Source of the DNA: a virus | Virus record (IMG/VR): IMGVR_UViG_3300032323_003414 | Coordinates: 1-58,208 of that record | Length of the DNA stretch: 58,208 nucleotides | Strand: one strand, 5' to 3' | Part shown: positions 1 through 58,208 of the stretch, in pieces | How the letters are laid out: each line of letters begins with the position of its first letter | Numbering within the stretch: position 1 is the first letter of the stretch | The notes under the pieces: generated by a model | What the model saw: only the letters and a program-made list of their open reading frames with translations | Told to the model about the DNA's origin: nothing | Database searches by the model: none | Made by a program: the position numbers and the translations under genes

Positions 1-146
1 CAGACATGGGGCAAATGGACTCGGCATTCCGTCGTGTTGCTCCATTAGAAGGAGAACTCGAACAGAAACACAAGTCATTCAATCAGTTTGTTGCTGGCGA
101 TATACAACATGCTTTGTTTAGAGATTGGCCAGATACTAATCTATAA
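1..146 (+). CDS. C-terminal end of an unidentified protein (5' truncated)
   Basis: The frame beginning at base 3 is open for 47 codons from the window edge and stops with TAA at 144-146. The visible end reads DMGQMDSAFRRV...FRDWPDTNL. No family is recognisable from this fragment. It is hydrophilic, with an ordinary composition. The stop is followed ten bases later by a perfect hairpin (156-174), which fits the end of a transcription unit. ATG codons at 6 and 15 could in principle start a tiny gene, but the frame is open to the edge, so I treat it as the tail of a longer gene. Confidence 0.55.
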   Translation, partial: DMGQMDSAFRRVAPLEGELEQKHKSFNQFVAGDIQHALFRDWPDTNL

Positions 147-155
147 CACACTTTG

Positions 156-174
156 AGAACTTCTACGAAGTTCT
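156..174. terminator. Perfect 8-bp hairpin just after the first stop codon
   Basis: AGAACTTC and GAAGTTCT flank a TAC loop. It lies ten bases downstream of the stop at 146. No clean T-run follows, so it may be a processing or stability hairpin rather than an intrinsic terminator. Confidence 0.5.
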
Positions 175-179
175 ATTCA

Positions 180-227
180 TTTCGCTTACGCTCATGAATG
201 TATTATTAAGAGATGAGCGAAGCGAAA
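180..227. repeat. Long inverted repeat (15-bp stem, one bulge)
   Basis: TTTCGCTTACGCTCAT (180-195) pairs with ATGAGCGAAGCGAAA (213-227) around a 17-base AT-rich loop. A188 is bulged. It lies in the gene-free region at the left of the window and has no T-run on either side. Its role is unknown. Confidence 0.6.
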
Positions 228-254
228 CAGTTATCATCCAGATACCATGGTCAC

Positions 255-277
255 ACTTTGCCCGCACAGGGCAAAGT
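255..277 (+). terminator. 9-bp perfect hairpin followed by an A-run
   Basis: ACTTTGCCC (255-263) and GGGCAAAGT (269-277) pair around a GCACA loop, and AAAAA follows on the + strand. Read on either strand it could slow polymerase. The missing T-run on + makes a conventional intrinsic terminator uncertain. Confidence 0.45.
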
Positions 278-409
278 AAAAACTGTCATCATCCGAGTAC
301 GAACAGTCACTTAGCGTTACAGCATTACAGAGGCGGTTGTCCGGTACCTCGAGCTGTGTCTTTATCACAACGGCGGCTTACATAAAATACGCTAACATCT
401 TACGTAAAC

Positions 410-435
410 GTGTAGCATCACTGCTACGTCTTTTT
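410..435 (+). terminator. Intrinsic terminator
   Basis: GTAGCA (412-417) and TGCTAC (422-427) form a stem with a TCAC loop, extended by two wobble pairs. CTTTTT follows at 430-435. It faces the leftward genes that end at 616, so it plausibly stops rightward transcription before it runs into them antisense. Confidence 0.65.
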
Positions 436-615
436 CCCTTTATATTCTATTCAAACAATCAAACCGCAGGTGTTTGCGATCGTGGTCCTGTCAAGGATAC
501 TGATTGAGTGCTCGTTACAGCGACGAGACTTCGGATTTCTGCGACACTGGGTCCAGGTTTCTACTGTTCGGCACACGATGTTGACCTGTGCGAGTCTTTA
601 CTGTGTAATAAGAAG

Positions 616-1641
616 TTATTGTGCTTCTATAAAATTTAAAATAGTATCTTTGTATGCCTGATGTTGTTTAGGTCCAGGATGTATGTCGTCAGATCCTAAA
701 TCTAAAAACTTTTGTGATAGTTGAGAGTTTTTGTAATGAAGTTGATGGGGAATATGTATGTAATTTTTTTGTGACTGTAAAAATCCCAGCAGACTGAAGT
801 TGTTAGGAAATACGCCAACTATGAATAATTTTGAACTAATTTTTTTGCAATAATTTAAAACTTGTTGTATAGAGTAAAAATGATTGTAAAATGTCTGTTG
901 AGAAAGCAACTGATCAATGTCGATAATACTGTTGTATTCAGGATGTTCTTGATAGGTGGATGTGTTAATGCCTTGCAATAGTTTATTGTCGTGGACGTAA
1001 GTCAACCTGTTCCAAGACGTCAAACCCCATATAACCAGGTCGCCAGCTTGTATATCCGATCTTAAAATTTGATCAGCGGCCCAGTTGATAGCAGATCCAG
1101 GGCGAGTTAAAAAACTACATTCTAAGTTCAAAGCGTCAGCCAATAAAGCACCATAACGTTGTCTAGAAGTTACGCCAATTCCGTGACTGATACTACATCC
1201 TGCAATCCACAGCTGAGGTTTTTCTGTTTTACGACAGTCAACCAATGGTATTGGGTCATGATCCAATGGACTAAAAGGATCAAAGTTTTTTATTTCAATT
1301 GATTTTGGTAACAACAATAATAAAATTTCTGTAAAGCCGTGTGTGCTTTGATCAGGGTTTATGATATCAAAATTTTTGTTATCTGACCATGTCTCGGGTC
1401 GACAATAAAAAATTGTATCAGCCTGACAAAGAATATTATAAACAGTTTCTAAATTTTTTGGTAAATCGCCTAGTGATGTGTATACTGTTGTACTGGATTT
1501 CAGCGGAGACATTATTTTTTTATAATTGTGTTGATCTAACAGCCAAGCAGACTGATCATACTCTTTAGCAATCTCTGCAAGGTAAACAGAGACATCGCCT
1601 AAAAATATTGTTAGTTTGTTTTGAACTGAATGATCTTTCAT
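616..1641 (-). CDS. SGNH/GDSL-type hydrolase-like protein
   Basis: This 341-residue protein carries the marks of the SGNH hydrolase fold. Block I is GCSISHG at about 148-154, with the likely nucleophile Ser150. An oxyanion-type glycine follows in RPGSAIN near 180-186. Block V is DDIHP at 318-322, giving the Asp/His pair of the triad. The family contains esterases and deacylases, often acting on acetylated sugars or lipids; the substrate here is unknown. The first ~140 residues are not recognisable. Its start overlaps the end of the GIY-YIG gene by four bases (1638-1641), so the two are translationally coupled at the end of the gp55-gp46 operon. A role in trimming acyl groups from a glycan would fit the transferase genes elsewhere in the window, but that is inference. 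Confidence 0.7.
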   Translation of the reverse strand: MKDHSVQNKLTIFLGDVSVYLAEIAKEYDQSAWLLDQHNYKKIMSPLKSSTTVYTSLGDLPKNLETVYNILCQADTIFYCRPETWSDNKNFDIINPDQSTHGFTEILLLLLPKSIEIKNFDPFSPLDHDPIPLVDCRKTEKPQLWIAGCSISHGIGVTSRQRYGALLADALNLECSFLTRPGSAINWAADQILRSDIQAGDLVIWGLTSWNRLTYVHDNKLLQGINTSTYQEHPEYNSIIDIDQLLSQQTFYNHFYSIQQVLNYCKKISSKLFIVGVFPNNFSLLGFLQSQKNYIHIPHQLHYKNSQLSQKFLDLGSDDIHPGPKQHQAYKDTILNFIEAQ

Positions 1642-2066
1642 ATTTTATTTTTAATGTGACTACCGTGTACACGCACTTGTATGTGCCCGTTGTAGTAATC
1701 ATCGCTTTCTAACACACGTCTTGAGAATTGTTCGCGAGCTTCTATGTAACTACATTCAGCCTTGGACCTACAGTAATACAAAATTTCGCGAGTGAAGTTT
1801 TCTGTGCCTAACAGTTCAACATCTCGAGATAACTCCGGAGAACTGCCATAATATGTTTGCCAATCTGAGTCTATGGTGCCACGAATTTTTTTACGTTTTT
1901 TGTTGCCGTTTTTGAGTTTGACTACTTTGTATGTTGTTCGTTTAAATTTTGCTAGTTTTTTGCCAATGTACATTCTGCCAGTTAGTTTATTTGTGATCAA
2001 ATAAACAAACCCTGCACAATCTTCGGGTAACTCCGTAATTTCTTGCGATTCGAAAAGCCATGCCAT
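1638..2066 (-). CDS. SegE-like GIY-YIG endonuclease
   Basis: This 142-residue protein begins with a GIY-YIG core. GFVYLI lies at 19-24 and YIGKK at 33-37, the two short motifs that name the fold. A basic stretch and the DSDWQTYYGSS segment (about 67-77) follow, then a conserved-looking Glu-rich helix (SYIEAREQF) that may supply the metal-binding acidic residue. The layout matches the SegE-like GIY-YIG family of T4-type phages, which includes site-specific homing nucleases. It is short and lacks an obvious added DNA-binding domain. It lies between a radical SAM gene and the SGNH gene in the recombination operon and interrupts no gene, so it may have a housekeeping rather than a homing role. 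Confidence 0.75.
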   Translation of the reverse strand: MAWLFESQEITELPEDCAGFVYLITNKLTGRMYIGKKLAKFKRTTYKVVKLKNGNKKRKKIRGTIDSDWQTYYGSSPELSRDVELLGTENFTREILYYCRSKAECSYIEAREQFSRRVLESDDYYNGHIQVRVHGSHIKNKI

Positions 2067-2083
2067 GAATTGTAGTTACCATT

Positions 2084-3097
2084 TTACCACTCTGTTGCGT
2101 ATTTTTCATCTACCCTACTTGTATTACACTTTGTTTGGCATTCCTGCCACCCAAAACTTTTAAATGTTGTTTCCCAAAAATTATCAGTTACAGCATCGCT
2201 CAAATTACGTTGATTCAAATCAAACTTGTTAGCAATGCCTTTCCAATCAGAGTTGTGACTATAGCGATTAGCAACCCAACAGCAAGGAAACAGTCGACCA
2301 CGGGCATCAATGTATAGACCTTTGTTGCCAATTTCACACAACGGTCGTACACCGTTAACTTCGTTGACTGATTTATAAAGTTGAATATTTTTTGCATGCA
2401 CTTTGTTGTTCAACCCACGAGTGCTTAATAGTATAACATCTCTTTCAAATCTATGCGAGTTACTTACAAGTTTTTTACTAGGCTCAAGTGGGTCGTTAAC
2501 TCCGTAACTGGGATAGACTGTGCCAAACTTTGTGCTTTTAGTAATTTGTATAGCATCAAATCCTTGTTCTTGTGCCATGGTTACCATGTCAATCAAATGG
2601 TCTTCGTTGAACTTGAATGCAATAGCGTCCCATACTGTGCGACATCTGCTGGTTGATCGCAAACTTGCAACACCTGCCAGTATGCTGTTAAAATCACTGT
2701 TAACACGGTACAAGTTGTTGGACTCGTTGTTCCAGCCATCTATACTAAAGTGTACAGTGTCAGTGTCCGCTAATGTACAACCTAACTCTTTCCACCACTC
2801 TGACTTTTTGTGACTGCCATTGGTAACAATCACAATCTCAACTGGTTTGACACTTTTAATATATTTGATCACTGGTATAAGATCGTGTGCGTAGATAGGG
2901 TCACCATCGTCGCCGCAGAATGTGATCTTTTCTACATTGTTGATGATAAACTCTTTGGTAAAATTTTTTTTAAAAAATTCTAAATCTAGTTCAGTGTTGA
3001 CCAAACTGTCCGGAACTTCTTGCCGAGCACAACGAGGGCATCGCAAAGTACACTTGCTTGAAATCTCTATATGAAAATGCCAGGTTGCTAGACTCAT
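2084..3097 (-). CDS. Radical SAM protein with C-terminal SPASM-type domain
   Basis: The [4Fe-4S]-SAM motif CxxxCxxC is at Cys16, Cys20 and Cys23, close to the N-terminus. FCGDDGDP (about 60-67) stands in the place of the usual GGEP strand. A second cysteine set lies at the end: Cys254, the pair Cys272/273, and Cys320/Cys324. That fits auxiliary Fe-S binding of the SPASM/twitch type. Such enzymes modify peptides, proteins or sugars by radical chemistry; the substrate here is unknown. The order (core first, auxiliary domain last) differs from the other six radical SAM proteins in this window. The start overlaps the end of the gp46 gene by four bases, so it is expressed with the recombination genes. 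Confidence 0.85.
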   Translation of the reverse strand: MSLATWHFHIEISSKCTLRCPRCARQEVPDSLVNTELDLEFFKKNFTKEFIINNVEKITFCGDDGDPIYAHDLIPVIKYIKSVKPVEIVIVTNGSHKKSEWWKELGCTLADTDTVHFSIDGWNNESNNLYRVNSDFNSILAGVASLRSTSRCRTVWDAIAFKFNEDHLIDMVTMAQEQGFDAIQITKSTKFGTVYPSYGVNDPLEPSKKLVSNSHRFERDVILLSTRGLNNKVHAKNIQLYKSVNEVNGVRPLCEIGNKGLYIDARGRLFPCCWVANRYSHNSDWKGIANKFDLNQRNLSDAVTDNFWETTFKSFGWQECQTKCNTSRVDEKYATEW

Positions 3098-4857
3098 GTA
3101 ATTTCTACATCTGTGTTATAACTTGTAAAGCCATTTTCTTTGACTACTTTTAAAATGTTCTCTACACGACCAGCCAGTTCATCGCGATGCGATACTAGCC
3201 AAATTGATTTGTGACGCTCTCGACTCATCTTCTTCAGCAAGGCCAAACTATTTTCTACGCCCTGTGTGTCCATACCCGAGTCAACTAATTCGTCAATAAA
3301 CAGCAAGTTGATAGGTGAGTACAAACTTTCCCAAACATCGCGGAATGCCCAACTCATACTTAAAATAAGTCGATTGCGTTCGCCACGACTCAAGTTATCA
3401 AAATCAAGATCTCGGCCAAGTTCTGTGATTTCAACGTTGAGATCGTTTTGAAATATGACCTGATGCGGCAGTCCAATACGATCCAGGTAGTGAGTGAGTC
3501 GAGCATTCAAGTAACTTAAATTTTGTTCAATGATCTTCTTACGTATAAACGAATCTTTGTTGGTCAAAAGTTTAAGTAAAAAATCTTGGTGTTCCTGCAG
3601 TCTTGTGAGCTCGTTGAGAGTATCATAGGTTACTACTTGCAAAGCCTGACCGGTCATTTCTTCAATTTGTTCGCCGTATGGATCAGTTTCAGCAGATTTT
3701 TCGGCAATTTGTTTTTCTAAATTGGTCAATGTTGCCTGGTGATGTACAGCATCGGCTTCGTTGTCATAGAACATCTTAGGTGGTTTACCTAACGTGCCCA
3801 GGGAGTCGTGGGCAGCCTGTAGTTCTGATAAGAGGTTGCTGTGTTCCTGGCTTGCCGCTCTTGCACCTGCCAAATCTTTCTGTTTCGCTTCCATAACTTG
3901 TTGGTGCTTATTGTCGTGGAACGGTTGACCACATGTGTGACAGGTGTGAGACTCAAGTGTTGCAATCTCTTTGCTAAGTTTTTCAACGCTTTTGTTTTCT
4001 CGATCCACATCAAGTTTCGTGCGGGAGATCTGGCCAGATAAGTCGTTGATATCCTTGCGTTTCTGATCCCAAATTTTGTACGCCTTGTGCGCTTCAATCT
4101 CCGCTTCAATGTCGATCTTCTTAAGCTCTTCCAGCGCCGTTTGCAACTTTTCAATCTCTTCATCATGTTTTATTATCCACATTGTTTGTCGCCGACGTAG
4201 ATTTTCGATTTGTTCCTCAATGCGTTTGTTGGCTTCCTGTACTGCACGAATACGCATTTCTTCTTGTGTAATGCCGTCTTTGGTTTCTCTGTTGAGTTCT
4301 TTGATGCGTTCAGCACGTTCGCTGAGCAAGGTAATTCCAAGAAGTTGTTCAATGATAGCTCTTTGATCATTGGCCTTAAGACTCAAAAACGGTTCAGTGT
4401 ATGTGTTTAATGCCAGCACATGTTTGAACATGTCATGCGTCATACCCAAGGCTGCCTCTATAGCATCTTGTGTTTCACGACTGTCACCCTGGCTGTTGTC
4501 ATCTGCGGCTTGTTCTTCGTTGTTGACATAAAACTTTAACACATTGGGTTTACGACCGCGTTCAATCTTGTAGTCTCGGCCGTTAATATTAAAGTCCAGG
4601 CTGACCAACATGTTTTTGCCATTGGTTTTGTTGATTAGATTGTCTCTGCGAATGTTGGTAAGAGCTTGGCCATACAACGCATAACTCAAGGCATTGATAA
4701 TTGTAGTCTTGCCTGTGCCGTTGCGACTACCGTCTCCTCCAAGATCCAAATTTTCACCCAACACCAGTGTGAGGTCTCTGCGGTCAAAGTTAATGGCCTG
4801 TGTGGCATTGCCCACACTCATAAAGTTTTTAACGGTGAGATCTTTTATTTGGATCAT
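3094..4857 (-). CDS. 46: gp46-like recombination endonuclease subunit (SbcC/Rad50 family)
   Basis: A 587-residue SMC-type ATPase. The Walker A motif NGTGKTT lies at about 46-52, a long coiled-coil region follows, and a zinc-hook CHTC (Cys306, Cys309) sits in its middle. The ABC signature LSRGE is at 489-493, Walker B LLFIDE at 518-523, and a SHRDE switch near 556. This is the complete order for the Rad50/SbcC/T4 gp46 family. With gp47 it resects DNA ends for recombination-dependent replication in T4, and it probably does so here. The length is close to T4 gp46. In related phages gp47 and gp46 are neighbours; here a radical SAM gene lies between them, with 4-bp overlaps at both junctions. Confidence 0.95.
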   Translation of the reverse strand: MIQIKDLTVKNFMSVGNATQAINFDRRDLTLVLGENLDLGGDGSRNGTGKTTIINALSYALYGQALTNIRRDNLINKTNGKNMLVSLDFNINGRDYKIERGRKPNVLKFYVNNEEQAADDNSQGDSRETQDAIEAALGMTHDMFKHVLALNTYTEPFLSLKANDQRAIIEQLLGITLLSERAERIKELNRETKDGITQEEMRIRAVQEANKRIEEQIENLRRRQTMWIIKHDEEIEKLQTALEELKKIDIEAEIEAHKAYKIWDQKRKDINDLSGQISRTKLDVDRENKSVEKLSKEIATLESHTCHTCGQPFHDNKHQQVMEAKQKDLAGARAASQEHSNLLSELQAAHDSLGTLGKPPKMFYDNEADAVHHQATLTNLEKQIAEKSAETDPYGEQIEEMTGQALQVVTYDTLNELTRLQEHQDFLLKLLTNKDSFIRKKIIEQNLSYLNARLTHYLDRIGLPHQVIFQNDLNVEITELGRDLDFDNLSRGERNRLILSMSWAFRDVWESLYSPINLLFIDELVDSGMDTQGVENSLALLKKMSRERHKSIWLVSHRDELAGRVENILKVVKENGFTSYNTDVEIT

Positions 4858-6374
4858 ATGTTATTATAAACAATCTTTCGGTAGTTGTCTAGCTCGGGCA
4901 GATAATCTTTGAGTTCAATATCTCTAGATTGGTCGAGCTTGTTGTTGATGTTGTAAAACTGAGCCAAAGAAGCAAAGTCAATTACATGTTGATTCTCAAA
5001 GTGGTTGATATAACCATTGATGCTACTGGCCAGCAACGGGTCGTTGGCATAGCACATCAGCGTTTGTGCTCGGTGCAATGATTCTAACGCTTGATCTTTG
5101 AATGGATAAACAAACGGAGACATCCACTGTGGACCTTCGGCCAACTGACAATGTACCAAGGTGTTAGGAAATTCACTGTCAATAAATGCCAGTAACTTGT
5201 CCAAACTTGAAATGTTATAAATTGAAACAGTAACATTAACAGTGACTCGATGGTGCTGTTCTCTCAAGTATCTAATGTTTTCAACAATGGTATTCCAATC
5301 AGCAGGCCATCGTATGTAATAGTTAAGATCTTGAAATCCATCTATACTAAAAACAAACTGAAAATTAGAAAAGTTTTTTAGTTGATTTTTAAAACGAGCA
5401 CTGAGTTTGGTGCCATTAGTATTAACCAGCATCTCAAAATCTGTGTTAGCATTGTTGATGCAGTCATCAAGAAACTGGTAGAATGCAGGCATTACCATGG
5501 GCTCGCCACCGGCTACATAGAGTTTTTTAAGATTATCGAACTTAATAATTTCAAAGCCAGATGTGTGTCTTTTTGGCAGCAGGTCAACTACTCCAATATT
5601 GAGTTTTTTATACTCTCGGGCAATAAGGTGACTGTTAAGGGGATTACAAGTTCTGCACTGTAGATTACACTTGTTGTCTGGACGTACTTCATAATATGCT
5701 GGTGCAACAATCTCATCAAGATCTTCAAGACTGTTAATATTCAAAATATTAGCCCACTCCACAGTTTCTTGTTGTCTAGCACTGAGGATACCTTTGTTTT
5801 CAAGACGATAACAAGAATCACAATGCTCGGGCAACAGTTCTCCAGCAATCATCTTTTGTCTAATAGCAACATAGTTTGGGTCAGTTTTAAAATCTTTAAG
5901 CTCTGACAGTTTCACAATTGGAGTATCCGACCTACAACATACTGTGGTAGAATCAAAATTTGTCAACATCTCAATAAAGGGGAATATACAAAAACTTTTG
6001 TTTTTCTTGACAAGGTCTTCAAAAAACTCAATGTTGTCTTTGTATGTTACATTTAGAAATTTTATTTTAGTTTTAAGACTGTTAAGTAGTCGAACTGTGA
6101 GATAAAAAGAATTAGGATGCTCCCATTGAGTTTTAGGTTGATCCAGCATGATTACCAGATCAAACTCTTCGCAAAGATTTTTCAGTTTCCCAAAAGCCAC
6201 ATCGTACACACTAGAATGATAGTACCCATTTTCTAGATACTGTGCTGAGGTAATTGGACGGTCGAGCTCACTTAGCAGTCCGTGGCATGGCATGTCAGCA
6301 TCGGCGGAGAGCTTTCGTGTTTTAGTATCTGTATCTACAGTATTGTTACCAAGGCATAATACTTTTTTTATCAT
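4854..6374 (-). CDS. N-terminal-twitch radical SAM protein inserted between gp47 and gp46
   Basis: This 506-residue protein has an unusual ~125-residue N-terminal extension containing VLCLGNN and LVIMLDQP strands. The cysteine pattern of the N-terminal-twitch radical SAM family follows: Cys129 in FCIFPF, Cys146/147, and CDSC at 185-188. The SAM-cluster motif CNLQCRTC is at 236-243. A GGEP motif follows (VAGGEPMV), then an FSIDG strand. The family is known from phages and bacteria but has no settled substrate. The extension hints at a partner- or substrate-binding domain that the operon paralogues at 40963-49469 lack. The gene shares four bases with gp47 upstream and four with gp46 downstream, so it is fully embedded in the nuclease operon. 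Whether it acts on DNA, on the nuclease or on something unrelated cannot be read from the sequence. Confidence 0.85.
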   Translation of the reverse strand: MIKKVLCLGNNTVDTDTKTRKLSADADMPCHGLLSELDRPITSAQYLENGYYHSSVYDVAFGKLKNLCEEFDLVIMLDQPKTQWEHPNSFYLTVRLLNSLKTKIKFLNVTYKDNIEFFEDLVKKNKSFCIFPFIEMLTNFDSTTVCCRSDTPIVKLSELKDFKTDPNYVAIRQKMIAGELLPEHCDSCYRLENKGILSARQQETVEWANILNINSLEDLDEIVAPAYYEVRPDNKCNLQCRTCNPLNSHLIAREYKKLNIGVVDLLPKRHTSGFEIIKFDNLKKLYVAGGEPMVMPAFYQFLDDCINNANTDFEMLVNTNGTKLSARFKNQLKNFSNFQFVFSIDGFQDLNYYIRWPADWNTIVENIRYLREQHHRVTVNVTVSIYNISSLDKLLAFIDSEFPNTLVHCQLAEGPQWMSPFVYPFKDQALESLHRAQTLMCYANDPLLASSINGYINHFENQHVIDFASLAQFYNINNKLDQSRDIELKDYLPELDNYRKIVYNNI

Positions 6375-7387
6375 AGCGCCTGATATATTTGTAATAGCAA
6401 TTTAGGATCGTAAAATTCTGATTCAATCTTGGTGATCTGATCTGTGACAATCTGATCCACAGACTCAAATCGAATTTCGCCTGGGGCTAAGTCCTCTTCC
6501 AGGGCTGACCGCTTGTTGGGCATCAATGCCATTTCTCTAAGATTGTGTTTGGTTATAAACGTATCCTTGATAAACCCAGCCTCTTCGTAGCTAATTTCAA
6601 TGTCTAACTGCACACGCACATGCATGTTGGGTCGAAGCAGTTGATCTCCGCGATCGATAAGAGTTGAAAGATCAAACACATTGTACAATGGTTGATCGGC
6701 CCAGGCATGATACCTGGGTTCTTGACCCCATTCTAATATCATGCACCCGCGCTGGTCGTCTCCGGCATCGGCAAAGTTATGAGGAAATGCATTACCAATG
6801 TAGTTGATGTTGTTTTTGTGTTGTCGTAAGTGGAAGTGCCCAGAGAACACTTTGTCATAGTGCCCAAAGTGTGCGGCTTGTATTTCTCCATGGTCGGGCA
6901 TTTCTACCATAGCATTCATTTTGAAATGTGGAAGTTCAAAGTGTCCAAACATATACTTGCTGGACATTTTTTGTATGCGCTTATGATCATCGCCCACCAG
7001 CCAAGGAGCAATTATGACATCACCTTCGTGGAACCAATCGTTGCACACATGTATGTTGGGCAAGTGTCGAGCCCAGGCAGCACCGTGAATGTCACGCTTG
7101 TCTCTGTAGTAGAGATCATGATTGCCAGGAATAAAAAAGAATTGACTGAATGCTGCCGACAGCTTTTCCAGCGCCTGCAAGCTAAAGTTCAAAGTCTGTA
7201 GATTGATTGAAGCACGGTGATGGTGCCAGTCGCCCAAAAACATTCCAGTCTCACAGCCCTGCTCTCGAGCAGTTGCAATGATCCAATCTACAAACTTTTC
7301 GCAATCCTGATTGTGTATGAGGCTATTCGATTTCAGTCCAAAATGGATGTCAGTGAAAACGATAGCCTTCTTGAATAAGTTGGCCAT
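6371..7387 (-). CDS. 47: gp47-like recombination endonuclease subunit (SbcD/Mre11 family)
   Basis: A 338-residue calcineurin-type metallophosphoesterase. All metal-binding motifs are present in order: DIH (13-15), GDWHHH (52-57), GNHD (88-91), GHF (148-150) and GHFH (183-186). This is the nuclease partner of gp46. The complex processes DNA ends for recombination and, in T4, helps to degrade host DNA. The length matches T4 gp47. It follows gp55 after a 14-base gap and overlaps the inserted radical SAM gene by four bases. Confidence 0.95.
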   Translation of the reverse strand: MANLFKKAIVFTDIHFGLKSNSLIHNQDCEKFVDWIIATAREQGCETGMFLGDWHHHRASINLQTLNFSLQALEKLSAAFSQFFFIPGNHDLYYRDKRDIHGAAWARHLPNIHVCNDWFHEGDVIIAPWLVGDDHKRIQKMSSKYMFGHFELPHFKMNAMVEMPDHGEIQAAHFGHYDKVFSGHFHLRQHKNNINYIGNAFPHNFADAGDDQRGCMILEWGQEPRYHAWADQPLYNVFDLSTLIDRGDQLLRPNMHVRVQLDIEISYEEAGFIKDTFITKHNLREMALMPNKRSALEEDLAPGEIRFESVDQIVTDQITKIESEFYDPKLLLQIYQAL

Positions 7388-7401
7388 AGAGTAGCAGTAT
7401 A

Positions 7402-8295
7402 CTATTCTTCGGGACTGTTTGCAACCGCTTCGGCTGCTTTGTTATGACTTTCGGAAAATTGTCGTGTCCAGCTAGGATTGAGTCCGTTTAATTCTAAGAT
7501 ATCATCACGAATATTTTGCATCTTCTTTTCAATGTTTAACACACGAGTAAAGCTGTTAGTGATAGCGGCAGTATAATACGCAAAAGGGTTCTGCGATTTT
7601 GATTCATCGAACTGCAAGCCAATTTGGCTGAGTTGTAGCAAGGCTTGTCCCCGCATTTCTTCGTTGTATGTGTATCCACGCCAGTTACTCCTTGTAGCAT
7701 ATCTTTCGCACAATTTGATAAACATGTGAGCCAATTTATTGGTCATTTTGCCATGATCTCTGCAGAACTCGCCCCCATCTAAGGTACCCTTCCAGTGCGA
7801 TTTGCCCACCAAAAACGGCTGTTTTTCTTCGTCCAAACGATAGTGATAGAAGGGAGGAAAGTTCAATCTCACATAGTTCATGTCCAGCACAGGTACTTCT
7901 ACCAATTCCTCTAAACCGTCAGATTCGATAGAATCATCAAGCTCTAACAGCTCTTCCATCTTGCTTTTTTTGGCTTGTGCTTTGGTTTGTTTTTTAGGAG
8001 CCATGGGTATATGCTCCCAGCAAGTGATGCGAAACACAAGATCTGTGTGCGGAATTTTTTTGTCGTTAACAACCTCGCCGGTTTCGCGTTTGATACGGTC
8101 AGCACGATTTCTACGTGCTTCGGCAACAGTGCGTTGATTGATTTTTTCCAGCGATGGCAAAATAATATCATACTGGTGATCCAGCACAGGATCGCGATAT
8201 GAACAGTAGGTGTTTTTGCTGAAATGTATTTCTTTTAAGATATCTCTATTGTTGAGATAATTGACTTTTTTAGGTGTTGCGGGCGTAGTAGCCAT
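7402..8295 (-). CDS. 55: gp55-like late-transcription sigma factor with a large internal insertion
   Basis: The C-terminal part (about 182-268) matches the sigma-region-2-like core of T4 gp55: KLAHMFIKLCERYATR, then QFDESKSQNPFAYYT, and a basic helix after it. The N-terminus YLNNRDILKEI (13-23) matches the YVNNKELLQAI-type start of T4 gp55. T4 gp55 is 185 residues and this protein is 297. The extra ~110-150 residues lie between these parts and include a Lys-rich patch (about 100-112) followed by an acidic run (114-132). Such longer forms occur in other aquatic T4-like phages. It would direct host RNA polymerase to late promoters of the TATAAATA type. The start has a good AAGGAG ribosome site at 8307-8312 and lies just below a consensus sigma70 promoter. 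Confidence 0.9.
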   Translation of the reverse strand: MATTPATPKKVNYLNNRDILKEIHFSKNTYCSYRDPVLDHQYDIILPSLEKINQRTVAEARRNRADRIKRETGEVVNDKKIPHTDLVFRITCWEHIPMAPKKQTKAQAKKSKMEELLELDDSIESDGLEELVEVPVLDMNYVRLNFPPFYHYRLDEEKQPFLVGKSHWKGTLDGGEFCRDHGKMTNKLAHMFIKLCERYATRSNWRGYTYNEEMRGQALLQLSQIGLQFDESKSQNPFAYYTAAITNSFTRVLNIEKKMQNIRDDILELNGLNPSWTRQFSESHNKAAEAVANSPEE

Positions 8296-8323
8296 GAGTG
8301 GAAGTTCTCCTTGTAATGTAGTT

Positions 8324-8351
8324 ATTATACAACACTCTCACCGTTTGTCAA
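8324..8351 (-). promoter_or_regulatory. Consensus sigma70-type promoter for gp55 and the leftward operon
   Basis: Read on the minus strand, TTGACA (8346-8351) and TATAAT (8324-8329) are separated by 16 bases, and both hexamers match the bacterial consensus exactly. Transcription should begin near 8317, giving a ~20-base leader that contains the AAGGAG ribosome site. This implies early expression by unmodified host polymerase. Confidence 0.85.
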
Positions 8352-8387
8352 ACCTTTTGTGCGATTAACTTAGCCGTTTTTGTTGTC

Positions 8388-8395
8388 GGTAAATA
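8388..8395 (+). promoter_or_regulatory. T4-late-type promoter for the baseplate block
   Basis: GGTAAATA matches six of eight bases of the T4 late octamer TATAAATA. It sits 16 bases before the ATG at 8412, the same spacing as the CATAAATA before gp6. It lies back-to-back with the sigma70 promoter of gp55, so one 116-base gap holds an early/late divergent switch. Confidence 0.6.
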
Positions 8396-8411
8396 CAACA
8401 AGGGAATTACT

Positions 8412-10103
8412 ATGGCCACACAAGCACAACTAAAACAGCAGATCCAGAGTTTTGATGCAGGTATAGCACAACTCAGGTCTCAACTTCAGCGGCCTAGTTT
8501 TAGACCGGGAGAAACCACGGCCATTGAACAAGCAATCCAGCAGTTAGAAAGATCTCGTGCGCAAGCTCAAACACAGTTGACCAGTTTAACCAGGGCCACC
8601 AATCCTCCCAATCCGCAAGTTCCCAGACCTCCTATTCCTCAGAGAGCTGATTCCAACGACGGTGTGAACACAGTGACCAACGATCCGCAAGCTGGCACAG
8701 GCACACCTGCGCCAATTATTCCACCACCTATTGTTGTTAGTCCACCAGCAGTTAATGATCCTCCAGATCCTGCTGCCGCTGATGCAGAAAGAAGAGAAGC
8801 TCAAGACGAAGATGGGGCAGGAAATCGAGTGGCTGTTGGACTCGATGGCCAGCCCAGCCCTGCTCCTAATCCCTATCCTGTAAATGTACAACAGGCACAG
8901 GCCTTGGCCAGTCCTCCGCAAAACGTAGCACCAGCACCCGTTGGCGGCAACTACGCGGCCGCTTACGATCCTGCAACAGGCAAGTGGGATGTAGTAAATC
9001 TTGCTGATGGGCAAATAGTTCAATCTGGACTCACTCAACAACAAGCCACACTTGATGCACAAAATCTTTCTGTGGGCGACCCTGCTTACGGCAACAAACC
9101 TCCAGCATTCACAGGAGTGGCCTATGACGAAGACGGTTTCTTGTTACCAGGCTATACCTTAAACGAAAATGGAGACCCTGTGTTTGTGGGTGGCGATTTT
9201 GTTGAACCTGCCACTCGTGCCAGTGCAGAAGCATCTCGAGAACAAGCCGCGCTGGCACAGGCTCGACAACAGGCATCAGTGTCAGCCTTGCGAAAAGCCG
9301 CAGGCAAAGCAGTGGGCGATGGTGACTGGCGTGTTCGATTAAGACTAGCTCCTAGTGCAGATTATCTTTATAAAACTCCTGGCATTGGTACAGCTGGTAT
9401 CATGGAGCCATTGCGCAACACAGATGGCGTGGTATTTCCGTATACTCCTCGCATAGACATGGCCTATACAGCAGAATACAATGCCTATGACCTGGTACAT
9501 TCCAACTATCGCGGATATTTCTACAAAGGTAGTAACCCGGGCGAAGTAACACTGAATGCCGACTTCACAGCTCAAGATTCCACAGAAGCTGACTATCTAT
9601 TGGCTACCATACACTTTTTAAGATCATGCACTAAAATGTTTTATGGACAAGACAAGAATCGCGGTACACCGCCACCATTGGTATTTCTCAGTGGCCTGGG
9701 AGATTTTCAATTCAACGAGCATCCTTGTGTGATAAAACAATTCAACTACAATCTACCCAGTGATGTAGATTATATTCGTGCTCGAGGCCGTCAATCAACT
9801 TCTGCCGGTGTCACTCAAGGTGGCAACGGTTTGATGTTCCGTAGAGCATTATCCAGCACTACCACTGCGTCATACAGTCTTAGTAATATATGGAGTCGAC
9901 TCACTGGAGCAAATTTACCACAAGGTGGCATGAACATTCCGCCGGCACCGCCCAATCTTGGCACTAATTCGCCGACTTATGTACCAACTAAAATTAGTAT
10001 AGCGTTGACCTTGCTACCAATGCCAACACGCAGTCAGGTCAGCCAGCAGTTTAGTTTAGAAAAATATGCCAATGGCAACTTGTTAAGAGGAGGGTTCTGG
10101 TAA
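8412..10103 (+). CDS. gp48/gp54-like baseplate tail-tube junction protein
   Basis: A 563-residue virion protein. The N-terminus (about 1-60) is a predicted coiled coil rich in Gln and Ala. A Pro-rich, low-complexity linker follows (about 65-180). The folded C-terminal half starts near 300, with RLAPSADYLY, GVVFPYTPRIDMAY and the NLPSDVDYIR segment. This tube-like domain is shared by the T4 gp48/gp54 group and related tube-cap proteins. Its position directly before gp53 and gp5 matches the baseplate order of T4-like aquatic phages. The Pro/Ala-rich extension is not found in T4. I cannot separate gp48 from gp54 by eye. The GGGAA ribosome site at about 8401-8405 supports the start, and the stop overlaps the next ATG by one base. 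Confidence 0.75.
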   Translation: MATQAQLKQQIQSFDAGIAQLRSQLQRPSFRPGETTAIEQAIQQLERSRAQAQTQLTSLTRATNPPNPQVPRPPIPQRADSNDGVNTVTNDPQAGTGTPAPIIPPPIVVSPPAVNDPPDPAAADAERREAQDEDGAGNRVAVGLDGQPSPAPNPYPVNVQQAQALASPPQNVAPAPVGGNYAAAYDPATGKWDVVNLADGQIVQSGLTQQQATLDAQNLSVGDPAYGNKPPAFTGVAYDEDGFLLPGYTLNENGDPVFVGGDFVEPATRASAEASREQAALAQARQQASVSALRKAAGKAVGDGDWRVRLRLAPSADYLYKTPGIGTAGIMEPLRNTDGVVFPYTPRIDMAYTAEYNAYDLVHSNYRGYFYKGSNPGEVTLNADFTAQDSTEADYLLATIHFLRSCTKMFYGQDKNRGTPPPLVFLSGLGDFQFNEHPCVIKQFNYNLPSDVDYIRARGRQSTSAGVTQGGNGLMFRRALSSTTTASYSLSNIWSRLTGANLPQGGMNIPPAPPNLGTNSPTYVPTKISIALTLLPMPTRSQVSQQFSLEKYANGNLLRGGFW

Positions 10104-10402
10104 TGGCTGTGTATGCTCCAACCAGTGCTTACTTTAGCACACCAAAAAACAATATCTATCTTGGATTTATGACCAATCGCCCCATACCCAAACAGGCCGA
10201 CGACATTTTTTTCAAGATCAATACTACCTACAATCTACGCCCTGACCTACTGGCCTATGACCTATATGGCGATGCTGGACTTTGGTGGGTGTTTGCTCAG
10301 CGAAACCCCAACACACTGACAGATCCTCTAGGTAGTTTTCGAGAAGGTGTAGAAATTTACATTCCCAAGATTGACACACTCAAAGCCGCCCTGGGATTCT
10401 AA
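10103..10402 (+). CDS. 53: gp53-like baseplate wedge protein (short form)
   Basis: Only 99 residues, against 196 in T4 gp53. The central ADDIFFKI...YNLRPDLLAYDLYGDAGLWW segment and the closing GVEIYIP motif resemble the LysM-like core of gp53 proteins in cyanophages and relatives. gp53 locks neighbouring wedges together in the baseplate. Its start overlaps the gp48/54-like stop by one base, and three bases separate it from the next gene. Confidence 0.8.
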   Translation: MAVYAPTSAYFSTPKNNIYLGFMTNRPIPKQADDIFFKINTTYNLRPDLLAYDLYGDAGLWWVFAQRNPNTLTDPLGSFREGVEIYIPKIDTLKAALGF

Positions 10403-10405
10403 CAC

Positions 10406-13400
10406 ATGGCACAGACATTTGTACTAAGTCAGCGACAGGCAGAAGGCTACCTCAATCAGGCTCAAAAACAACTAGACACCGCAGAAAATCTCAACGGTCA
10501 ACTGGCAGCATCTGTGGCTGTGCAAAACGTACCTAGAGCAGAAAGTCTTTATGGGCAGGTCAATACTTTTCTAGGTCTGGCACAAACCAACAACAGCAAA
10601 GCCGGCACTGAAATTTCAGCCATGGCCACACAGGCCACAGTGGAACCAGAACGACAACTGGTACAGGCATACACCACTGTGCAAAAAAACATACAAGATG
10701 GTATAAATTCTGTACGTAGATCCTCGCAAAATTTGTTAACACGGCTAAATGAAACACGCTACAACCAAGCCAACAATGTGCCAATACCACCAGGGGATTC
10801 CTCAGGTGAAGAAGTCATTGCGGCTAGACAGGCTCGTTTAGAAGATGCAGTGGTGTCAAATCCGCCACCACCTTTGATTGTCAATGATGATGAAGGAAAC
10901 CCACTACCTGACCCCAATGTAGTTTCGGCACAAACTAATGTACAAAGACCGCCGTTGGAAAACAATGAAGACCTGGGTGCCAATGACGGCGCATCATCGA
11001 TTGTAGGTGGTAATAGAAATGTTAGAAATTTAATAGCCACACAAAACAACGGTGTTTATGCGCCCAATGATGATAACATAGTACAAGCTTCATCTGTGAT
11101 AACGTCGGGGTCAACTTCCGATGGAAGGCCCCAAATTGCTCCAGAGTTTTTGGCACCAATCATTGCTCAGCCCAATCCTTTGGCCAAGTTGGCGTCAATG
11201 ACCTACACCATCAGCATCTATATCATGAACATAGAAGAATATCAACGCTTGTTGGTCAGCCAGAAAAAAGTATTACCCACACAGCAGTTGATTATACAAA
11301 GTGGAGGCATCGATCAAGGGCTAGGGTTTGGAACAGGTCAACGAAACAAATTTTTTGACGTAGATTTTTATCTTGACAATCTAGTGATTGAAAGCGCAGT
11401 AGGAACACAGGCTGGCACCAGAGCGCACAATGCAACAGATTTAAAATTCACTGTGGTTGAGCCCACAGGAATAACATTTATTGACCGATTGAGAAAAGCA
11501 GTCAGACAACATCAGTCCGACAAAGGCTCCACAGTGAGTGAAGGCAATCAGAATTTTCTCATGATAGTGAGATTCTATGGGTATGATGCGCAAGGCAAAA
11601 TGGTAAATGGCAGCCAACTTGGTATCACAGAAGTTGGCAGCGACAGCAACACAATATTGGAAAAATGGTTCCCTTTTCAAATAGCAGATATCAGATATAA
11701 AATATCAGCCAAAACCGTGGAGTACCAAATTGCAGCCACCGTACCACAAACCAACATTGCATTCAGTGATGCTACAGCTACTATTCCTTTTGATTTTGAA
11801 TTGTCAGCGCCTGATGTTAAAACTCTGCTGAATGGTCGCGCTGTGCTAGGATCGTCGAGCATCAACGGAGCAGATGCACTGGGCAATAGTATAGGCATTC
11901 CAGTGTATGCCGAAGATGGATCAGCATCTAACTTGAGGCGTAACCCCGAAACTGGTGAACTCTACGATCCAGGAACCAATGCCAGCGCACCGCCCAAGGC
12001 GTCGTCGTTGAGCAATGCTAAACTGTATACTCAAGGACTGTGCGAAGCTCTTAACCAACATCAACTTGATTTGGTCAGCAAAGGACAACAAGAAGTTGCT
12101 GATCAGTATGAGATTATTTTAGAAAATGTTCCAGGGTTGGCAGACGCTAAAATGGCTAGACCGGGCAAACAAGACAAACTGCGTTCTACCATGCCGGTGG
12201 CTACCACTGCCGCTGAAGCCTTGTTGCCGGGCAAAACACGTTATGACAATCAAAGTAAAAACTGGTCAGTCACACGAGGCACACAGATAGTTCAGTTGAT
12301 TGATTTGGTCATGCGCAATAGCAGTTATATCACTAGCCAACAAAACATTGTGTTTGACGAAGTAACTTTGAAACCTCGACCACAAACACCGGTGGCCACA
12401 GTGCAATGGTACAGAATTCGTAGCAGAGTGACTCCATTGAAATACGACAACATACGAAGAACCATTGCGTATAAAATTACCTATACTGTGAGCAGGTATC
12501 AAATCAATGATCCTCGTGTGCCAGTGTTTCCTCGAGCTCGATATCGTGGAGCACACAAAATTTATAATTATTGGTTCACAGGACAAAACAGCGAAGTGTT
12601 GGACCTAGATATCACAGTGAACTACAACTATACACTGTCATTTGGCAACAGCCAGGGCGGGTCCAGTTTAAATGATTTAACAGCTGATGGTCGACTGTAT
12701 GAAAAAAGATATTTTCAAAACAAGCCCAATTCAGAAGGCACCGGAGGGCAGGGTGATACCACAACTCCTGCGGCACAATTATCTGAAAGACTGTACAGTG
12801 ATTCTGACATAGAAAAAGCTCAGCTGACCATTGTGGGTGATCCAGACTGGCTGGTACAAAGCGATATATTTTATAATCGCGGTATAGACCTCAAACCATT
12901 CATGCCCGACGGATCAGTGAACACAGACGCCAGTGAAACTTTGTATGAAATTAGAGTTAACCCTGTGGCAGACTATAACATCACCAATGGCCTAGCCGAA
13001 GTTAATGCTAAAAATCAATCTTACAGTCAGGCCACTGGCGAAAACAATCTAGCGTCAGTGAGTACTGTTTTTACAGCACTGAAAGTGCAGAGTACGTTTA
13101 GACAAGGTAGATTTACACAAAAATTAGAAGGTGCTGTGAGACGATTTGATCCAAGAAACGCAGACCAAACAGCACAGGACATAGCTCGACAGTCAGGCGC
13201 TCAAGTTATAGCATCCAGAGCTGATCAAATAATAGCAGTCGATGTAGCAAGAGCACCAGAAAACGAAATTGATGCTATAAGAGAACAATTTCGCACAGCC
13301 ACCCCGGCAGCACCATTATATAATAGTACTAGAAGTAGCGTTGATAGTGGCAGAAGAGGAACAGCAGTGGCCAGCCAGGTTAGAGGCAACAATGGGCAGG

Positions 13401-13447
13401 CCCCTGGAGATGATGCGGCCCAGATTAGCGATATTATAGCACCATAA
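10406..13447 (+). CDS. Large baseplate-hub-associated virion protein
   Basis: A 1013-residue protein of the baseplate block. Residues 1-120 are Gln/Ala-rich and probably helical or coiled coil. A Pro/Asn-rich linker follows to about 255. A folded region then begins with MTYTISIYIMNIEEYQRL, FFDVDFYLDNLVIES and LKFTVVEPTGITFIDRLRKA, a pattern seen in large structural proteins next to gp5 in aquatic T4-like phages. Later segments include KITYTVSRYQINDPRVP and RYRGAHKIYNYWFTG. It may fill the role of the T4 hub protein gp27, because it directly precedes gp5, but that is inference from position. No enzymatic motif is visible. Confidence 0.6.
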   Translation: MAQTFVLSQRQAEGYLNQAQKQLDTAENLNGQLAASVAVQNVPRAESLYGQVNTFLGLAQTNNSKAGTEISAMATQATVEPERQLVQAYTTVQKNIQDGINSVRRSSQNLLTRLNETRYNQANNVPIPPGDSSGEEVIAARQARLEDAVVSNPPPPLIVNDDEGNPLPDPNVVSAQTNVQRPPLENNEDLGANDGASSIVGGNRNVRNLIATQNNGVYAPNDDNIVQASSVITSGSTSDGRPQIAPEFLAPIIAQPNPLAKLASMTYTISIYIMNIEEYQRLLVSQKKVLPTQQLIIQSGGIDQGLGFGTGQRNKFFDVDFYLDNLVIESAVGTQAGTRAHNATDLKFTVVEPTGITFIDRLRKAVRQHQSDKGSTVSEGNQNFLMIVRFYGYDAQGKMVNGSQLGITEVGSDSNTILEKWFPFQIADIRYKISAKTVEYQIAATVPQTNIAFSDATATIPFDFELSAPDVKTLLNGRAVLGSSSINGADALGNSIGIPVYAEDGSASNLRRNPETGELYDPGTNASAPPKASSLSNAKLYTQGLCEALNQHQLDLVSKGQQEVADQYEIILENVPGLADAKMARPGKQDKLRSTMPVATTAAEALLPGKTRYDNQSKNWSVTRGTQIVQLIDLVMRNSSYITSQQNIVFDEVTLKPRPQTPVATVQWYRIRSRVTPLKYDNIRRTIAYKITYTVSRYQINDPRVPVFPRARYRGAHKIYNYWFTGQNSEVLDLDITVNYNYTLSFGNSQGGSSLNDLTADGRLYEKRYFQNKPNSEGTGGQGDTTTPAAQLSERLYSDSDIEKAQLTIVGDPDWLVQSDIFYNRGIDLKPFMPDGSVNTDASETLYEIRVNPVADYNITNGLAEVNAKNQSYSQATGENNLASVSTVFTALKVQSTFRQGRFTQKLEGAVRRFDPRNADQTAQDIARQSGAQVIASRADQIIAVDVARAPENEIDAIREQFRTATPAAPLYNSTRSSVDSGRRGTAVASQVRGNNGQAPGDDAAQISDIIAP

Positions 13448-13457
13448 GAGGACATAG

Positions 13458-15890
13458 ATGGCAGAGAATATGCAACGAAGCTCGGGCGTACCCGGTGCTT
13501 ATAAACTAGATCGAGGCAATGCACCCACACAGGTGGGCATGTACATTGGCGAAGTACGTCAGGTTGTTGACAACACTCGAAGCGGTCGTGTCAAAGTATG
13601 GATCGAAGACTTTGCTGGCCCAGATAAAAATAATCCAGATCTTTGGAGAACAGTGGCGCCGGTAAGTCCGTTTTATGGGGCAACTAACCCGCCAACAGAT
13701 CAGCAAACTGGCGAAGGTAACTATGTTTTAAACAAACAAAGTTATGGTATGTGGTTTACTCCTCCTGACATTGGCACAACTTTGGTTTGTTTCTTTGCGT
13801 CAGGCGACTCAAACTATGGCTACTATCTTGGTGCAGTGATTGATCCAGGTGTGACGCACATGCTGCCTGCCATTGGAGCCACACGTAATTTTAAATTAGA
13901 TAACAGTGCTCAAGCACCGTACTTTGAAGGCGCACCTCAGTTGCCAGTGGTTGAATTAAACATCAACAATAAAACATTGGACGAGAACCCTAGATTTTTT
14001 GACAGCAAAAAACCTGTGCATTCTGTAGTAGCCGCAGTGTTATTACAGCAAGGATTGATCAAAGATCCTGTGCGTGGTCCCATTGGTTCCAATGCCCAAC
14101 GTGAAAGCCCCAGCGCAGCCTATGGTATTTCAACTCCAGGTAGACCAATCTATCAAGGTGGTATGAGCGACCAGGATGTCAAACAAAGAGTTGAAGCAGG
14201 CGCAATACAGCCACAAGATGCCGCAGTGATAGCACGTCGCGGCGGGCATAGTTTTGTCATGGACGACGGTGATCTTGTAGGTGCTGACCAGCTAGTTCGT
14301 CTACGCACAGCCAAAGGTCATCAGATTACTATGAGTGATTCAGGTGATTGTTTTTACATCATACATGCCAACGGACAAACTTGGATGGAATTTGGCAGTC
14401 AAGGCACGGTAGATGTGTATTCAACCAACTCTATCAATCTACGTAGCAATGGGGATATCAATATACATGCAGATCGTAATATCAACATGAATGCCAAAGG
14501 TTCAGTGAACATTCGTGGAGAACGAACAGTGGCCATTGAAGCAGATCTGACGCAGATCAGTGCATCCAAGGCCATGCTACTGTACAGTGACAGCTACGTA
14601 GGTATAAAGAGCGACGGCACTTTGAGTCTCAAAGCCAGCAAAAGTGGCACATTTAACGGTGGCAATCAAATGTCACTGTCGGCAGGATGTATTGCACTCA
14701 ACAGTGGCGATGCGCCCGACGTTGCCAAGCCTAGCAGTATATTGAAACAAAGTTTACCAGATGTTAAGTTTGAACAAAATCGTGGCTGGGTAGTACAAGG
14801 TGGAGCCTTGCAGTCCATTGTCACGCGAGCACCCACACACGAACCTTACCCATTCCATGGTAGAGGAATATCGGCCACATCAGCTTTACAGACTGCAGAA
14901 GTAAGCACAGCAGTGTCTGGGGAAATTGATCAAAAATATGCCGAGATTCAAGATACTGAGTTTACTCCAATTGAAGCGGAACAATACGAAACACAGGATC
15001 CAGCCACAGTAAGCGTGGGATCTATTGAACCTGAACAGGTCACTGGCATGCTGGCACAGGTCAAGCTGGAGTCTGGTCAAGATTCAAATGTTGTCAGCGA
15101 CGAAGGTGTAGGAGCTTACAAACTCACACCTAAACAATTAGAAGATGCAGGATACCTAAAACCAGGCACAGTTGAGTTTTACCTTACAGATGGCACAGCC
15201 ACACCCACAGAGATTTTAACAAGTCCCAGTGTGTGGACTGGACAAGCAGGTGTTACCAACGTCAATGTATTGTTGACAGACCCTAAACTGCAAGCCGCTG
15301 TGCAGACAGATCTATATCAAAGTTCATTACAGCAATTGAGATCTGCAGGCATAGTCACTGGCAATGAGGAACCTGCTAAATTGGCAGGACTGGTACAGGC
15401 CGGATCCAAATATGGTCCTACTGTGGTAAAATCCTGGGTGCAAGGCACACTGGACAATACTACAACAGTGACCAATGTTAACCAGCTGGTACGTGGTGCG
15501 CAGTATGCAGTGGAACTTAGCAATCAAAAAATCAGTGATGCACTCAAAGGTTTTAGCACAGTGCAACCAGGGTCTACTGTTACAACTGATCGAGGAGCCG
15601 TCGACGATGCAGTACGAGCAGTAATCGGCAACGACAAAGTAACTACTCCAAACTACAGTGGATTTGTCAACACCAACACAGAAGTTTCCAACACAGCGTT
15701 ATTGGAAGCTCAACTATCTCAGGTAAATGCAGAAATAGCCAGTGTAGAATCGCAAATTGCATCCCTAAATTCTGCTACTCAGAGTCGATCATCGGGTGCA
15801 ACAACCAATCAAAACCGTGTTAGATTGTTTGCTAAACTTGAAGAGCTTAGAGCTCAACAAGCAGATCTAAGAAATCAACTTTTCATTTAA
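13458..15890 (+). CDS. 5: gp5-like baseplate hub / central spike protein
   Basis: An 810-residue protein. Residues ~25-150 form an OB-fold-like domain (GMYIGEVRQVVDNTRSGRVKVWI, then TTLVCFFASGD and GYYLGAVIDPG), as in T4 gp5 and VgrG spikes. A run of short beta-repeats follows (about 310-400: NSINLRSNGDINIHADRNIN and on), typical of the triple-stranded spike helix. After about 525 a different domain appears, with an ESG motif near 537 and GVGAYKLTP after it, resembling the start of a lytic-transglycosylase fold. The C-terminus (about 745-810) is a coiled coil. The T4 lysozyme domain is not visible in the middle. GAGG precedes the ATG. Confidence 0.85.
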   Translation: MAENMQRSSGVPGAYKLDRGNAPTQVGMYIGEVRQVVDNTRSGRVKVWIEDFAGPDKNNPDLWRTVAPVSPFYGATNPPTDQQTGEGNYVLNKQSYGMWFTPPDIGTTLVCFFASGDSNYGYYLGAVIDPGVTHMLPAIGATRNFKLDNSAQAPYFEGAPQLPVVELNINNKTLDENPRFFDSKKPVHSVVAAVLLQQGLIKDPVRGPIGSNAQRESPSAAYGISTPGRPIYQGGMSDQDVKQRVEAGAIQPQDAAVIARRGGHSFVMDDGDLVGADQLVRLRTAKGHQITMSDSGDCFYIIHANGQTWMEFGSQGTVDVYSTNSINLRSNGDINIHADRNINMNAKGSVNIRGERTVAIEADLTQISASKAMLLYSDSYVGIKSDGTLSLKASKSGTFNGGNQMSLSAGCIALNSGDAPDVAKPSSILKQSLPDVKFEQNRGWVVQGGALQSIVTRAPTHEPYPFHGRGISATSALQTAEVSTAVSGEIDQKYAEIQDTEFTPIEAEQYETQDPATVSVGSIEPEQVTGMLAQVKLESGQDSNVVSDEGVGAYKLTPKQLEDAGYLKPGTVEFYLTDGTATPTEILTSPSVWTGQAGVTNVNVLLTDPKLQAAVQTDLYQSSLQQLRSAGIVTGNEEPAKLAGLVQAGSKYGPTVVKSWVQGTLDNTTTVTNVNQLVRGAQYAVELSNQKISDALKGFSTVQPGSTVTTDRGAVDDAVRAVIGNDKVTTPNYSGFVNTNTEVSNTALLEAQLSQVNAEIASVESQIASLNSATQSRSSGATTNQNRVRLFAKLEELRAQQADLRNQLFI

Positions 15891-15900
15891 ATACATTACT

Positions 15901-16271
15901 ATGCCTACATTTATTGGATTTAACACTATTAACCAGTACAAGAAATTTACTCTTGTGGATTTTGAGCTGATCAAACGTGATCTCTTGAACTACTTTAACA
16001 TACGACAAGGTAAGTGGGCCGACCTGACGTGGGCACCACAATGTGGAATTTGATATTTGAGCCTCAAACAGAACAGACTGCCAGTTTAATCATAGAAGAA
16101 ATGCAAAGAATAGTAGGACAAGATCCTAGAATATATCTTACCACGGCTGATGCTTACCCGCAGATCAATGGTATCCTGGTTGAACTAGAAATACAAACAG
16201 TGCAAGGCACCAACGCTGAAAGACTGGCAGTGTTTTTTGACCAACAAACACGCACAGCCAGCTACATCTAA
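15901..16271 (+). pseudogene. 25: gp25 baseplate wedge protein, split by a -1 frame change
   Basis: The ATG at 15901 opens MPTFIGFNTINQYKKFTLVDFE... with the usual gp25 N-terminus, up to NIRQGK. That frame ends at 16051-16053. The rest of gp25 (GRPDVGTTMWNLIFEP... to the stop at 16269-16271) continues in the -1 frame from about 16014. Adding one base near 16012-16014, for example GGTAAG read as GGTAAAG, restores a continuous ~123-residue protein of normal gp25 length. gp25 is a core wedge component that nucleates the tail sheath, so loss is unlikely in a viable phage. The break may be an assembly error, a real frameshift mutation or programmed recoding. There is no classic X-XXY-YYZ slippery heptamer at the junction. 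The GTG at 16014 is not a natural gene start. Confidence 0.8.
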
Positions 16272-16292
16272 AACTGAGCCGTTAATCTAAAC

Positions 16293-16300
16293 CATAAATA
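16293..16300 (+). promoter_or_regulatory. T4-late-type promoter for gp6
   Basis: CATAAATA matches seven of eight bases of the T4 late octamer. It lies 16 bases before the gp6 ATG in the short gap after gp25, with an ACGGAAGG ribosome site between. Confidence 0.7.
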
Positions 16301-16316
16301 CTTCACGGAAGGTATT

Positions 16317-19300
16317 ATGGCCAAAACTACAAGACAAACAGCGATATTCGGAGTAGAGGACTGGAAAAGAATCTACCAAACTTACCGCGAAGCTGACTTT
16401 CAAAGTTACGATTTTGAAACGCTACGCAAGAGTTTCATAGACTACATCAGACTGTACTATCCAGAAAACTTCAACGACTACATTGAGTCCAGCGAGTTCG
16501 TGGCCTTGCTTGATGTCATGGCATTCATGGGACAGTCTCTGTCATTCCGCAATGACCTAAACATACGTGAAAATTTCTTAGACACAGCAGAACGTAGAGA
16601 TTCTGTTGTGCAACTGGCCAACTTGGTTAGCTACACCCCTAAACGCAACCAAGAAGCACAGGGGTACCTTAAAGTATTCAACATATCAACCACAGAGAAT
16701 GTGATAGACTTCAACGGTCAAAATCTCAGCGGAGTCACAGTAAACTGGAATGACGTGACCAATGTCAACTGGCAAGAACAATTCACGGTTATACTCAACG
16801 CTGCCTTGGTTGACAGTCAACGCTTTGGAAAACCAGGTGCCACTAAAAACATCCTAGGCATAGAAACACAAGAGTACAGCCTCAATTTAGTGCCTGGCTA
16901 TTTGCCAGTGGTACCGTTTACATCAACCATTGATGGCACATCAATGACCTTTGAAGCAGTGAGCTCAACCTTCCAGGACGAGGACTATGTATATGAACCA
17001 GCACCTAAACCTTCAGGCATATTCAATGTGTTGTTCCGCACTGATCAATTAGGGTTTGGCAGTCCCAACACAGGATTCTTCTTTTATTTCAAACAAGGTA
17101 CACTGCAAAATCAAGATTTCAATCTTGGCGAGCGTATCAGTAATCGAGTTGTAGCAATCAACATTGACGGCATCAACAATGAAGACGTTTGGTTGTATCA
17201 ACTTGACGACGTGGGCAACGTTCAAGCCGAATGGATCAAAGTTCCTAGCCTATACTCAGCCGCAGTTGAACAGTTAGCCCCTGATGCTCGTAAATTTTTT
17301 GCTGTTACCAGCAGAACTAACGATCAAATTAACTTGAACTTTGGCGATGGTGTGTTCACAGAAATACCCGTAGGCACATTCCGTTCTTATGTACGTGCTT
17401 CCAATGGACTGCAATACATCATTAACCCTGAAGAGATGCAGGCCATACAGATCAGTATTGGTTATGTAAGTCGCACAGGACGTCTTGAAACAGTTACATT
17501 TACTTGTGGCCTCAGCCAGCCTGTGTCTAATGCGTCATCTAGAGAAAGCCTGGCCGACATCAAGAGTCGCGCTCCTGCTAGGTACTATACACAAAACCGT
17601 ATGGTCAACGGTGAAGACTACAACAACTTCCCGTACACTTTGTTTGGTACAATCATCAAGTCAAAAGCAGTGAACCGCAGTTCTATTGGAACCAGTCGTT
17701 ATCTTGATTTAGTTGACATCACAGGCAAATATTCATCAACTAATATTTTTGCCAGCGACGGACTAGTTTGGGAAAATACCGCAAGCCCAAGTTTTACTTT
17801 TACATTTGTTGATAAAAACGACATATCCAATGTCATTGTCAACGCAGTGGAACCTGTGCTGTCCAGCAGGGGAATGTTGGAATTTTACTATCAAAATTTC
17901 CTTCGTCCTGATCTACTCACCCTTGGAATTAGATGGCAACAAAGTACCACTGCGCTCAATGAGACCACAGGTTATTTTGAATTTATATCGTCGGGAGCAC
18001 CTGCACCCATTGGTCCGCAATCCAGTGACAACAAACAATACATGGCGCAAGGGTCGTTGATTAAATTTGTAGCTCCCACTGGTTACTACTTTGACGAAAA
18101 CAACAGACTCAAACTGGGTCTTCCTACCCTGCCCAATGACAAGCTAGTGTTATGGGCCACAGTGAGTGCATTGATTTTAGATGGTACCAACTTTGGTACA
18201 GGCAATTTGCCCGATGGTCAAGGGCCGGTTATATTGAACAATTTTATACCAACTGGTGCTATACCCACACAGGTAATACCTAAATTTATCACAGACTTGC
18301 CAGTCACACTAGAGCAGTCAATGATTGATCAGATTGAACTCTACAGAAATTTTGGACTAGGGTTTGACAACCTCACAGGCGAATGGTATTTGATAACCAG
18401 TCAAAATTTAAATCCAGCAACCACATTTAGCTTGGCCAATGCACAAGATCAATCTGGGCAAGGCCTTGATAATTCTTGGTTAGTGGCCTTTGAAACTGAC
18501 GGAGTTACCTACACAGTTAGCTCTCGCGCACTGCAGAGATTCTGGGGCAGTATTTTGCAAACTCGCTTTTTCTATGATGGCTCGCAGGCAGTGTATGATC
18601 CTCGCACAGGATCAGTAATCAATGATTTTATCAATTGCCTTAAAACCAACAATCGCCCAGACGTGTCTCTTCCATTGAACAGCGACATTATTATGGACAT
18701 CATTGGTCAGCCTATACAAGCAGACGGTTATATTGATGATTTCCAAGTACAGATCAGTTTCAAAGATTCTGACAACGATGGAGTAGCTGACGATCCAGAT
18801 TATTTTGAAACTTTAGTGGCACCTGAGGTAAACCCTACCACCAAATATGTTTTCTTTGAGCGCACAGTAGATTTTGACAATCTTGAACGTTATCTGCCTT
18901 TGTCCAAAGGCAAGGTAGTCAGCGAATATGCCACTCTAGATCAAATTGAGCTGGCCAAAGCAGAATACTCTGACGGTCAATATTTTTACGCCTACAACGA
19001 CTTGGTATTTTACGAACTTGACATAGCTTTCAACGGTGTAAGAACTTTGAAAGAATTGTCAGGACTTATAGCAAGAGTTGGCCGCCAGGATTTGTATTTC
19101 CAATACAGACACAATGCTCCATTGAGTCGACGCATTGATCCAGGTTCTTCAAATATTATTGATATCTATCTAGTGACCACAGCTTACTACAATGCTTATC
19201 AAAACTACATCAAAGACTCAACAGGCACAGTGCCTGAACCAAGCCCGCCTACCATTGACGAACTAGGAACAGCATACAATAGTTTACAACGATATAAAAT

Positions 19301-19724
19301 GATATCAGACAACATGATTTTAAATTCTGTAGTGTTCAAGCCTTTGTTTGGTGACAAATCGTCGCCTGAACTTCGAGCCACTCTCAAAGTTGTACGCAGT
19401 TCATCTGCTGTGGTCAGCGTGAGTGAAATTAAGAGTCGCATGGTTGCCGCTGTCAATGAATACTTTACCATTGACAAATGGGACTTTGGATTGACTTTCT
19501 TCTTCTCAGAGCTAGCGGCCTACTTACACAAAGAACTAGGCGATATTATTTCTACTGTGGTATTAGTGCCGCAGGATCCATTGAAGAGCTTTGGTGACTT
19601 GTATGAAATACGTTGCCAACCCAATGAGATATTTGTAAATGCAGCCACGGTCAACGACATTGAAGTCATTGATGCATTGACCAGCAGTGAATTGAGAACC
19701 GCACCAAACAGCGGGGTAGTATAA
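16317..19724 (+). CDS. 6: gp6-like baseplate wedge protein
   Basis: An 1135-residue protein whose first ~130 residues match the gp6/J-like wedge family: DFETLRKSFIDYIRLYYPE, SSEFVALLDVMAFMGQSLSFR, NFLDTAERRDSV and SYTPKRNQEAQG. Further gp6-like segments are RAPARYYTQNRMVNGEDYNNFP (near 420-440) and SVVFKPLFGDKSSPELRATL near the end. T4 gp6 is 660 residues; larger forms are usual in aquatic relatives. It forms the iris-like ring of the baseplate that changes shape on contraction. A late-type promoter and a GGAAGG ribosome site precede it, and two bases separate it from the giant gene. Confidence 0.9.
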   Translation: MAKTTRQTAIFGVEDWKRIYQTYREADFQSYDFETLRKSFIDYIRLYYPENFNDYIESSEFVALLDVMAFMGQSLSFRNDLNIRENFLDTAERRDSVVQLANLVSYTPKRNQEAQGYLKVFNISTTENVIDFNGQNLSGVTVNWNDVTNVNWQEQFTVILNAALVDSQRFGKPGATKNILGIETQEYSLNLVPGYLPVVPFTSTIDGTSMTFEAVSSTFQDEDYVYEPAPKPSGIFNVLFRTDQLGFGSPNTGFFFYFKQGTLQNQDFNLGERISNRVVAINIDGINNEDVWLYQLDDVGNVQAEWIKVPSLYSAAVEQLAPDARKFFAVTSRTNDQINLNFGDGVFTEIPVGTFRSYVRASNGLQYIINPEEMQAIQISIGYVSRTGRLETVTFTCGLSQPVSNASSRESLADIKSRAPARYYTQNRMVNGEDYNNFPYTLFGTIIKSKAVNRSSIGTSRYLDLVDITGKYSSTNIFASDGLVWENTASPSFTFTFVDKNDISNVIVNAVEPVLSSRGMLEFYYQNFLRPDLLTLGIRWQQSTTALNETTGYFEFISSGAPAPIGPQSSDNKQYMAQGSLIKFVAPTGYYFDENNRLKLGLPTLPNDKLVLWATVSALILDGTNFGTGNLPDGQGPVILNNFIPTGAIPTQVIPKFITDLPVTLEQSMIDQIELYRNFGLGFDNLTGEWYLITSQNLNPATTFSLANAQDQSGQGLDNSWLVAFETDGVTYTVSSRALQRFWGSILQTRFFYDGSQAVYDPRTGSVINDFINCLKTNNRPDVSLPLNSDIIMDIIGQPIQADGYIDDFQVQISFKDSDNDGVADDPDYFETLVAPEVNPTTKYVFFERTVDFDNLERYLPLSKGKVVSEYATLDQIELAKAEYSDGQYFYAYNDLVFYELDIAFNGVRTLKELSGLIARVGRQDLYFQYRHNAPLSRRIDPGSSNIIDIYLVTTAYYNAYQNYIKDSTGTVPEPSPPTIDELGTAYNSLQRYKMISDNMILNSVVFKPLFGDKSSPELRATLKVVRSSSAVVSVSEIKSRMVAAVNEYFTIDKWDFGLTFFFSELAAYLHKELGDIISTVVLVPQDPLKSFGDLYEIRCQPNEIFVNAATVNDIEVIDALTSSELRTAPNSGVV

Positions 19725-19726
19725 CA

Positions 19727-22700
19727 ATGGCACAAACAAGAATTCGTACAGTAGATTTTCTACCAGAGATTTTCCGCACACCAACCAACAGACAATTCTT
19801 GTCTGCTACGTTGGATCAATTGGTGCAGGATCCTAAACTCAAACCCACACAAGGTTTTATTGGTCGACGTGTTGGCCCTGGAGTCAATCCCAAAGAAAGC
19901 TATGTACTTGAGCCTACTAAAACTCGTACAGATTATCAGCTTGAGCCAGGCGTAGTTTTCCTTAAACCCAACACCAACACAGTTGAAACAGCAGTGACCT
20001 ATCCTGGTCTGGTTGATTCAATCAAAGTCAAAGGCGGTACAACAACAAGACAAGATCGCTTATGGGAAAGTGAATATTACAGCTGGGATCCTTTTGTTGA
20101 TCTTGACAAATTTATAAATTTTAGTCAATACTATTGGTTACCAGCCGGTCCTGATTCGGTTGACGTGTTTGCTGACCCTGTGCCACTCACTGATGATTTC
20201 ACAGTGACTCGCAACAGCAACAATTATACATTCAGCGGAGTTCCTGGCACAAACCCAACCATCACGTTGGTGCGTCAAGGTAGCTACGACTTCAATGTAC
20301 AACAGAATGGGCATCGATTCTGGATACAAGCAGTACCCGGTACCTCAGGAGTACTGCCACAGACCCCAAATCAAAGCAGTCGAGAAGTGTTGGGTGTAAC
20401 CAACAACGGTGAAGACAACGGTACCATTACTTTTAATGTTCCTGCCAAAAGCGCACAGAATTTTTACTATCAACTTGAGGATGCCGGCACAGTAGACTTT
20501 GCTACCAGTATCCAATTTGATGATATCAACAATATCTATGTCAGCGAATTCATTGAAAGATATGGTGGCATCGACGGAGTCAAAGATCTTAATGGTCGTA
20601 CTGTAATTTTCTTGTCCAATGCTGGATGGTTTTTTACAGGACTGTATGACAGTGCCGGCCAACCTTATGACTCTGTGCCCTTTGACGAAACAGTGGAAAT
20701 TTCTCTGGATAGCCAACGCTACAGCGTGTGGAGAATCAACTATGTGTTTGACGATTCACTCAATCCCTACATACGACTCACAGTAGATCGTCCAGTTAAC
20801 AATCTCAGCCGACTGTTGACTCTCTATGGCAATCAATATGCCAACATTAGTTTTTACAAAAATTCCAGTGGATTGTTTGAACAAATTCCTTTGATCACAG
20901 CCAACCTCGACATATTGTACTATCAAGATGCAGACAATCCAGAGTTGTTTGGAATTATCAAACTAGTAGATCAGTCCGGCGATCAAGATATAGACATTGA
21001 TGAAATTGTTGGACAAAAGAACTATACAAGTCCCAACGGAGTAACTTTCTCTAACGGCCTAAAGATTCAGTTCCAAGGCCCAACCACTCCGCCTAGCTAT
21101 GAACAAAAAGAATACTATGTAGAAGGAGTAGGCACAGCCATTGAACTAGTGCCAGTGACCAGTTTGATCACTCCAGAAACATATACTCGTTCTAGCACTG
21201 TTCCTTATGATTCAACACCCTATGATGCAACTCCATTTGATGACACATTAAATGCTCCTGTTGATCAAGACTACATAACAATCAATCGTGCCAGCAAAGA
21301 TCTAAATGCTTGGACTCGTAGTAATCGTTGGTTCCACGTGGACATTATCAATGCCACTGCACAATACAACAACACTGTGCCTTTTCTTGATAATAATGCT
21401 CGTGCTAAACGACCAGTGTTAGAGTTTGTGCCAGGACTTAAACTTTTTGATTTTGGTACTCAAGGAATTGAGCCAATCAACATTATCGATTTCCGTGAAA
21501 CTGATGCCATGAGCAATATCAATGGCAGCATTGGATATAGTGTTGACGGATATGCATTTGCCACAGGCTCACGTGTGATATTTGCCGCGGACCGAGACCC
21601 TGAAGTTAGAAACAAAATTTATCAAGTAACGTTTATTGAACCATCTGGTGGCGGAACACCTATCATTGATTTGCAACCAGCCAACCTCAACAAGCCAGAT
21701 GAGCCATTTGATGTGGTGGCAGTGTGTTTAAGCGGTGTTACGTTACAGGGACAGAGCTTTTGGTTTAACAATGAAACATGGATCCCAGCACAACAAAAAA
21801 GTGGAGTAAATCAGCCTCCGTTGTTTGATGTCTACGATGCGGCTGGATACAGTTTCAGCGACGGTTTGATTTATCCTAGCACTTCATTCCGTGGAACAAA
21901 ATTGTTTAGCTATGCTCCAGGCGAAGGTGTCACAGACAAAATCATTGGCCAACCACTCAAGTATCTCACAATCAACAATGTGGGAGACATTGTATTTGAC
22001 ACCAATTTGTATATGGACACGTTTGTGTATGTAGAAGATACTATCAGTGTTGAAAAACCAATTGGTGAAGGTTTTGTTCGACAATATGCTGACCGTACAA
22101 ATTTTAGAAAATTGATTGGTTGGGAAACAGCTGAATCCACAGTGATGTCTCGTCAGAGTTTTTCTTTTACATACAACAACGAGCCATTGATCATTGACAT
22201 TCCAGTGAGTCAAGACAGCGCAACTGTGCCAGTCAAAGTGTATGTAAATGCTGTGTTCCTTACCACAGACAATTACACCTATGAAATAACATCAAACAGC
22301 ACAATTATTACTTTTATAAATCCACCACCAGTTGACGCCAGCATTGAAGTCACAGTGGTCAGTGATGTGGCCAGCCCCACAGGTTTCTACACTGTGCCAT
22401 TGAATCTTGAAAACAATCCTCTCAATGATCAGGTTACTACACTGACCTTGGGAACCATAAGAAATTATTACAACGGGATCTGTCAAAACATATCAGCATT
22501 CACTGGTGAAATCAACGGTATCAACAACACACGAGATCTTGGAAACCTAATTCCTTACGGTGATCAAATCATACAAAACAGTGCGCCAGTGTTGATGACT
22601 GCTGTGTTTACCAACAACACAGAATATGACTTTTTCCAGTCTTTGGAGTTTACATCGTATCAATATCAAAAGTTTAAAAACGTATTAGTTGACACAGTGA

Positions 22701-25700
22701 TCAAAAATGATTTCCAAAATATGACTGTGGCTGAAATATTGGATGCTTGTGTCACACAAATCAATTTTGGAAAAACAGAACTGTCTCCATTTTACTGGAG
22801 CGACATGTTGCCTTCAGGGGAAACATATCAAGAAACAGTGTATACAGTTACTCCTATTACCACAGACACATTTGATACACTGTACTCCTACGATCTTGAC
22901 TCAGCCAACTACCAAGCTATTTTGATTTATCTAAACAATGAATTGCTGATCAACGGAGTGGAATATGAAGTTGCTGTAGATGGACCGCGAGTGACAATAT
23001 TGGTTCCTCTAGCTGTGGGTGATGTAGTTTCTATTAGAGAATACGAAAACACTTTTGGAAACTATGTTCCAACTACTCCAACCAAGATGGGCATGTATCC
23101 ATCATTTATTCCAGAAAAATTTGTAGATACAACTTATATTACTCCTACAGAAGTAATAAGAGGGCATGATGGTAGCATAACTGTGGCCTATCAAGATATT
23201 AGAGATGATATTCTGTTGGAATTTGAAAAACGCATCTATGACAATCTCAAAGTAGACCAACTAGATATTCCGTTGACCTATGCAGATGTTGCCCCTGGTC
23301 AGTTCCGCACCACAGATTACACACAACAAGAAATTACCACAATCATGGGCACCAGTTTCTTGGCCTGGGTTGGTGCTAACAACTTACCCTACAAAGATCA
23401 AGAATACAATGCTGCCAACCAATTTACGTGGAACTATAGTGCAAGTTTAAACAAACTCAACAATGAAACATTGTTAGGAGCCTGGAGAGGAATATACAAC
23501 TATTTCTACGACACAGATGCTCCAAATACTCGCCCTTGGGAAATGTTAGGATTTAGCAAACGTCCTACATGGTGGGAACAAGAATATGGTCCTGCCCCAT
23601 ATACCTCAGGCAACTTGGTACTATGGGAAGATTTAGAAGCTGGCCGAGTAATGGATCCAGCGGCACCATATATCATACCAAAATATCGTCGCCCAGGTTT
23701 GACCGCAGTTATTCCTAGTGACAGCGAAGGTAACTTGTTGCCTCCGTACGCAGTCATGGTTGGAGAATATGATCCGGGCAGTTTCCGTAAGAGTTGGACA
23801 GTAGGTGATGACGGGCCAGTTGAAAACGCCTGGCGCACTTCCAGTGCATGGCCTTTTGCTGTGCAAAGATTATTGGCACTGACCAAACCAGCCAAGTACT
23901 TCTCATATTACATTGATAGAGATGCTTATAGATTCAACGAGGAACTTGGACAATGGGTTTATTTTGATAGAACTCGTACATTGGACGCTGGTACAATTCA
24001 AGTATACGGCACTGGAATTTCTAAAAACAGTTACTTGAACTGGGTAGTTGATTACAACAAAGTCATTGGTAAAGAAACTACTACAGCACTCAGCAATATT
24101 TTAGACAATCTGGATGTGCGTCTTTGCTATCGTATGGCAGCATTCTCTGACAAGCAGTATATCAAACTGTTTACAGAAAAATCAAGCCCTAATAGCTTGA
24201 ACACCAGTTTGTTGTTACCCGATGAAAGCTATCAGTTATTGCTGTATAAAAATCCAACCATAGCATCGTTGACCTGGAGTTCGGTGATTATACAAAAATC
24301 TGATTTGGGTTATACTGTGTACGGGTACAGCACCACTAAACCGTATTTTGAAATACGTGCCAGCATACCAAACGGCAATTATAGAACTATCACAGTAGCG
24401 GACACTGTGGTGCGAGTGCCCGACGACTACAGTGATACAGTAGTTCAGGTCCCCTACGGATATGAATTTGTTGGCGTAAATTCAGTGGTTGACTTTTTGT
24501 TGAGCTATGGAGCATTTATGGATGCCCAGGGTATGACCTTTGAGGATCAAGAGCGCGGTCGTATTCTTAACTGGAGCCAAATGGCTCAAGAATTTGTGTA
24601 TTGGAGCAAGCAGGGATGGGCAGTGGGCAGTTTAATCAACATCAACCCTGTGGCCAATGTATTGCAGATTGTCAAACCAGGTTTGATTGCTGAACCTCTC
24701 AGCACCACAGCACCAGAAGACATTTTGCTTAACCAAAACAAACAACCTCTTCAAGGGTTAGATTATGTAGTCGACAGATACGAAAATGCTTTCCAACTCA
24801 CAGCAGTAAACAACAACACATTCAGTTACCTCAATGCCAAATTCACTGCCTACGAGAACTTGATTGTGCTTGATAACACCAGTATATTCAATGATCTAAT
24901 CTATAATCCTACCACCGGTGCTCGCCAAAGCAGATTACTGTTCACAGGATATACCACCTATGAATGGAACGGTAGCTTGGATGCACAAGGATTTATTTTA
25001 AATCAAGATAACATTCAAGATTGGATACCAAACAAGAGCTATACCAAAGGACAAATAGTCAAGTACAAAGATGCTTATTGGTCAGCAGTAAAAATTATTC
25101 CTCCTCAGGAAAAATTTGATTTCCAGTTTTGGCTCAAGAGCGACTACGCTGAAATACAAAAAGGACTATTGCCCAACGCTGCCACTAAAGCACAATTTAT
25201 ACGTGGGTTCTACGACACCAACCAGGTCAACCAAGAGAGAGACGCAGATCTACTGGCATTTGGATTGATTGGATTCCGTCCACGTCGTTACATGCAGAAT
25301 TTAAATCTTGACGACATCAGTCAAGTTAACCTATATCAACAATTTTTGGGAATCAAAGGTACCACACAGGCCACAGACATATTCACCAAGGCCAATCTTG
25401 GCAAAGAAGTGGCCGAGTACGAGATTTTTGAAAACTGGGCAATCCAGCGAGCAATATACGGAGCCAATGCTAATCGTAGCTACTATGAACTACGCCTAAA
25501 TCAGGCCTTGTTGCAAGGTAATCCTTCTACCATTCAAGTGATTGAGCCACAGCAATACAGCATTGCTGATCAGACAGTGCAAGTAAATCACTTATGGAAG
25601 GAAAGTTATCCAATTACATCTCCAGATATTTTGCCAACCAGTTTCTTAAATGCCACTGATGTGCAACTGCCAACCGCAGGCTATGTAAATTGGGATGATG

Positions 25701-28700
25701 CTGACATTAAACTGTTTGATTTTGCTGAACTCACTGCACTGATCAACGACATTGAAAATATTCAGGTAGGGACCAGTGTATGGGTAGCCAAAGACAACAG
25801 CTACGATTGGAACATCTACAGAAATAATCTTGTGCTGTACAACATTGTACAAGTGAGAGACAATCTCAACGGCACATGTACGCTAAGATTTGCCAACCAA
25901 CACGGACTAACCAAAGATCAACATATTGTTGTGAAATATTTTGGTCAGGGGGTTGATGGTACATATCAAGTTTTATCAGTACCGTCACTTGATACTATCA
26001 CAGTGGCACTGACACTAGGCGGTGCTGTTACACAACTCACAGGTATTGGTGTTTGCTTTGTGCTTGAAAGCATGCGTGTTAGACAGGCAGCCGATGTTTC
26101 AAATCTTGTGTATGCCAATAGCTTATTGCCTGGCAATCGTGCCTGGGTCGATGATGATGGCACAGGACACTGGGTAGTTTACGAAAAAATAAATCCGTTT
26201 ACTCCAGCGTTGGCATTGTCTCCATTGGAGCCAGTGATCAATTCTAGATACGGCAGTGCTATTACTCAAGGATTTGGTGGCTTTGGTGCATTGGTCGGTG
26301 CTCCTGGGTTAAACAACGAAGTTGGTGGCGTATATGGATTCACCAAGGGTGGATCTTTAGACTATGTAGAAACATTATTGTTGCAACCTGGTGCCAACAA
26401 CTTTGAAAATTTTGGTAGCGCAGTTACATCAGGCGGAAATCAATGGGGTGCAGTTGGAGCCGCTAACAGTTGGGCCAAACAAGGTTATGCAGTAACAGTC
26501 AATAGAAATATTAACTCTGGTGATTATTTGCAGAGTCAACTGTTGACAGAAATACCTTATCGTATAGATCAAATTACCAGCACTGGTGCGTCTACATATT
26601 CAGTGACTGGAGTTACATTGACTGATACATCTAAGGTTAGTGTTGTGGTAAATGATGTAGTTTTACCTCAAGGCACTGCTTGGATTATTTCTGGGTCTAA
26701 TATAGTGTTCCAGTCAGGATACATACCGACCGCTGGCAAAACAATCAATGTGTTCAACTATGATGAATATTCCTACAGCATAAATGTCAGCAACGATGAA
26801 CGTTGGTTGTACATTGGTGCTCCAGCAGGCAACAGAGTATATGCTTATAATCGCGTGGATGTTCAGTCCCAGGTTAAAAACTTTGTTGGCGACGGAACAA
26901 GGACAGATTTTTTTGTAGCAGATGTAATTATAGTTGATGACGACTCTTCATCAGGCGGCATTGGCAGCACACAGATTGGTGTCACTGTAAACAACATTCC
27001 TAAAACAGCAGGTGTTGATTTTGACTATGTTAATGGCACTGTGATATTTGACACAGCACCTAACACCGACGACAAAGTACGTGTGATACGTTTGTTGAGT
27101 AAAACATATTTCCCAGCTGAGATTACAGCCGGCAACTTTATACCTGGAAAACAATATCAAATAGCAACCTCGGGCTCTACCAACTTCACATTGATCGGAG
27201 CTTCATCAAACGCTGTTGGAACAGTGTTTACAGCCACTGGTGCAGGCACAGGCACTGGCACGGCTGCAATAATGAATTTTGATATAGACATGATATACCC
27301 TGTGACAGATATCTATAGTTTCAGCGTGTATGTCAACAGTGTGTTACAGCGTCCAAACATGGACTACTCATTTAACAGCACAACAAAAACAATTACTTTT
27401 GTTAACACCGCACCATTGGGCACTGTGTTAATAAATTGTGCAACACATTTCAAATATGTTGATTATATTGATTCTGCCGTAGTTGGGACATTGACTGCTG
27501 GTGCTAGATTTGGACACAGTTTAACATCAACCACAGATGGGCGTCAGTTTACTGCTGGAGCGCCAAATGCCACAGCTGACAACAAATTACTGGCTGGTCA
27601 GGTGTTTCAAGTTGATCGAAGCGTAGAAAGATTCACAGTGACCAATACTGCTCAAACTCAGTATTCAACTTTGAGAAATTTCAATGGCCCAGCCACTGTC
27701 AAAGTTAACGCCACTTTCTTAATTCCTGATGCCTACAACAACAATGGTCAATTCACTGAAGTGGATGCCAACACTGTAAACATCACAGCATCATTGAATA
27801 TTGGCGACATCATTGAAATAGAAACAAACACATTCAAGTTGATGCAGGCTGTTTCGTCAAATGCACCTCAAGCAGGTGCAGTGTTTGGTACAGCAATTGA
27901 TCAGTGCCCAAATAATTGTAGTTTATACATTGGTCAGCCCAACGACTCTGCTGTGGTTCCTGAAGCAGGCAGTGTGGAAAGATTTGTCAATCAGAGCAGA
28001 TTGTATGGTATCATAACAGGTACCAGCCAGTCTCCTACGTTAACCCCCGGTGACACTATTCGAATTAACCAGGTAGATGTTGCTGTTCCGACGCCATCTA
28101 CTTGGTCTAGTGGCGTTACTTGGTCTGCCGGATCATATGTGATTTATAGTTCTGCCATTTACAAAGCATTGAGAGCAGTACCTGTGTCAGTGAGCATTTC
28201 AGACACCACATACTGGATTCAATCTAGTTGGCTTGAGTTGTATGCAAGCACTATCAATGCGGCAGCAGAGCCAAACAACATTGGACTAATTGAAGTTCCT
28301 AATGCTCAAGCTACTGTTAGCAATGGTTACTTAACAATTTCTGTATTGAATTCCAATGCGGCTACACCATTTACACAGTTGACTGTTCTTCCTGGGCTCG
28401 GTGACGCATTCTACGACATTGGGTTTGACACACAGTACTATACACAAACCATTCAAGCACCTGGGCAACTGGCCTATGCGCACTTTGGTGCATCCGTGGA
28501 TGTCAGTGATGATGCGTTGACATTGATTGTTGGATCTCCACAAGGTACAGCATTTACACCAACTACATTTGACAATGGCACCACTTACTTTGATAGCAGA
28601 TCAACAGAATACTTTGATCCTCTCAACGAAAGCGGAGTGGCATATACCTATGATTTCTTGGCAGCAGCCAACGAGTCGATTTATAATCCAGGTAAGTTTG

Positions 28701-31700
28701 TATTTGGCCAACAAATATATGATGATACTCTAGCATCTTTAGATGAGTTTGGCACAGCAGTGAGCTATTCCAATGGTATCATGCTTGTTGGTGCACCGCA
28801 AGATGACCTCAATGATAGTTCTGGAGACTACGGACGAGTTGCCAAACTCAACAACGCAGACAGATCGCCAGCGTGGAAACCTGTGTATATACAGACTCCA
28901 ATTGTTGATGTCAATTTGATCAACTCTGTGTTCATGTATGACAGGTTAGAATCAAAAGTTACTCAGTATCTTGATTTCATTGACCCATTGCAGGGCAAGA
29001 TACTTGGTGCGGCAAAACAAAACATTGATTATTTGGGAGCAGTTGATCCTGCAGCCTACAACACTGGTGACATCAACAACTATGGCGACACTTGGGTAGA
29101 AAATCATCTTGGAGAAATCTGGTGGGATCTTTCGACTGTGAGATTTATTGACTACCATCAAGGTGACATTGACTATGCTAGTCGTCGCTGGGGACAACTA
29201 TTCCCAGGTTCCACTGTGGATGTGTATCAATGGATTGAAAGTCCAACTCCTCCTGCCACATACCAAGGACCGGGCACAGTTTACAGCACTACCAGTTACA
29301 CAGTGTCTAGCAAGTTAGATGCTCTGGGCATGTTTACTGCTCGCTACTACTTCTGGGTCAAAGGAATTCCAGAAGTAGCATCCAGACTGAAAAAAACTTT
29401 GAGTGTACAGGCCATTGCACAGTACATTGAAAATCCACGTAGTTCAGGAATTTCGTACGTGGCTTTCATAAATCCAAGTACCACTGCAATTTACAACGCT
29501 AGAAATTATATCAGCGCACAGGACACTATATTACACATTGAGTTTGATAAAATAGCTAACAATGACAATGTTCACGTTGAATATGATTTAATTTCTGCCG
29601 GTAACCCTGACAGCTTCTTAGAAGCCAATTTGTATCGCAAGATGCTTGACTCTTTCTGCGGAGAAGACACACTGGGAAATAAAGTTCCTGACACAACCTT
29701 AAGTCCAGCAGATTTATATGGTGTGCAGTTCAGACCACGTCAGAGTTTCTTTGTTGATCGCTTTTTGGCTTTGCAAAACTATTTAGAACGAGCCAATGCT
29801 ATCATGGCACAGTACCCACTCAGCGACAGCAGATCATTTGCATTGCTCAATAGTTCTGAACCTGAACCTACATCTGCGTCAGGAGAGTGGAACAAACGTG
29901 TGCTTACCTATCAAGAGCTTACTTTCCAAGACCTCAGCGAAGTTCCTGTGGGATACAAGTATCTTGTGGCGTCAGATTCTACCAATAACGGACTGTGGAC
30001 CATCTACTCAGTGACCCTAGGCAATGCGTTGCTAGGTGCTCCCAAAGAGCTGTTGCTTACTCGTGTGCAAAATTACGATACCAAGCTGTACTGGGAATAC
30101 ATTGACTGGATACAGCCAGGATACAACGCTGGAATTAAACCAGTGGCTGAAGTAGCAACCTACAACGAACTGCTGAGATTGACCATACCCAATGGATCCA
30201 GCGCCAAAGTCACACGTAACAGTTTTGGTAAATTTGAAATTTATCAATACCTTGATGGTCAGTGGATTCGAGTAGTGCTTGAAGACGGCACTGTTCGCAT
30301 CAAAGAAACTATCTGGGACTATGCCGCTGGCAAGTTTGGATTTGACGTAGAAACATTTGACAGTCAATACTTTGATCAATTCCCAGGGGCAGAAACACGA
30401 CAAATCATCAAGGCTATCAACGAGCAACTGTTGATCGACGAGTTGGCAATATTCCGTAACTCCTTGTTGTTGTTGGTATTTGAATTTATTCTTACCGAAC
30501 AGATTGCACCAGATTGGTTGTTTAAGACCAGTTTGATTGATGTCAACCACAAGATTCGTGATTTGTTGCCGTACCAAATTTTCCGACAGGATAACCAAGA
30601 CTTTGTGCTGGATTACATCCGAGAAGTCAAACCGTATCATGTCAAGATCAAAGAATTTAACCTTCGCTATGAAGGTATTGACACCTATGATGGAAATGTC
30701 ACAGACTTTGATTGCCCAGCATATTATGATACTGATTTACAAGAATTCCTAGCACCAGCACTGGATGATACAGTTCCGCCAAAATACAGCAATAGTGTGC
30801 CATCTAGCAGTCCTATCTGGTATCAAACACCATGGAATCAATGGTATCAAAATTACACTTTGCAGTTGCAAGGTGCAGATGTCATTGAACCAGGTATAGG
30901 CTACACTGTTCCGCCAGAAATCACAGTGGGAGTAGAATGGCAACCGTCAACTGCTGTGACCAATGGTGAACAACTATTCTATCAAAATTATTTGTACACT
31001 GTTTTGGATTCGGGAACCACAGGCACAGTTGCTCCTACGTTTACCAGCGGTACAGCTACCAATGGTACTGCAACATTGGGATTTGCTGGAACTCGTGCCA
31101 AGGCCGTGGCTCGTGTTAACACAGCTGGCCAACTGGTTGAGGTCATAGTTGTTGTTCCTGGTTCAGGATATATTGTCACTCCAACCATGACAGTGAGTGG
31201 TGGTAACGGCACAGGCGCCCGTGCGGTGCCAGTACTAGGCAATGAATTAGCTCGACACATACTAACAGTTATCAAGTATGATCGTTACAATTATGTCAGC
31301 CAAGTTGTTGATTGGCAGACAAATACCAACTACACACAAGGTCAGTTGATTCGTTTCCAAAACAATGTTTACAGTGCTAACCAAGCACTCAACAGCGGAA
31401 CAATATTTGATCCTACAGAGTACACCATAGTTGACGAGTCTACTTTAGACGCCGCGGATCGAGTGATTGGATTGTATACTCCAACACCAAACGAACCAGG
31501 TCGTGAATTAGCACAAGTAATCACCGGAATTGACTACCCAGGTGTGCAAGTCATGGGACCCAACTTCAACCAAAACACTGGGTATGATGTTGGAAACTTT
31601 GACATTAACCCTTACGATAACATTGACTTTGGCCCAGAAGGCCGTCCAACATACTCAGAATCAATATTGGATGCTGTTTATGAAAGCGCCTTTACTGACA

Positions 31701-34342
31701 CCTATCTTGGAACAAGACCTACAGATATCAACATCGATGGCGGTGCATTTATTGACACCTATTCAAGTCATGCTCCTGAAGAGTTGGTACCAGGAACAAC
31801 GTTTGACACATTGGATTTCCGTGTGTACACTCGTCCAGGAGCAGATTGGGAAGGCAATGGGCATGGGTTTAACATCAAGTCTGTTAATCTTGACTACACC
31901 ACTTCTACCAACACTGTGAGTTTCACTGATGCCATGGCACATGCCGTAGCAGTAAGAGTGGTCAACGTAGACAACAGAGTTTCGTTGACTCCAGAGGTAG
32001 ATTACACAGTGGACTGGCCAACACAGACAGTCACAGTTACCAATGGGGCTAGTGATGGCGATCTTATTGAAATCAATGTTTATGGCATTGGTGGCGGTAG
32101 CCAACTGTACAAAGAAAGCTACCCTGGAGAAGTTGTAGAAAACAACTTGACTATTCCAGTAATAACTGCGGTCAATTGGCAACCTTCTACTACCTATACC
32201 AAAGGTAGCTATGTACGATATCTAAACAATGTGTATCGAACACTTGAGTCAATCTTCAGTGGGTCAACTTTCAACCCAGCATTCTATTTGTTGGTTGACG
32301 CAGGTAGTGTGTTAAATGAATTGTTGGTGGTGGTCAACGGTGAAATTGTGACCAATTATACCTATGCACCATCGGCCAACAAGTACGAAACAGTTATAAC
32401 ATTTGATGATACTTACTCCAGCTCAGACTGGGTAGTAATAACAGTATTGGGACAAACTACACCAGCACAAAGCTGGAGTTATCCATTGACTGAATATTTG
32501 CCATATATTGGCAGCACCTATATTTTATCCAACAGTTTGCAAGGTACCAACGATATCAATCTCATAGTTGAACGAAATGGTCAAAGATTGCGTCCACCTG
32601 AAAGCATTGAGTACATCGGTAATGGCACTTCAGTTGGACCATATTACTTGCCAACCCGTGGTGAAACTCCACAGGGGCTGATTGCAGACAACGATGTAGT
32701 GGTTTATGTCAACCAAATTCGTCAAAATCTCAGTGTTGATTACACTGTGAGTCCTTGGGACGGCAGCAGTGATCGATATGTAGAATTTAACACAGCGCCT
32801 GCAGAAGATGCAACCATTGTAATAGCAGTCACAACTGATGCCAATTACACAGTCAACAATGACGAGCTGACACTTAGGGTTGGTGCTGCCGGTGATGCTG
32901 TGATTGCAGTGACCACATGGAACGATACCAACGAGCAAAATATATTGACTCAAGTGTTCCAAGGGCCCACACAAACAGGCGTCACAGTAGGTCAACCTTA
33001 CGATACCACAGATTTTGACGTTGGCACAGTCACAGGAGCCCCTGGATCTTTTGATTACACTGCAGGAACAGTGGTTCAAACCAATGACTTTGACACTGGC
33101 AGACCTATTGTCAATGCAGAAAGACTGTGGGTAACCTTGAACGGTTGGAGATTGGTTGCAGGCCAAGACTTTACAGTCAGTGGCAGTGTTGTTACCATTG
33201 GAGGTAGCACAATCAGCCCTGGAGATGTGGTAGTAATTACATCATTCACAATGAGCGTGGTTCCTGAGGCTATTTCGTTCCGCATATTCCAAGACATGCT
33301 GGGCAATCAAAAGATATATCGTATTATCAGAGACAATACCACAGTGCTGACACAAGCACTGTCTGAATCAGCCGATGTAATTCATGTTGAGAATGCCAGC
33401 CGTCTTAGCCAACCAAACACCGCAGCCAATATATTTGGTCAGCTTACTATAAACGGCGAAAGAATCACTTATCGCAATAGAGATATTGTGGCCAACACTG
33501 TTTCTGGTCTGAGACGTGGTACAGCTGGTACAGCCATTGACTCGCACAGTGTAGGTAGTGTGGTAACAGACATTGGCCGTGGAGACATGCTGCCAACCCG
33601 TTATCAAAAGACCACACTGACAGCTCCATTCATTGGCGATGATATTACCACTACCTATGTCACAGAACTAACCTATAATAACAATGTAGTGACCACAGAT
33701 GCTGGCACGGTACAAGTTTACATAGGCACCACACTGGGGACTCTATCTGAATTGCCGCAGAGTTCGTACACTGTAACATCCATAGAACCAGTGGCTGTGA
33801 CATTAAATTTTGTTCCAGTGGCTGGATTGATTGTCAGAGTACAGTACATTTCTCCAACCAGCGTGGTTACAAATACTGATATTTCAACCACAGGATCCAG
33901 TGCAACCTTTGAAACACTCACAATAGCCAGCTCAGAAATCATTGACCCTGCTGATTATACAGTGAGCACAGTGAGCCCAGTCACAGTGATATTTGATACT
34001 GCGCCTGCAGCCAAACAGATTATACAAATTGGAGACAGCAACAGTTTGACTTTCTTTGTGGGCAACGGTACTACATCAACTTACGTAACTGATATAGAGC
34101 TTGGAAGAGCAGTACAAGTCAAAGTGGGCGGCACGTTATTGGATCAATCTCAGTATGATGTACTTTCGGTAAATCCAGTAACAGTTGAATTGGCAACAGC
34201 ACCCGCTGCCACACTGGAAATTGACATCTTTATTCAGCAGGCGTTGGTAATGTATGCTCAAGGCGATGGTACACCAAGCAATGGTCGCCCATTGCAGGAA
34301 CAGCCCACACTAGCCGCCTGGTTTATTGAAGGTCGGGTTTAA
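19727..34342 (+). CDS. Giant modular baseplate/tail-fibre virion protein (4871 residues) with FG-GAP-like repeats
   Basis: One unbroken frame of 14.6 kb occupies the gp7-gp8 slot after gp6. The N-terminus (TVDFLPEIFRTPTNRQFLSATLDQL) matches large structural proteins that follow gp6 in other large myophages. Seven FG-GAP-like motifs lie at about residues 2171, 2229, 2350, 2594, 2720, 2920 and 3008 (for example FGASVDVSDDALTLIVGSP), suggesting an integrin-type seven-bladed propeller. Five short W-(x)n-Y-x-x-G-x-x-V/I modules like chitin-binding CBM5/12 domains lie near 1765, 2791, 3737, 3862 and 4150. Many copies of a beta-module that ends in a (T)AP(A)...I/V pattern occur. An IREVKPYHVKIKEF segment (near 3630) and a GLRRGT-containing module (near 4600) are typical of phage fibres. 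It probably forms the baseplate periphery and binds the host surface. I saw no frame break. Confidence 0.8.
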   Translation: MAQTRIRTVDFLPEIFRTPTNRQFLSATLDQLVQDPKLKPTQGFIGRRVGPGVNPKESYVLEPTKTRTDYQLEPGVVFLKPNTNTVETAVTYPGLVDSIKVKGGTTTRQDRLWESEYYSWDPFVDLDKFINFSQYYWLPAGPDSVDVFADPVPLTDDFTVTRNSNNYTFSGVPGTNPTITLVRQGSYDFNVQQNGHRFWIQAVPGTSGVLPQTPNQSSREVLGVTNNGEDNGTITFNVPAKSAQNFYYQLEDAGTVDFATSIQFDDINNIYVSEFIERYGGIDGVKDLNGRTVIFLSNAGWFFTGLYDSAGQPYDSVPFDETVEISLDSQRYSVWRINYVFDDSLNPYIRLTVDRPVNNLSRLLTLYGNQYANISFYKNSSGLFEQIPLITANLDILYYQDADNPELFGIIKLVDQSGDQDIDIDEIVGQKNYTSPNGVTFSNGLKIQFQGPTTPPSYEQKEYYVEGVGTAIELVPVTSLITPETYTRSSTVPYDSTPYDATPFDDTLNAPVDQDYITINRASKDLNAWTRSNRWFHVDIINATAQYNNTVPFLDNNARAKRPVLEFVPGLKLFDFGTQGIEPINIIDFRETDAMSNINGSIGYSVDGYAFATGSRVIFAADRDPEVRNKIYQVTFIEPSGGGTPIIDLQPANLNKPDEPFDVVAVCLSGVTLQGQSFWFNNETWIPAQQKSGVNQPPLFDVYDAAGYSFSDGLIYPSTSFRGTKLFSYAPGEGVTDKIIGQPLKYLTINNVGDIVFDTNLYMDTFVYVEDTISVEKPIGEGFVRQYADRTNFRKLIGWETAESTVMSRQSFSFTYNNEPLIIDIPVSQDSATVPVKVYVNAVFLTTDNYTYEITSNSTIITFINPPPVDASIEVTVVSDVASPTGFYTVPLNLENNPLNDQVTTLTLGTIRNYYNGICQNISAFTGEINGINNTRDLGNLIPYGDQIIQNSAPVLMTAVFTNNTEYDFFQSLEFTSYQYQKFKNVLVDTVIKNDFQNMTVAEILDACVTQINFGKTELSPFYWSDMLPSGETYQETVYTVTPITTDTFDTLYSYDLDSANYQAILIYLNNELLINGVEYEVAVDGPRVTILVPLAVGDVVSIREYENTFGNYVPTTPTKMGMYPSFIPEKFVDTTYITPTEVIRGHDGSITVAYQDIRDDILLEFEKRIYDNLKVDQLDIPLTYADVAPGQFRTTDYTQQEITTIMGTSFLAWVGANNLPYKDQEYNAANQFTWNYSASLNKLNNETLLGAWRGIYNYFYDTDAPNTRPWEMLGFSKRPTWWEQEYGPAPYTSGNLVLWEDLEAGRVMDPAAPYIIPKYRRPGLTAVIPSDSEGNLLPPYAVMVGEYDPGSFRKSWTVGDDGPVENAWRTSSAWPFAVQRLLALTKPAKYFSYYIDRDAYRFNEELGQWVYFDRTRTLDAGTIQVYGTGISKNSYLNWVVDYNKVIGKETTTALSNILDNLDVRLCYRMAAFSDKQYIKLFTEKSSPNSLNTSLLLPDESYQLLLYKNPTIASLTWSSVIIQKSDLGYTVYGYSTTKPYFEIRASIPNGNYRTITVADTVVRVPDDYSDTVVQVPYGYEFVGVNSVVDFLLSYGAFMDAQGMTFEDQERGRILNWSQMAQEFVYWSKQGWAVGSLININPVANVLQIVKPGLIAEPLSTTAPEDILLNQNKQPLQGLDYVVDRYENAFQLTAVNNNTFSYLNAKFTAYENLIVLDNTSIFNDLIYNPTTGARQSRLLFTGYTTYEWNGSLDAQGFILNQDNIQDWIPNKSYTKGQIVKYKDAYWSAVKIIPPQEKFDFQFWLKSDYAEIQKGLLPNAATKAQFIRGFYDTNQVNQERDADLLAFGLIGFRPRRYMQNLNLDDISQVNLYQQFLGIKGTTQATDIFTKANLGKEVAEYEIFENWAIQRAIYGANANRSYYELRLNQALLQGNPSTIQVIEPQQYSIADQTVQVNHLWKESYPITSPDILPTSFLNATDVQLPTAGYVNWDDADIKLFDFAELTALINDIENIQVGTSVWVAKDNSYDWNIYRNNLVLYNIVQVRDNLNGTCTLRFANQHGLTKDQHIVVKYFGQGVDGTYQVLSVPSLDTITVALTLGGAVTQLTGIGVCFVLESMRVRQAADVSNLVYANSLLPGNRAWVDDDGTGHWVVYEKINPFTPALALSPLEPVINSRYGSAITQGFGGFGALVGAPGLNNEVGGVYGFTKGGSLDYVETLLLQPGANNFENFGSAVTSGGNQWGAVGAANSWAKQGYAVTVNRNINSGDYLQSQLLTEIPYRIDQITSTGASTYSVTGVTLTDTSKVSVVVNDVVLPQGTAWIISGSNIVFQSGYIPTAGKTINVFNYDEYSYSINVSNDERWLYIGAPAGNRVYAYNRVDVQSQVKNFVGDGTRTDFFVADVIIVDDDSSSGGIGSTQIGVTVNNIPKTAGVDFDYVNGTVIFDTAPNTDDKVRVIRLLSKTYFPAEITAGNFIPGKQYQIATSGSTNFTLIGASSNAVGTVFTATGAGTGTGTAAIMNFDIDMIYPVTDIYSFSVYVNSVLQRPNMDYSFNSTTKTITFVNTAPLGTVLINCATHFKYVDYIDSAVVGTLTAGARFGHSLTSTTDGRQFTAGAPNATADNKLLAGQVFQVDRSVERFTVTNTAQTQYSTLRNFNGPATVKVNATFLIPDAYNNNGQFTEVDANTVNITASLNIGDIIEIETNTFKLMQAVSSNAPQAGAVFGTAIDQCPNNCSLYIGQPNDSAVVPEAGSVERFVNQSRLYGIITGTSQSPTLTPGDTIRINQVDVAVPTPSTWSSGVTWSAGSYVIYSSAIYKALRAVPVSVSISDTTYWIQSSWLELYASTINAAAEPNNIGLIEVPNAQATVSNGYLTISVLNSNAATPFTQLTVLPGLGDAFYDIGFDTQYYTQTIQAPGQLAYAHFGASVDVSDDALTLIVGSPQGTAFTPTTFDNGTTYFDSRSTEYFDPLNESGVAYTYDFLAAANESIYNPGKFVFGQQIYDDTLASLDEFGTAVSYSNGIMLVGAPQDDLNDSSGDYGRVAKLNNADRSPAWKPVYIQTPIVDVNLINSVFMYDRLESKVTQYLDFIDPLQGKILGAAKQNIDYLGAVDPAAYNTGDINNYGDTWVENHLGEIWWDLSTVRFIDYHQGDIDYASRRWGQLFPGSTVDVYQWIESPTPPATYQGPGTVYSTTSYTVSSKLDALGMFTARYYFWVKGIPEVASRLKKTLSVQAIAQYIENPRSSGISYVAFINPSTTAIYNARNYISAQDTILHIEFDKIANNDNVHVEYDLISAGNPDSFLEANLYRKMLDSFCGEDTLGNKVPDTTLSPADLYGVQFRPRQSFFVDRFLALQNYLERANAIMAQYPLSDSRSFALLNSSEPEPTSASGEWNKRVLTYQELTFQDLSEVPVGYKYLVASDSTNNGLWTIYSVTLGNALLGAPKELLLTRVQNYDTKLYWEYIDWIQPGYNAGIKPVAEVATYNELLRLTIPNGSSAKVTRNSFGKFEIYQYLDGQWIRVVLEDGTVRIKETIWDYAAGKFGFDVETFDSQYFDQFPGAETRQIIKAINEQLLIDELAIFRNSLLLLVFEFILTEQIAPDWLFKTSLIDVNHKIRDLLPYQIFRQDNQDFVLDYIREVKPYHVKIKEFNLRYEGIDTYDGNVTDFDCPAYYDTDLQEFLAPALDDTVPPKYSNSVPSSSPIWYQTPWNQWYQNYTLQLQGADVIEPGIGYTVPPEITVGVEWQPSTAVTNGEQLFYQNYLYTVLDSGTTGTVAPTFTSGTATNGTATLGFAGTRAKAVARVNTAGQLVEVIVVVPGSGYIVTPTMTVSGGNGTGARAVPVLGNELARHILTVIKYDRYNYVSQVVDWQTNTNYTQGQLIRFQNNVYSANQALNSGTIFDPTEYTIVDESTLDAADRVIGLYTPTPNEPGRELAQVITGIDYPGVQVMGPNFNQNTGYDVGNFDINPYDNIDFGPEGRPTYSESILDAVYESAFTDTYLGTRPTDINIDGGAFIDTYSSHAPEELVPGTTFDTLDFRVYTRPGADWEGNGHGFNIKSVNLDYTTSTNTVSFTDAMAHAVAVRVVNVDNRVSLTPEVDYTVDWPTQTVTVTNGASDGDLIEINVYGIGGGSQLYKESYPGEVVENNLTIPVITAVNWQPSTTYTKGSYVRYLNNVYRTLESIFSGSTFNPAFYLLVDAGSVLNELLVVVNGEIVTNYTYAPSANKYETVITFDDTYSSSDWVVITVLGQTTPAQSWSYPLTEYLPYIGSTYILSNSLQGTNDINLIVERNGQRLRPPESIEYIGNGTSVGPYYLPTRGETPQGLIADNDVVVYVNQIRQNLSVDYTVSPWDGSSDRYVEFNTAPAEDATIVIAVTTDANYTVNNDELTLRVGAAGDAVIAVTTWNDTNEQNILTQVFQGPTQTGVTVGQPYDTTDFDVGTVTGAPGSFDYTAGTVVQTNDFDTGRPIVNAERLWVTLNGWRLVAGQDFTVSGSVVTIGGSTISPGDVVVITSFTMSVVPEAISFRIFQDMLGNQKIYRIIRDNTTVLTQALSESADVIHVENASRLSQPNTAANIFGQLTINGERITYRNRDIVANTVSGLRRGTAGTAIDSHSVGSVVTDIGRGDMLPTRYQKTTLTAPFIGDDITTTYVTELTYNNNVVTTDAGTVQVYIGTTLGTLSELPQSSYTVTSIEPVAVTLNFVPVAGLIVRVQYISPTSVVTNTDISTTGSSATFETLTIASSEIIDPADYTVSTVSPVTVIFDTAPAAKQIIQIGDSNSLTFFVGNGTTSTYVTDIELGRAVQVKVGGTLLDQSQYDVLSVNPVTVELATAPAATLEIDIFIQQALVMYAQGDGTPSNGRPLQEQPTLAAWFIEGRV

Positions 34343-34362
34343 TTTTTAAGGTAAATAATTTC

Positions 34363-34518
34363 ATGCAAGAAAACACTGATAAAATACAATCTCAGCAAGA
34401 ATCTCAAAAATCCAAACCTACGACCAAGCCCAACGAACGTGCTGGTGTTGCAGTCATGGGACATGTCAGAATATTTGATCCTAATTCTCAAGAAGTAATA
34501 TTGGAGACACGAGCATGA
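34363..34518 (+). CDS. 51-residue protein related to the N-terminus of the next virion protein
   Basis: A short gene of 51 codons running from the ATG at 34363 to a TGA that overlaps the next ATG (ATGA). Its first ~25 residues are Gln/Lys-rich. The second half, GVAVMGHVRIFDPNSQEVIL, resembles residues 5-24 of the next protein, VKIEGFVKIFDPITKEIFVD. The pair look like a short duplicate, or a split of one family. AAGG at 34348-34351 may serve as ribosome site. The function is unknown; as part of the late block it is probably a small virion or assembly protein. Confidence 0.65.
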   Translation: MQENTDKIQSQQESQKSKPTTKPNERAGVAVMGHVRIFDPNSQEVILETRA

Positions 34519-35117
34519 TGCAAGTACCTGTAAAAATTGAGGGATTTGTCAAGATATTTGACCCAATTACCAAAGAGATATTTGTAGATAAAAAGAACGC
34601 TATTCATTATGAAAATATTTCCATAAGCATGGCCAACACTTTGGCCAATAAGAACATAGGTCAAATTTATGTTATGGCATTTGGCAACGGCGGTAGCTCA
34701 GTTGATCCCACTGGTGTGATCACATATTTGCCACCCAATACTGTAGGGCAAAATGCCGATCTTTATAATCCTACCTACGCCAAGGTAGTTGACAACAACT
34801 CATCATTGAACACAGATCCTAGTCGTAACAATCTCACTGTGTTGCATACCACAGGAACTGTGTACACAGACATTTTGGTCACTTGTTTGCTGGATTACGG
34901 CGAACCTGCTGGACAACAAGCATTTGACAACTCTACCAATTTCAATGGTGAGTATGTATTTGACGAGCTAGGGTTAAAAACCTGGAACGGAAGCCCTGAT
35001 GATTTACGCTTGATCACCCATGTGATTTTTCACCCAGTGCAAAAGAGCTTAAATCGCCAGATTCAAATTGATTACACTGTGCGGATACAAACACTTACTA
35101 ATTTGAGTGCCGCATAA
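34515..35117 (+). CDS. Virion structural protein (200 residues)
   Basis: This belongs to a family common after the large baseplate genes of aquatic T4-like phages. The hallmarks are VKIFDP, a short linker, NAIHYENISISMANTLANK (about 28-46) and IYVMAFGNGGSS (about 51-62). The rest is beta-rich. It is likely a small baseplate or fibre-attachment protein. The ATG lies inside the stop of the 51-residue gene (ATGA), so translation is coupled; a second ATG at 34518 is an equal choice. Two late-promoter-like octamers follow at its 3' end. Confidence 0.65.
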   Translation: MMQVPVKIEGFVKIFDPITKEIFVDKKNAIHYENISISMANTLANKNIGQIYVMAFGNGGSSVDPTGVITYLPPNTVGQNADLYNPTYAKVVDNNSSLNTDPSRNNLTVLHTTGTVYTDILVTCLLDYGEPAGQQAFDNSTNFNGEYVFDELGLKTWNGSPDDLRLITHVIFHPVQKSLNRQIQIDYTVRIQTLTNLSAA

Positions 35118-35145
35118 ATATGTGTAGATTACGATATGATAAATA
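35113..35145 (+). promoter_or_regulatory. Pair of T4-late-type octamers before a tail-fibre gene
   Basis: CATAAATA (35113-35120) overlaps the previous stop codon. GATAAATA (35138-35145) lies 22 bases before the ATG at 35168. Each matches seven of eight bases of TATAAATA. The second is better placed to leave a leader containing the GCGGAG ribosome site at 35154-35159. Confidence 0.6.
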
Positions 35146-35167
35146 TCTCTAAAGCGGAGTAGAACAG

Positions 35168-36595
35168 ATGGCATATACAATTAACCTTACTGATGGTACC
35201 ATTTTTGCTGTTATAGCAGACGGTACTATTAACACCGATTCTAGCATGACCCTTGTGGGCAAAAACTATGCTGGCTACGGTGAATTCTTGGATGAAAACT
35301 TCATTCACTTATTGGAAAACAGTGCTAATACCACTGCACCAGGGGACCCATTGGTTGGTCAACTTTGGTGGGATAAAACCAATGGTGTAATGAAAGTCTA
35401 TAACGGTACTACATTTAAAGTAGTATCAGCGGCCACAGCCAGTTCTTCAACTCCATCCAGCAACGTTATTGGCGACCTTTGGTTTGATACTACAAACGCT
35501 CAGTTGAAAGTATTCAATGGGTCGGGCTTTATTTTAGTTGGACCTGCATTTACAGCAGGTACTGGTACTTCAGGCGCCATTGTTGACACAGTTACAGACA
35601 ATTCACCAGGATCAGATCACGTTGTTGTAAAAATATTTGTCAACAACACTATTGTTGCTATATTTTCCAAAGATGCTACCTTTACTCCAGCGGCCGCACT
35701 AAGCGGATTTGCAACTATCTCACCAGGTTTGAACATGAGCACACTGTATCCAGACATGCTGGGTACTGCATCAAACGCTGACAGACTTGACACATTGAAC
35801 AGCACTCAGTTCATGCGTTCAGATGCAAACACATCAACATCTGGTACATTGAGCGTTCTCAATGACACAGGTCTTTATGTTGGTGGCGACAGCGACGGAC
35901 GTTTGTTTGTTACAGGCACAGATGTATATCTGCGCAACCAAACATCAGATGGCGATATAATATTCCAAGTCAATGACGGCGGATCAACAACTACTTGCAT
36001 GACCATTGACGGAGCAACATCCAACGTTAATATCAATACCAATTTGGTAGTGTCAGGCTTGATTGCTGCCACAGGAAACTCAGTAAATTTTGGTACAGCC
36101 GCAGTTTCAGTTGGTAGTCTTGTTAACAACAACGCCAACGGAGTTGGTAACATTGGTAGCTCAAGCAAGTTTTTCAATACTATATTTGCCAAAGCAACAT
36201 CAGCAGAATACGCTGACTTGGCTGAAAGATTTGCGGCAGATGCTGTATATCCAGCAGGAACAGTGGTCATGCTTGGTGGCGAAAAAGAAATTACCATAGC
36301 CACAGATGAGTTATCAGACGATGTATTTGGAGTTATCAGTACACGAGCAGCCTACACAATGAACGGGGCCGCCGGTGACGATGACACTCATCCACCTATT
36401 GCGATGACAGGTCGTGTTCCAGTGTTAGTAACAGGCACTGTACGTAAGGGCGATCGACTAGTGGCAGCAGGCATGGGCCTGGCCAGAGCCGCAAAGAAAG
36501 ATGAAATCACTGCATTGAATGTGATTGGTCGTGCGCTTGAGAATAAAACATCAACTGGCGAAGGCACAGTTGAAGCAGTTGTAACGATCAACTAA
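35168..36595 (+). CDS. Tail-fibre-like virion protein with C-terminal ADLAE domain
   Basis: A 475-residue protein. Residues ~25-120 contain two fibre-type repeats, VGQLWWDKTNGVMKVYNGTTF and IGDLWFDTTNAQLKVFNGSGF. A beta-rich shaft follows. The C-terminal ~125 residues begin with SAEYADLAERFAAD, then YPAGTVVMLGG and a FGVISTRAAYTMN segment. This end domain is common on cyanophage and related tail fibres and resembles domains that aid folding or are self-cleaved; cleavage here is not shown. A role in host recognition is likely. It stands alone behind late-type promoter motifs. Confidence 0.75.
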   Translation: MAYTINLTDGTIFAVIADGTINTDSSMTLVGKNYAGYGEFLDENFIHLLENSANTTAPGDPLVGQLWWDKTNGVMKVYNGTTFKVVSAATASSSTPSSNVIGDLWFDTTNAQLKVFNGSGFILVGPAFTAGTGTSGAIVDTVTDNSPGSDHVVVKIFVNNTIVAIFSKDATFTPAAALSGFATISPGLNMSTLYPDMLGTASNADRLDTLNSTQFMRSDANTSTSGTLSVLNDTGLYVGGDSDGRLFVTGTDVYLRNQTSDGDIIFQVNDGGSTTTCMTIDGATSNVNINTNLVVSGLIAATGNSVNFGTAAVSVGSLVNNNANGVGNIGSSSKFFNTIFAKATSAEYADLAERFAADAVYPAGTVVMLGGEKEITIATDELSDDVFGVISTRAAYTMNGAAGDDDTHPPIAMTGRVPVLVTGTVRKGDRLVAAGMGLARAAKKDEITALNVIGRALENKTSTGEGTVEAVVTIN

Positions 36596-36735
36596 GAAAG
36601 GATTTGATTTATAGACCCAGCTATAATGTTTTAACAACGACGCTTGTGGTGAACAACCACTTTACTATTGTAAGCAATAGAACGCCGTTAATTATAGCGT
36701 TGATATAATTCAACTAATACAAAGGGAACAACAGA
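36596..36735 (+). other. Intergenic leader with three hairpins
   Basis: The 140 bases between two fibre genes contain GTGGT/ACCAC (36646-36660), CTATTG-TAAG-CAATAG (36665-36680) and AACGC/GCGTT (36681-36701). A TATAAT follows at 36704-36709 with no good -35 element, then an AAAGGGAA ribosome site. The hairpins lack T-runs and may stabilise the downstream mRNA end. Confidence 0.45.
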
Positions 36736-37713
36736 ATGGCATATTCACTTGGATCAGTAATACTAGCCGACGATTATAATATTTTCGCGCAAGGCGGGGC
36801 GGCTAGCCCAGACAATAACGTAGCCAATATCAACTCGGTATGGGGGATAGGTAACGGCGACAGGGGATATGGTCAAACAGTTCTACCTATAGTTCCTACA
36901 GTTTCAGCCGGTGCAAACGTGGTTACAGCCACTCAATGGACTACACTGTTAAACCGTATTTCTAGTGCAGCCACACATCAAAGTTCTAGTATTACACCAA
37001 TTACCAGCCCTACAGTTGGCAATACTATTTCAGCTTTTGCGGCTCTGTCTACAAATATCACCACAATCTACAACAACAGATTGAATTGTGTTTCTTCAGG
37101 AACTTCTATTACGTCTGGTGGTAGTGTCGATCGTACTACCGGCTGGGGAACCAGCGTTACATTTACACAAACCATCACATTTGCATCTGGTGACGCCGCA
37201 CGTTATTTCTTCAACGCAGGTGGTAGAGTTACATTGAGCTACAGCCGTTCAGGCGGATCTGTAAATTCACAAAACACTGCAATTACAGATTTGTGTACAG
37301 CAGTTGGCACAATCACTATCACAGGTGGGTCAGGTACTGCTACAATCGCTGGTGGTACATTCACTGGTACTAACAAAACTGGCGGATCAGGATCTCCAAC
37401 TATTGCATCTACTACAGGTTATTACGACCTTACCACGTCTAACGTACAAGTGTTTACACAGAGTGCAAGTTCCTACTATGGTTACGAAGGTAACTCATTG
37501 ACCATTAACGTAAGATCCAATGGAGCACAAGGCTCAAATGCTGACACAGGTTCTGTGATTACAGTTGCAACTACTATTTCTAAACCGGGTGGATTGACCA
37601 CTGTTGATGGCACGCTAAATGCCACAATGACCTTGTTACCTAGCGAAACAACCAATCTAACAACAACCAGCTGGGGAACACCAACTATGTCTGGTAGCCA
37701 AACTGGATCATAA
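36736..37713 (+). CDS. Gly/Ser/Thr-rich tail-fibre-like structural protein
   Basis: A 325-residue protein. Its N-terminal ~95 residues (ILADDYNIFA, NSVWGIGNGDRGYGQ, ITATQW-like VTATQWTTLLNRI) form a pattern found in small virion proteins of aquatic phages. The remainder is beta-rich and dominated by Gly, Ser and Thr (for example GTITITGGSGTATIAGG), as in fibre tips or adhesion proteins. The precise role is unknown. It is the last gene of the structural block and is followed directly by a strong terminator. Confidence 0.6.
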   Translation: MAYSLGSVILADDYNIFAQGGAASPDNNVANINSVWGIGNGDRGYGQTVLPIVPTVSAGANVVTATQWTTLLNRISSAATHQSSSITPITSPTVGNTISAFAALSTNITTIYNNRLNCVSSGTSITSGGSVDRTTGWGTSVTFTQTITFASGDAARYFFNAGGRVTLSYSRSGGSVNSQNTAITDLCTAVGTITITGGSGTATIAGGTFTGTNKTGGSGSPTIASTTGYYDLTTSNVQVFTQSASSYYGYEGNSLTINVRSNGAQGSNADTGSVITVATTISKPGGLTTVDGTLNATMTLLPSETTNLTTTSWGTPTMSGSQTGS

Positions 37714-37733
37714 TAGGTAATATTGACAAAGAA

Positions 37734-37753
37734 AAAGGACCTTCGGGTCCTTT
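37734..37753. terminator. TTCG-loop terminator closing the structural block
   Basis: AAAGGACC-TTCG-GGTCCTTT is a perfect 8-bp stem with a stable tetraloop, preceded by an A-run and followed by TTTACTTTT. It separates the late virion genes from the transferase/radical SAM operon. Confidence 0.85.
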
Positions 37754-37779
37754 ACTTTTGGTACATACTTTGTTATAAT
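37751..37779 (+). promoter_or_regulatory. Sigma70-like promoter of the radical SAM/transferase operon
   Basis: TTTACT (37751-37756) and a perfect TATAAT (37774-37779) are 17 bases apart, immediately after the terminator. The predicted start, about 37786, would fall at or just before the first start codon, so the message would be leaderless or nearly so. Alternatively the -10 match is fortuitous and the operon is fed by read-through. Confidence 0.5.
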
Positions 37780-37790
37780 GGAGTATGACC

Positions 37791-38096
37791 ATGGACCCAA
37801 ATCAACTAACACAAGAGATCAAAAATCGTTTTGATCATGCTACCCAAAAAAAACTTCTACGAGAAAAATATCAAAGCAAGCTGACCTTTGCCGCACAGGG
37901 CGGTATGTGGCGAGCAGGACCAGAACTACTTGCTCTATTAAAATCTCAGCCCAAAGAAGAAATTGTCATTGAGGATCTTTACGGCACACCCGTCAAAGTA
38001 AATGCCCTGGCTCTTGAGAATCTAGCCCACAGTTATTGGCAAGAACAAATGAACGCCTGGCTAATTGAACATACAGAACTGTCAAGACAACGATGA
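37791..38096 (+). CDS. Conserved small phage protein of unknown function
   Basis: 101 residues if started at the ATG at 37791, which has GGAG seven bases upstream; the in-frame ATG at 37785 would add two residues but sits against the GGAG. Residues include LREKYQSKLTFAAQGGMW and a C-terminal LAHSYWQEQMNAWL helix. Similar proteins occur in cyanophage-like genomes near structural genes. No catalytic motif is visible. It is the first gene of the operon and overlaps the next start by four bases. Confidence 0.65.
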   Translation: MDPNQLTQEIKNRFDHATQKKLLREKYQSKLTFAAQGGMWRAGPELLALLKSQPKEEIVIEDLYGTPVKVNALALENLAHSYWQEQMNAWLIEHTELSRQR

Positions 38097-38914
38097 GTCG
38101 CGGCGCTGTTCTCTTTGCTTTTAACAACGATAGAGTCGACTATATTAGCCAGGCGCAATGGTCAGCTCCTCGTATAAATCGACACCTTGGCATACCTGTG
38201 ACACTGGTCACAGACACAGCACCTGAAGACACATCAATGTTTGATCAAGTAATCATACGTGAAAGTCGCAGTGGAGGCACTAGAAAATTTGATCATATGA
38301 ATGCAGATTCCTCGGCAACATGGTTCAATCGTGGACGTTGCCGTGCATACGATGTCACACCCTATGATGAAACTTTGGTACTGGACACAGATTATATTGT
38401 GTCCAGCGATAGATTAAAAGTGTTGTTTGACAGCAATCAAGATCTGCTGTGTCATAGGTATGTGCTAGATGTCACTGATCGACGAAACTTTGCTCACGAC
38501 ACACGATTTGGTGAAGTAGAAATGCCCATGTGGTGGGCTACTGTTTTGTTTTTTCGTCGAAGCCGCCTGGCAGAGAGTGTATTTGACATGATGGCCATGA
38601 TTGAAGATAACTGGTATCACTACAGTCGTCTTTATAAATTCAATGAAGAGCCATATCGCAATGATTATGCAATCAGCATAGCCTTGCATACAGTGTATGG
38701 GCATGTGTTGGATGCAGTACCTGACATTCCATGGCCGTTGTTTACCAGCTTTTATGATGTGTACTTAAATCAACTGGCCGATGATTCGTTTCAGTTAAAC
38801 TATGTTCGCATGGTAGACAATCAAGCCCGACATCAGCGCATGATCTTAAAAAATTGTGACTTGCATGTCATGAACAAACCTGACTTGGGAAAAATCTGTG
38901 GCAGTAGAATTTGA
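38093..38914 (+). CDS. GT-A-type putative glycosyltransferase
   Basis: A 273-residue protein. A Rossmann-like N-terminus (GAVLFAFNNDRVDYI, then IPVTLVTD) leads to VLDTDYIV with a DTD metal/nucleotide-sugar motif at 98-100. Conserved-looking WWATVLFFRR and EEPYRNDYAISIAL follow, resembling GT8-like enzymes in which the acceptor loop follows the DxD. The sugar and acceptor are unknown. It is the first of two adjacent GT-A genes. The start ATG overlaps the preceding TGA, and the stop overlaps the next GTG start by 17 bases. Family assignment rests on motif pattern only. Confidence 0.65.
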   Translation: MSRGAVLFAFNNDRVDYISQAQWSAPRINRHLGIPVTLVTDTAPEDTSMFDQVIIRESRSGGTRKFDHMNADSSATWFNRGRCRAYDVTPYDETLVLDTDYIVSSDRLKVLFDSNQDLLCHRYVLDVTDRRNFAHDTRFGEVEMPMWWATVLFFRRSRLAESVFDMMAMIEDNWYHYSRLYKFNEEPYRNDYAISIALHTVYGHVLDAVPDIPWPLFTSFYDVYLNQLADDSFQLNYVRMVDNQARHQRMILKNCDLHVMNKPDLGKICGSRI

Positions 38915-39731
38915 ACGTGGATATTTAATCCTAGCACACAACAACGGGCAAGACGACTACGTGGCTTGTGCTCGAGCACTGGCTAAAAGCCTACGTTGGT
39001 GGATGCCTAATTGTAAAATTTGTTTGGTCACAGATGTCAACGAAACAGATCCTGTGTTTGACATTGTAAAGCCATTTCCCTACGGAGACCAAGATCCCAC
39101 AGGTACTTGGAAGCTGGCCAACGATTGGCAAGCATTTCATGCCTCGCCGTTTCGCGAAACAATCAAACTAGAAGCAGACATGGTCATCACCGGAGATATT
39201 TCTCATTGGTGGTCATGGTTTGAACATCGTGATGTTGTTGTAAGTCAAGGCATGCGTAACTATCTCAATGAGATTAGTGATTGTCGAGCCTATCGTAGAC
39301 TGTTTGACGACAACGAATTACCAGATGTGTACAATGCTATTACCTACTGGAGATTGAGTAGAACAGCTTCTGAATTTTTTCAATTGATCAAACAGTTTTT
39401 TGAAAATTGGTCAGCAGTAAGACAAACATTGAAATACTGCGACTCAATTGCCGCTAACACTGACATGATCTATGCCATCGCAGCCAAGTGCATGGGCGTG
39501 GAACGAGTAACTCTACCCGATGCTTGGCCCAGCATGATTCATATGAAGCCGGCGGTGAACTATCTTAAAACAGATGCTCGCCCTTGGACTGATGAATTTG
39601 TTTGGGAATTGGTCAACGGTCAAGTTAGAATTAACACAGTAGCGCAACAGTGGCCAGTGCATTACCACGAAAAAACATTTGCACATGAATTGGAGAAACA
39701 CTATGGACAGCTTTTGGCAAGCCGTATCTGA
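38898..39731 (+). CDS. GT-A-type putative glycosyltransferase (second copy)
   Basis: 277 residues from a GTG start at 38898. It shares the layout of its neighbour: GYLILAHNNGQDDYV at the N-terminus, CLVTDVNETDP near 42-52, then IKLEADMVITGD with an EAD in place of DxD (92-94). YNAITYWRLS and the SIAANTDMIYAI segment resemble the acceptor side of GT8-like folds. It is probably a diverged paralogue of the previous gene with a different acceptor or donor. It overlaps the genes on both sides, which indicates coupled translation. Confidence 0.6.
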   Translation: MAVEFERGYLILAHNNGQDDYVACARALAKSLRWWMPNCKICLVTDVNETDPVFDIVKPFPYGDQDPTGTWKLANDWQAFHASPFRETIKLEADMVITGDISHWWSWFEHRDVVVSQGMRNYLNEISDCRAYRRLFDDNELPDVYNAITYWRLSRTASEFFQLIKQFFENWSAVRQTLKYCDSIAANTDMIYAIAAKCMGVERVTLPDAWPSMIHMKPAVNYLKTDARPWTDEFVWELVNGQVRINTVAQQWPVHYHEKTFAHELEKHYGQLLASRI

Positions 39732-40053
39732 ACACAACTGGGAACAGCCCGAAGTAAAAATAGAATTTCGTTTGTATTATGACGAGCACGGCAATGTTGT
39801 TTGCTACAGCATGGAAGACTTGCCGGGCAATTACATAGCAATTGATAGAGTTACTTTTGAACAAACTCGATTTGATATAAAAGTCAAAGATGGCAAGATA
39901 ATCAAAGTAAGTAATCCAGCCAGTTGGAAATTGTTTTCCACTGATGCAGAAACAATGCATAGATGTCACCCCGATGACATCTGCATTGTAGTTCCTAAAG
40001 ACTACGCAACACCACACTATTGGGAAGTGAAAACAACACATGACGCAGATTGA
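39703..40053 (+). CDS. Conserved hypothetical protein (116 residues)
   Basis: I start it at the ATG at 39703, which has GGAGA six bases upstream; upstream TTG and ATG codons at 39679 and 39685 lack a site. The protein begins MDSFWQAVSEHNW and has two beta-like segments, IEFRLYYDEHGNVVCYSMEDLPGNYIAI and RFDIKVKDGKIIKV. No signal peptide or membrane segment is seen. I do not recognise a function. It overlaps the genes on both sides in the transferase cluster, so it may be an accessory or acceptor protein there. Confidence 0.6.
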   Translation: MDSFWQAVSEHNWEQPEVKIEFRLYYDEHGNVVCYSMEDLPGNYIAIDRVTFEQTRFDIKVKDGKIIKVSNPASWKLFSTDAETMHRCHPDDICIVVPKDYATPHYWEVKTTHDAD

Positions 40054-40969
40054 CATAGCAGATTTAGATTGCATTTATCTTTCGTACGACGAACCACAGA
40101 AGGAAGAATTCTGGGTACGAATTAAAAACATGGTGCCCTGGGCAAAACGTGTAGACGGAGTCAAAGGGTCAGATGCCGCACACAAAGCAGCCGCAGACGC
40201 CAGCGACACCGAACGGTTCATCTTGATTGACGGTGATAACTTACCACAAGAAAACTTTTTTAATTTAACTCTTGAATACCCAGACGACAATTGGGAAAAA
40301 GCTGTATTCCGTTGGCGAGCACGTAATCATGTCAACGGGCTAATGTACGGCAATGGTGGACTCAGTAGTTGGACTCGTGAATTTGTATGGAATATGAAAA
40401 CCCACGAAGCCACAGATGGCCGAACAGAAACTGAAGTAGAGTTTTGTTTTGATCCCTTGTACTGGCCCATGCATGATTGTTATTCAACTACATACCCCAA
40501 CGGATCTCCTTTTCATGCCTGGAGAGCAGGCTTCCGCGAAGGTGTTAAGATGTGCTTAGATCGTGGACGTAAACCCACTGTCAGTGAATTTAAAGACAGT
40601 GTACATAAACGAAACTTTGATCATCTCTCTATCTGGCACAACGTAGGTTGTGATGTTGAAAATGGGTTCTGGGCTATTGCTGGAGCCCGTCAAGGTACAT
40701 ACATGACCATGCTCAGTGAGTGGGATCATAAAGAAGTACAAAATTTTGACTGCTTAAAAAATATTTGGGAAGCAGTGGCAGCCCCTAGAGAACCTGGCGA
40801 TTTAATCGATCAATACCACGAGCCGTTAAACACACAGCTGGGCTTGCCTATGGCATTTATGCCTCCTTTCCAGAGTGCATTCTTCAAAGATCACTATCGT
40901 AGTAATTGGCATAATCGTGGTGTAATGACCAGAGAGATTGATGTCATTCGGAGTCAAGAAGGATGGTAA
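40040..40969 (+). CDS. Glycosyltransferase-like protein with DGDN motif
   Basis: 309 residues. CIYLSYDEPQKEEFW opens the fold, VPWAKRVDGVKGSDAAHKAAADAS follows, and FILIDGDN (60-67) gives a DxD-like motif. WRARNHVNGLMYGNGGLSSWTR resembles an acceptor-side loop. The same pattern (SDGVNGRAAAYHAAAQAS, NPVNGLEYGHQAM) recurs in the third repeat of the 534-residue protein at 55907, so the two are paralogous over about 130 residues. This family is widespread in aquatic phages, without an assigned reaction. It overlaps the next radical SAM gene by seven bases. Confidence 0.6.
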   Translation: MTQIDIADLDCIYLSYDEPQKEEFWVRIKNMVPWAKRVDGVKGSDAAHKAAADASDTERFILIDGDNLPQENFFNLTLEYPDDNWEKAVFRWRARNHVNGLMYGNGGLSSWTREFVWNMKTHEATDGRTETEVEFCFDPLYWPMHDCYSTTYPNGSPFHAWRAGFREGVKMCLDRGRKPTVSEFKDSVHKRNFDHLSIWHNVGCDVENGFWAIAGARQGTYMTMLSEWDHKEVQNFDCLKNIWEAVAAPREPGDLIDQYHEPLNTQLGLPMAFMPPFQSAFFKDHYRSNWHNRGVMTREIDVIRSQEGW

Positions 40970-42390
40970 ACAACAAAGGCGATGAAATAACATCAGACTT
41001 TAAATCTAAGTTTCTCAGTGATGCCGAAATCATAAAAGAAAAATTAGATTCAGTAAGTCCCAGTCTTTGTTTGGCCAAATGGAAACAGGTCAGTCTGCAC
41101 CTAACCACAGGGCACACAAACTCCTGCTATCATCCACCTCTGCATAAAATTCGTATAGAAGACATTCAACGTTCACCATCGGGTATACACAACACTGAAC
41201 ACAAAAAACAACAACGTCGGTTGATGCTCGAAGGCACACGGCCCAGCGAGTGCAGTTATTGTTGGACCATGGAAGACAATGGCAAACTCAGCGACAGACA
41301 TTACCGTAGTGGTGAGCCCTGGGCCGCACGTGATTTTGAAAAGATTGTTCAAACGCCTTGGAATCAAGATGCTATTCCTAGCTATGTTGAAGTTAACTTT
41401 AACTCGGCATGCAATCTAAAATGCAGTTATTGTAGTCCTCAGTTTAGTTCTAGCTGGATGGATGAAGCCGAGCGTGAGGGTGCATTTCCTACATCAACTC
41501 CGCACAACGATCCTGCATACTTTACAGGCGAGCGCAGGCCTATTCCCAACAGAGAACAGAATCCTTATGTAGATGCTTTCTGGGCCTGGTGGCCTACATT
41601 GTATCCAGAGTTAGAACATTTCCGCATGACTGGTGGCGAGCCAATGATGGATAAAAATACCTACAGAGTGTTTGACTATGTGTTGGCCAATCATAATCCT
41701 CGGTTACACTTAAACGTCACATCAAACTTTAGTGTAGAAGAAAAGTTATGGCAACGTTACAAAGATTATGTCAAACAGTTATGTGAAGGCGAGCGAATTG
41801 AACACTTTATGCAGTATGTCAGTGTAGATGCCTGGGGAGCTCGTTCAGAGTACATTCGCGATGGTTTAAATTTTGATTTACTATGGAAGCGTGTTAATGA
41901 GTTTCTTACAGAAATTCCTGGACGTAGTTCAATAACTTTTATCGTGACCATGAATAACTTGTCAGTGACTAGCTTGCAAGAACTTATGACCGGAATACTC
42001 GAGTTAAGACGAACTCACTCAAAGACGTATCAACGTGTTTGGTTTGACACTCCTGTGTTACGCACTCCTGCCTGGCAAAGCCTACAGTTGTTACCTGAGA
42101 GTTACGCAGATAAGCTACAAGAAACATTGACTTGGATGTCAACTAACCTTGAAACAGAAGCCACAAGATTCAAAGGCTTTAAGGACTACGAGTTAAACAG
42201 ACTGGATAGAGATATTGCCTGGATGAGAAACGGACAACAATTAGATTCTGTGTATGTTGTAAAACAAAAAGCTGATTTCTATCGCTTTTTCAGCGAACAC
42301 GATCGTAGACGCAACACAGATTTTTTAAAAACATTTCCTGAAATGTCTGCCTGGTGGCAAGAATGTGCGTATCATGCCAATAATAGTTGA
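40963..42390 (+). CDS. N-terminal-twitch radical SAM protein (operon copy 1)
   Basis: 475 residues. The auxiliary-type cysteines precede the core: Cys36, Cys55, Cys97 and Cys100. The SAM-cluster motif CNLKCSYC is at 150-157 and TGGEPMMD follows near 223. The set C-x18-C-x41-CxxC matches its neighbour at 43383 but has single cysteines where the other operon copies have a CC pair, so these two form one subgroup. The family (N-terminal-twitch radical SAM) has no established substrate. Its position between a GT-like gene and a TEK-type putative glycosyltransferase suggests work on a glycan or on a carrier peptide. Confidence 0.85.
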   Translation: MVNNKGDEITSDFKSKFLSDAEIIKEKLDSVSPSLCLAKWKQVSLHLTTGHTNSCYHPPLHKIRIEDIQRSPSGIHNTEHKKQQRRLMLEGTRPSECSYCWTMEDNGKLSDRHYRSGEPWAARDFEKIVQTPWNQDAIPSYVEVNFNSACNLKCSYCSPQFSSSWMDEAEREGAFPTSTPHNDPAYFTGERRPIPNREQNPYVDAFWAWWPTLYPELEHFRMTGGEPMMDKNTYRVFDYVLANHNPRLHLNVTSNFSVEEKLWQRYKDYVKQLCEGERIEHFMQYVSVDAWGARSEYIRDGLNFDLLWKRVNEFLTEIPGRSSITFIVTMNNLSVTSLQELMTGILELRRTHSKTYQRVWFDTPVLRTPAWQSLQLLPESYADKLQETLTWMSTNLETEATRFKGFKDYELNRLDRDIAWMRNGQQLDSVYVVKQKADFYRFFSEHDRRRNTDFLKTFPEMSAWWQECAYHANNS

Positions 42391-43390
42391 GCCTGGCCTA
42401 GCACTCAATTATTTAAAACAAGACCCAGATATTCAAATTGACCGTCTAGGCAACTGTCAATCAACTCATTATATTATCAGTCTAGCTACATTTACTCAGC
42501 AGTGGCCGCAAGTACTAGACCTACTAACTCAAGGCAGTATTATTGCTGTTGAAAAAACTGATGAAAGTGTTGTGACACAATGGCATATAGTCAAACATCA
42601 AGATTACAATCCCTGGATTAAATCTGGGCAGTTGAGATTTATCACAGGAGGTGCCGCTCCTGTTGAGGTAAGGAATTTAAACAGCGAGCATTTTTTGGCA
42701 GCAACCATTGGCAGTCAGGCCTATGGTATGCCACTCTTGGACTACAAACATTGTCGTAAACCTTACAATTTTTTGTTTACCAATCGCAAGGTACGCCCAC
42801 ATCGCAGATATCTTATTCACCGTTTAGAACAAGAAGGGCTGTTCAAAAATGCACTATGGTGCAATCACGAAGGACACAGTACCTGGGGGCATCCAGAATT
42901 TAATATCAACTATACCAATGAAAACATTCCAGTGCAGTCTTTACCGCCAGGGTACGACCCAGATCAACTGCCAGACTGGGTAGATGGTATTGTGGTAAAA
43001 GAACAATATCTTGACACATGGTTTAGTTTGGTGTCTGAAACAGTGTTTGAATCTCCGGCTAGTTTTAGAACTGAAAAATTCTATAAACCCATAATAGCAG
43101 GACATCCATTTGTGGTCTGTGCCAACACAGGTTTCTATCAAGATTTACACAATCTTGGGTTTCGATCATTTAATCACTTGATTGATGAATCATTTGATGT
43201 TACAATAAATGGTAAAGACCGTATTGATCGCCTAGTAGACACTGTAAAATGGTTGTGCCAACAAGACTTAGCAGAATTTTGGCAAGCCGCTAGAGAAGTA
43301 TGTTTATACAACCAGCACCGAGCTTTAGAACTACATAATAGCCAGCACCAATATTTTACGCAACAATTGAAAGATTTCATGCATGCCTAG
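42374..43390 (+). CDS. 'TEK' family putative glycosyltransferase (copy 1)
   Basis: 338 residues from the ATG at 42374; a GTG at 42365 is possible. The C-terminal third holds SETVFESPASFRTEKFYKPIIAGHPFVVCANTGFY, then LGFRSFNHLIDESFD. The same TEK-(x)2-KPI...PF...G...GF-T/S-F...DESYD signature occurs in three other proteins here. It resembles the donor-binding end of GT-B enzymes such as the FucT (GT10) group, where a TEK-like motif precedes an aromatic-hydrophobic run. A glycosyltransferase is therefore likely but unproven. It lies between two radical SAM genes and overlaps both. Confidence 0.55.
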   Translation: MPIIVEPGLALNYLKQDPDIQIDRLGNCQSTHYIISLATFTQQWPQVLDLLTQGSIIAVEKTDESVVTQWHIVKHQDYNPWIKSGQLRFITGGAAPVEVRNLNSEHFLAATIGSQAYGMPLLDYKHCRKPYNFLFTNRKVRPHRRYLIHRLEQEGLFKNALWCNHEGHSTWGHPEFNINYTNENIPVQSLPPGYDPDQLPDWVDGIVVKEQYLDTWFSLVSETVFESPASFRTEKFYKPIIAGHPFVVCANTGFYQDLHNLGFRSFNHLIDESFDVTINGKDRIDRLVDTVKWLCQQDLAEFWQAAREVCLYNQHRALELHNSQHQYFTQQLKDFMHA

Positions 43391-44735
43391 ATTAAACAAC
43401 GAAACAGATCTTGAATACAAACGCAGAGTAATTGACATCAAGTCAGAGTCATTCTGCGGAGCCAAGTGGTACAACGCTACTATATGGTTGGGATCTGGTA
43501 TGACCACAAGTTGTCATCATCCGTTGCCGCATAAAGTTGAAATAGCAGATGTTGAGGCCAACCCTAAAGCATTGCATAACACTCCTAAAAAGAAACAGGA
43601 ACGTGAGCAAATGCAACAAGGAGAACGCCCACGTGGATGCGAATATTGTTGGAAAATTGAAGACATAGGTCGCGACAATGTGTCAGACCGTGTGTACAAA
43701 ACTGTGCTGTATTCAGATGAGGATTTAGATCATGCATTCAATTTACCCGCAGGCCAAGATGTGGATTTACAAACACTGGAAATTGCTTTTGACCGTACTT
43801 GCCAATTCGCTTGTTCTTATTGCAATCCGGCATTCTCAAGCACATGGGTGCGTGATATCAAACAACACGGAGCATATCAAGGACTTGTAAGTGACGGACG
43901 TAATCATTTTACTCACCCACACGACTCTGCACAGCTTTATACAATCAATGATGTGAATCCCTATGTGGAAGCGTTCTTTGCCTGGTGGGAGTCAGACCTA
44001 CACCGTACTCTCAAAGAACTACGCATCACAGGTGGTGAACCGTTGATGTCAGGCTACACCTGGAAGTTGTTAGATTGGTTCAAAGACAATCGTGGTAAAA
44101 GTTCCACACGCTTGGCAATCAATTCAAATCTTGGAATGTCAACAGAAGATGTTGTTAAGCTATTAGATCGGGCTGATGGTATTGCATTGGACTTGTATAC
44201 TTCAAACGAAAGCATGTCTGGTCATGCAGAATACATCCGAGATGGCCTGGATTGGAAGCAATGGATCGCCAACATGCATATGCTGGCTAATAGCGGTCGC
44301 CTGCGAGGACTGCATGTGATGTGTACTATCAACGCACTGTGCCTTGAATCATTGCCAGAGTTTTTGGATCACATGTTAGAATTCAAACAACAATATGGCA
44401 GAGACTTTCCAACTTTTACATTGAATATCTTACGCTTTCCAAGTTTTCAATCACCATTGGTATTGCCCGACGACCTACGTCAAGAACGTGGCAATAGATT
44501 GCAAAAGTGGTATGATGCTAACAAAGATAGCTCACTGTTACATCAGATGGAAATCAATCAAGTTCAAAGATTGATAGACTATCTTGACGTTGTTAAAACG
44601 CCTCACTCAGACACATTTGATCGTGCAAGTCTACACAATGATTTTAAACGGTTTCACGAACAGTATGATCAACGTCGTGGAAAAGACTTTACAAAAACAT
44701 TTCCTGCCTTGGCAGATTGGTACAACACATTATGA
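43383..44735 (+). CDS. N-terminal-twitch radical SAM protein (operon copy 2)
   Basis: 450 residues, the closest paralogue of the 475-residue protein at 40963. Auxiliary cysteines are Cys25, Cys44, Cys86 and Cys89. The SAM-cluster motif is CQFACSYC at 140-147, and ITGGEPLMSG follows near 220. Both copies share an HxPLxHK segment (HPLPHKVEI here, HPPLHKIRI there), an HNT-KKQ stretch before the CxxC pair, and a YIRDGL segment later. The similarity and the single intervening gene suggest duplication followed by specialisation. The start overlaps the preceding gene by eight bases. Confidence 0.85.
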   Translation: MPRLNNETDLEYKRRVIDIKSESFCGAKWYNATIWLGSGMTTSCHHPLPHKVEIADVEANPKALHNTPKKKQEREQMQQGERPRGCEYCWKIEDIGRDNVSDRVYKTVLYSDEDLDHAFNLPAGQDVDLQTLEIAFDRTCQFACSYCNPAFSSTWVRDIKQHGAYQGLVSDGRNHFTHPHDSAQLYTINDVNPYVEAFFAWWESDLHRTLKELRITGGEPLMSGYTWKLLDWFKDNRGKSSTRLAINSNLGMSTEDVVKLLDRADGIALDLYTSNESMSGHAEYIRDGLDWKQWIANMHMLANSGRLRGLHVMCTINALCLESLPEFLDHMLEFKQQYGRDFPTFTLNILRFPSFQSPLVLPDDLRQERGNRLQKWYDANKDSSLLHQMEINQVQRLIDYLDVVKTPHSDTFDRASLHNDFKRFHEQYDQRRGKDFTKTFPALADWYNTL

Positions 44736-46057
44736 CTAGTCCAGAAAGAAAATTAAGCAATTACAATTGGAACGAGCGCAAGCCAGTGTATATCGATGTG
44801 GAAGAATTATCAGATATTCAACAACACCGACTCATGGAAAGTCGACATTTTTGTATGATTCCTTGGATACACATGCATGGCTACCCTGACGGTCGTGCAT
44901 ATCCTTGCTGTCTCGGAGAAGAAACACATCCAGTAGGGGATCTTAAACAACATACAATCAAAGAAATCTGGAACCAAGAAGACTATCGAGAGATGCGACG
45001 AAACATGCTGGCAGACAAACCTAGTCGTCAGTGTGTGCGTTGCTATGAGCAAGAAGATGCTGGATTTGCCAGCATGCGCAATAACTCCAATCGACACTTT
45101 GGCCACCATATCAAAGACGTTGACATTACCTTGCCTGACGGCACACATCCTGAATTTGAAATACGTTACTGGGATGTAAGATTCAGTAACATTTGCAATC
45201 TCAAATGTCGTAGTTGTGGAAGTATATTCTCTAGTCGATGGTATGATGATGATGTTAAATTGCACGGCAAACCATTCCGTCCTCGTGTGCAGTATGCTGG
45301 CAAAACAGAACTGGACATTTGGGAACAGATGCAAGAGCACATTCCGCACTTAGAACAAATTTACTTTGCTGGTGGCGAACCTTTGATTATGGAAGAGCAC
45401 AATCGCATTTTAAAAATGTTAATCGAAACAGGTAATACTGGAGTTCGTCTAATATACAACACCAATCTAACTGAGCTTAAATTTAAAAAAGAAAGTGTAC
45501 TTGATCTATGGAAGCAGTTCCCACAAGTGTGTGTTGCGGCCAGCCTTGATGACATGGGAGAACGTGCTGGAATTATACGCTCAGGCACAGTGTGGGAAGA
45601 AGTAGAACAAAACATACGAGATCTAAAACGAGAATGTCCACACATTGATTTTATGATTAGTCCTACTCTTAGTGTGTTAAACATTTGGAACTTTTGTGAA
45701 TTCCATCGATACATGGTTGATCAAGGATTTATTCGTCCGTGCGATATGAATTTAAACATACTGCAAGGCCCTCGCGAATATCGCATTGATATCTTGCCAC
45801 AAGACATCAAGCTAGAACTCAAAGCCAAATTTGAACGTCATTTAGAATGGCTACGACCGCTTGATCACTTGAATCGTGCCACTGGCGGATTTGAAGCAGC
45901 CATACAGTTTATGATGGCACAAGATTGCACTGATATGTTGGCGAAATTTTGGAAAATTACCACAGACTTGGACTGGAGTCGTAACGAAAGTATTTTACAA
46001 GTTGTTCCTGAACTCAAACAAATATCAAAATATAAACCCGAAGGATTAAGAGAATGA
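44732..46057 (+). CDS. N-terminal-twitch radical SAM protein (operon copy 3)
   Basis: 441 residues from the ATG in an ATGA overlap; an upstream TTG at 44717 is less likely. Residues FCMIPW (Cys41), PCC (Cys59/60) and CVRC (101-104) precede the SAM-cluster motif CNLKCRSC at 155-162. AGGEPLIMEEH follows. The pattern C-x17-CC-x40-CxxC is the CC-pair subgroup shared with copies 4 and 5 and with the protein between gp47 and gp46. A leading ~35 residues (KPVYIDVEELSD) are extra. The strand after the core (VCVAASLDDMGE) differs from the usual FSIDG, so the active-site pocket probably differs too. Confidence 0.85.
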   Translation: MTSPERKLSNYNWNERKPVYIDVEELSDIQQHRLMESRHFCMIPWIHMHGYPDGRAYPCCLGEETHPVGDLKQHTIKEIWNQEDYREMRRNMLADKPSRQCVRCYEQEDAGFASMRNNSNRHFGHHIKDVDITLPDGTHPEFEIRYWDVRFSNICNLKCRSCGSIFSSRWYDDDVKLHGKPFRPRVQYAGKTELDIWEQMQEHIPHLEQIYFAGGEPLIMEEHNRILKMLIETGNTGVRLIYNTNLTELKFKKESVLDLWKQFPQVCVAASLDDMGERAGIIRSGTVWEEVEQNIRDLKRECPHIDFMISPTLSVLNIWNFCEFHRYMVDQGFIRPCDMNLNILQGPREYRIDILPQDIKLELKAKFERHLEWLRPLDHLNRATGGFEAAIQFMMAQDCTDMLAKFWKITTDLDWSRNESILQVVPELKQISKYKPEGLRE

Positions 46058-47274
46058 ATATTCCACACGACTCATTTTGTGTGCTACCTTGGCTGAGTCT
46101 TGAGGCCAGTCCTATTGGCACTGTGCGTCCTTGCTGTCTAGCACTAGATGAAATTAAAGACAATGACGGCAACAAGTTCAAATTACAGCAAAGTACTTTC
46201 ATTGAAATACAAAACAGCGATCACATGAAAAAACTTCGCAACGAATTTTTAGATGGTAAAAAACCACAGACATGTAAACGTTGCTGGGATGAAGAAAGAT
46301 CTGGACGTACCAGCAAACGTATGCACACACTAGACAGACTCAAAGGAATGGTTGATCACAATATTTCTTGGAGTGCTGATGCTAAACCTTTGCTGTTTTT
46401 AGATCTCAAGCTGGGAAATATTTGCAATCTCAAATGTCGCATTTGCGGTTCCTGGTCATCCAGTACCTATGCCGCTGAAGATTTGAATTTCTTTACTACC
46501 CCCGAGCTAAAGAAAAGTAGTTTTAGTTATCAAATGCTACGAGATGGAGCTTGGCCCAGAGAGAATAGTCAATTTTGGACAGAACTAGAGAATACACTAA
46601 CAGACATACGTTACATAGAGTTTACCGGCGGCGAGCCTTTTATGATTCAAGAGCACTTTGATTTGTTGAAACGCCTGGTAGAAAAAGGCCTGGCTGGACA
46701 AATTGAAATACACTACAACACCAATGGTACACAATGGCCCGAAGGCGCTGAAGAAATTTGGCAGCACTTCAAAAATGTAGAAATAGCATTTAGCATTGAT
46801 GATGTAGGAGAAAGATTTGAATACCAACGATCAAATGCTATCTGGACAGAAGTACAAAACAACATTGCTAGATTTATTGCATTACGACACAAGCTATCAA
46901 ATATTAGATTACAAATATGTTGTACTGTGAATGTGTTTAATGTGTATTATCTTAATGACGTAGCTCGTTGGATCTACGACTTGACATTTGATTTTGTATA
47001 TTGGAATGTGCTACACGACCAATTCTACTTCAGCATTGGTACATTGCCGGCAACAGCCAAAGAAGCCATTGAACGTCATTTAAGATCACAGACATGGCCA
47101 GAAAAATGTCGTTCAGAAATTGATGGCATCATTGATTTCATGAACAAAGGCACCAGCCTGGATGGAAATTTATTAAGAATGCATGCCAAAGAATTAGACT
47201 TTAAACGAAATCAAAGTCTATCAACAGTGTCACCAGAGTTTGCCGCATTGATTGGATATGAGGTTAATGAATAA
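46054..47274 (+). CDS. N-terminal-twitch radical SAM protein (operon copy 4)
   Basis: 406 residues, the smallest of the five. FCVLPW (Cys9), PCC (Cys27/28) and CKRC (74-77) lead to CNICNLKC-type residues, with the SAM-cluster cysteines at 124, 128 and 131. TGGEPFMIQEH and AFSIDDVGERFEYQRS follow. It joins copy 3 by an ATGA overlap and resembles it strongly (the GERxxxxRS and WxEVxxNI stretches are shared), so the pair look like a tandem duplication. The substrate is unknown. The overlap suggests equal amounts of both proteins and perhaps a complex. Confidence 0.85.
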   Translation: MNIPHDSFCVLPWLSLEASPIGTVRPCCLALDEIKDNDGNKFKLQQSTFIEIQNSDHMKKLRNEFLDGKKPQTCKRCWDEERSGRTSKRMHTLDRLKGMVDHNISWSADAKPLLFLDLKLGNICNLKCRICGSWSSSTYAAEDLNFFTTPELKKSSFSYQMLRDGAWPRENSQFWTELENTLTDIRYIEFTGGEPFMIQEHFDLLKRLVEKGLAGQIEIHYNTNGTQWPEGAEEIWQHFKNVEIAFSIDDVGERFEYQRSNAIWTEVQNNIARFIALRHKLSNIRLQICCTVNVFNVYYLNDVARWIYDLTFDFVYWNVLHDQFYFSIGTLPATAKEAIERHLRSQTWPEKCRSEIDGIIDFMNKGTSLDGNLLRMHAKELDFKRNQSLSTVSPEFAALIGYEVNE

Positions 47275-48175
47275 AATAACCCTTGTGATGCTACCGGAGT
47301 ACGTGAGTGCATTCGCTATGAAGCACCTACGTTCAGTATTTTCTCAATGGTTTGAATTTACCAACTATGAATCAGGAAAAGCCTACGGTCGTGAGTGTGT
47401 GTTTATTACGCATCACGATAAAGATCAAGTTCTAGCCGATCATCTTTGGCAACAGGGTTGCAAAGTGGCAGTAGAAGAGCTATGGGAATATCCTAGAACA
47501 CACCCTCGTTATTATACTATCAATTGTTCCAAATGGTTTTGGTTTAACGAAGCATTTTGGTACATGTCTTTGGGCTACGATCGTTATTACCCAACAAGAA
47601 AATTTTCCAAATTGGCGTTGATGCCAATGGGCAGGCGCCGTCCGTTTAGAGATCAGATTGTTGAACAGTTGGGTCCTATGTTGGATTTATTTGTATGGAG
47701 TTACTACGATCGCATGTTGCCCAATGATCTACCACTGGAACAAAGAGAGCCCGGCGACAAAATGGCCTGGACACGACATTTCAATCCAGACTGGTACGAC
47801 AACACTAGTTTTAGTTTAGTGGTAGAGACTCAAGTCACTGGCGTAGACTTTGTCACAGAAAAAACCTGGAAGCCCATTGCATACATGCACCCATTTTTGA
47901 TTCTTGGCCCAAATGGCACATTAAAAAATCTACGATCCTGGGGGTTCGAGACCTATGATAACTTGTTTGACGAAAGCTATGATTTGGTAGACTTTGACAA
48001 AGGCAAACTAGACATCATCATTGACAATGTTAAAAATTTTCAACCTTCCACCTACGACGATGAAACAAGAGATAGAGTGGCTTTTAATAAAAATAGATTT
48101 TTTAGCACACACATTATTAAAACGCAAATAAAGAAAGACATCGTAGATCCGTTGCAGGAGTTTATCAATGAGTAA
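47267..48175 (+). CDS. 'TEK' family putative glycosyltransferase (copy 2)
   Basis: 302 residues from the ATG at 47267, which has GAGG just upstream; TTG 47252 and ATG 47258 are alternatives. The N-terminal half has a Rossmann-like start (ITLVMLPEYVSAF). The C-terminal part reads FSLVVETQVTGVDFVTEKTWKPIAYMHPFLILG, then LRSWGFETYDNLFDESYD, the TEK signature. It is much closer to the two minus-strand copies at 53663 and 54859 than to copy 1 in this motif. It overlaps the radical SAM genes on both sides. Donor and acceptor are unknown. Confidence 0.6.
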   Translation: MNKITLVMLPEYVSAFAMKHLRSVFSQWFEFTNYESGKAYGRECVFITHHDKDQVLADHLWQQGCKVAVEELWEYPRTHPRYYTINCSKWFWFNEAFWYMSLGYDRYYPTRKFSKLALMPMGRRRPFRDQIVEQLGPMLDLFVWSYYDRMLPNDLPLEQREPGDKMAWTRHFNPDWYDNTSFSLVVETQVTGVDFVTEKTWKPIAYMHPFLILGPNGTLKNLRSWGFETYDNLFDESYDLVDFDKGKLDIIIDNVKNFQPSTYDDETRDRVAFNKNRFFSTHIIKTQIKKDIVDPLQEFINE

Positions 48176-49469
48176 ACCCGATACATTATGCATGGCACCG
48201 TGGACTCACACCTACCTGAGCCCGCAAACAGAACGTCGGTTGTGCTGTGCATCAAGAGAACCTGCACAAAATTTTGAACAGTATATTGACACTGCTGCCG
48301 GCACTGGAAAATATATTCCGATCACACTAGAAGATCATTGGAACAGTGAACACATGAAGTCGGTGCGTCGACGCATGATGGCAGGAGAAACTTTGCCAGA
48401 ATGTGCAGTGTGCAACGAAAAGTTATTAAATACTGACGTCTATCGCAGTTATTTTTGGGGATTGTTTGGTCACAAGTATGATCAAGTCATGCAAGAAACC
48501 ACACCAGACGGCGTCACTACAATGAAACCTGTGAGTTGGGACTATAGATTTTCCAACTTGTGTAATTTTAAATGTCGTATGTGTGGCGACATGCTTTCAA
48601 GTTCGTGGGAAAGCGAACAACGCAAGCATGACATGGTTGACTGGACTAATCCCAAAAACAACTGGATGCGTCCTGAAGTCAAACGTGAAATCACAAAGTT
48701 TCAAGACACACAGATAGAAGCAGAGTTTGCCCAAGCAGTTGAAGAACACCGTGTTGAAGAGATTTATTGGGTAGGCGGAGAACCGCTGATGTACGAACAG
48801 CATTGGCGTTATATGAAAAGAATTATTGAACTAGGTGACGGACCAAAACTTTATGCAAGATACAATACCAACCTTAGCCGCGTGGATTATAATGGGATTA
48901 GTCTTTATCGTGATTTGTTATCAAATATACGTGACTTCCAAATCTGTGCAAGCATCGACGGAACAGGACAAATCGGAGAATACATCAGAACCGGTCTGGC
49001 CTGGCCCGTATTTTTAGAAAATTTCAAACGTGGTTTAGAGATAGCACGTCATCGTAGACAAATGCGACTGGACTTTACGTTGACTCTGCCCGGCTTGTTT
49101 GAAGTAGAAAACATGCAACGCATTGCCAATGAACTAGGAGTTGATATCTTGGCCAAAGTAGTATTTGCGTTTACTCCAGACATTGTAATGAGCCCGTTAG
49201 CACTGCCCAGAGAGCTATTGAATCGCACTGTTGATCGTTTGATTCCTACCACACATGGTGCTTTAACAGATGTGCTACTACAACTTAAGAATCGCCCTAA
49301 CTTTGAAGAACAATGGCCAGATCAATATCAGGCAGGCCTTGCAAAAGGCAAGACACGTGTGTTAAAATTAGAACAGATAAGGAATGATTCGTTCACTATG
49401 AACGACATATTAAAACAAGATGCAGACATATATGCCTGGTGGCAAGACATTAGACCAAGTAACAATTGA
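48168..49469 (+). CDS. N-terminal-twitch radical SAM protein (operon copy 5)
   Basis: 433 residues. LCMAPW (Cys8), LCC (Cys26/27) and CAVC (79-82) precede the SAM-cluster motif CNFKCRMC at 132-139. VGGEPLMYEQHW follows, then CASIDGTGQIGEYIRTG. The spacing between CC and CxxC is about ten residues longer than in copies 3 and 4. It belongs to the CC-pair subgroup. It overlaps the preceding TEK gene by eight bases and the following unknown gene by about 50, the longest overlap in the operon. Confidence 0.85.
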   Translation: MSKPDTLCMAPWTHTYLSPQTERRLCCASREPAQNFEQYIDTAAGTGKYIPITLEDHWNSEHMKSVRRRMMAGETLPECAVCNEKLLNTDVYRSYFWGLFGHKYDQVMQETTPDGVTTMKPVSWDYRFSNLCNFKCRMCGDMLSSSWESEQRKHDMVDWTNPKNNWMRPEVKREITKFQDTQIEAEFAQAVEEHRVEEIYWVGGEPLMYEQHWRYMKRIIELGDGPKLYARYNTNLSRVDYNGISLYRDLLSNIRDFQICASIDGTGQIGEYIRTGLAWPVFLENFKRGLEIARHRRQMRLDFTLTLPGLFEVENMQRIANELGVDILAKVVFAFTPDIVMSPLALPRELLNRTVDRLIPTTHGALTDVLLQLKNRPNFEEQWPDQYQAGLAKGKTRVLKLEQIRNDSFTMNDILKQDADIYAWWQDIRPSNN

Positions 49470-50520
49470 GCTTAAGAACAGAGAAACACAAGAACTGTTT
49501 CCTGTGCGTGTCAATGTGTTCGACAACTCACTGAGTCGTAAATGGCTCACAGCTCTCAATGAACTGTTACAACAAAACTATCATTTAGAAAAAAACTATT
49601 GTTTCTTTGGCTTTGTTGATCATAAAAGAAACGGTTGGCACATACTCAATGAAGTAAATCGTAGCATTGACGCTATTAACCGCGCTGAGCTTGGATACCA
49701 TATCGACGATTACTTTGATATGAACAACACTATCACAGACGATCCCATAGATGGTCGCGCAGTGGGTCGCAATGTACGTCAGGAAAAGCTCAACTGGTTA
49801 CACAGATACTTTGAAGATTTGCAAGGTGTCAGCGGAGCTCCTAAAGAATATTATCTGCGAGCAGACTCTGCCACACGTTGGCATATACGTCAGCTTAACT
49901 TGTTGTGTCACGAATTTGAATCCTGGGCACTGAGTTATCGTAAACAAATAGAAGCACCTGAATGGCAACGTCCTAGTCAATTGATGTGTTGGCTAAATGC
50001 TCCACGCTTTGTGTTAGATGAGGCTGACTATGAACTGTTTGGTATAGAAACAATCAATAGACCTCTGGGTGGAGTGTTTGTTGGAGTAAACAAAGCAGTA
50101 GGAAAACATCATTGGGAAGTATTTCAGGACGAGGGCAGAGACAGTAGAGTTGGCGAGTTAGTATCAACCACCCTACGCAGTCAAACTGAAGCCGCTGGTG
50201 ACTTTGATATAGAGTGGGCCAATAACCCAGGCAACTATGAATGGCAAAAGATACGATTGAAAGAATTTCGTGAATGGCTTGCGGTGAATGGGTTTAATCC
50301 TGACGATCCTGCACTGACCATCGGCCATCCACAAATTGGACAAGTCGACCTAATAGATACATTCTGGACAAATGATTATCAAGCTATTTGGAAACGCCTA
50401 AATACACATCTTGATGTGTACAGTGTGCGTACCACGGATGCTCGCGCAGTCTACGACTATTGCTGGAGCGATCCAGACCATGCACAACGTCAGATCAATA
50501 TTATAGGAAGCAACAAATGA
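49420..50520 (+). CDS. Unknown protein in the radical SAM operon (366 residues)
   Basis: I do not recognise this protein. It begins ~50 bases inside the preceding radical SAM gene; ATG codons at 49420 and 49432 are both possible and neither has a clear ribosome site. Visible blocks are VRVNVFDNSLSRKWLTAL, HRYFEDLQG, CHEFESWALSYRKQ, LNAPRFVLDEADYELFG and NRPLGGVFVGVNKAVGKHHWEVFQ. There is no signal peptide, transmembrane segment or known catalytic motif. It is Trp- and His-rich. Its fixed place between the last radical SAM gene and the carbamoyltransferase makes it a candidate partner, acceptor or new enzyme in the pathway. Confidence 0.7.
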   Translation: MQTYMPGGKTLDQVTIELKNRETQELFPVRVNVFDNSLSRKWLTALNELLQQNYHLEKNYCFFGFVDHKRNGWHILNEVNRSIDAINRAELGYHIDDYFDMNNTITDDPIDGRAVGRNVRQEKLNWLHRYFEDLQGVSGAPKEYYLRADSATRWHIRQLNLLCHEFESWALSYRKQIEAPEWQRPSQLMCWLNAPRFVLDEADYELFGIETINRPLGGVFVGVNKAVGKHHWEVFQDEGRDSRVGELVSTTLRSQTEAAGDFDIEWANNPGNYEWQKIRLKEFREWLAVNGFNPDDPALTIGHPQIGQVDLIDTFWTNDYQAIWKRLNTHLDVYSVRTTDARAVYDYCWSDPDHAQRQINIIGSNK

Positions 50521-50618
50521 AATGGTTACGCAACTTGATCAATAGGATCAAACTTGAAATACGTTATCGTAAAAAATTAAAAGAACTTCGCAAACGAGAT
50601 CCTTTCATCTACAAATGA
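50517..50618 (+). CDS. 33-residue basic peptide
   Basis: A short gene joined by ATGA overlaps to the gene before and to the carbamoyltransferase after it, which strongly supports translation. The peptide is MKWLRNLINRIKLEIRYRKK followed by LKELRKRDPFIYK: about 40% Lys/Arg, an amphipathic helix and a DPFIYK tail. Small proteins of this style (a basic helix ending in DPFIY-K/E) are, to my recollection, widespread in cyanophage-like genomes. It lacks cysteine, serine and threonine, which weighs against most thioether or glycosylated peptide products; the two tyrosines and the lysines could still be modified. The function is unknown. Confidence 0.7.
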   Translation: MKWLRNLINRIKLEIRYRKKLKELRKRDPFIYK

Positions 50619-52099
50619 AACACATACTTGGTATCAGTGCAGGGTTCCACGATGCGGCAGCCACAGTCATCAACTCAGATGGTGAAATAGTTTTTGCCGG
50701 CCACTCAGAACGCTACAGCAAAGTCAAGAATGATTCTAACTTATGTGATGCACTGTTGTCTGAATTGTGCAAGTGGCAGTACAATACTGTGGCCTGGTAC
50801 GAACGGCCTTGGCTACATAATTTACGGCAGTTATATTCTGGACAACAGATCACAGAGCCCTGGACTACACGTGGCGCACTTCGCAAGCACCTAGGTGCAT
50901 GGTATCAACACCCTGCAAAAAATGAAGTCAGCTACCCACATCATCTAAGTCATGCTGCCGCAGGATTTCAAACAAGTCCGTACACCAAGGCCACAGTGAT
51001 TGTAATTGATGCCATTGGTGAATGGGACACTATCAGTATTTGGGGTGCGCATTATGTTGATGGCAAGGCCAAGTATCATCGGCTATGGGGACAACGATAC
51101 CCACACAGCATTGGATTATTTTATACAGCAATCACGCAACGTGTTGGCCTACGTCCACTAGACGAAGAATACATTACCATGGGCATGGCTGCCTACGGTG
51201 AACGTGGATTCAGTGAGCTACTTAAACACGATTTTGTCGACAATGATTGGGACATGACATTTAAACAAAATCTACATGCTGGTGTAGATCCTAAATATTT
51301 AGACTATATCAGCAACTATGACTTGGCCGCAGGCGCACAAGATCTAGTTGAAACCTTGATATATAATGTAATGCAACGTGCCAGAGACTTTGGCTGGTCA
51401 CGCAATTTGGTTTACATGGGCGGTGTTGCTTTAAATTGTTTGGCAAATAGAAACCTAGGAAATTATTTTGATAACATTTGGATTATGCCTAATCCTGGCG
51501 ATGCTGGCAGTAGTCTGGGCAGTGCGGCGCTGGCTTACGGAAAACAGATACATTGGAAAAACGCCTTTCTTGGTCATGACATTCCTGGTGCTTATCCTGT
51601 CGATAATATTATCGACGAGCTTTTGGTCAATAAAATTGTTGGTGTGGCCAGTGGTCGTGCAGAGTTTGGCCCCAGAGCCTTGGGAAACAGAAGTCTGCTT
51701 GCAGACCCCCGCGGCCCAGAAATAAAAGATCGTGTAAATGAAATCAAACGTCGCCAACAATTTAGACCGTTCGCTCCAGTAATACTAGAAGAGTGTGTCA
51801 ACGATTATTTTGACATGCCTCAAAACTACACAAGCAGTCCGTACATGCAGGTAGTAGCACATTGCCGTCATCCTGACCAGTTTCCAGCAATTATACATGT
51901 AGATGGTACTAGCCGTGTACAAACTGTGAGCAAAGATTGTGGATCGGGCATTAGACAACTGCTAGAGAGGTGGTATGTGGAAACAGGATGTCCCATGTTG
52001 CTTAACACCAGTTTAAACATACGTGGTGAACCCATGGTCAACGATCGAGCAGATGCCGATCGCTTTGAACAACTGTATGGAGTAAAGGTCTGTAGTTAA
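50615..52099 (+). CDS. Carbamoyltransferase (NodU/CmcH family)
   Basis: 494 residues with the two family domains. The N-terminal Kae1-like domain starts ILGISAGFHDAAATVI and holds the metal-binding HHLSHAA motif at 109-115. A YMGGVALNCLANR segment follows near 268. The C-terminal YrdC-like-positioned domain carries EFGPRALGNRSLLADPR (about 350-366), KRRQQFRPFAP and NTSLNIRGEPMV near 465. These enzymes transfer a carbamoyl group from carbamoyl phosphate, through carbamoyl-AMP, to hydroxyls of sugars or antibiotics. At ~494 residues it is slightly shorter than NodU. Its placement after five radical SAM genes and before a GT25 gene implies an O-carbamoylated glycan or metabolite. Confidence 0.9.
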   Translation: MKHILGISAGFHDAAATVINSDGEIVFAGHSERYSKVKNDSNLCDALLSELCKWQYNTVAWYERPWLHNLRQLYSGQQITEPWTTRGALRKHLGAWYQHPAKNEVSYPHHLSHAAAGFQTSPYTKATVIVIDAIGEWDTISIWGAHYVDGKAKYHRLWGQRYPHSIGLFYTAITQRVGLRPLDEEYITMGMAAYGERGFSELLKHDFVDNDWDMTFKQNLHAGVDPKYLDYISNYDLAAGAQDLVETLIYNVMQRARDFGWSRNLVYMGGVALNCLANRNLGNYFDNIWIMPNPGDAGSSLGSAALAYGKQIHWKNAFLGHDIPGAYPVDNIIDELLVNKIVGVASGRAEFGPRALGNRSLLADPRGPEIKDRVNEIKRRQQFRPFAPVILEECVNDYFDMPQNYTSSPYMQVVAHCRHPDQFPAIIHVDGTSRVQTVSKDCGSGIRQLLERWYVETGCPMLLNTSLNIRGEPMVNDRADADRFEQLYGVKVCS

Positions 52100-52680
52100 T
52101 GAATCAACCTCATTGCTATGTAATTGCACACCCAACATCACGAGTTGTCAATGATTGCATAGCAAGTCTTAAAAAACATGGATGGGCATTTGAAGTCTTT
52201 CCAGCAGTAAATGGTCATACAGTCACAGAACAAACTTGGAAGTCCGTTGGGGTACAAATGTCAAGTAACGGAAAAATGCCACGTAGACCAGGAGCACAAG
52301 GTTGTTGGATAAGTCACTGGCGTTTGTGGAATCGCTGTGTAGACACTGACCGACCCATAGTTATCTTGGAACATGATGCCGTAGTAACAGCACCTTGGCC
52401 CACTGATCTAGATATTGAATCAACTCTAGTAAAACTTTATACAACTGCAGAATGCAAAGTTAATCCAGCATTTGGTCTTTGGAGTAAAGGGTCGTATGCT
52501 TATACATTAACACCTGCACAAGCGCAACGTTTGATTGACTATGCTCGCACCAACGGTGCGCAAGCAGTAGACAAACATCTAGGAGAGCAAGTGTTGCCTT
52601 GGAGATTTCATTCCAAAGATTTGATTGTGCTCAACCCGCATAGAGGTAAAAGCACAACTTCATCAAAGATAAGTTTCTAA
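52099..52680 (+). CDS. GT25-type glycosyltransferase
   Basis: 193 residues. PRRPGAQGCWISHWRLWNRC (62-80) and IVILEHDAVV (87-96) match the GT25 (Lex1/LPS galactosyltransferase) pattern, in which GC..SH precedes an E-x-D motif. Here the motif is EHD at 91-93. The WSKGSYAYTLTPAQAQRLID segment near 133 also fits the family. The acceptor is unknown. The start overlaps the carbamoyltransferase stop by one base. The 3' end overlaps the converging amidinotransferase gene by 18 bases, so the plus operon ends here. Confidence 0.8.
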   Translation: MNQPHCYVIAHPTSRVVNDCIASLKKHGWAFEVFPAVNGHTVTEQTWKSVGVQMSSNGKMPRRPGAQGCWISHWRLWNRCVDTDRPIVILEHDAVVTAPWPTDLDIESTLVKLYTTAECKVNPAFGLWSKGSYAYTLTPAQAQRLIDYARTNGAQAVDKHLGEQVLPWRFHSKDLIVLNPHRGKSTTSSKISF

Positions 52681-53691
52681 TCCGCCACGACGGCGTATGT
52701 CTTGAGTACAGCAACTTACTCCACCGTCCCAGAAATAACTGTGTCGTAGTTCGGCAATGATAGGATTGATCTTATGCTTGGTACAAAAATCAAATACCTG
52801 TTTGTTGTAGGCACTAAAAATAACATTTTCTTCGTCTAGTACCAGGCAGTTTACATCAAACACAGTTTCACTGACAAAACCAGTCCACTTATTCAGGTAG
52901 TCGTCAACAAAGGTTGAAAACTCTGGAGTAGGTGTTTGACCTTGAACATACCAACGTCCATTAAAATTTTCTTCCTTGAACTTGCCAACTTCCATGGCTG
53001 CCCAAATTGAGCTGTCCCAAACCTTGCAAACTTCCCAATTGGGAAAGTCTCTTTCAAAATTTAAATTCTGATCGTGTTTACTTGATAGTATCACACCAGG
53101 TTTTAATATAGCAAATACAGCATCGCCATGTCCATCTGTGACTGCTTCATGTATGCGATATTCAGGACCCAATACAGTGTCTACAATCCAACGGGTCTGT
53201 TCAGGTTTTAAGAAGTCACTGTTATCAAAAAATACATCACGCCCTACACGCACAATACAACTGGCCGAAGCTCCGTTTAAAATGCAATCGTCTTTCCAAG
53301 TACCACCGTGCGGATCAATTACTTGATTGCCATATAGCCGACAAATATTGTCAAGTTCGTTGATTGGTAACACTCTTAGCAATTTTTGTCCCAATGAAAT
53401 TTGCCAATCTCTAGGTGTGAGTGGCGGTAACGGCGCACCAAACCCTTGTGTTTGTGCTAATTGAAATATGTCTTTGTTAGGCAATTCAGGACGACGCACT
53501 GTGGCGCCATAGGTTTCAATGATCTTTTGTAGATTATCTAAATCTTCTTTGGTCTCAGATAAGATTTGTTGTAATTGATTGCGTACCTGCGGGCTTTCAA
53601 TAAAATCAAAATATTCAGGGTCATAGGCCCGCCCTACAATAACTTCTTCTAAGGGTTGCCAACTAGTATAACTGTTTACTAAGGGTTGCAT
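52663..53691 (-). CDS. Amidinotransferase-family protein
   Basis: 342 residues from the ATG at 53691; a TTG at 53709 would add six. SWQPLEEVIVGRAYDP (10-25) is the typical start of the glycine/inosamine amidinotransferase family. A TPRD segment (92-95), GHGDAVF with His188 and Asp190, and GGVSCCTQDIRR with the likely nucleophile at Cys327 or Cys328 complete the catalytic set. These enzymes move an amidino group from arginine to an amine, making guanidino compounds as in creatine or streptomycin synthesis. The amine acceptor here is unknown. It is the last gene of a three-gene leftward unit. Confidence 0.85.
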   Translation of the reverse strand: MQPLVNSYTSWQPLEEVIVGRAYDPEYFDFIESPQVRNQLQQILSETKEDLDNLQKIIETYGATVRRPELPNKDIFQLAQTQGFGAPLPPLTPRDWQISLGQKLLRVLPINELDNICRLYGNQVIDPHGGTWKDDCILNGASASCIVRVGRDVFFDNSDFLKPEQTRWIVDTVLGPEYRIHEAVTDGHGDAVFAILKPGVILSSKHDQNLNFERDFPNWEVCKVWDSSIWAAMEVGKFKEENFNGRWYVQGQTPTPEFSTFVDDYLNKWTGFVSETVFDVNCLVLDEENVIFSAYNKQVFDFCTKHKINPIIAELRHSYFWDGGVSCCTQDIRRRGGLETYL

Positions 53692-54868
53692 ATTGTTGAG
53701 TTCTTTCAAGTAGGGTATTTAAACGGTCCGTCTTGGGAGCTAAAAATAACTGCTGATTGTGTAGTAAGTCCTGTTGACAGTCAATGTACATCTGATGCAA
53801 ATCAATTGACATCAACCTTTCAAATTCTTTAAACGCACGGTCCCAACGCTGGGTATTGTCTTCTATAGAATCGTAACTGTGATCAATCACATGATCAAAA
53901 GTACGATAGCCCATTTGTTGTAATTTTGCAATGGTACCCACAGCGCCAAATATAATAAAAGGTTGGCTGTGTTTGATTGGCTTAAATGTTTTTTCTGTTA
54001 GAAATACGCCACCACTTTGATCGCAGTCAAGATGTGTTTCCAATACAACATTGAGGTAGCTGTCTTCAAAGTGTTCTTTCACAGTTGATGAATATAAATT
54101 GTGTTGAGCACTATCTAATTCATCGGCAATAAACGGGCATTGAGATAGAAAATTGTTTACTTTGTCGAATAACCCAACAAAGTTTAAAATACGCACAGGG
54201 GACTCACGCCAGTGTTCTCCGGTGCTTAGATCGCTGTTGTAAGAAAAGTACCCGTCCTGATGAAGCCCTTGATCCCAGATTCTTGCCATTGTGGCTGCTC
54301 GCCACCACTTGTGTGTTCTTACTAACGCTGTAAATTTTTTTGATCTAGGGCGAGTGTGAAACTCAATAGGTGCATCTTTATTTCTTAATTGATACAAACA
54401 TTCATCATCAGCAAAGTAATGAAATCTAGGAATACCATCAGCTGAGCTATTTGCACTGGTAAACTGTACGCATTCCATGGGTACTTCATGCTTGGCTGCA
54501 AGTTGTCTCAGATGCTGTTGTATCTTTTGGGGGTTATCAGCTTCACTGTAAAAGAACCATATGGTCATACTTTTAGATCTTAATTTTTCTCTAATGATTG
54601 ATGGAATAATAGCAAACCAATCAACTCCAAAGTCAAAATAACTAATACTTATAGGGTACAATGTTTGTTTTGTTGCCTGGGTCCAAGGAACAAACTTATA
54701 ATCAATGCCATTGCTATCTAGATATTCAAAAAAATGCACAGGTTCACTGTAAGGCCAATTTGTGCTAAATTGTCTCCACTCCGGAGTGTATGGTTGGGCC
54801 TGCCAGGTTGCGGCATTGGGATACGGTTTTCCGTTGATAATGTTATCTATACAAAATGTCAAAGCCAT
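53663..54868 (-). CDS. 'TEK' family putative glycosyltransferase (copy 3)
   Basis: 401 residues. The first ~150 residues include a Rossmann-like MTIWFFYSEADNP strand. A middle part reads KKFTALVRTHKWWRAATMARIW. The C-terminal SYLNVVLETHLDCDQSGGVFLTEKTFKPIKHSQPFIIFG, then MGYRTFDHVIDHSYD, is the TEK signature near 280-345. In this copy the DESYD motif is DHSYD. Glycosyl transfer is inferred from resemblance to GT-B donor-binding ends, not proven. It is coupled to copy 4 upstream (ten-base overlap) and to the amidinotransferase downstream. Confidence 0.6.
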   Translation of the reverse strand: MALTFCIDNIINGKPYPNAATWQAQPYTPEWRQFSTNWPYSEPVHFFEYLDSNGIDYKFVPWTQATKQTLYPISISYFDFGVDWFAIIPSIIREKLRSKSMTIWFFYSEADNPQKIQQHLRQLAAKHEVPMECVQFTSANSSADGIPRFHYFADDECLYQLRNKDAPIEFHTRPRSKKFTALVRTHKWWRAATMARIWDQGLHQDGYFSYNSDLSTGEHWRESPVRILNFVGLFDKVNNFLSQCPFIADELDSAQHNLYSSTVKEHFEDSYLNVVLETHLDCDQSGGVFLTEKTFKPIKHSQPFIIFGAVGTIAKLQQMGYRTFDHVIDHSYDSIEDNTQRWDRAFKEFERLMSIDLHQMYIDCQQDLLHNQQLFLAPKTDRLNTLLERTQQYATLSKQLY

Positions 54869-55908
54869 GATTTCATCATTGTGGTTAATTCAGACCATAA
54901 TAAGTTTTCAAAATTTTGACTGTAGAACCAATTAAAGTTATGTTCCACTACAGGAATCAATGCCTGCTGTAACTGCTGTTTTTCTTTCATTGAAAGATTA
55001 TCAAGTTCTTTTAAAAGTTTTCCAATCTTTAAGATTCTAGTATCATCATTAGACTCATCGTAGGATTCATCCCAGAAGTTGCTGAATGTTTTAAATCCGT
55101 ATCTTTTGAGATATTCTAAACTGCCCTGTGTTGACACCAGTACAAACGGTTGTTGCATTACAATAGGTTTAAATGTTTTTTCGGTTAAGTGAAGTTTTTT
55201 TCCGTAATAGGCAGTTTCAGTTATCACATGTAACAACGTTTGATCAGCCAACGACCACATGTCAATGGCATGGCTATTCTTGGCGTAGTCGGTTCCTGTG
55301 TCAATTTTCAAAGGAAGGTCAACGCTGGCCAAATTTATATTGTATTCTTTGCATAATTCTGCCACTGTTTTGTTTTCGTATGGGCATTGATCAGGAAAAC
55401 TTACTAAATTGTTATAAACTAATTCTCGATCAACCAGCTCGCTTAATAGTTCAAGTCGGTGACGCCGTTTCCCTCCAATGATGTTGTTTGGGCATAAAAA
55501 TGTTTTGTTAATGTTTCTATGCCTAAATGGAGTGTACAAGCAAGTGCGATCATACCCACGATACCAATCCAATGCGGCCCAGCCATGAAAGAAATAATAT
55601 GAGCTGTCAAAACCATAAGTATTACACACCCATTTAACTGAATCGCTTTCGGCTTCAGATGTTACTATGGTGTATGGCCCGTTTTTATAAACAGACAAAT
55701 ACTGATCAAAAAAACTTGAAATCAATTCGTGCTGTAATAGCTCCTGATCCCAAAATAACATTCTTCTTTTTGCAAAAACTTCCGAGTTGCACAAGTCAGA
55801 AAATGCGCTGGATCCAAAAGGGTCAAACCATTGTATATCTAAATTGAGAGAATTTGATTGCGAAAATTTAACAAAGATGTTATAATAAATTTCATCGATA
55901 CGAATCAT
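54859..55908 (-). CDS. 'TEK' family putative glycosyltransferase (copy 4)
   Basis: 349 residues. It begins MIRIDEIYYNIF. A middle FLCPNNIIGGKRRHRLELLSEL block resembles the TALVRTHKWWR block of copy 3. The C-terminal HVITETAYYGKKLHLTEKTFKPIVMQQPFVLVS, then YGFKTFSNFWDESYD, is the full TEK signature near 220-280. Tandem arrangement with copy 3 suggests duplication. Its ATG overlaps the divergent ATG of the next gene (CATG at 55906-55909), so its promoter and ribosome site must lie inside that gene. Confidence 0.6.
   Translation of the reverse strand: MIRIDEIYYNIFVKFSQSNSLNLDIQWFDPFGSSAFSDLCNSEVFAKRRMLFWDQELLQHELISSFFDQYLSVYKNGPYTIVTSEAESDSVKWVCNTYGFDSSYYFFHGWAALDWYRGYDRTCLYTPFRHRNINKTFLCPNNIIGGKRRHRLELLSELVDRELVYNNLVSFPDQCPYENKTVAELCKEYNINLASVDLPLKIDTGTDYAKNSHAIDMWSLADQTLLHVITETAYYGKKLHLTEKTFKPIVMQQPFVLVSTQGSLEYLKRYGFKTFSNFWDESYDESNDDTRILKIGKLLKELDNLSMKEKQQLQQALIPVVEHNFNWFYSQNFENLLWSELTTMMKSWL
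55858..55886 (+). promoter_or_regulatory. Sigma70-like promoter inside the neighbouring gene
   Basis: TTGCGA (55858-55863) and TATAAT (55881-55886) are 17 bases apart on the + strand, inside the 5' end of the minus-strand gene. Transcription would begin near 55893, giving a leader of about 14 bases for the gene at 55907. Confidence 0.5.
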
Positions 55909-57511
55909 GTTTGATATTTTTTACCTAAACTATCCCACTCATTTATTTCCGCACGAACGAAAAGCAGATTCTTTGGCACATGCACGTGAAATGAGTCGCA
56001 CGAGATACTTATGGATTGTTGACGGCCACAATGATTATTCAGACTTTGACTGGTCTTGGGAACCAGTGCCTTGGGAGTCGGCCCAGATACATGTATGGCC
56101 CAGTCAGCATCAAGACAACGGCGGAACATATTTGGTACCAAAAGTGGCCACAGAAGAAGTCAATAGGAATCATCCAGAAATACGAAAAATTGGCGCCCAC
56201 CCACGCATTGGTATTGATCATGGTAATGGGTTGTCAATCATGTGCAGAGAAAAAACAAGATACATTTCAGACTATCTTGGCACACTGAGACGCATACTAT
56301 CCAAAACAACACATGAATATGTGTGGGTTGTGAGTAGCGTGTGCGACTACAGTAAGTTTGATTTTACCTGGCATCCTAGTGAATGGCAACAAGACATGTT
56401 GCATGTGTTTGCCAGCAATGAACAAAAGTTTGGGGACACGTTCTATATTCACGTGCCCAGCTTTATGCAAAAAACGTCCGAACTGGCCTTGTTGGAATGG
56501 TTTGATACCATACACTTTGTTCCTGATGTTTCTGTGCCAAGACGCCCTGTACCGGTGGTCCAGCATGACAATGACAGTCAGGTTCCTGCTGTATGGAAAC
56601 ACGATTTCCAAGATCCAGTGGTGCAATTTGTTCGAAACACTCCTGTAGAAAATCCCCCTGCTATTAACTTGTGGCGCGAGAAGATGAAAACTATAGTTCC
56701 GTTGACTCCGGGCGCAGGGTCTGTATTAGTTCCTAGAGAAGCTAAAAATTATCTTAAAAAGCAACTGTATGATTATCCTAACATTGACAAAACACATCGT
56801 ATGTTGAGCAATGATTGTCCTTTGGACATAGTGTTCATCAGCAACGGCGAGCCCAACGCTGAAAGCAACTGGACCAGTCTACTAGAATCAATATACATGA
56901 AGCCAAACAATGTGGTGCGTAGTGATGGTGTAAATGGTCGGGCGGCTGCTTATCATGCGGCAGCTCAAGCCAGTGAAACTGATTGGTTTTTTGCTGTATT
57001 TGCTAAACTAAGAGTCAAGTCAGACTTTGATTGGTCGTGGCAACCTGACCGTATGCAACAGGCCAAGCACTATATCTTCCATGCAAAGAATCCTGTCAAT
57101 GGGTTAGAATATGGCCACCAAGCTATGATTGCCTACAATAAACGATTAGTGTTGGCCAATCCAGGACGTGGACTGGACTTTACCTTGGATGATGAACATG
57201 AAGTGGTACCGTTGTTATCAGGAACAGCAGAGTATGCTCATAGTAAATGGTCAGCGTGGCGTACAGCATTCCGTGAGTGTTTGAAACTCAAAGGTCAAAC
57301 AGATGTAGAGAGCCAGTATAGATTGAATCGTTGGCTAGGACCAATATCCGAAGCTGTAATAAACTCAGAATGGAGCCGATGGGGCGCAGAGGATGCTGTG
57401 GATTACTATGAATCTGTTAATGGTGAATTTGATGAGCTCAAAAAGAGCTATGAGTGGGCGTGGTTGGCCAGTTATGCCTTGCTCAAGCGCAATCTAACAC
57501 CTGATCAATAA
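55907..57511 (+). CDS. Triple-repeat transferase-like protein
   Basis: 534 residues with three related segments. Segment 1 (about 1-85) contains YLWIVDGHNDYSDFDWSW and HVWPSQHQDNGGTYLV. Segment 2 (about 120-190) has YVWVVSSVCDYSKFDFTW and HVFASNEQKFGDTFYI. Segment 3 (about 305-420) has WFFAVFAKLRVKSDFDWSW and YIFHAKNPVNGLEYGHQAM. Segment 3 is paralogous to the 309-residue GT-like protein at 40040. The DGDN motif of that protein is altered in each repeat here, so some repeats may be structural or carbohydrate-binding. Catalytic function is uncertain. It is a single gene between two leftward units, with a probable promoter of its own, and ends in a 29-base overlap with the aminotransferase gene. 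Confidence 0.6.
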   Translation: MFDIFYLNYPTHLFPHERKADSLAHAREMSRTRYLWIVDGHNDYSDFDWSWEPVPWESAQIHVWPSQHQDNGGTYLVPKVATEEVNRNHPEIRKIGAHPRIGIDHGNGLSIMCREKTRYISDYLGTLRRILSKTTHEYVWVVSSVCDYSKFDFTWHPSEWQQDMLHVFASNEQKFGDTFYIHVPSFMQKTSELALLEWFDTIHFVPDVSVPRRPVPVVQHDNDSQVPAVWKHDFQDPVVQFVRNTPVENPPAINLWREKMKTIVPLTPGAGSVLVPREAKNYLKKQLYDYPNIDKTHRMLSNDCPLDIVFISNGEPNAESNWTSLLESIYMKPNNVVRSDGVNGRAAAYHAAAQASETDWFFAVFAKLRVKSDFDWSWQPDRMQQAKHYIFHAKNPVNGLEYGHQAMIAYNKRLVLANPGRGLDFTLDDEHEVVPLLSGTAEYAHSKWSAWRTAFRECLKLKGQTDVESQYRLNRWLGPISEAVINSEWSRWGAEDAVDYYESVNGEFDELKKSYEWAWLASYALLKRNLTPDQ

Positions 57512-58208
57512 CATACTCAACTTCTAGATCTGACAGCTCGGGATACAACGGTAAAGTCAACACACGTCTACTCAGTGCTGATGCACAGCTCAAAATGTCT
57601 GGACCTTGATACTGTCTAAAAGTTCCAAGTTCGTGAAGCGGCTGGACATAGTGTATCTTGGTTTCAATCTTGCGTATGGCAAGATTTTTTTGTAGTATAT
57701 CTCTGTTGTTGATATCTATCACAAACTTATGGTAAGCATGATCATGATAATTGTCTTGATCAATCAGACAACGTATATCTGATTTTTTTAATCGTTCACG
57801 CCAATAGCCAGCAATCTTAGATCTACGTAACTGCCATGTGTCAATGTGTCGCGATTTGACCAACATATGAGCACAATCTAGTTCGCTCATGCGACTATTA
57901 GTTCCTGTTTCGTTGTGTGTGCTTTTACCGTTGTCTCTCCAGGAACGAACAAAATGTAATATATCACTGTCATTTGTTACTACAGCACCACCATTGCCAT
58001 AGGCTGGCAAGTTCTTCATGGGATCAAAACTAATGGCAGCGGCTTTACCAATACGTTGGCAGTCGGCAGCCAACCAATGCTGTGCGGCATCCTCAATAAT
58101 GAGCTTGTCGTTGAGCATCCATTGACGCCATGTAGCTATATCGCCCATGTGTGTGATACTGGCACCATACAATCCAACCAACACCACGGCTTGATAACTG
58201 ACATTGGG
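57483..58208 (-). CDS. DegT/DnrJ/EryC1 sugar aminotransferase (5' end beyond the window)
   Basis: The frame is open from the right edge; a GTG at 58187 only mimics a start, and PNVSYQAVVLVGLYG reads through it. Visible are IEDAAQHW (the Asp that contacts the PLP nitrogen), SFDPMKNLPAYGNGGAVVTN with the PLP lysine, NSRMSELDCA, and HHYV-like IHYVQPLHELGTF near the end. These are ordered as in the PLP-dependent sugar aminotransferases that make amino sugars on NDP-sugars. The amino group so made could be the acceptor of the amidinotransferase. About 120-150 N-terminal residues must lie to the right of the window. Confidence 0.85.
   Translation of the reverse strand, partial: PNVSYQAVVLVGLYGASITHMGDIATWRQWMLNDKLIIEDAAQHWLAADCQRIGKAAAISFDPMKNLPAYGNGGAVVTNDSDILHFVRSWRDNGKSTHNETGTNSRMSELDCAHMLVKSRHIDTWQLRRSKIAGYWRERLKKSDIRCLIDQDNYHDHAYHKFVIDINNRDILQKNLAIRKIETKIHYVQPLHELGTFRQYQGPDILSCASALSRRVLTLPLYPELSDLEVEYVIDQVLDCA

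Follow-up and report, generated by a model that had tools for sequence, protein, structure and literature searches.

Variable genes amid conserved core genes are known from T4-like phages, in which such hyperplastic regions are believed to be a matter of host adaptation, as two reviews describe (PMC2993671, PMC2984593); a slot between gp47 and gp46 is not described in the gp46 and gp47 passages found in these reviews. In T4, the gp47/gp46 junction holds 46.1 and 46.2, two very small ORFs without known function, with a 4-nt overlap at each end. The T4-like Campylobacter phages CP220 and CPt10 have 11-12 radical SAM genes and an interchangeable module of ~10 kb with five radical SAM genes and a glycine-amidinotransferase-like gene (PMC2853527); gp46 and gp47 are not named in the text of that paper. 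Pelagimyophage and marine T4-like genomes carry radical SAM cassettes in a host-recognition island together with glycosyltransferases, and one T4-like genome has 12 radical SAM genes (PMC7029224, PMC5332604). Both cargo slots and T4-like phages rich in radical SAM genes are already known. What the present analysis adds is resolution: a named slot is described both empty and filled, one gene family is seen to move between two slots, and an N-terminal module is shared.

We analysed a stretch of 58,208 nucleotides (58 kb) from a virus record, IMGVR_UViG_3300032323_003414, which we call the window. On its minus strand follow a late sigma factor, gp47, a radical SAM gene that we call rSAM1, gp46, a second radical SAM gene (rSAM2), a GIY-YIG gene and a gene for an SGNH-like protein (Table 1). 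We refer to the gp47-gp46 junction as slot A and to the space between gp46 and the GIY-YIG gene as slot B. A sequence-only reading of the window had placed a radical SAM gene between gp47 and gp46, and profile searches above the cut-offs agree with it: rSAM1 reaches 38.1 bits with Pfam PF04055 (cut-off 29.5) and 255.6 bits with NCBIfam NF033640 (N_Twi_rSAM; cut-off 170) over residues 125-498. In addition to this family match, rSAM1 has an extra N-terminal domain of 125 residues (NTD1), which is predicted to be Rossmann-like. The same reading was right in that the gene shares four bases with each neighbour, as both the gp47/rSAM1 and the rSAM1/gp46 junctions are 4-nt ATGA overlaps; it had overlooked that the gp46/rSAM2 junction is likewise a 4-nt ATGA overlap. 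Its statement that the two nuclease subunits are normally neighbours is partly true, but T4 has 46.1 and 46.2 between them. These share with rSAM1 the junction and the two-ended 4-nt overlaps, whereas rSAM1 encodes a large putative radical SAM enzyme. The rSAM1 gene is not a chance ORF, since relatives were found, the catalytic cysteines are invariant, dN/dS is low and a second contig with the same arrangement is nearly identical (99.99% identity across 13.9 kb).

Table 1. Features of the gp47-gp46 block and of the radical SAM array in the window
Feature	Position	Strand	Remarks
Late sigma factor (gp55-like) at the left border of the block, conserved	7402..8295	-	
gp47, SbcD-like nuclease subunit, upstream flank of rSAM1	6371..7387	-	phrog_100 E=3e-58
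rSAM1, 506-aa N-terminal-twitch radical SAM protein, slot A cargo	4854..6374	-	ATG start
rSAM1: NTD1, residues 1-125, predicted five-stranded alpha/beta Rossmann-like domain	6000..6374	-	
rSAM1: N-terminal twitch region, residues 126-225	5700..5999	-	invariant C129, C146, C185, C188
rSAM1: radical SAM core, residues 226-466	4977..5699	-	C236-X3-C240-X2-C243, G289-G-E-P292
gp46, SbcC-like ATPase subunit, downstream flank of rSAM1	3094..4857	-	phrog_77 E=2e-102
rSAM2, 337-aa radical SAM protein of a family other than that of rSAM1, in slot B (gp46/GIY-YIG)	2084..3097	-	
SegE-like GIY-YIG protein, right-hand border of slot B	1638..2066	-	
SGNH-hydrolase-like protein, N-terminal domain homologous to NTD1	616..1641	-	profile comparison
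Conserved array of five further N_Twi_rSAM genes and glycosyltransferase-like genes	40963..49469	+	

Our sample for slot A comprised 80 gp46 loci and 80 gp47 loci from IMG/VR; from all loci gathered by that stage, 121 non-redundant complete gp47-gp46 junctions were kept. The junction is empty in 44 of them, 39 of which have the exact 4-nt ATGA overlap of gp47 and gp46, and occupied in 77, where the inserted DNA spans 516-4407 bp (median 1345). This DNA harbours 115 ORFs, which were grouped into 33 clusters and lie nearly all on the operon strand (113/115); the occupied junctions show 33 combinations of cargo gene families. The cargo ranges from N_Twi and other radical SAM proteins over AMP-binding, TctC, sulfotransferase, DUF6071 and amidinotransferase-like proteins to many unknowns, with radical SAM proteins being the commonest (27/77 occupied sites). 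Slot A is a hot spot, which reads gp47-ATGA-gp46 when empty and gp47-ATGA-cargo-(ATGA)-gp46 when filled, with the frames still overlapped. As in the hyperplastic regions of T4-like phages, variable content lies between conserved core genes of related phages; here, on the other hand, the slot is of gene scale and inside gp47-gp46, a second one follows gp46, and the ATGA overlaps are preserved. The sequence-only reading had allowed for a tolerated cargo site, and this is what the many unrelated genes among the 121 junctions show; it had also named such a survey result as speaking against a role on DNA or the nuclease, and it does so.

The content of slot A turns over fast. Of the loci whose gp47 shares 93-95% identity with the window's, L007 and L171 have an empty slot, and L170 and L173 are differently filled. 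The cargo of L173 is a short radical SAM protein; in L170 the slot is taken by a radical SAM protein of 464 aa (7014-8408) that matches B12-binding proteins weakly, and such a protein is also found in slot A of L175. In both L170 and L175 it is accompanied by a 134-aa partner, and their gp46 shares 95% and 71% identity, respectively, with the window's. In 68 of 69 loci, the cargo has a lower GC3 than its flanks. The gp47/gp46 junction of PA5oct is without cargo, and those of Sinorhizobium phage Phosso and Agrobacterium phage Atu_ph07 contain small ORFs. We also note that slot A of three loci (L028, 1828-4187; L032; L086) holds an AMP-binding enzyme and a TctC-type solute receptor, which is unusual for a phage replication operon.

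Overlaps were counted at the 69 occupied sites for which an operon-strand ORF was resolved. The ATGA at the gp47 stop is kept at 52 of these, a 4-nt overlap with gp46 is found at 31, and both are present at 28. As these 28 sites hold diverse cargo, the coupling comes with the slot and is nothing specific to rSAM1. Co-expression with the nuclease, which the sequence-only reading had deduced from the coupling, is likely from the overlaps, but it applies to such cargo in general. This bears on the idea that rSAM1 modifies or regulates the gp46/gp47 complex, so that the operon position would mark a three-protein unit. The gene does sit between both nuclease subunits with a 4-nt overlap at both ends, and both homes of its family (see below) lie amid replication and recombination genes. 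On the other hand, unrelated cargo overlaps in the same way, the slot is empty or otherwise filled beside 93-95% identical gp47 genes, most rSAM1 relatives (73/80) do not adjoin gp46 or gp47, and NTD1 is found on SGNH proteins and alone in a radical SAM array. We consider such a partnership very improbable. The earlier suggestion that rSAM1 acts on DNA or on the nuclease likewise finds no support, given the near-identical gp46/gp47 pairs that lack the gene and the location of its relatives.

An alignment-based search gave 125 stretches encoding rSAM1 relatives, of which 80 were fetched (identity about 48-62%). Seven of the fetched copies are adjacent to gp47; around the others no gp46, gp47, sigma or GIY-YIG gene was seen in the fetched flanks, some of which are short. 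The constant linkage expected of an obligate gp46/gp47 partner is not what the family shows, with so few adjacent copies and with close relatives lacking the gene. Most copies outside the slot have a second home, a block with a UvsW-like helicase, conserved unknowns, a small protein labelled 'DNA polymerase', a structural gene, a primase and a DnaB-like helicase, within which they occupy three positions. A tree of 52 non-redundant members unites the slot copies and L093 in a clade with 100/100 support, nested among the copies of the second block, so a single move suffices. By this tree, the rSAM1 gene entered slot A once, from a clade otherwise found in the second replication block; the gene is absent from close relatives. 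Slot A and the second home are both present in the same phage group. For example, in a relative of 343 kb whose gp47 is 94% identical, slot A is empty, the second-home junction is closed, and the best match to the family profile covers only the general radical SAM part.

When the family alignment was searched against 84,980 prokaryote species genomes, the family was not found at the sensitivity applied. Because this search gave only two distant radical SAM proteins, host origin and context are not usable for rSAM1. In the searches made here, the NTD1-bearing family was seen in phage contigs only. Radical SAM relatives of the KVP40 type (24-26% identity) are found in the vicinity of queuosine and NAD genes, outside the slot.

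The three cysteines of the radical SAM core and the stretch G289-P292 are invariant in an alignment of 49 sequences, and the four conserved cysteines of the twitch region are probable ligands of an auxiliary Fe-S cluster. Whole-protein dN/dS is ~0.1-0.2 in four close pairs of the family; between the window and L002 the synonymous sites of rSAM1 are saturated. The genes of the family are intact and evolve under purifying selection. The high turnover of the slot content could potentially be explained by a selfish or neutral passenger, kept solely by recombination in a permissive site and without a selected function. Given the low dN/dS over the whole protein and the invariant catalytic residues, we find this hardly credible.

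The AlphaFold2 model of rSAM1 has a mean pLDDT of 93.1. The structures nearest to its radical SAM core are BlsE (Z 13.8), viperin (Z 13.6), SkfB and NifB (Z 13-14); in a search with the full-length rSAM1 profile, no sequence of a solved structure was matched. The resemblance to BlsE and viperin, weak QueE-like profile matches (E 0.002-0.004) and the location of both family homes in replication blocks would suit an enzyme that produces modified bases or nucleotide analogues during replication, in the manner of viperin or QueE. However, rSAM1 scores far under the cut-offs for both, with 30.7 bits against 180 for the viperin-like nucleotide-analogue synthases (NF038283) and 16.7 bits against 260 for the QueE-type 7-deazaguanine synthases, and both assignments were rejected. 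Furthermore, SkfB, NifB, SuiB and anSME score nearly equal to BlsE and viperin; therefore the likeness seen in the model, including that to SkfB and NifB, is general radical SAM likeness. Close relatives also dispense with the gene. We think that a role in DNA or nucleotide modification is unlikely; the two homes in replication blocks also fit a DNA-related role, though each may be one old insertion.

Alternatively, rSAM1 could be an auxiliary metabolic enzyme or a RiPP-type peptide maturation enzyme with a small host or phage peptide as its substrate. Radical SAM enzymes with auxiliary clusters are typically peptide maturases, their extra N-terminal domains often bind the leader of the substrate, and the structural neighbours of the core include SkfB, SuiB and anSME. 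NTD1, on the other hand, is modelled (pLDDT 87.5) as a five-stranded alpha/beta, Rossmann-like domain and not as the winged-helix fold of the RiPP recognition element (RRE), which speaks against an RRE-fused maturase. In addition, the slot genes abut or overlap, and no precursor gene was identified there among ORFs of at least 50-60 aa, the size range covered systematically. Peptide maturation is possible but rather improbable.

Modelling of NTD1, which the sequence-only reading had proposed together with a fold comparison, gives a five-stranded, Rossmann-like alpha/beta arrangement, and the structural search found only common arrangements of this type (best Z 7.1). The conserved residues are G9, N10, N11, D14, T15, G32, L33, G50, Y52, D58, Q79, H86, F90 and T93. 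In the model, the polar ones among them (GNN-DT, D58, Q79, H86, T93) are mostly located right behind the strand ends, which would be the usual ligand site in Rossmann-like folds. A P-loop NTPase was rejected: the loop after strand 1, GNNTxDTD, is without the Walker A lysine (GxxxxGK[ST]), and the structural Z scores are <=7.1. No Pfam family was above its cut-off for the 47 NTD1 members, no significant match was found among the sequences of solved structures, and tblastn of 50,697 phage records gave no match; the best match among viral models is an uncharacterised phage protein (E=5e-4).

NTD1 had been called unique, which it is not: profile methods indicate that it also occurs on SGNH-hydrolase-like proteins. 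An iterated profile started from the N-terminal domain of the window's SGNH-like protein arrives at NTD1, the two domains align with an hhalign probability of 83 (E=9e-6), and an HMM of NTD1 alone matches short proteins of the SGNH-like set in one step (E=5e-4 and 1.5e-3). In L097 and two near relatives, an NTD1-SGNH gene lies immediately behind rSAM1, and L264 encodes a stand-alone NTD1 protein of 238 aa (7012-7728, minus strand; E=1.5e-19) between two genes of its radical SAM array. We also considered NTD1 for the other ~500-aa radical SAM proteins of slot A and rejected it, as these bear another domain, NTD2, for which no relationship to the NTD1 sequence could be detected (hhalign probability 1). 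NTD2 occurs in fusions with radical SAM, in fusions with a glycosyltransferase-like domain, or as a stand-alone protein of ~190 aa in slot A; its carriers are L024, L181, L224, L232, L048, L057, L019 and others. NTD1 and NTD2 may be recruitment modules of one pathway.

Slot B behaves like slot A and was empty in 21 of 78 relatives in a first survey. The SegE-like GIY-YIG gene is kept at its border in almost all related loci, and could drive the exchange of the adjacent slots. The nearest isolate match of rSAM2 is in Campylobacter phage CP220, at 27% identity. No close sequence relationship was found between rSAM1 and CP220 or CPt10; of the two proteins, only rSAM2 matches CP220. The radical SAM array of the window is, on the other hand, much like their five-gene module. 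It is conserved nearly 1:1 in L264 (48-75% identity), and a carbamoyltransferase gene lies just past it. The pelagimyophages differ in that they are another phage group, with their cassettes in a structural island and not in a replication operon as here. The large relatives that were searched have 4-10 family matches apiece, and the five-gene array may be a core feature of the large-phage group.

Further along the window, four repeated proteins (42365-43390, 47252-48175, 53663-54868 and 54859-55908) have the pattern EKT...PF...GF.TF...DESYD in common; by eye they are glycosyltransferase-like, with no Pfam match above cut-off. An ORF of 4871 aa (19727-34342) lies upstream of tail and modification genes. 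The product of 52663-53709 looks like an amidinotransferase, and similar-looking cargo is seen in slot A of L009 and L010.

Overall, our best explanation is that rSAM1 is a mobile accessory enzyme of a phage pathway for radical SAM and glycosyl modification, to which we assign a probability of about 0.7. That it is replaceable cargo in the gp47-gp46 operon we regard as highly probable. Cargo would be exchanged by recombination within the conserved flanking genes, and the slot would give it expression alongside the nuclease genes without a new promoter. The protein itself would be a working radical SAM enzyme, with one SAM-cleaving and one auxiliary cluster, functionally grouped with the genome's five-gene array of radical SAM, glycosyltransferase and carbamoyltransferase genes. 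Common domains and family membership point to the pathway of the array, and we see about even chances that rSAM1 belongs to it. NTD1 may be the module that binds or recruits a carrier or substrate common to radical SAM and SGNH enzymes. The likely product would be a glycan or peptide modified at the surface of the host or on the virion; surface or virion modification as the role of rSAM1 is a tentative assignment, with the odds somewhat against it. It is maybe also the case, although we find this doubtful, that large T4-like phages have a modular radical SAM pathway, in which exchangeable NTD1 and NTD2 domains (on radical SAM, SGNH or glycosyltransferase-like proteins, or alone) dock enzymes on one carrier, and the parts are swapped via the coupled slots of replication operons and made together with the replication proteins.

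In summary, caution is advisable when the function of a large-phage gene is deduced from its place in an operon: the tight coupling goes with the slot and not with the gene. The analysis defines a phage-restricted subfamily of radical SAM proteins with a conserved N-terminal pocket. Comparable sites within one phage group, with and without the gene and with two homes for it, allow tests of what lies behind the abundance of radical SAM genes in large phages.

Follow-up and report, generated by a model that had tools for sequence, protein, structure and literature searches.

Gene content of the region

The window analysed here, the whole stretch of 58,208 nt (positions 1 to 58,208 of IMG/VR record IMGVR_UViG_3300032323_003414), carried a cassette of five N-terminal-twitch (N-twitch) radical SAM genes, designated rSAM-1 to rSAM-5, interleaved with genes for putative glycosyltransferases (GT) and located directly 3' of tail genes. 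The features referred to below were as follows, with scores against NF033640 in bits.

2084-3097, minus: radical SAM protein of another type (not N-twitch), outside the cassette
4854-6374, minus: sixth N-twitch radical SAM protein, outside the cassette (256 bits)
34515-35117, plus: tail-module protein (phrog_11259), which marks the lineage and is the constant neighbour on the upstream side, 74-94% identity to relatives; homologue of Atu_ph07 gp177
35168-36595, plus: candidate acceptor, a virion protein resembling tail fibres and matching phrog families of virion structural or tail fibre proteins; homologue of Atu_ph07 gp176
36736-37713, plus: fibre-like protein rich in Ser/Thr (32%), candidate acceptor, lying between tail genes and cassette in relatives
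37785-38096, plus: small conserved protein, the first gene overlapping the GT genes (-4 overlap with the 38093 gene)
38093-38914, plus: putative GT-A glycosyltransferase 1, LDTD motif, related to the 38898 gene
38898-39731, plus: putative GT-A glycosyltransferase 2, LEAD motif; phrog_1903 (unknown function)
39679-40053, plus: small protein conserved in relatives
40040-40969, plus: putative GT2-like protein, conserved DGD; highly conserved (median identity 73%)
40963-42390, plus: rSAM-1, N-twitch, single-Cys type (323 bits)
42365-43390, plus: TEK1, predicted GT-B-fold glycosyltransferase
43383-44735, plus: rSAM-2, N-twitch, single-Cys type (304 bits)
44717 (TTG) or 44732 (ATG)-46057, plus: rSAM-3, N-twitch, CC-pair type (400 bits)
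46054-47274, plus: rSAM-4, N-twitch, CC-pair type (334 bits)
47252-48175, plus: TEK2, same family as TEK1
48168-49469, plus: rSAM-5, N-twitch, CC-pair type (293 bits)
49420-50520, plus: conserved protein, predicted cyclophilin-like barrel with a helical insert
50615-52099, plus: NodU-type carbamoyltransferase (Pfam Carbam_trans_C, 5e-52, and Carbam_trans_N, 9e-35; phrog_1601)
52099-52680, plus: GT25 glycosyltransferase (Pfam, 3e-11)
52663-53709, minus: putative amidinotransferase-like enzyme
53663-54868, minus: TEK3, similar to the other TEK proteins
54859-55908, minus: TEK4, similar to the other TEK proteins
55907-57511, plus: protein related to that of the 40040 gene
57483-58208, minus: DegT/DnrJ sugar aminotransferase, truncated where the record stops (Pfam, 9e-39; PseC-like but below the cut-off)

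Radical SAM enzymes

A preliminary description of this DNA had placed radical SAM genes at 40963, 43383, 44732, 46054 and 48168, each with auxiliary cysteines ahead of the core CxxxCxxC. Both claims were borne out: all five proteins matched NF033640 (NCBIfam, twitch domain-containing radical SAM protein, N_Twi_rSAM; curated cut-off, 170 bits) over their full length with 293 to 400 bits, and the core and auxiliary-cluster cysteines were 100% conserved among the 96 to 126 homologues of each orthologue group, including Cys 36, 55, 97 and 100 and Cys 150/154/157 of rSAM-1, invariant in 126. Two further genes were not on its list: the sixth N-twitch gene, whose product likewise exceeded the NF033640 cut-off across the full model, and the radical SAM gene of another type. 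Ahead of the core motif, rSAM-1 and -2 possessed a first Cys, one Cys and a CxxC, whereas rSAM-3, -4 and -5 possessed a first Cys, a CC pair and a CxxC. The two cysteine subgroups distinguished earlier (single-Cys and CC-pair) do exist; they did not arise by recent duplication, since the five enzymes represent five old orthologue groups, each with a relative in one Bdellovibrionota array. The premise that even a single radical SAM enzyme is uncommon in a phage proved wrong for this group, as relatives of 317-354 kb carried 11 to 17 radical SAM genes each and the published marine T4-like environmental genome TARA_ERS488813_N000010 has 12 (PMC5332604).

No NF033640 member with a known reaction was found in this analysis, and the cellular single-copy genes of this family (Hoeflea, Synechococcus, Paenibacillus and Flavobacteriales) had no partner common across groups. 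When the rSAM-3/4 profile was compared with PDB sequences, the best match, a weak one (E 0.0011) with the auxiliary-cluster domain aligned, was to BtrN, an aminoglycoside radical SAM dehydrogenase acting on an aminocyclitol. The auxiliary domain is C-terminal in BtrN but N-terminal in the cassette enzymes, and the similarity would be marginal as support for sugar chemistry.

Glycosyltransferases and tailoring proteins

The four TEK proteins, two of which (TEK3 and TEK4) lie outside the region described earlier, were mutually similar in sequence. TEK1 and TEK2 matched no Pfam family at an E-value of 1, and the TEK profile gave a single weak, unrelated match among PDB sequences. Comparison of the AF2 model of TEK1 (pLDDT 86.5) with solved structures gave 338 chains with Z of at least 8, of which the best 50 were all GT-B enzymes; the best Z was 12.7 over 264 residues, with FucT 2nzw at 12.5 and T4 BGT 1nzd at 12.1. 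Judged from this model, the TEK proteins have the GT-B glycosyltransferase fold, in line with their earlier naming as transferases. Assignment of TEK1 to the GT10 fucosyltransferases was rejected, as no significant match to the family sequence model was obtained and the likeness was in fold only.

The carbamoyltransferase and the GT25 gene named in the preliminary description were likewise recovered by Pfam, whereas its GT-A-like labels for the 38093/38898 and 40040 proteins fared less well. The 38093/38898 family has a DxD-like motif; none of 20 members matched a Pfam GT family, hhalign against a GT8 gave no support, and the PDB matches of its profile were mostly to glycogenin (best E 0.09, not significant). 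In the 40040 family, 4 of 18 members, the window member not among them, matched Pfam Glyco_tranf_2_3 (best E 0.0013), and hhalign against a chromosomal GT2 gave no support. The amidinotransferase-like protein, without significant Pfam or NCBIfam match, was identified by eye only and has a homologue in a radical SAM array of a Bdellovibrionia genome. A DegT sugar aminotransferase gene was present in 13 of 13 long relatives, 8-17 kb downstream.

For the protein of 49420-50520, the AF2 model (pLDDT 85.9), compared by VIA, gave cyclophilins or cyclophilin-like proteins as its top 29 matches (Z 7.0-8.8), the next unrelated one having a Z of 4.2. Sequence comparison did not support a place among the true cyclophilins (hhalign probability 0.2% against human CypA; no Pfam match). 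There was no match among PDB sequences or by Foldseek against the PDB, and BFVD returned uncharacterised phage proteins only.

Conservation and linkage to tail genes

In relatives, the cassette formed a fixed block directly 3' of tail genes at 80 of the 80 loci found via rSAM-1, and rSAM-1 lay downstream at 52 of 53 loci found independently via the tail-module gene 34515-35117. Gene order was kept across both sets and the start-stop overlaps were confirmed and likewise kept, so the genes are linked, as the proposal of a single operon had it, and not scattered. These relatives number in the hundreds of phage contigs, mostly metagenomic and some near-identical to each other; DNA near-identical to the window was not found in the phage collection. 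The cassette was under purifying selection (dN 0.04-0.43; dS about 0.4-2.8 or saturated). Most of its radical SAM genes matched the tail genes in degree of conservation, with rSAM-1, -2 and -5 sharing 61-94% identity across relatives.

Fused genes were also observed: TEK with an N-twitch radical SAM domain in one gene of a phage contig (L044), an N-twitch radical SAM protein with a GT2-like stretch in Halobacteriovoraceae (L152), and a carbamoyltransferase with SPASM and radical SAM in Bacteriovoracaceae (L150); at two further loci (L144 and L145) a GT2-like gene adjoined the radical SAM gene. A Bacteriovoracaceae chromosome (Bdellovibrionota, L146) carried a tandem array in which all five groups had a relative, with GT2, nucleotidyltransferase and carbamoyltransferase genes within about 15 kb. 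The Bdellovibrionota arrays had no tail genes, indicating that the radical SAM set can do without a virion acceptor.

Comparison with known phages

Phages rich in radical SAM genes and islands of tail fibre, GT and radical SAM genes have already been published, and the present cassette is a variant of these. The host-recognition cluster of pelagimyophages, a variable, non-syntenic island in the structural region, likewise brings tail fibres, GTs and radical SAM genes together there (PMC7029224); here, in contrast, gene order and radical SAM sequences were strongly conserved, not hypervariable, and the baseplate was of the RaK2/Atu_ph07 type. In the passages concerning them, the radical SAM genes of TARA_ERS488813_N000010 are treated as Fe-S users, without a gene module or GT linkage (PMC5332604).

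Among isolates, Vibrio phages K566 and K567 have genes for N-twitch radical SAM proteins that alternate with genes of the GT8 and GT4-like types, an arrangement resembling that found here, although their radical SAM proteins are distant (about 24% identity), the GT families are others, and an orthologous set is lacking. Agrobacterium phage Atu_ph07 and Sinorhizobium phage Phosso carry several radical SAM genes in the same slot, behind a giant structural protein and tail-fibre homologues; they differ in having C-terminal-SPASM radical SAM proteins, other partner genes and a candidate Cys-His peptide tail. For the baseplate relative Salicola phage SCTP-2, whose annotation is almost empty, no radical SAM gene was annotated downstream.

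Possible role of the cassette

The cassette of this giant phage, with its five oxygen-sensitive radical enzymes, probably builds an unusual sugar decoration. As the best, though tentative, explanation, the region would be one conserved sugar-building and tailoring module, the acceptor most likely being the tail-fibre proteins of the phage itself, whose genes lie just upstream. We infer the chemistry of each enzyme and the order of steps as follows. Activated amino- or deoxy-sugars would be supplied by the metabolism of the host and by the sugar aminotransferase encoded downstream, and chains would be assembled by the GT-A-like, GT2-like, TEK (GT-B) and GT25 proteins. Each of the five N-twitch enzymes, with SAM and two predicted [4Fe-4S] clusters, would abstract hydrogen from a sugar carbon, leading to dehydrogenation, epimerisation or dehydration in the manner of BtrN and NeoN; the product would be capped by the carbamoyltransferase and possibly also by the amidinotransferase-like protein.

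The fusions of radical SAM proteins to transferases and the conserved sugar aminotransferase favour a glycan; because no NF033640 enzyme with a known reaction was found, sugar chemistry for the radical SAM proteins rests on association. The glycan line proposed in the preliminary description retains the linked conserved set, the TEK fold, the fusions and the aminotransferase in its favour, and loses the supposed rarity in phages and any recent duplication into cysteine subgroups; its succession of radical steps on one substrate would be conjectural. That most of the radical SAM genes are as conserved as tail genes, unlike hypervariable host-recognition islands, suits a fixed, phage-owned substrate, whereas the linkage to tail genes may simply reflect late-gene co-expression.

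The main rival, possible but doubtful, is that the same enzymes build or remodel a host surface glycan during infection, for example blocking adsorption of competing phages or re-adsorption to debris. The pelagimyophage island, in which tail fibre and GT genes likewise accompany radical SAM cassettes, was read by its authors as modifying O-chains (PMC7029224), and the Bdellovibrionota chromosome has the radical SAM set near GT2, nucleotidyltransferase and carbamoyltransferase genes but lacks tail genes beside it. However, O-chains of hosts change fast, yet rSAM-1, -2 and -5 vary little among relatives, the cassette was present at nearly every tail locus tested, and no glycan export gene was recognised among the larger ORFs of the window.

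Peptides are common substrates of SPASM/twitch radical SAM enzymes, and on that ground the cassette enzymes might instead, though improbably, act in a RiPP-like manner on the side chains of amino acids in a virion protein, with the GTs glycosylating at or near those residues. The cyclophilin-like protein, which might present a peptide, could be a pointer to such a substrate and against the glycan reading, and in the same slot of Atu_ph07 and Phosso the radical SAM genes, of C-terminal-SPASM type, adjoin genes for a cupin/JmjC protein and for one whose C-terminus reads CHxSCHxSCHxSRSRR. The Atu_ph07 enzymes are not of the N-twitch type, however, no comparable conserved C-terminal core or peptide motif was found in the inspected upstream small and tail proteins of the window, and the N-twitch fusion partners are transferases, not peptide-recognition domains. 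Hypermodification of DNA, in which the GTs and the carbamoyltransferase would decorate modified bases of the phage genome, is very improbable: the TEK fold is near that of T4 beta-glucosyltransferase, tied with many other GT-B enzymes, but thymidylate-synthase-family genes occurred in only 2 of 14 records, a TET/JBP search (run without a positive control) gave no match, and the cassette is linked to tail genes.

A stronger form of the tail-glycan reading, in which the five radical SAM enzymes, a set also present on Bdellovibrionota chromosomes, would form an obligatory line performing new radical sugar chemistry and yielding a tail-attached glycan needed for infection or host range, seems unlikely.

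NF033640, a family with no reaction assigned, is represented here by five fixed orthologue groups occurring as one set. Through this set, which fusions connect with GTs and a carbamoyltransferase and which is found in hundreds of phage contigs, the family gains a testable context, that of sugar chemistry, for which the cultured phage K566 and the Bacteriovoracaceae relatives offer laboratory entry points. A product placed on the tail would make the cassette a system of unusual elaboration for glycosylating virions, and one placed on the host would make it a conserved system for remodelling the surface.

Tail-linked gene order of the radical SAM cassette

The preliminary description had placed five N-terminal-twitch radical SAM genes correctly; each encoded a full-length protein matching profile NF033640, and the cysteine layout described for them held, these cysteines being invariant in 96–126 homologues per group. 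An NF033640 search over the whole record (58,208 bases, classed as linear and probably a fragment) and a general radical SAM search added a sixth and a seventh gene, respectively.

Radical SAM genes of the window
40963–42390 (+), rSAM-1
43383–44735 (+), rSAM-2
44717–46057 (+), rSAM-3
46054–47274 (+), rSAM-4
48168–49469 (+), rSAM-5
4854–6374 (-), sixth N-terminal-twitch radical SAM
2084–3097 (-), seventh radical SAM, not N-terminal-twitch, Cys close to the C-terminus

By eye, the sixth gene was flanked on both sides by look-alikes of gp46/gp47-type recombination nuclease subunits (3094–7387, -). The seventh exceeded the cut-off of no specific family in the family-model search; genes resembling it were found repeatedly alongside N-terminal-twitch arrays in Bdellovibrionota.

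Relatives of rSAM-1 were encoded in 457 matching stretches of viral contigs, from which 80 loci were retained, and an rSAM-3 search gave 44 loci. The order recurring in the 80 loci was tail gene, two fibre-like genes, a small gene, two GT-A-like genes, a small gene, a GT2-like gene and rSAM-1, followed by TEK1, rSAM-2, rSAM-3, rSAM-4, (TEK2), rSAM-5, a cyclophilin-like gene and a carbamoyltransferase gene, TEK1 and TEK2 encoding mutually similar proteins. GT-A-like, small, GT2-like and rSAM-1 genes were present in 80/80, and counts dropped with distance from rSAM-1, largely at contig ends or the limit of the 10-kb flank. With the tail gene (34515–35117, +) as independent anchor, rSAM-1 lay downstream in 52 of the 53 loci having at least 9 kb of downstream sequence, and the remaining locus stopped around that point; independent lineages are fewer than these counts, since some contigs are near-identical. 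Thus, the arrangement is not due to chance, the genes were not scattered or unlinked, and the gene-end overlaps claimed earlier also recurred across the 80 loci. Median identities to the window were 71%, 65%, 50%, 65% and 72% for rSAM-1 to rSAM-5, 73% for the GT2-like gene and 80% for the tail gene, with lower values for TEK1/TEK2 (34%) and the Ser/Thr-rich fibre protein (38%). Substitutions were overwhelmingly synonymous.

The window's baseplate wedge protein shared 32–34% identity with counterparts in Atu_ph07, Phosso, RaK2-like and related jumbo phages, and eight relatives with records of 317–354 kb had 11–17 NF033640 matches each. Radical SAM-rich phages have been published before: one T4-like environmental genome has 12 such genes (PMC5332604). 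Between the baseplate wedge and tail genes lay an ORF of 4871 aa (19727–34342, +), matching Atu_ph07 gp180 (~4450 aa) in position.

Five enzyme groups and Bdellovibrionota relatives

In a quickly built tree of 126 sequences with long branches, rSAM-1 to rSAM-5 each formed a separate clade of phage sequences, and a chromosomal tandem array in a Bacteriovoracaceae genome (L146) had at least one member with each group (support 87–100). The five are old enzymes, and the set has been exchanged, in one direction or the other, between phages and Bdellovibrionota. The L146 flanks looked cellular by eye (Obg-like and Lgt-like proteins), and genes for a carbamoyltransferase, a GT2 protein and an NTP-transferase lay within ~15 kb of the array; since the set occurs on this chromosome, it does not depend on tail genes. 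Nine Bdellovibrionota genomes had 8–33 NF033640 matches each at E 0.001, of which only some exceeded the cut-off. Many of the 33 in a Bdellovibrionia MAG (G026, locus L205) lay in a single array (C1:738000–775500), which also held beta-hydroxylase-like, 2OG-oxygenase-like and amidinotransferase-like genes.

A single extra, non-cluster Cys was nearly invariant (0.99–1.00) in rSAM-3 (C307), rSAM-4 (C289) and rSAM-5 (C260). In radical SAM epimerases such a residue can act as hydrogen donor, and by analogy these are candidate donors. An N-terminal domain of ~165 aa (MIIAFYPGAGGNRYY...) extended rSAM-1 in L055, L056, L060, L085 and L112 (about 9450–11430).

Partner proteins

The TEK proteins had been taken for transferases, and the TEK1 model (pLDDT 86.5) indeed fell among GT-B glycosyltransferases (VIA Z 12.7–11 over 254–286 residues), GT10 fucosyltransferase (12.5) and T4 DNA beta-glucosyltransferase (12.1) being tied with others; the match of this predicted structure indicates fold, neither donor nor acceptor. 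Carbamoyltransferase (50615) and GT25 (52099) assignments were clear in Pfam, whereas the GT-A-like labels (38093, 38898 and the GT2-like 40040) were plausible but weak. The predicted fold of the 49420 protein is a barrel like that of cyclophilins, carrying a helical insert; sequence comparison gave no support for a cyclophilin. By eye, the 52663 protein resembled an amidinotransferase and that of 616–1641 (-) had SGNH-like motifs. L127 (13748–15658) has a domain resembling the latter by eye fused to rSAM-3, and L037 (16184–17815) has one fused to the cyclophilin-like protein; neither added domain had a Pfam match.

Radical SAM and sugar enzymes were also linked by gene fusions. TEK was fused to an N-terminal-twitch radical SAM in a phage contig (L044), carbamoyltransferase to SPASM and radical SAM domains in a Bacteriovoracaceae locus (L150), and an N-terminal-twitch radical SAM to a GT2-like stretch in a Halobacteriovoraceae locus (L152); this stretch resembled, by eye, rSAM-adjoining genes in L144 and L145, the former alone giving a weak Pfam GT2 match. 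In cultured Vibrio phage K566, N-terminal-twitch radical SAM genes adjoin two GT8 genes and GT4-like genes, a partnership like that of the window although the glycosyltransferases differ. A DegT/DnrJ sugar aminotransferase occurred in 13/13 long relatives searched, 8–17 kb downstream of the cassette (distances taken by hand from listed coordinates, one spanning the record ends).

Possible role of the cassette

The aminotransferase and glycosyltransferases would build a sugar, the five radical SAM enzymes would tailor it and the carbamoyltransferase would cap it, the most likely destination being the fibre proteins encoded just upstream. The chief alternative is remodelling of the host surface, as proposed for the host-recognition cluster of pelagimyophages; that cluster, like the window cassette, joins fibres, glycosyltransferases and radical SAM genes (PMC7029224). 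A host-surface target would, however, be expected to vary, whereas the radical enzymes are conserved and the cassette constantly accompanies tail genes; fibre proteins are therefore favoured. The radical SAM enzymes may instead modify a peptide, as the cyclophilin-like protein and the corresponding slot downstream of the tail genes in two jumbo phages would suggest.

Tail-downstream slots
L294 (NC_042013.1) 16909–23647, Atu_ph07
L295 (PV764938.1) 7272–15015, Phosso

These slots hold other radical SAM genes, of the C-terminal-SPASM type, with a cupin/JmjC gene and a ~300-aa protein ending CHxSCHxSCHxSRSRR, a candidate virion-linked protein modified by radical SAM. Its C-termini in Atu_ph07 and Phosso are ...CHSSCHASCHNSRSRR and ...CHTSCHASCHSSRSRR, respectively. 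Modification of DNA by the cassette is the least likely reading.

The operon noted in the preliminary description is thus real and stronger than stated, while its interpretation as a line acting on a glycan, glycopeptide or virion protein is supported in part only. The enzyme family and the general partnership of radical SAM enzymes with glycosyltransferases were already known. What appears new, no description of it having been found in the open-licence papers searched, is a fixed, near-obligatory five-enzyme module, linked to tail genes and common to phages and one bacterial group.

Follow-up and report, generated by a model that had tools for sequence, protein, structure and literature searches.

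The cyclitol pathway of bluensomycin and streptomycin employs a DegT-type aminotransferase and a StrB-type amidinotransferase, with a carbamoyltransferase in the case of bluensomycin. The saxitoxin cluster holds an amidinotransferase (SxtG) together with a carbamoyltransferase (SxtI). Among phages, "Nol-like" carbamoyltransferases are common in the glycan islands of P-SSM2, S-SSM7 and Mosig, and an amidinotransferase-radical SAM cluster has been noted in Campylobacter phages CP220 and CPt10, in a report whose accessible part makes no link to sugars (PMC2853527). Our literature search found no paper on a phage pathway joining an amidinotransferase with a carbamoyltransferase.

Here we analyze a window of 58,208 bases, which is the entire stored virus record (IMG/VR IMGVR_UViG_3300032323_003414). 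The same gene block occurs in 90 related loci, and we lean toward reading it as a phage-encoded pathway for an amino sugar decorated with guanidino and carbamoyl groups and destined for a part of the virion or for a host glycan. Like the bluensomycin/streptomycin route, the block would combine DegT amination, transfer of an amidino group from arginine and O-carbamoylation, and StrB is among the solved relatives of its amidinotransferase. It differs in carrying GT-B-like, GT-A-like and radical SAM genes and no identified inositol-specific enzymes, and its amidinotransferase is only distantly similar to StrB-type enzymes, with an altered residue at the position of Asp254 of AGAT. With the saxitoxin cluster it shares the presence of an amidinotransferase (of which SxtG is a distant relative) and a carbamoyltransferase in one cluster; unlike that cluster, it shows no polyketide starter gene, and its context is one of glycosyltransferases and SDR/DegT.

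The clusters of Campylobacter phages CP220, CPt10 and F379 resemble the window in combining radical SAM genes with a ("glycine") amidinotransferase; in F379, baseplate genes are followed by a radical SAM array together with this gene and an NDP-sugar transferase. Unlike in the window's clade, no DegT, SDR or carbamoyltransferase is annotated in the 19 kb of F379 examined, and the F379 amidinotransferase belongs to another subfamily, being about 24% identical to the third paralog of the jumbo phages described below. The carbamoyltransferases of the glycan islands are relatives of the window's enzyme, whereas few of these cyanophages and pelagiphages yielded an amidinotransferase. The fixed order SDR-DegT-GT-amidinotransferase-carbamoyltransferase was seen only in the window's clade.

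Materials and Methods

Since the window is the whole record, the sequence to its right was read in relatives instead. Relatives numbered 41 by viral scan and at least 582 by profile scan. The clade set consists of 90 loci of the window's clade, chosen by amidinotransferase similarity, and all of their proteins were clustered. Fractions of loci refer only to those reaching far enough to show the given gene. Families were also sought in 11 large genomes of 286-364 kb, whose records may be incomplete.

Results

The window is a fragment of a myovirus, with SbcC/SbcD, baseplate wedge, baseplate hub and tail-fiber families. Its baseplate wedge is nearest to those of jumbo phages, e.g., Agrobacterium phage Atu_ph07 (34%), and the relatives that carry the module are very large freshwater phages of about 290-360 kb, with contigs up to 364 kb. 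After the baseplate wedge gene, positions 19727-34342 form one open frame (4871 aa), which may encode a giant tail or fiber protein and is a candidate glycosylation target. At 2084-7387, a single run on the minus strand holds SbcC and SbcD with two radical SAM genes interspersed. A 142-aa protein at 1638-2066 matches both a PHROG labeled NAD synthetase and homing endonuclease PHROGs, so that its label is uncertain. The features of the block and its surroundings are as follows.

40963..49469, plus strand: five N_Twi_rSAM radical SAM genes adjoining the module (starts 40963, 43383, 44717, 46054, 48168)
42365..43390, plus strand: GT-B TEK family member (profile E 2e-33; not used in building the profile)
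47252..48175, plus strand: GT-B TEK family member (profile match; the sequence itself is in the profile)
49420..50520, plus strand: conserved 366-aa protein of no named family
50615..52099, plus strand: O-carbamoyltransferase of NodU/TobZ/CmcH type, 494 aa (PF16861 E 5e-52, PF02543 E 9e-35, phrog_1601 E 2e-94)
52099..52680, plus strand: short GT25-type glycosyltransferase, 193 aa (PF01755 E 3e-11)
52663..53709, minus strand: amidinotransferase-family enzyme (likely start ATG 53691)
53663..54868, minus strand: GT-B glycosyltransferase-like protein by predicted model, 401 aa, TEKxxKPI motif, overlapping the amidinotransferase gene
54859..55908, minus strand: GT-B family paralog, TEKTFKPI motif (profile 247 bits; the sequence itself is in the profile)
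55907..57511, plus strand: protein with GT-A-like domain, 534 aa
57483..58208, minus strand: DegT/DnrJ/EryC1/StrS aminotransferase, N-terminal third lost at the contig end (PF01041 E 7e-40)

A preliminary description of this DNA had placed a NodU/CmcH carbamoyltransferase, an amidinotransferase and a DegT aminotransferase within the last 8 kb of the window, and profile and phmmer matches bear this out. The neighboring GT and radical SAM genes that it mentioned are also real, as seen in the PF01755 match of the GT25 gene and in five NF033640 matches. All five radical SAM genes score far above the NF033640 cut-off and have CxxxCxxC motifs; these twitch-domain genes are interleaved with GT-B-like genes across 40963-49469.

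The carbamoyltransferase has both Pfam domains, and its HH..HA (HHxxHA) metal motif and C-terminal EFGPRALGNRS motif are intact. Within the PDB it is closest to novobiocin carbamoyltransferase, GdmN and TobZ. The gene is present in 79/79 clade loci, once per genome in each of the 11 large genomes, and is adjoined by the gene for the 366-aa protein in 75/75 loci. The GT25 gene on its other side is accessory and lies outside the conserved core.

The amidinotransferase has no Pfam, NCBIfam or named PHROG match. By phmmer it is homologous to AGAT (2e-16), StrB (1e-13), HsvA and SxtG, and a profile of its family matches AGAT at E 3e-24 and StrB at E 4e-16. ATG 53691 is its likely start, since this matches the 342-aa relatives. 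The equivalents of AGAT Cys407, His303, Asp170 and Asp305 are invariant in 91/91 amidinotransferase sequences. In AGAT, Asp254 supports the catalytic His; the position of this catalytic residue is Ser in all 91 sequences. Because of this Ser, we name the enzyme amidinotransferase-family only, and its activity is predicted. The distant relatives L020 and L021 have Asp at the equivalent position, and the catalytic Cys is lost in one distant homolog (L119). The jumbo genomes of this clade have further amidinotransferase paralogs at other places, among them a third family that keeps the catalytic Asp (L127:6976-7890, L131:6468-7385, L126:5335-6255). It adjoins a UDPG_MGDP dehydrogenase-like gene in 3/3 regions read, the Pfam scan having covered the L127 dehydrogenase only, and a GT-B homolog is nearby in two of the three (L126 and L131). 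A bacterial donor was also sought in a genome collection; no source was identified among the only three matches, of which two lie by radical SAM arrays and one by carbamoyltransferase genes.

The GT-like proteins receive no name from NCBIfam or Pfam, and a tblastn search of named phages with the GT-B protein gave no match. The 401-aa protein was viewed through its predicted model (pLDDT 93.5), which VIA-align superposes on an alpha-1,3-fucosyltransferase (Z 13.2, 268 residues, rmsd 4.9) and on T4 beta-glucosyltransferase (T4 BGT; Z 12.3). The top Foldseek match is also a glycosyltransferase, at an E value of only 2e-3, which is weak alone. In this model the protein is of GT-B fold and GT10-like, and sugar transfer is its predicted activity. 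Its TEKxxKPI motif is common to three other window proteins; a similar TEK motif is presumably present in GT10 enzymes, which we take as a lead only. Among clade loci, the GT-B protein at 54859..55908 occurs in 83/83 and the other in 77/86. The model of the 534-aa protein (pLDDT 90) matches GT-A enzymes in Foldseek (E about 2e-4 to 1e-3) and in VIA-align (Z about 10-12, mainly residues 302-444). Its gene, present in 73/73 loci, separates the SDR-DegT pair from the GT-B-amidinotransferase run and is read from the other strand.

The window copy of DegT retains the PLP-lysine motif SFDPMKNLPAYGNGG, and K189 is invariant in 12 sequences, the window included. DegT is found in 71/71 clade loci. Relatives with a complete DegT gene show 54-91% identity to the window copy, except for a divergent type at 27-29%; six clade loci have a divergent DegT together with a Gfo/Idh/MocA oxidoreductase, and twelve have a cytidylyltransferase-like gene. 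The preliminary description had looked to the sequence right of the window for genes of sugar-nucleotide synthesis, and in the relatives its proposal withstands this check. In 69/69 loci, an extended SDR of the NDP-sugar epimerase family (PF01370 E 1e-44) lies directly upstream of DegT and overlaps it, with conserved GxxGxxG, Ser and YxxxK motifs; a 4,6-dehydratase motif is missing, and an RmlA-type nucleotidyltransferase occurs in 1/11 large genomes. The active-site motif of the SDR is SSSMVYG, compared to STDEVYG in 4,6-dehydratases and STSEVYG in UDP-glucuronate decarboxylase, and its score against the NCBIfam model of dTDP-glucose 4,6-dehydratase (RmlB) is 135, where the cut-off is 365. 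This motif, in which the Asp-Glu dyad is missing, rules out both a 4,6-dehydratase and a UDP-glucuronate decarboxylase. Given the near absence of RmlA-type genes, the sugar nucleotides for the pathway would have to come from the host. The 11 large genomes have 2-7 epimerase-family matches each, and DegT matches at several places per genome, including pieces of short frames.

All four of SDR, DegT, amidinotransferase and carbamoyltransferase are present in 62/62 loci with full flanks, a count that reflects shared descent in one clade and not 62 independent events. Gene order and strand are constant in nearly all clade loci. The SDR and DegT genes overlap by a median of 49 bases, and neighbors in the GT-B-GT-B-amidinotransferase run overlap by 14-17. 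From few pairs, the amidinotransferase has a median dN/dS of 0.066 and the carbamoyltransferase one of 0.15, while the other genes lie at 0.07-0.12; by these ratios, the tested genes of the block are under purifying selection. The retention of the block in 90 loci and these low medians (0.07-0.15) show that it is not a product of chance. As some loci are near-identical and all go back to one arrangement, they show that a core block has been strictly retained, and do not speak for independent assembly.

Discussion

As a reading of gene content, the decorated amino sugar proposed in the preliminary description appears well supported, with the SDR, the GT-B/GT-A-like genes and an operon in cyanophage S-SCSM2R in its favor and, against it, the Ser at the Asp254 position of the amidinotransferase and the lack in the SDR of the 4,6-dehydratase dyad, and with it of an assigned source for the ketone that DegT would use. 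The substrates, step order and target that we propose would be as follows. The SDR and DegT would turn a sugar nucleotide, probably the host's, into an amino sugar. The amidinotransferase would then move an amidino group from arginine to the amine of this sugar, making a guanidino sugar, and the carbamoyltransferase would cap a hydroxyl. The GT-A-like protein and the two GT-B-like proteins may attach or extend the sugar.

The same enzymes recur in other phages, in combinations that speak for the decorated-sugar reading. In the unrelated cultured Synechococcus cyanophage S-SCSM2R, a tight run reads GT-GT25-GT-DegT-rSAM-GT-2OG oxygenase-"inosamine amidinotransferase"-GT2, where DegT is assigned by annotation name only ("3-amino-5-hydroxybenzoic acid synthase"); a second amidinotransferase of this phage adjoins KdsA/KdsB. 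Amidinotransferases 33-36% identical to the window's, accompanied by the GT-B family, are found in distant viral loci L022-L024, L026 and L027. In L023 and L026 the amidinotransferase is paired with DegT, and in the distant loci L045, L119 and L120 with a carbamoyltransferase. The cultured Pelagibacter phage Mosig (L134, 64094-67647) has overlapping DegT, radical SAM-type and carbamoyltransferase genes and, a few kb from these, a putative epimerase. It is conceivable, at a modest probability, that DegT/SDR, amidinotransferase and carbamoyltransferase are separate genes that share a glycan island and decorate different residues or glycans. The carbamoyltransferase gene lies on the strand opposite to the amidinotransferase gene across a variable gap (median 778 bp), its relatives occur in 135 phage records against only four for the amidinotransferase, no amidinotransferase was detected in Mosig, and several other SDR and DegT genes exist in the large genomes. 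Nevertheless, none of the four enzymes is absent from any of the 62 full-flank loci, and the pairing of amidinotransferase and DegT recurs in S-SCSM2R, L023 and L026.

The amidinotransferase could instead serve small-molecule metabolism, making guanidinoacetate or a guanidino form of an amino acid or polyamine, with no relation to sugar. Glycine amidinotransferase is its closest solved relative by score, and the name "glycine amidinotransferase" is frequent in phage annotations. We consider this improbable, for the gene overlaps that of a GT-B-like protein, and amidinotransferase genes lie in sugar/GT clusters of several unrelated phages.

PF00303, the dUMP/dCMP hydroxymethylase family, was found in none of the 11 large genomes, possibly incomplete records, with controls responding in 9/14; a search for the Tet_JBP oxygenase gave 0/11, but there no control responded. 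The first result removes base hypermodification by way of a hydroxymethylase as a candidate. Very unlikely is a sugar placed on a modified base by T4 BGT-like GT-B enzymes for evasion of nucleases, which weakens the DNA shielding entertained in the preliminary description: although the GT-B model does align to T4 BGT, the thymidylate-synthase family is missing from all 11 genomes, the top match of the model is a fucosyltransferase and the block adjoins tail genes. Genome content thus favors a glycan over DNA as the predicted target of the decorated sugar.

The most likely target would be a part of the phage virion, probably tail or fiber, because the block adjoins tail-fiber and baseplate genes here and the F379 cluster adjoins baseplate genes. 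This position beside tail genes is the only hint toward the virion, and a glycan of the host surface is nearly as likely. It is possible, though less likely than not, that these phages place a guanidino/carbamoyl amino sugar of their own making on a tail or fiber glycoprotein of the virion, which would be the first virus-encoded guanidino-sugar pathway.

The presence of related clusters in cultured phages makes the decorated-sugar reading directly testable. If it holds, a kind of sugar familiar chiefly from the antibiotics of bacteria is also made by viruses; a guanidino sugar that is positively charged and capped with carbamoyl groups is a motif known from aminoglycosides. Such a pathway would hint at what the so far unexplained amidinotransferases of cyanophages and Campylobacter phages are for, and, as a core and strictly conserved viral pathway, it would add new chemistry to the virion or the cell surface.
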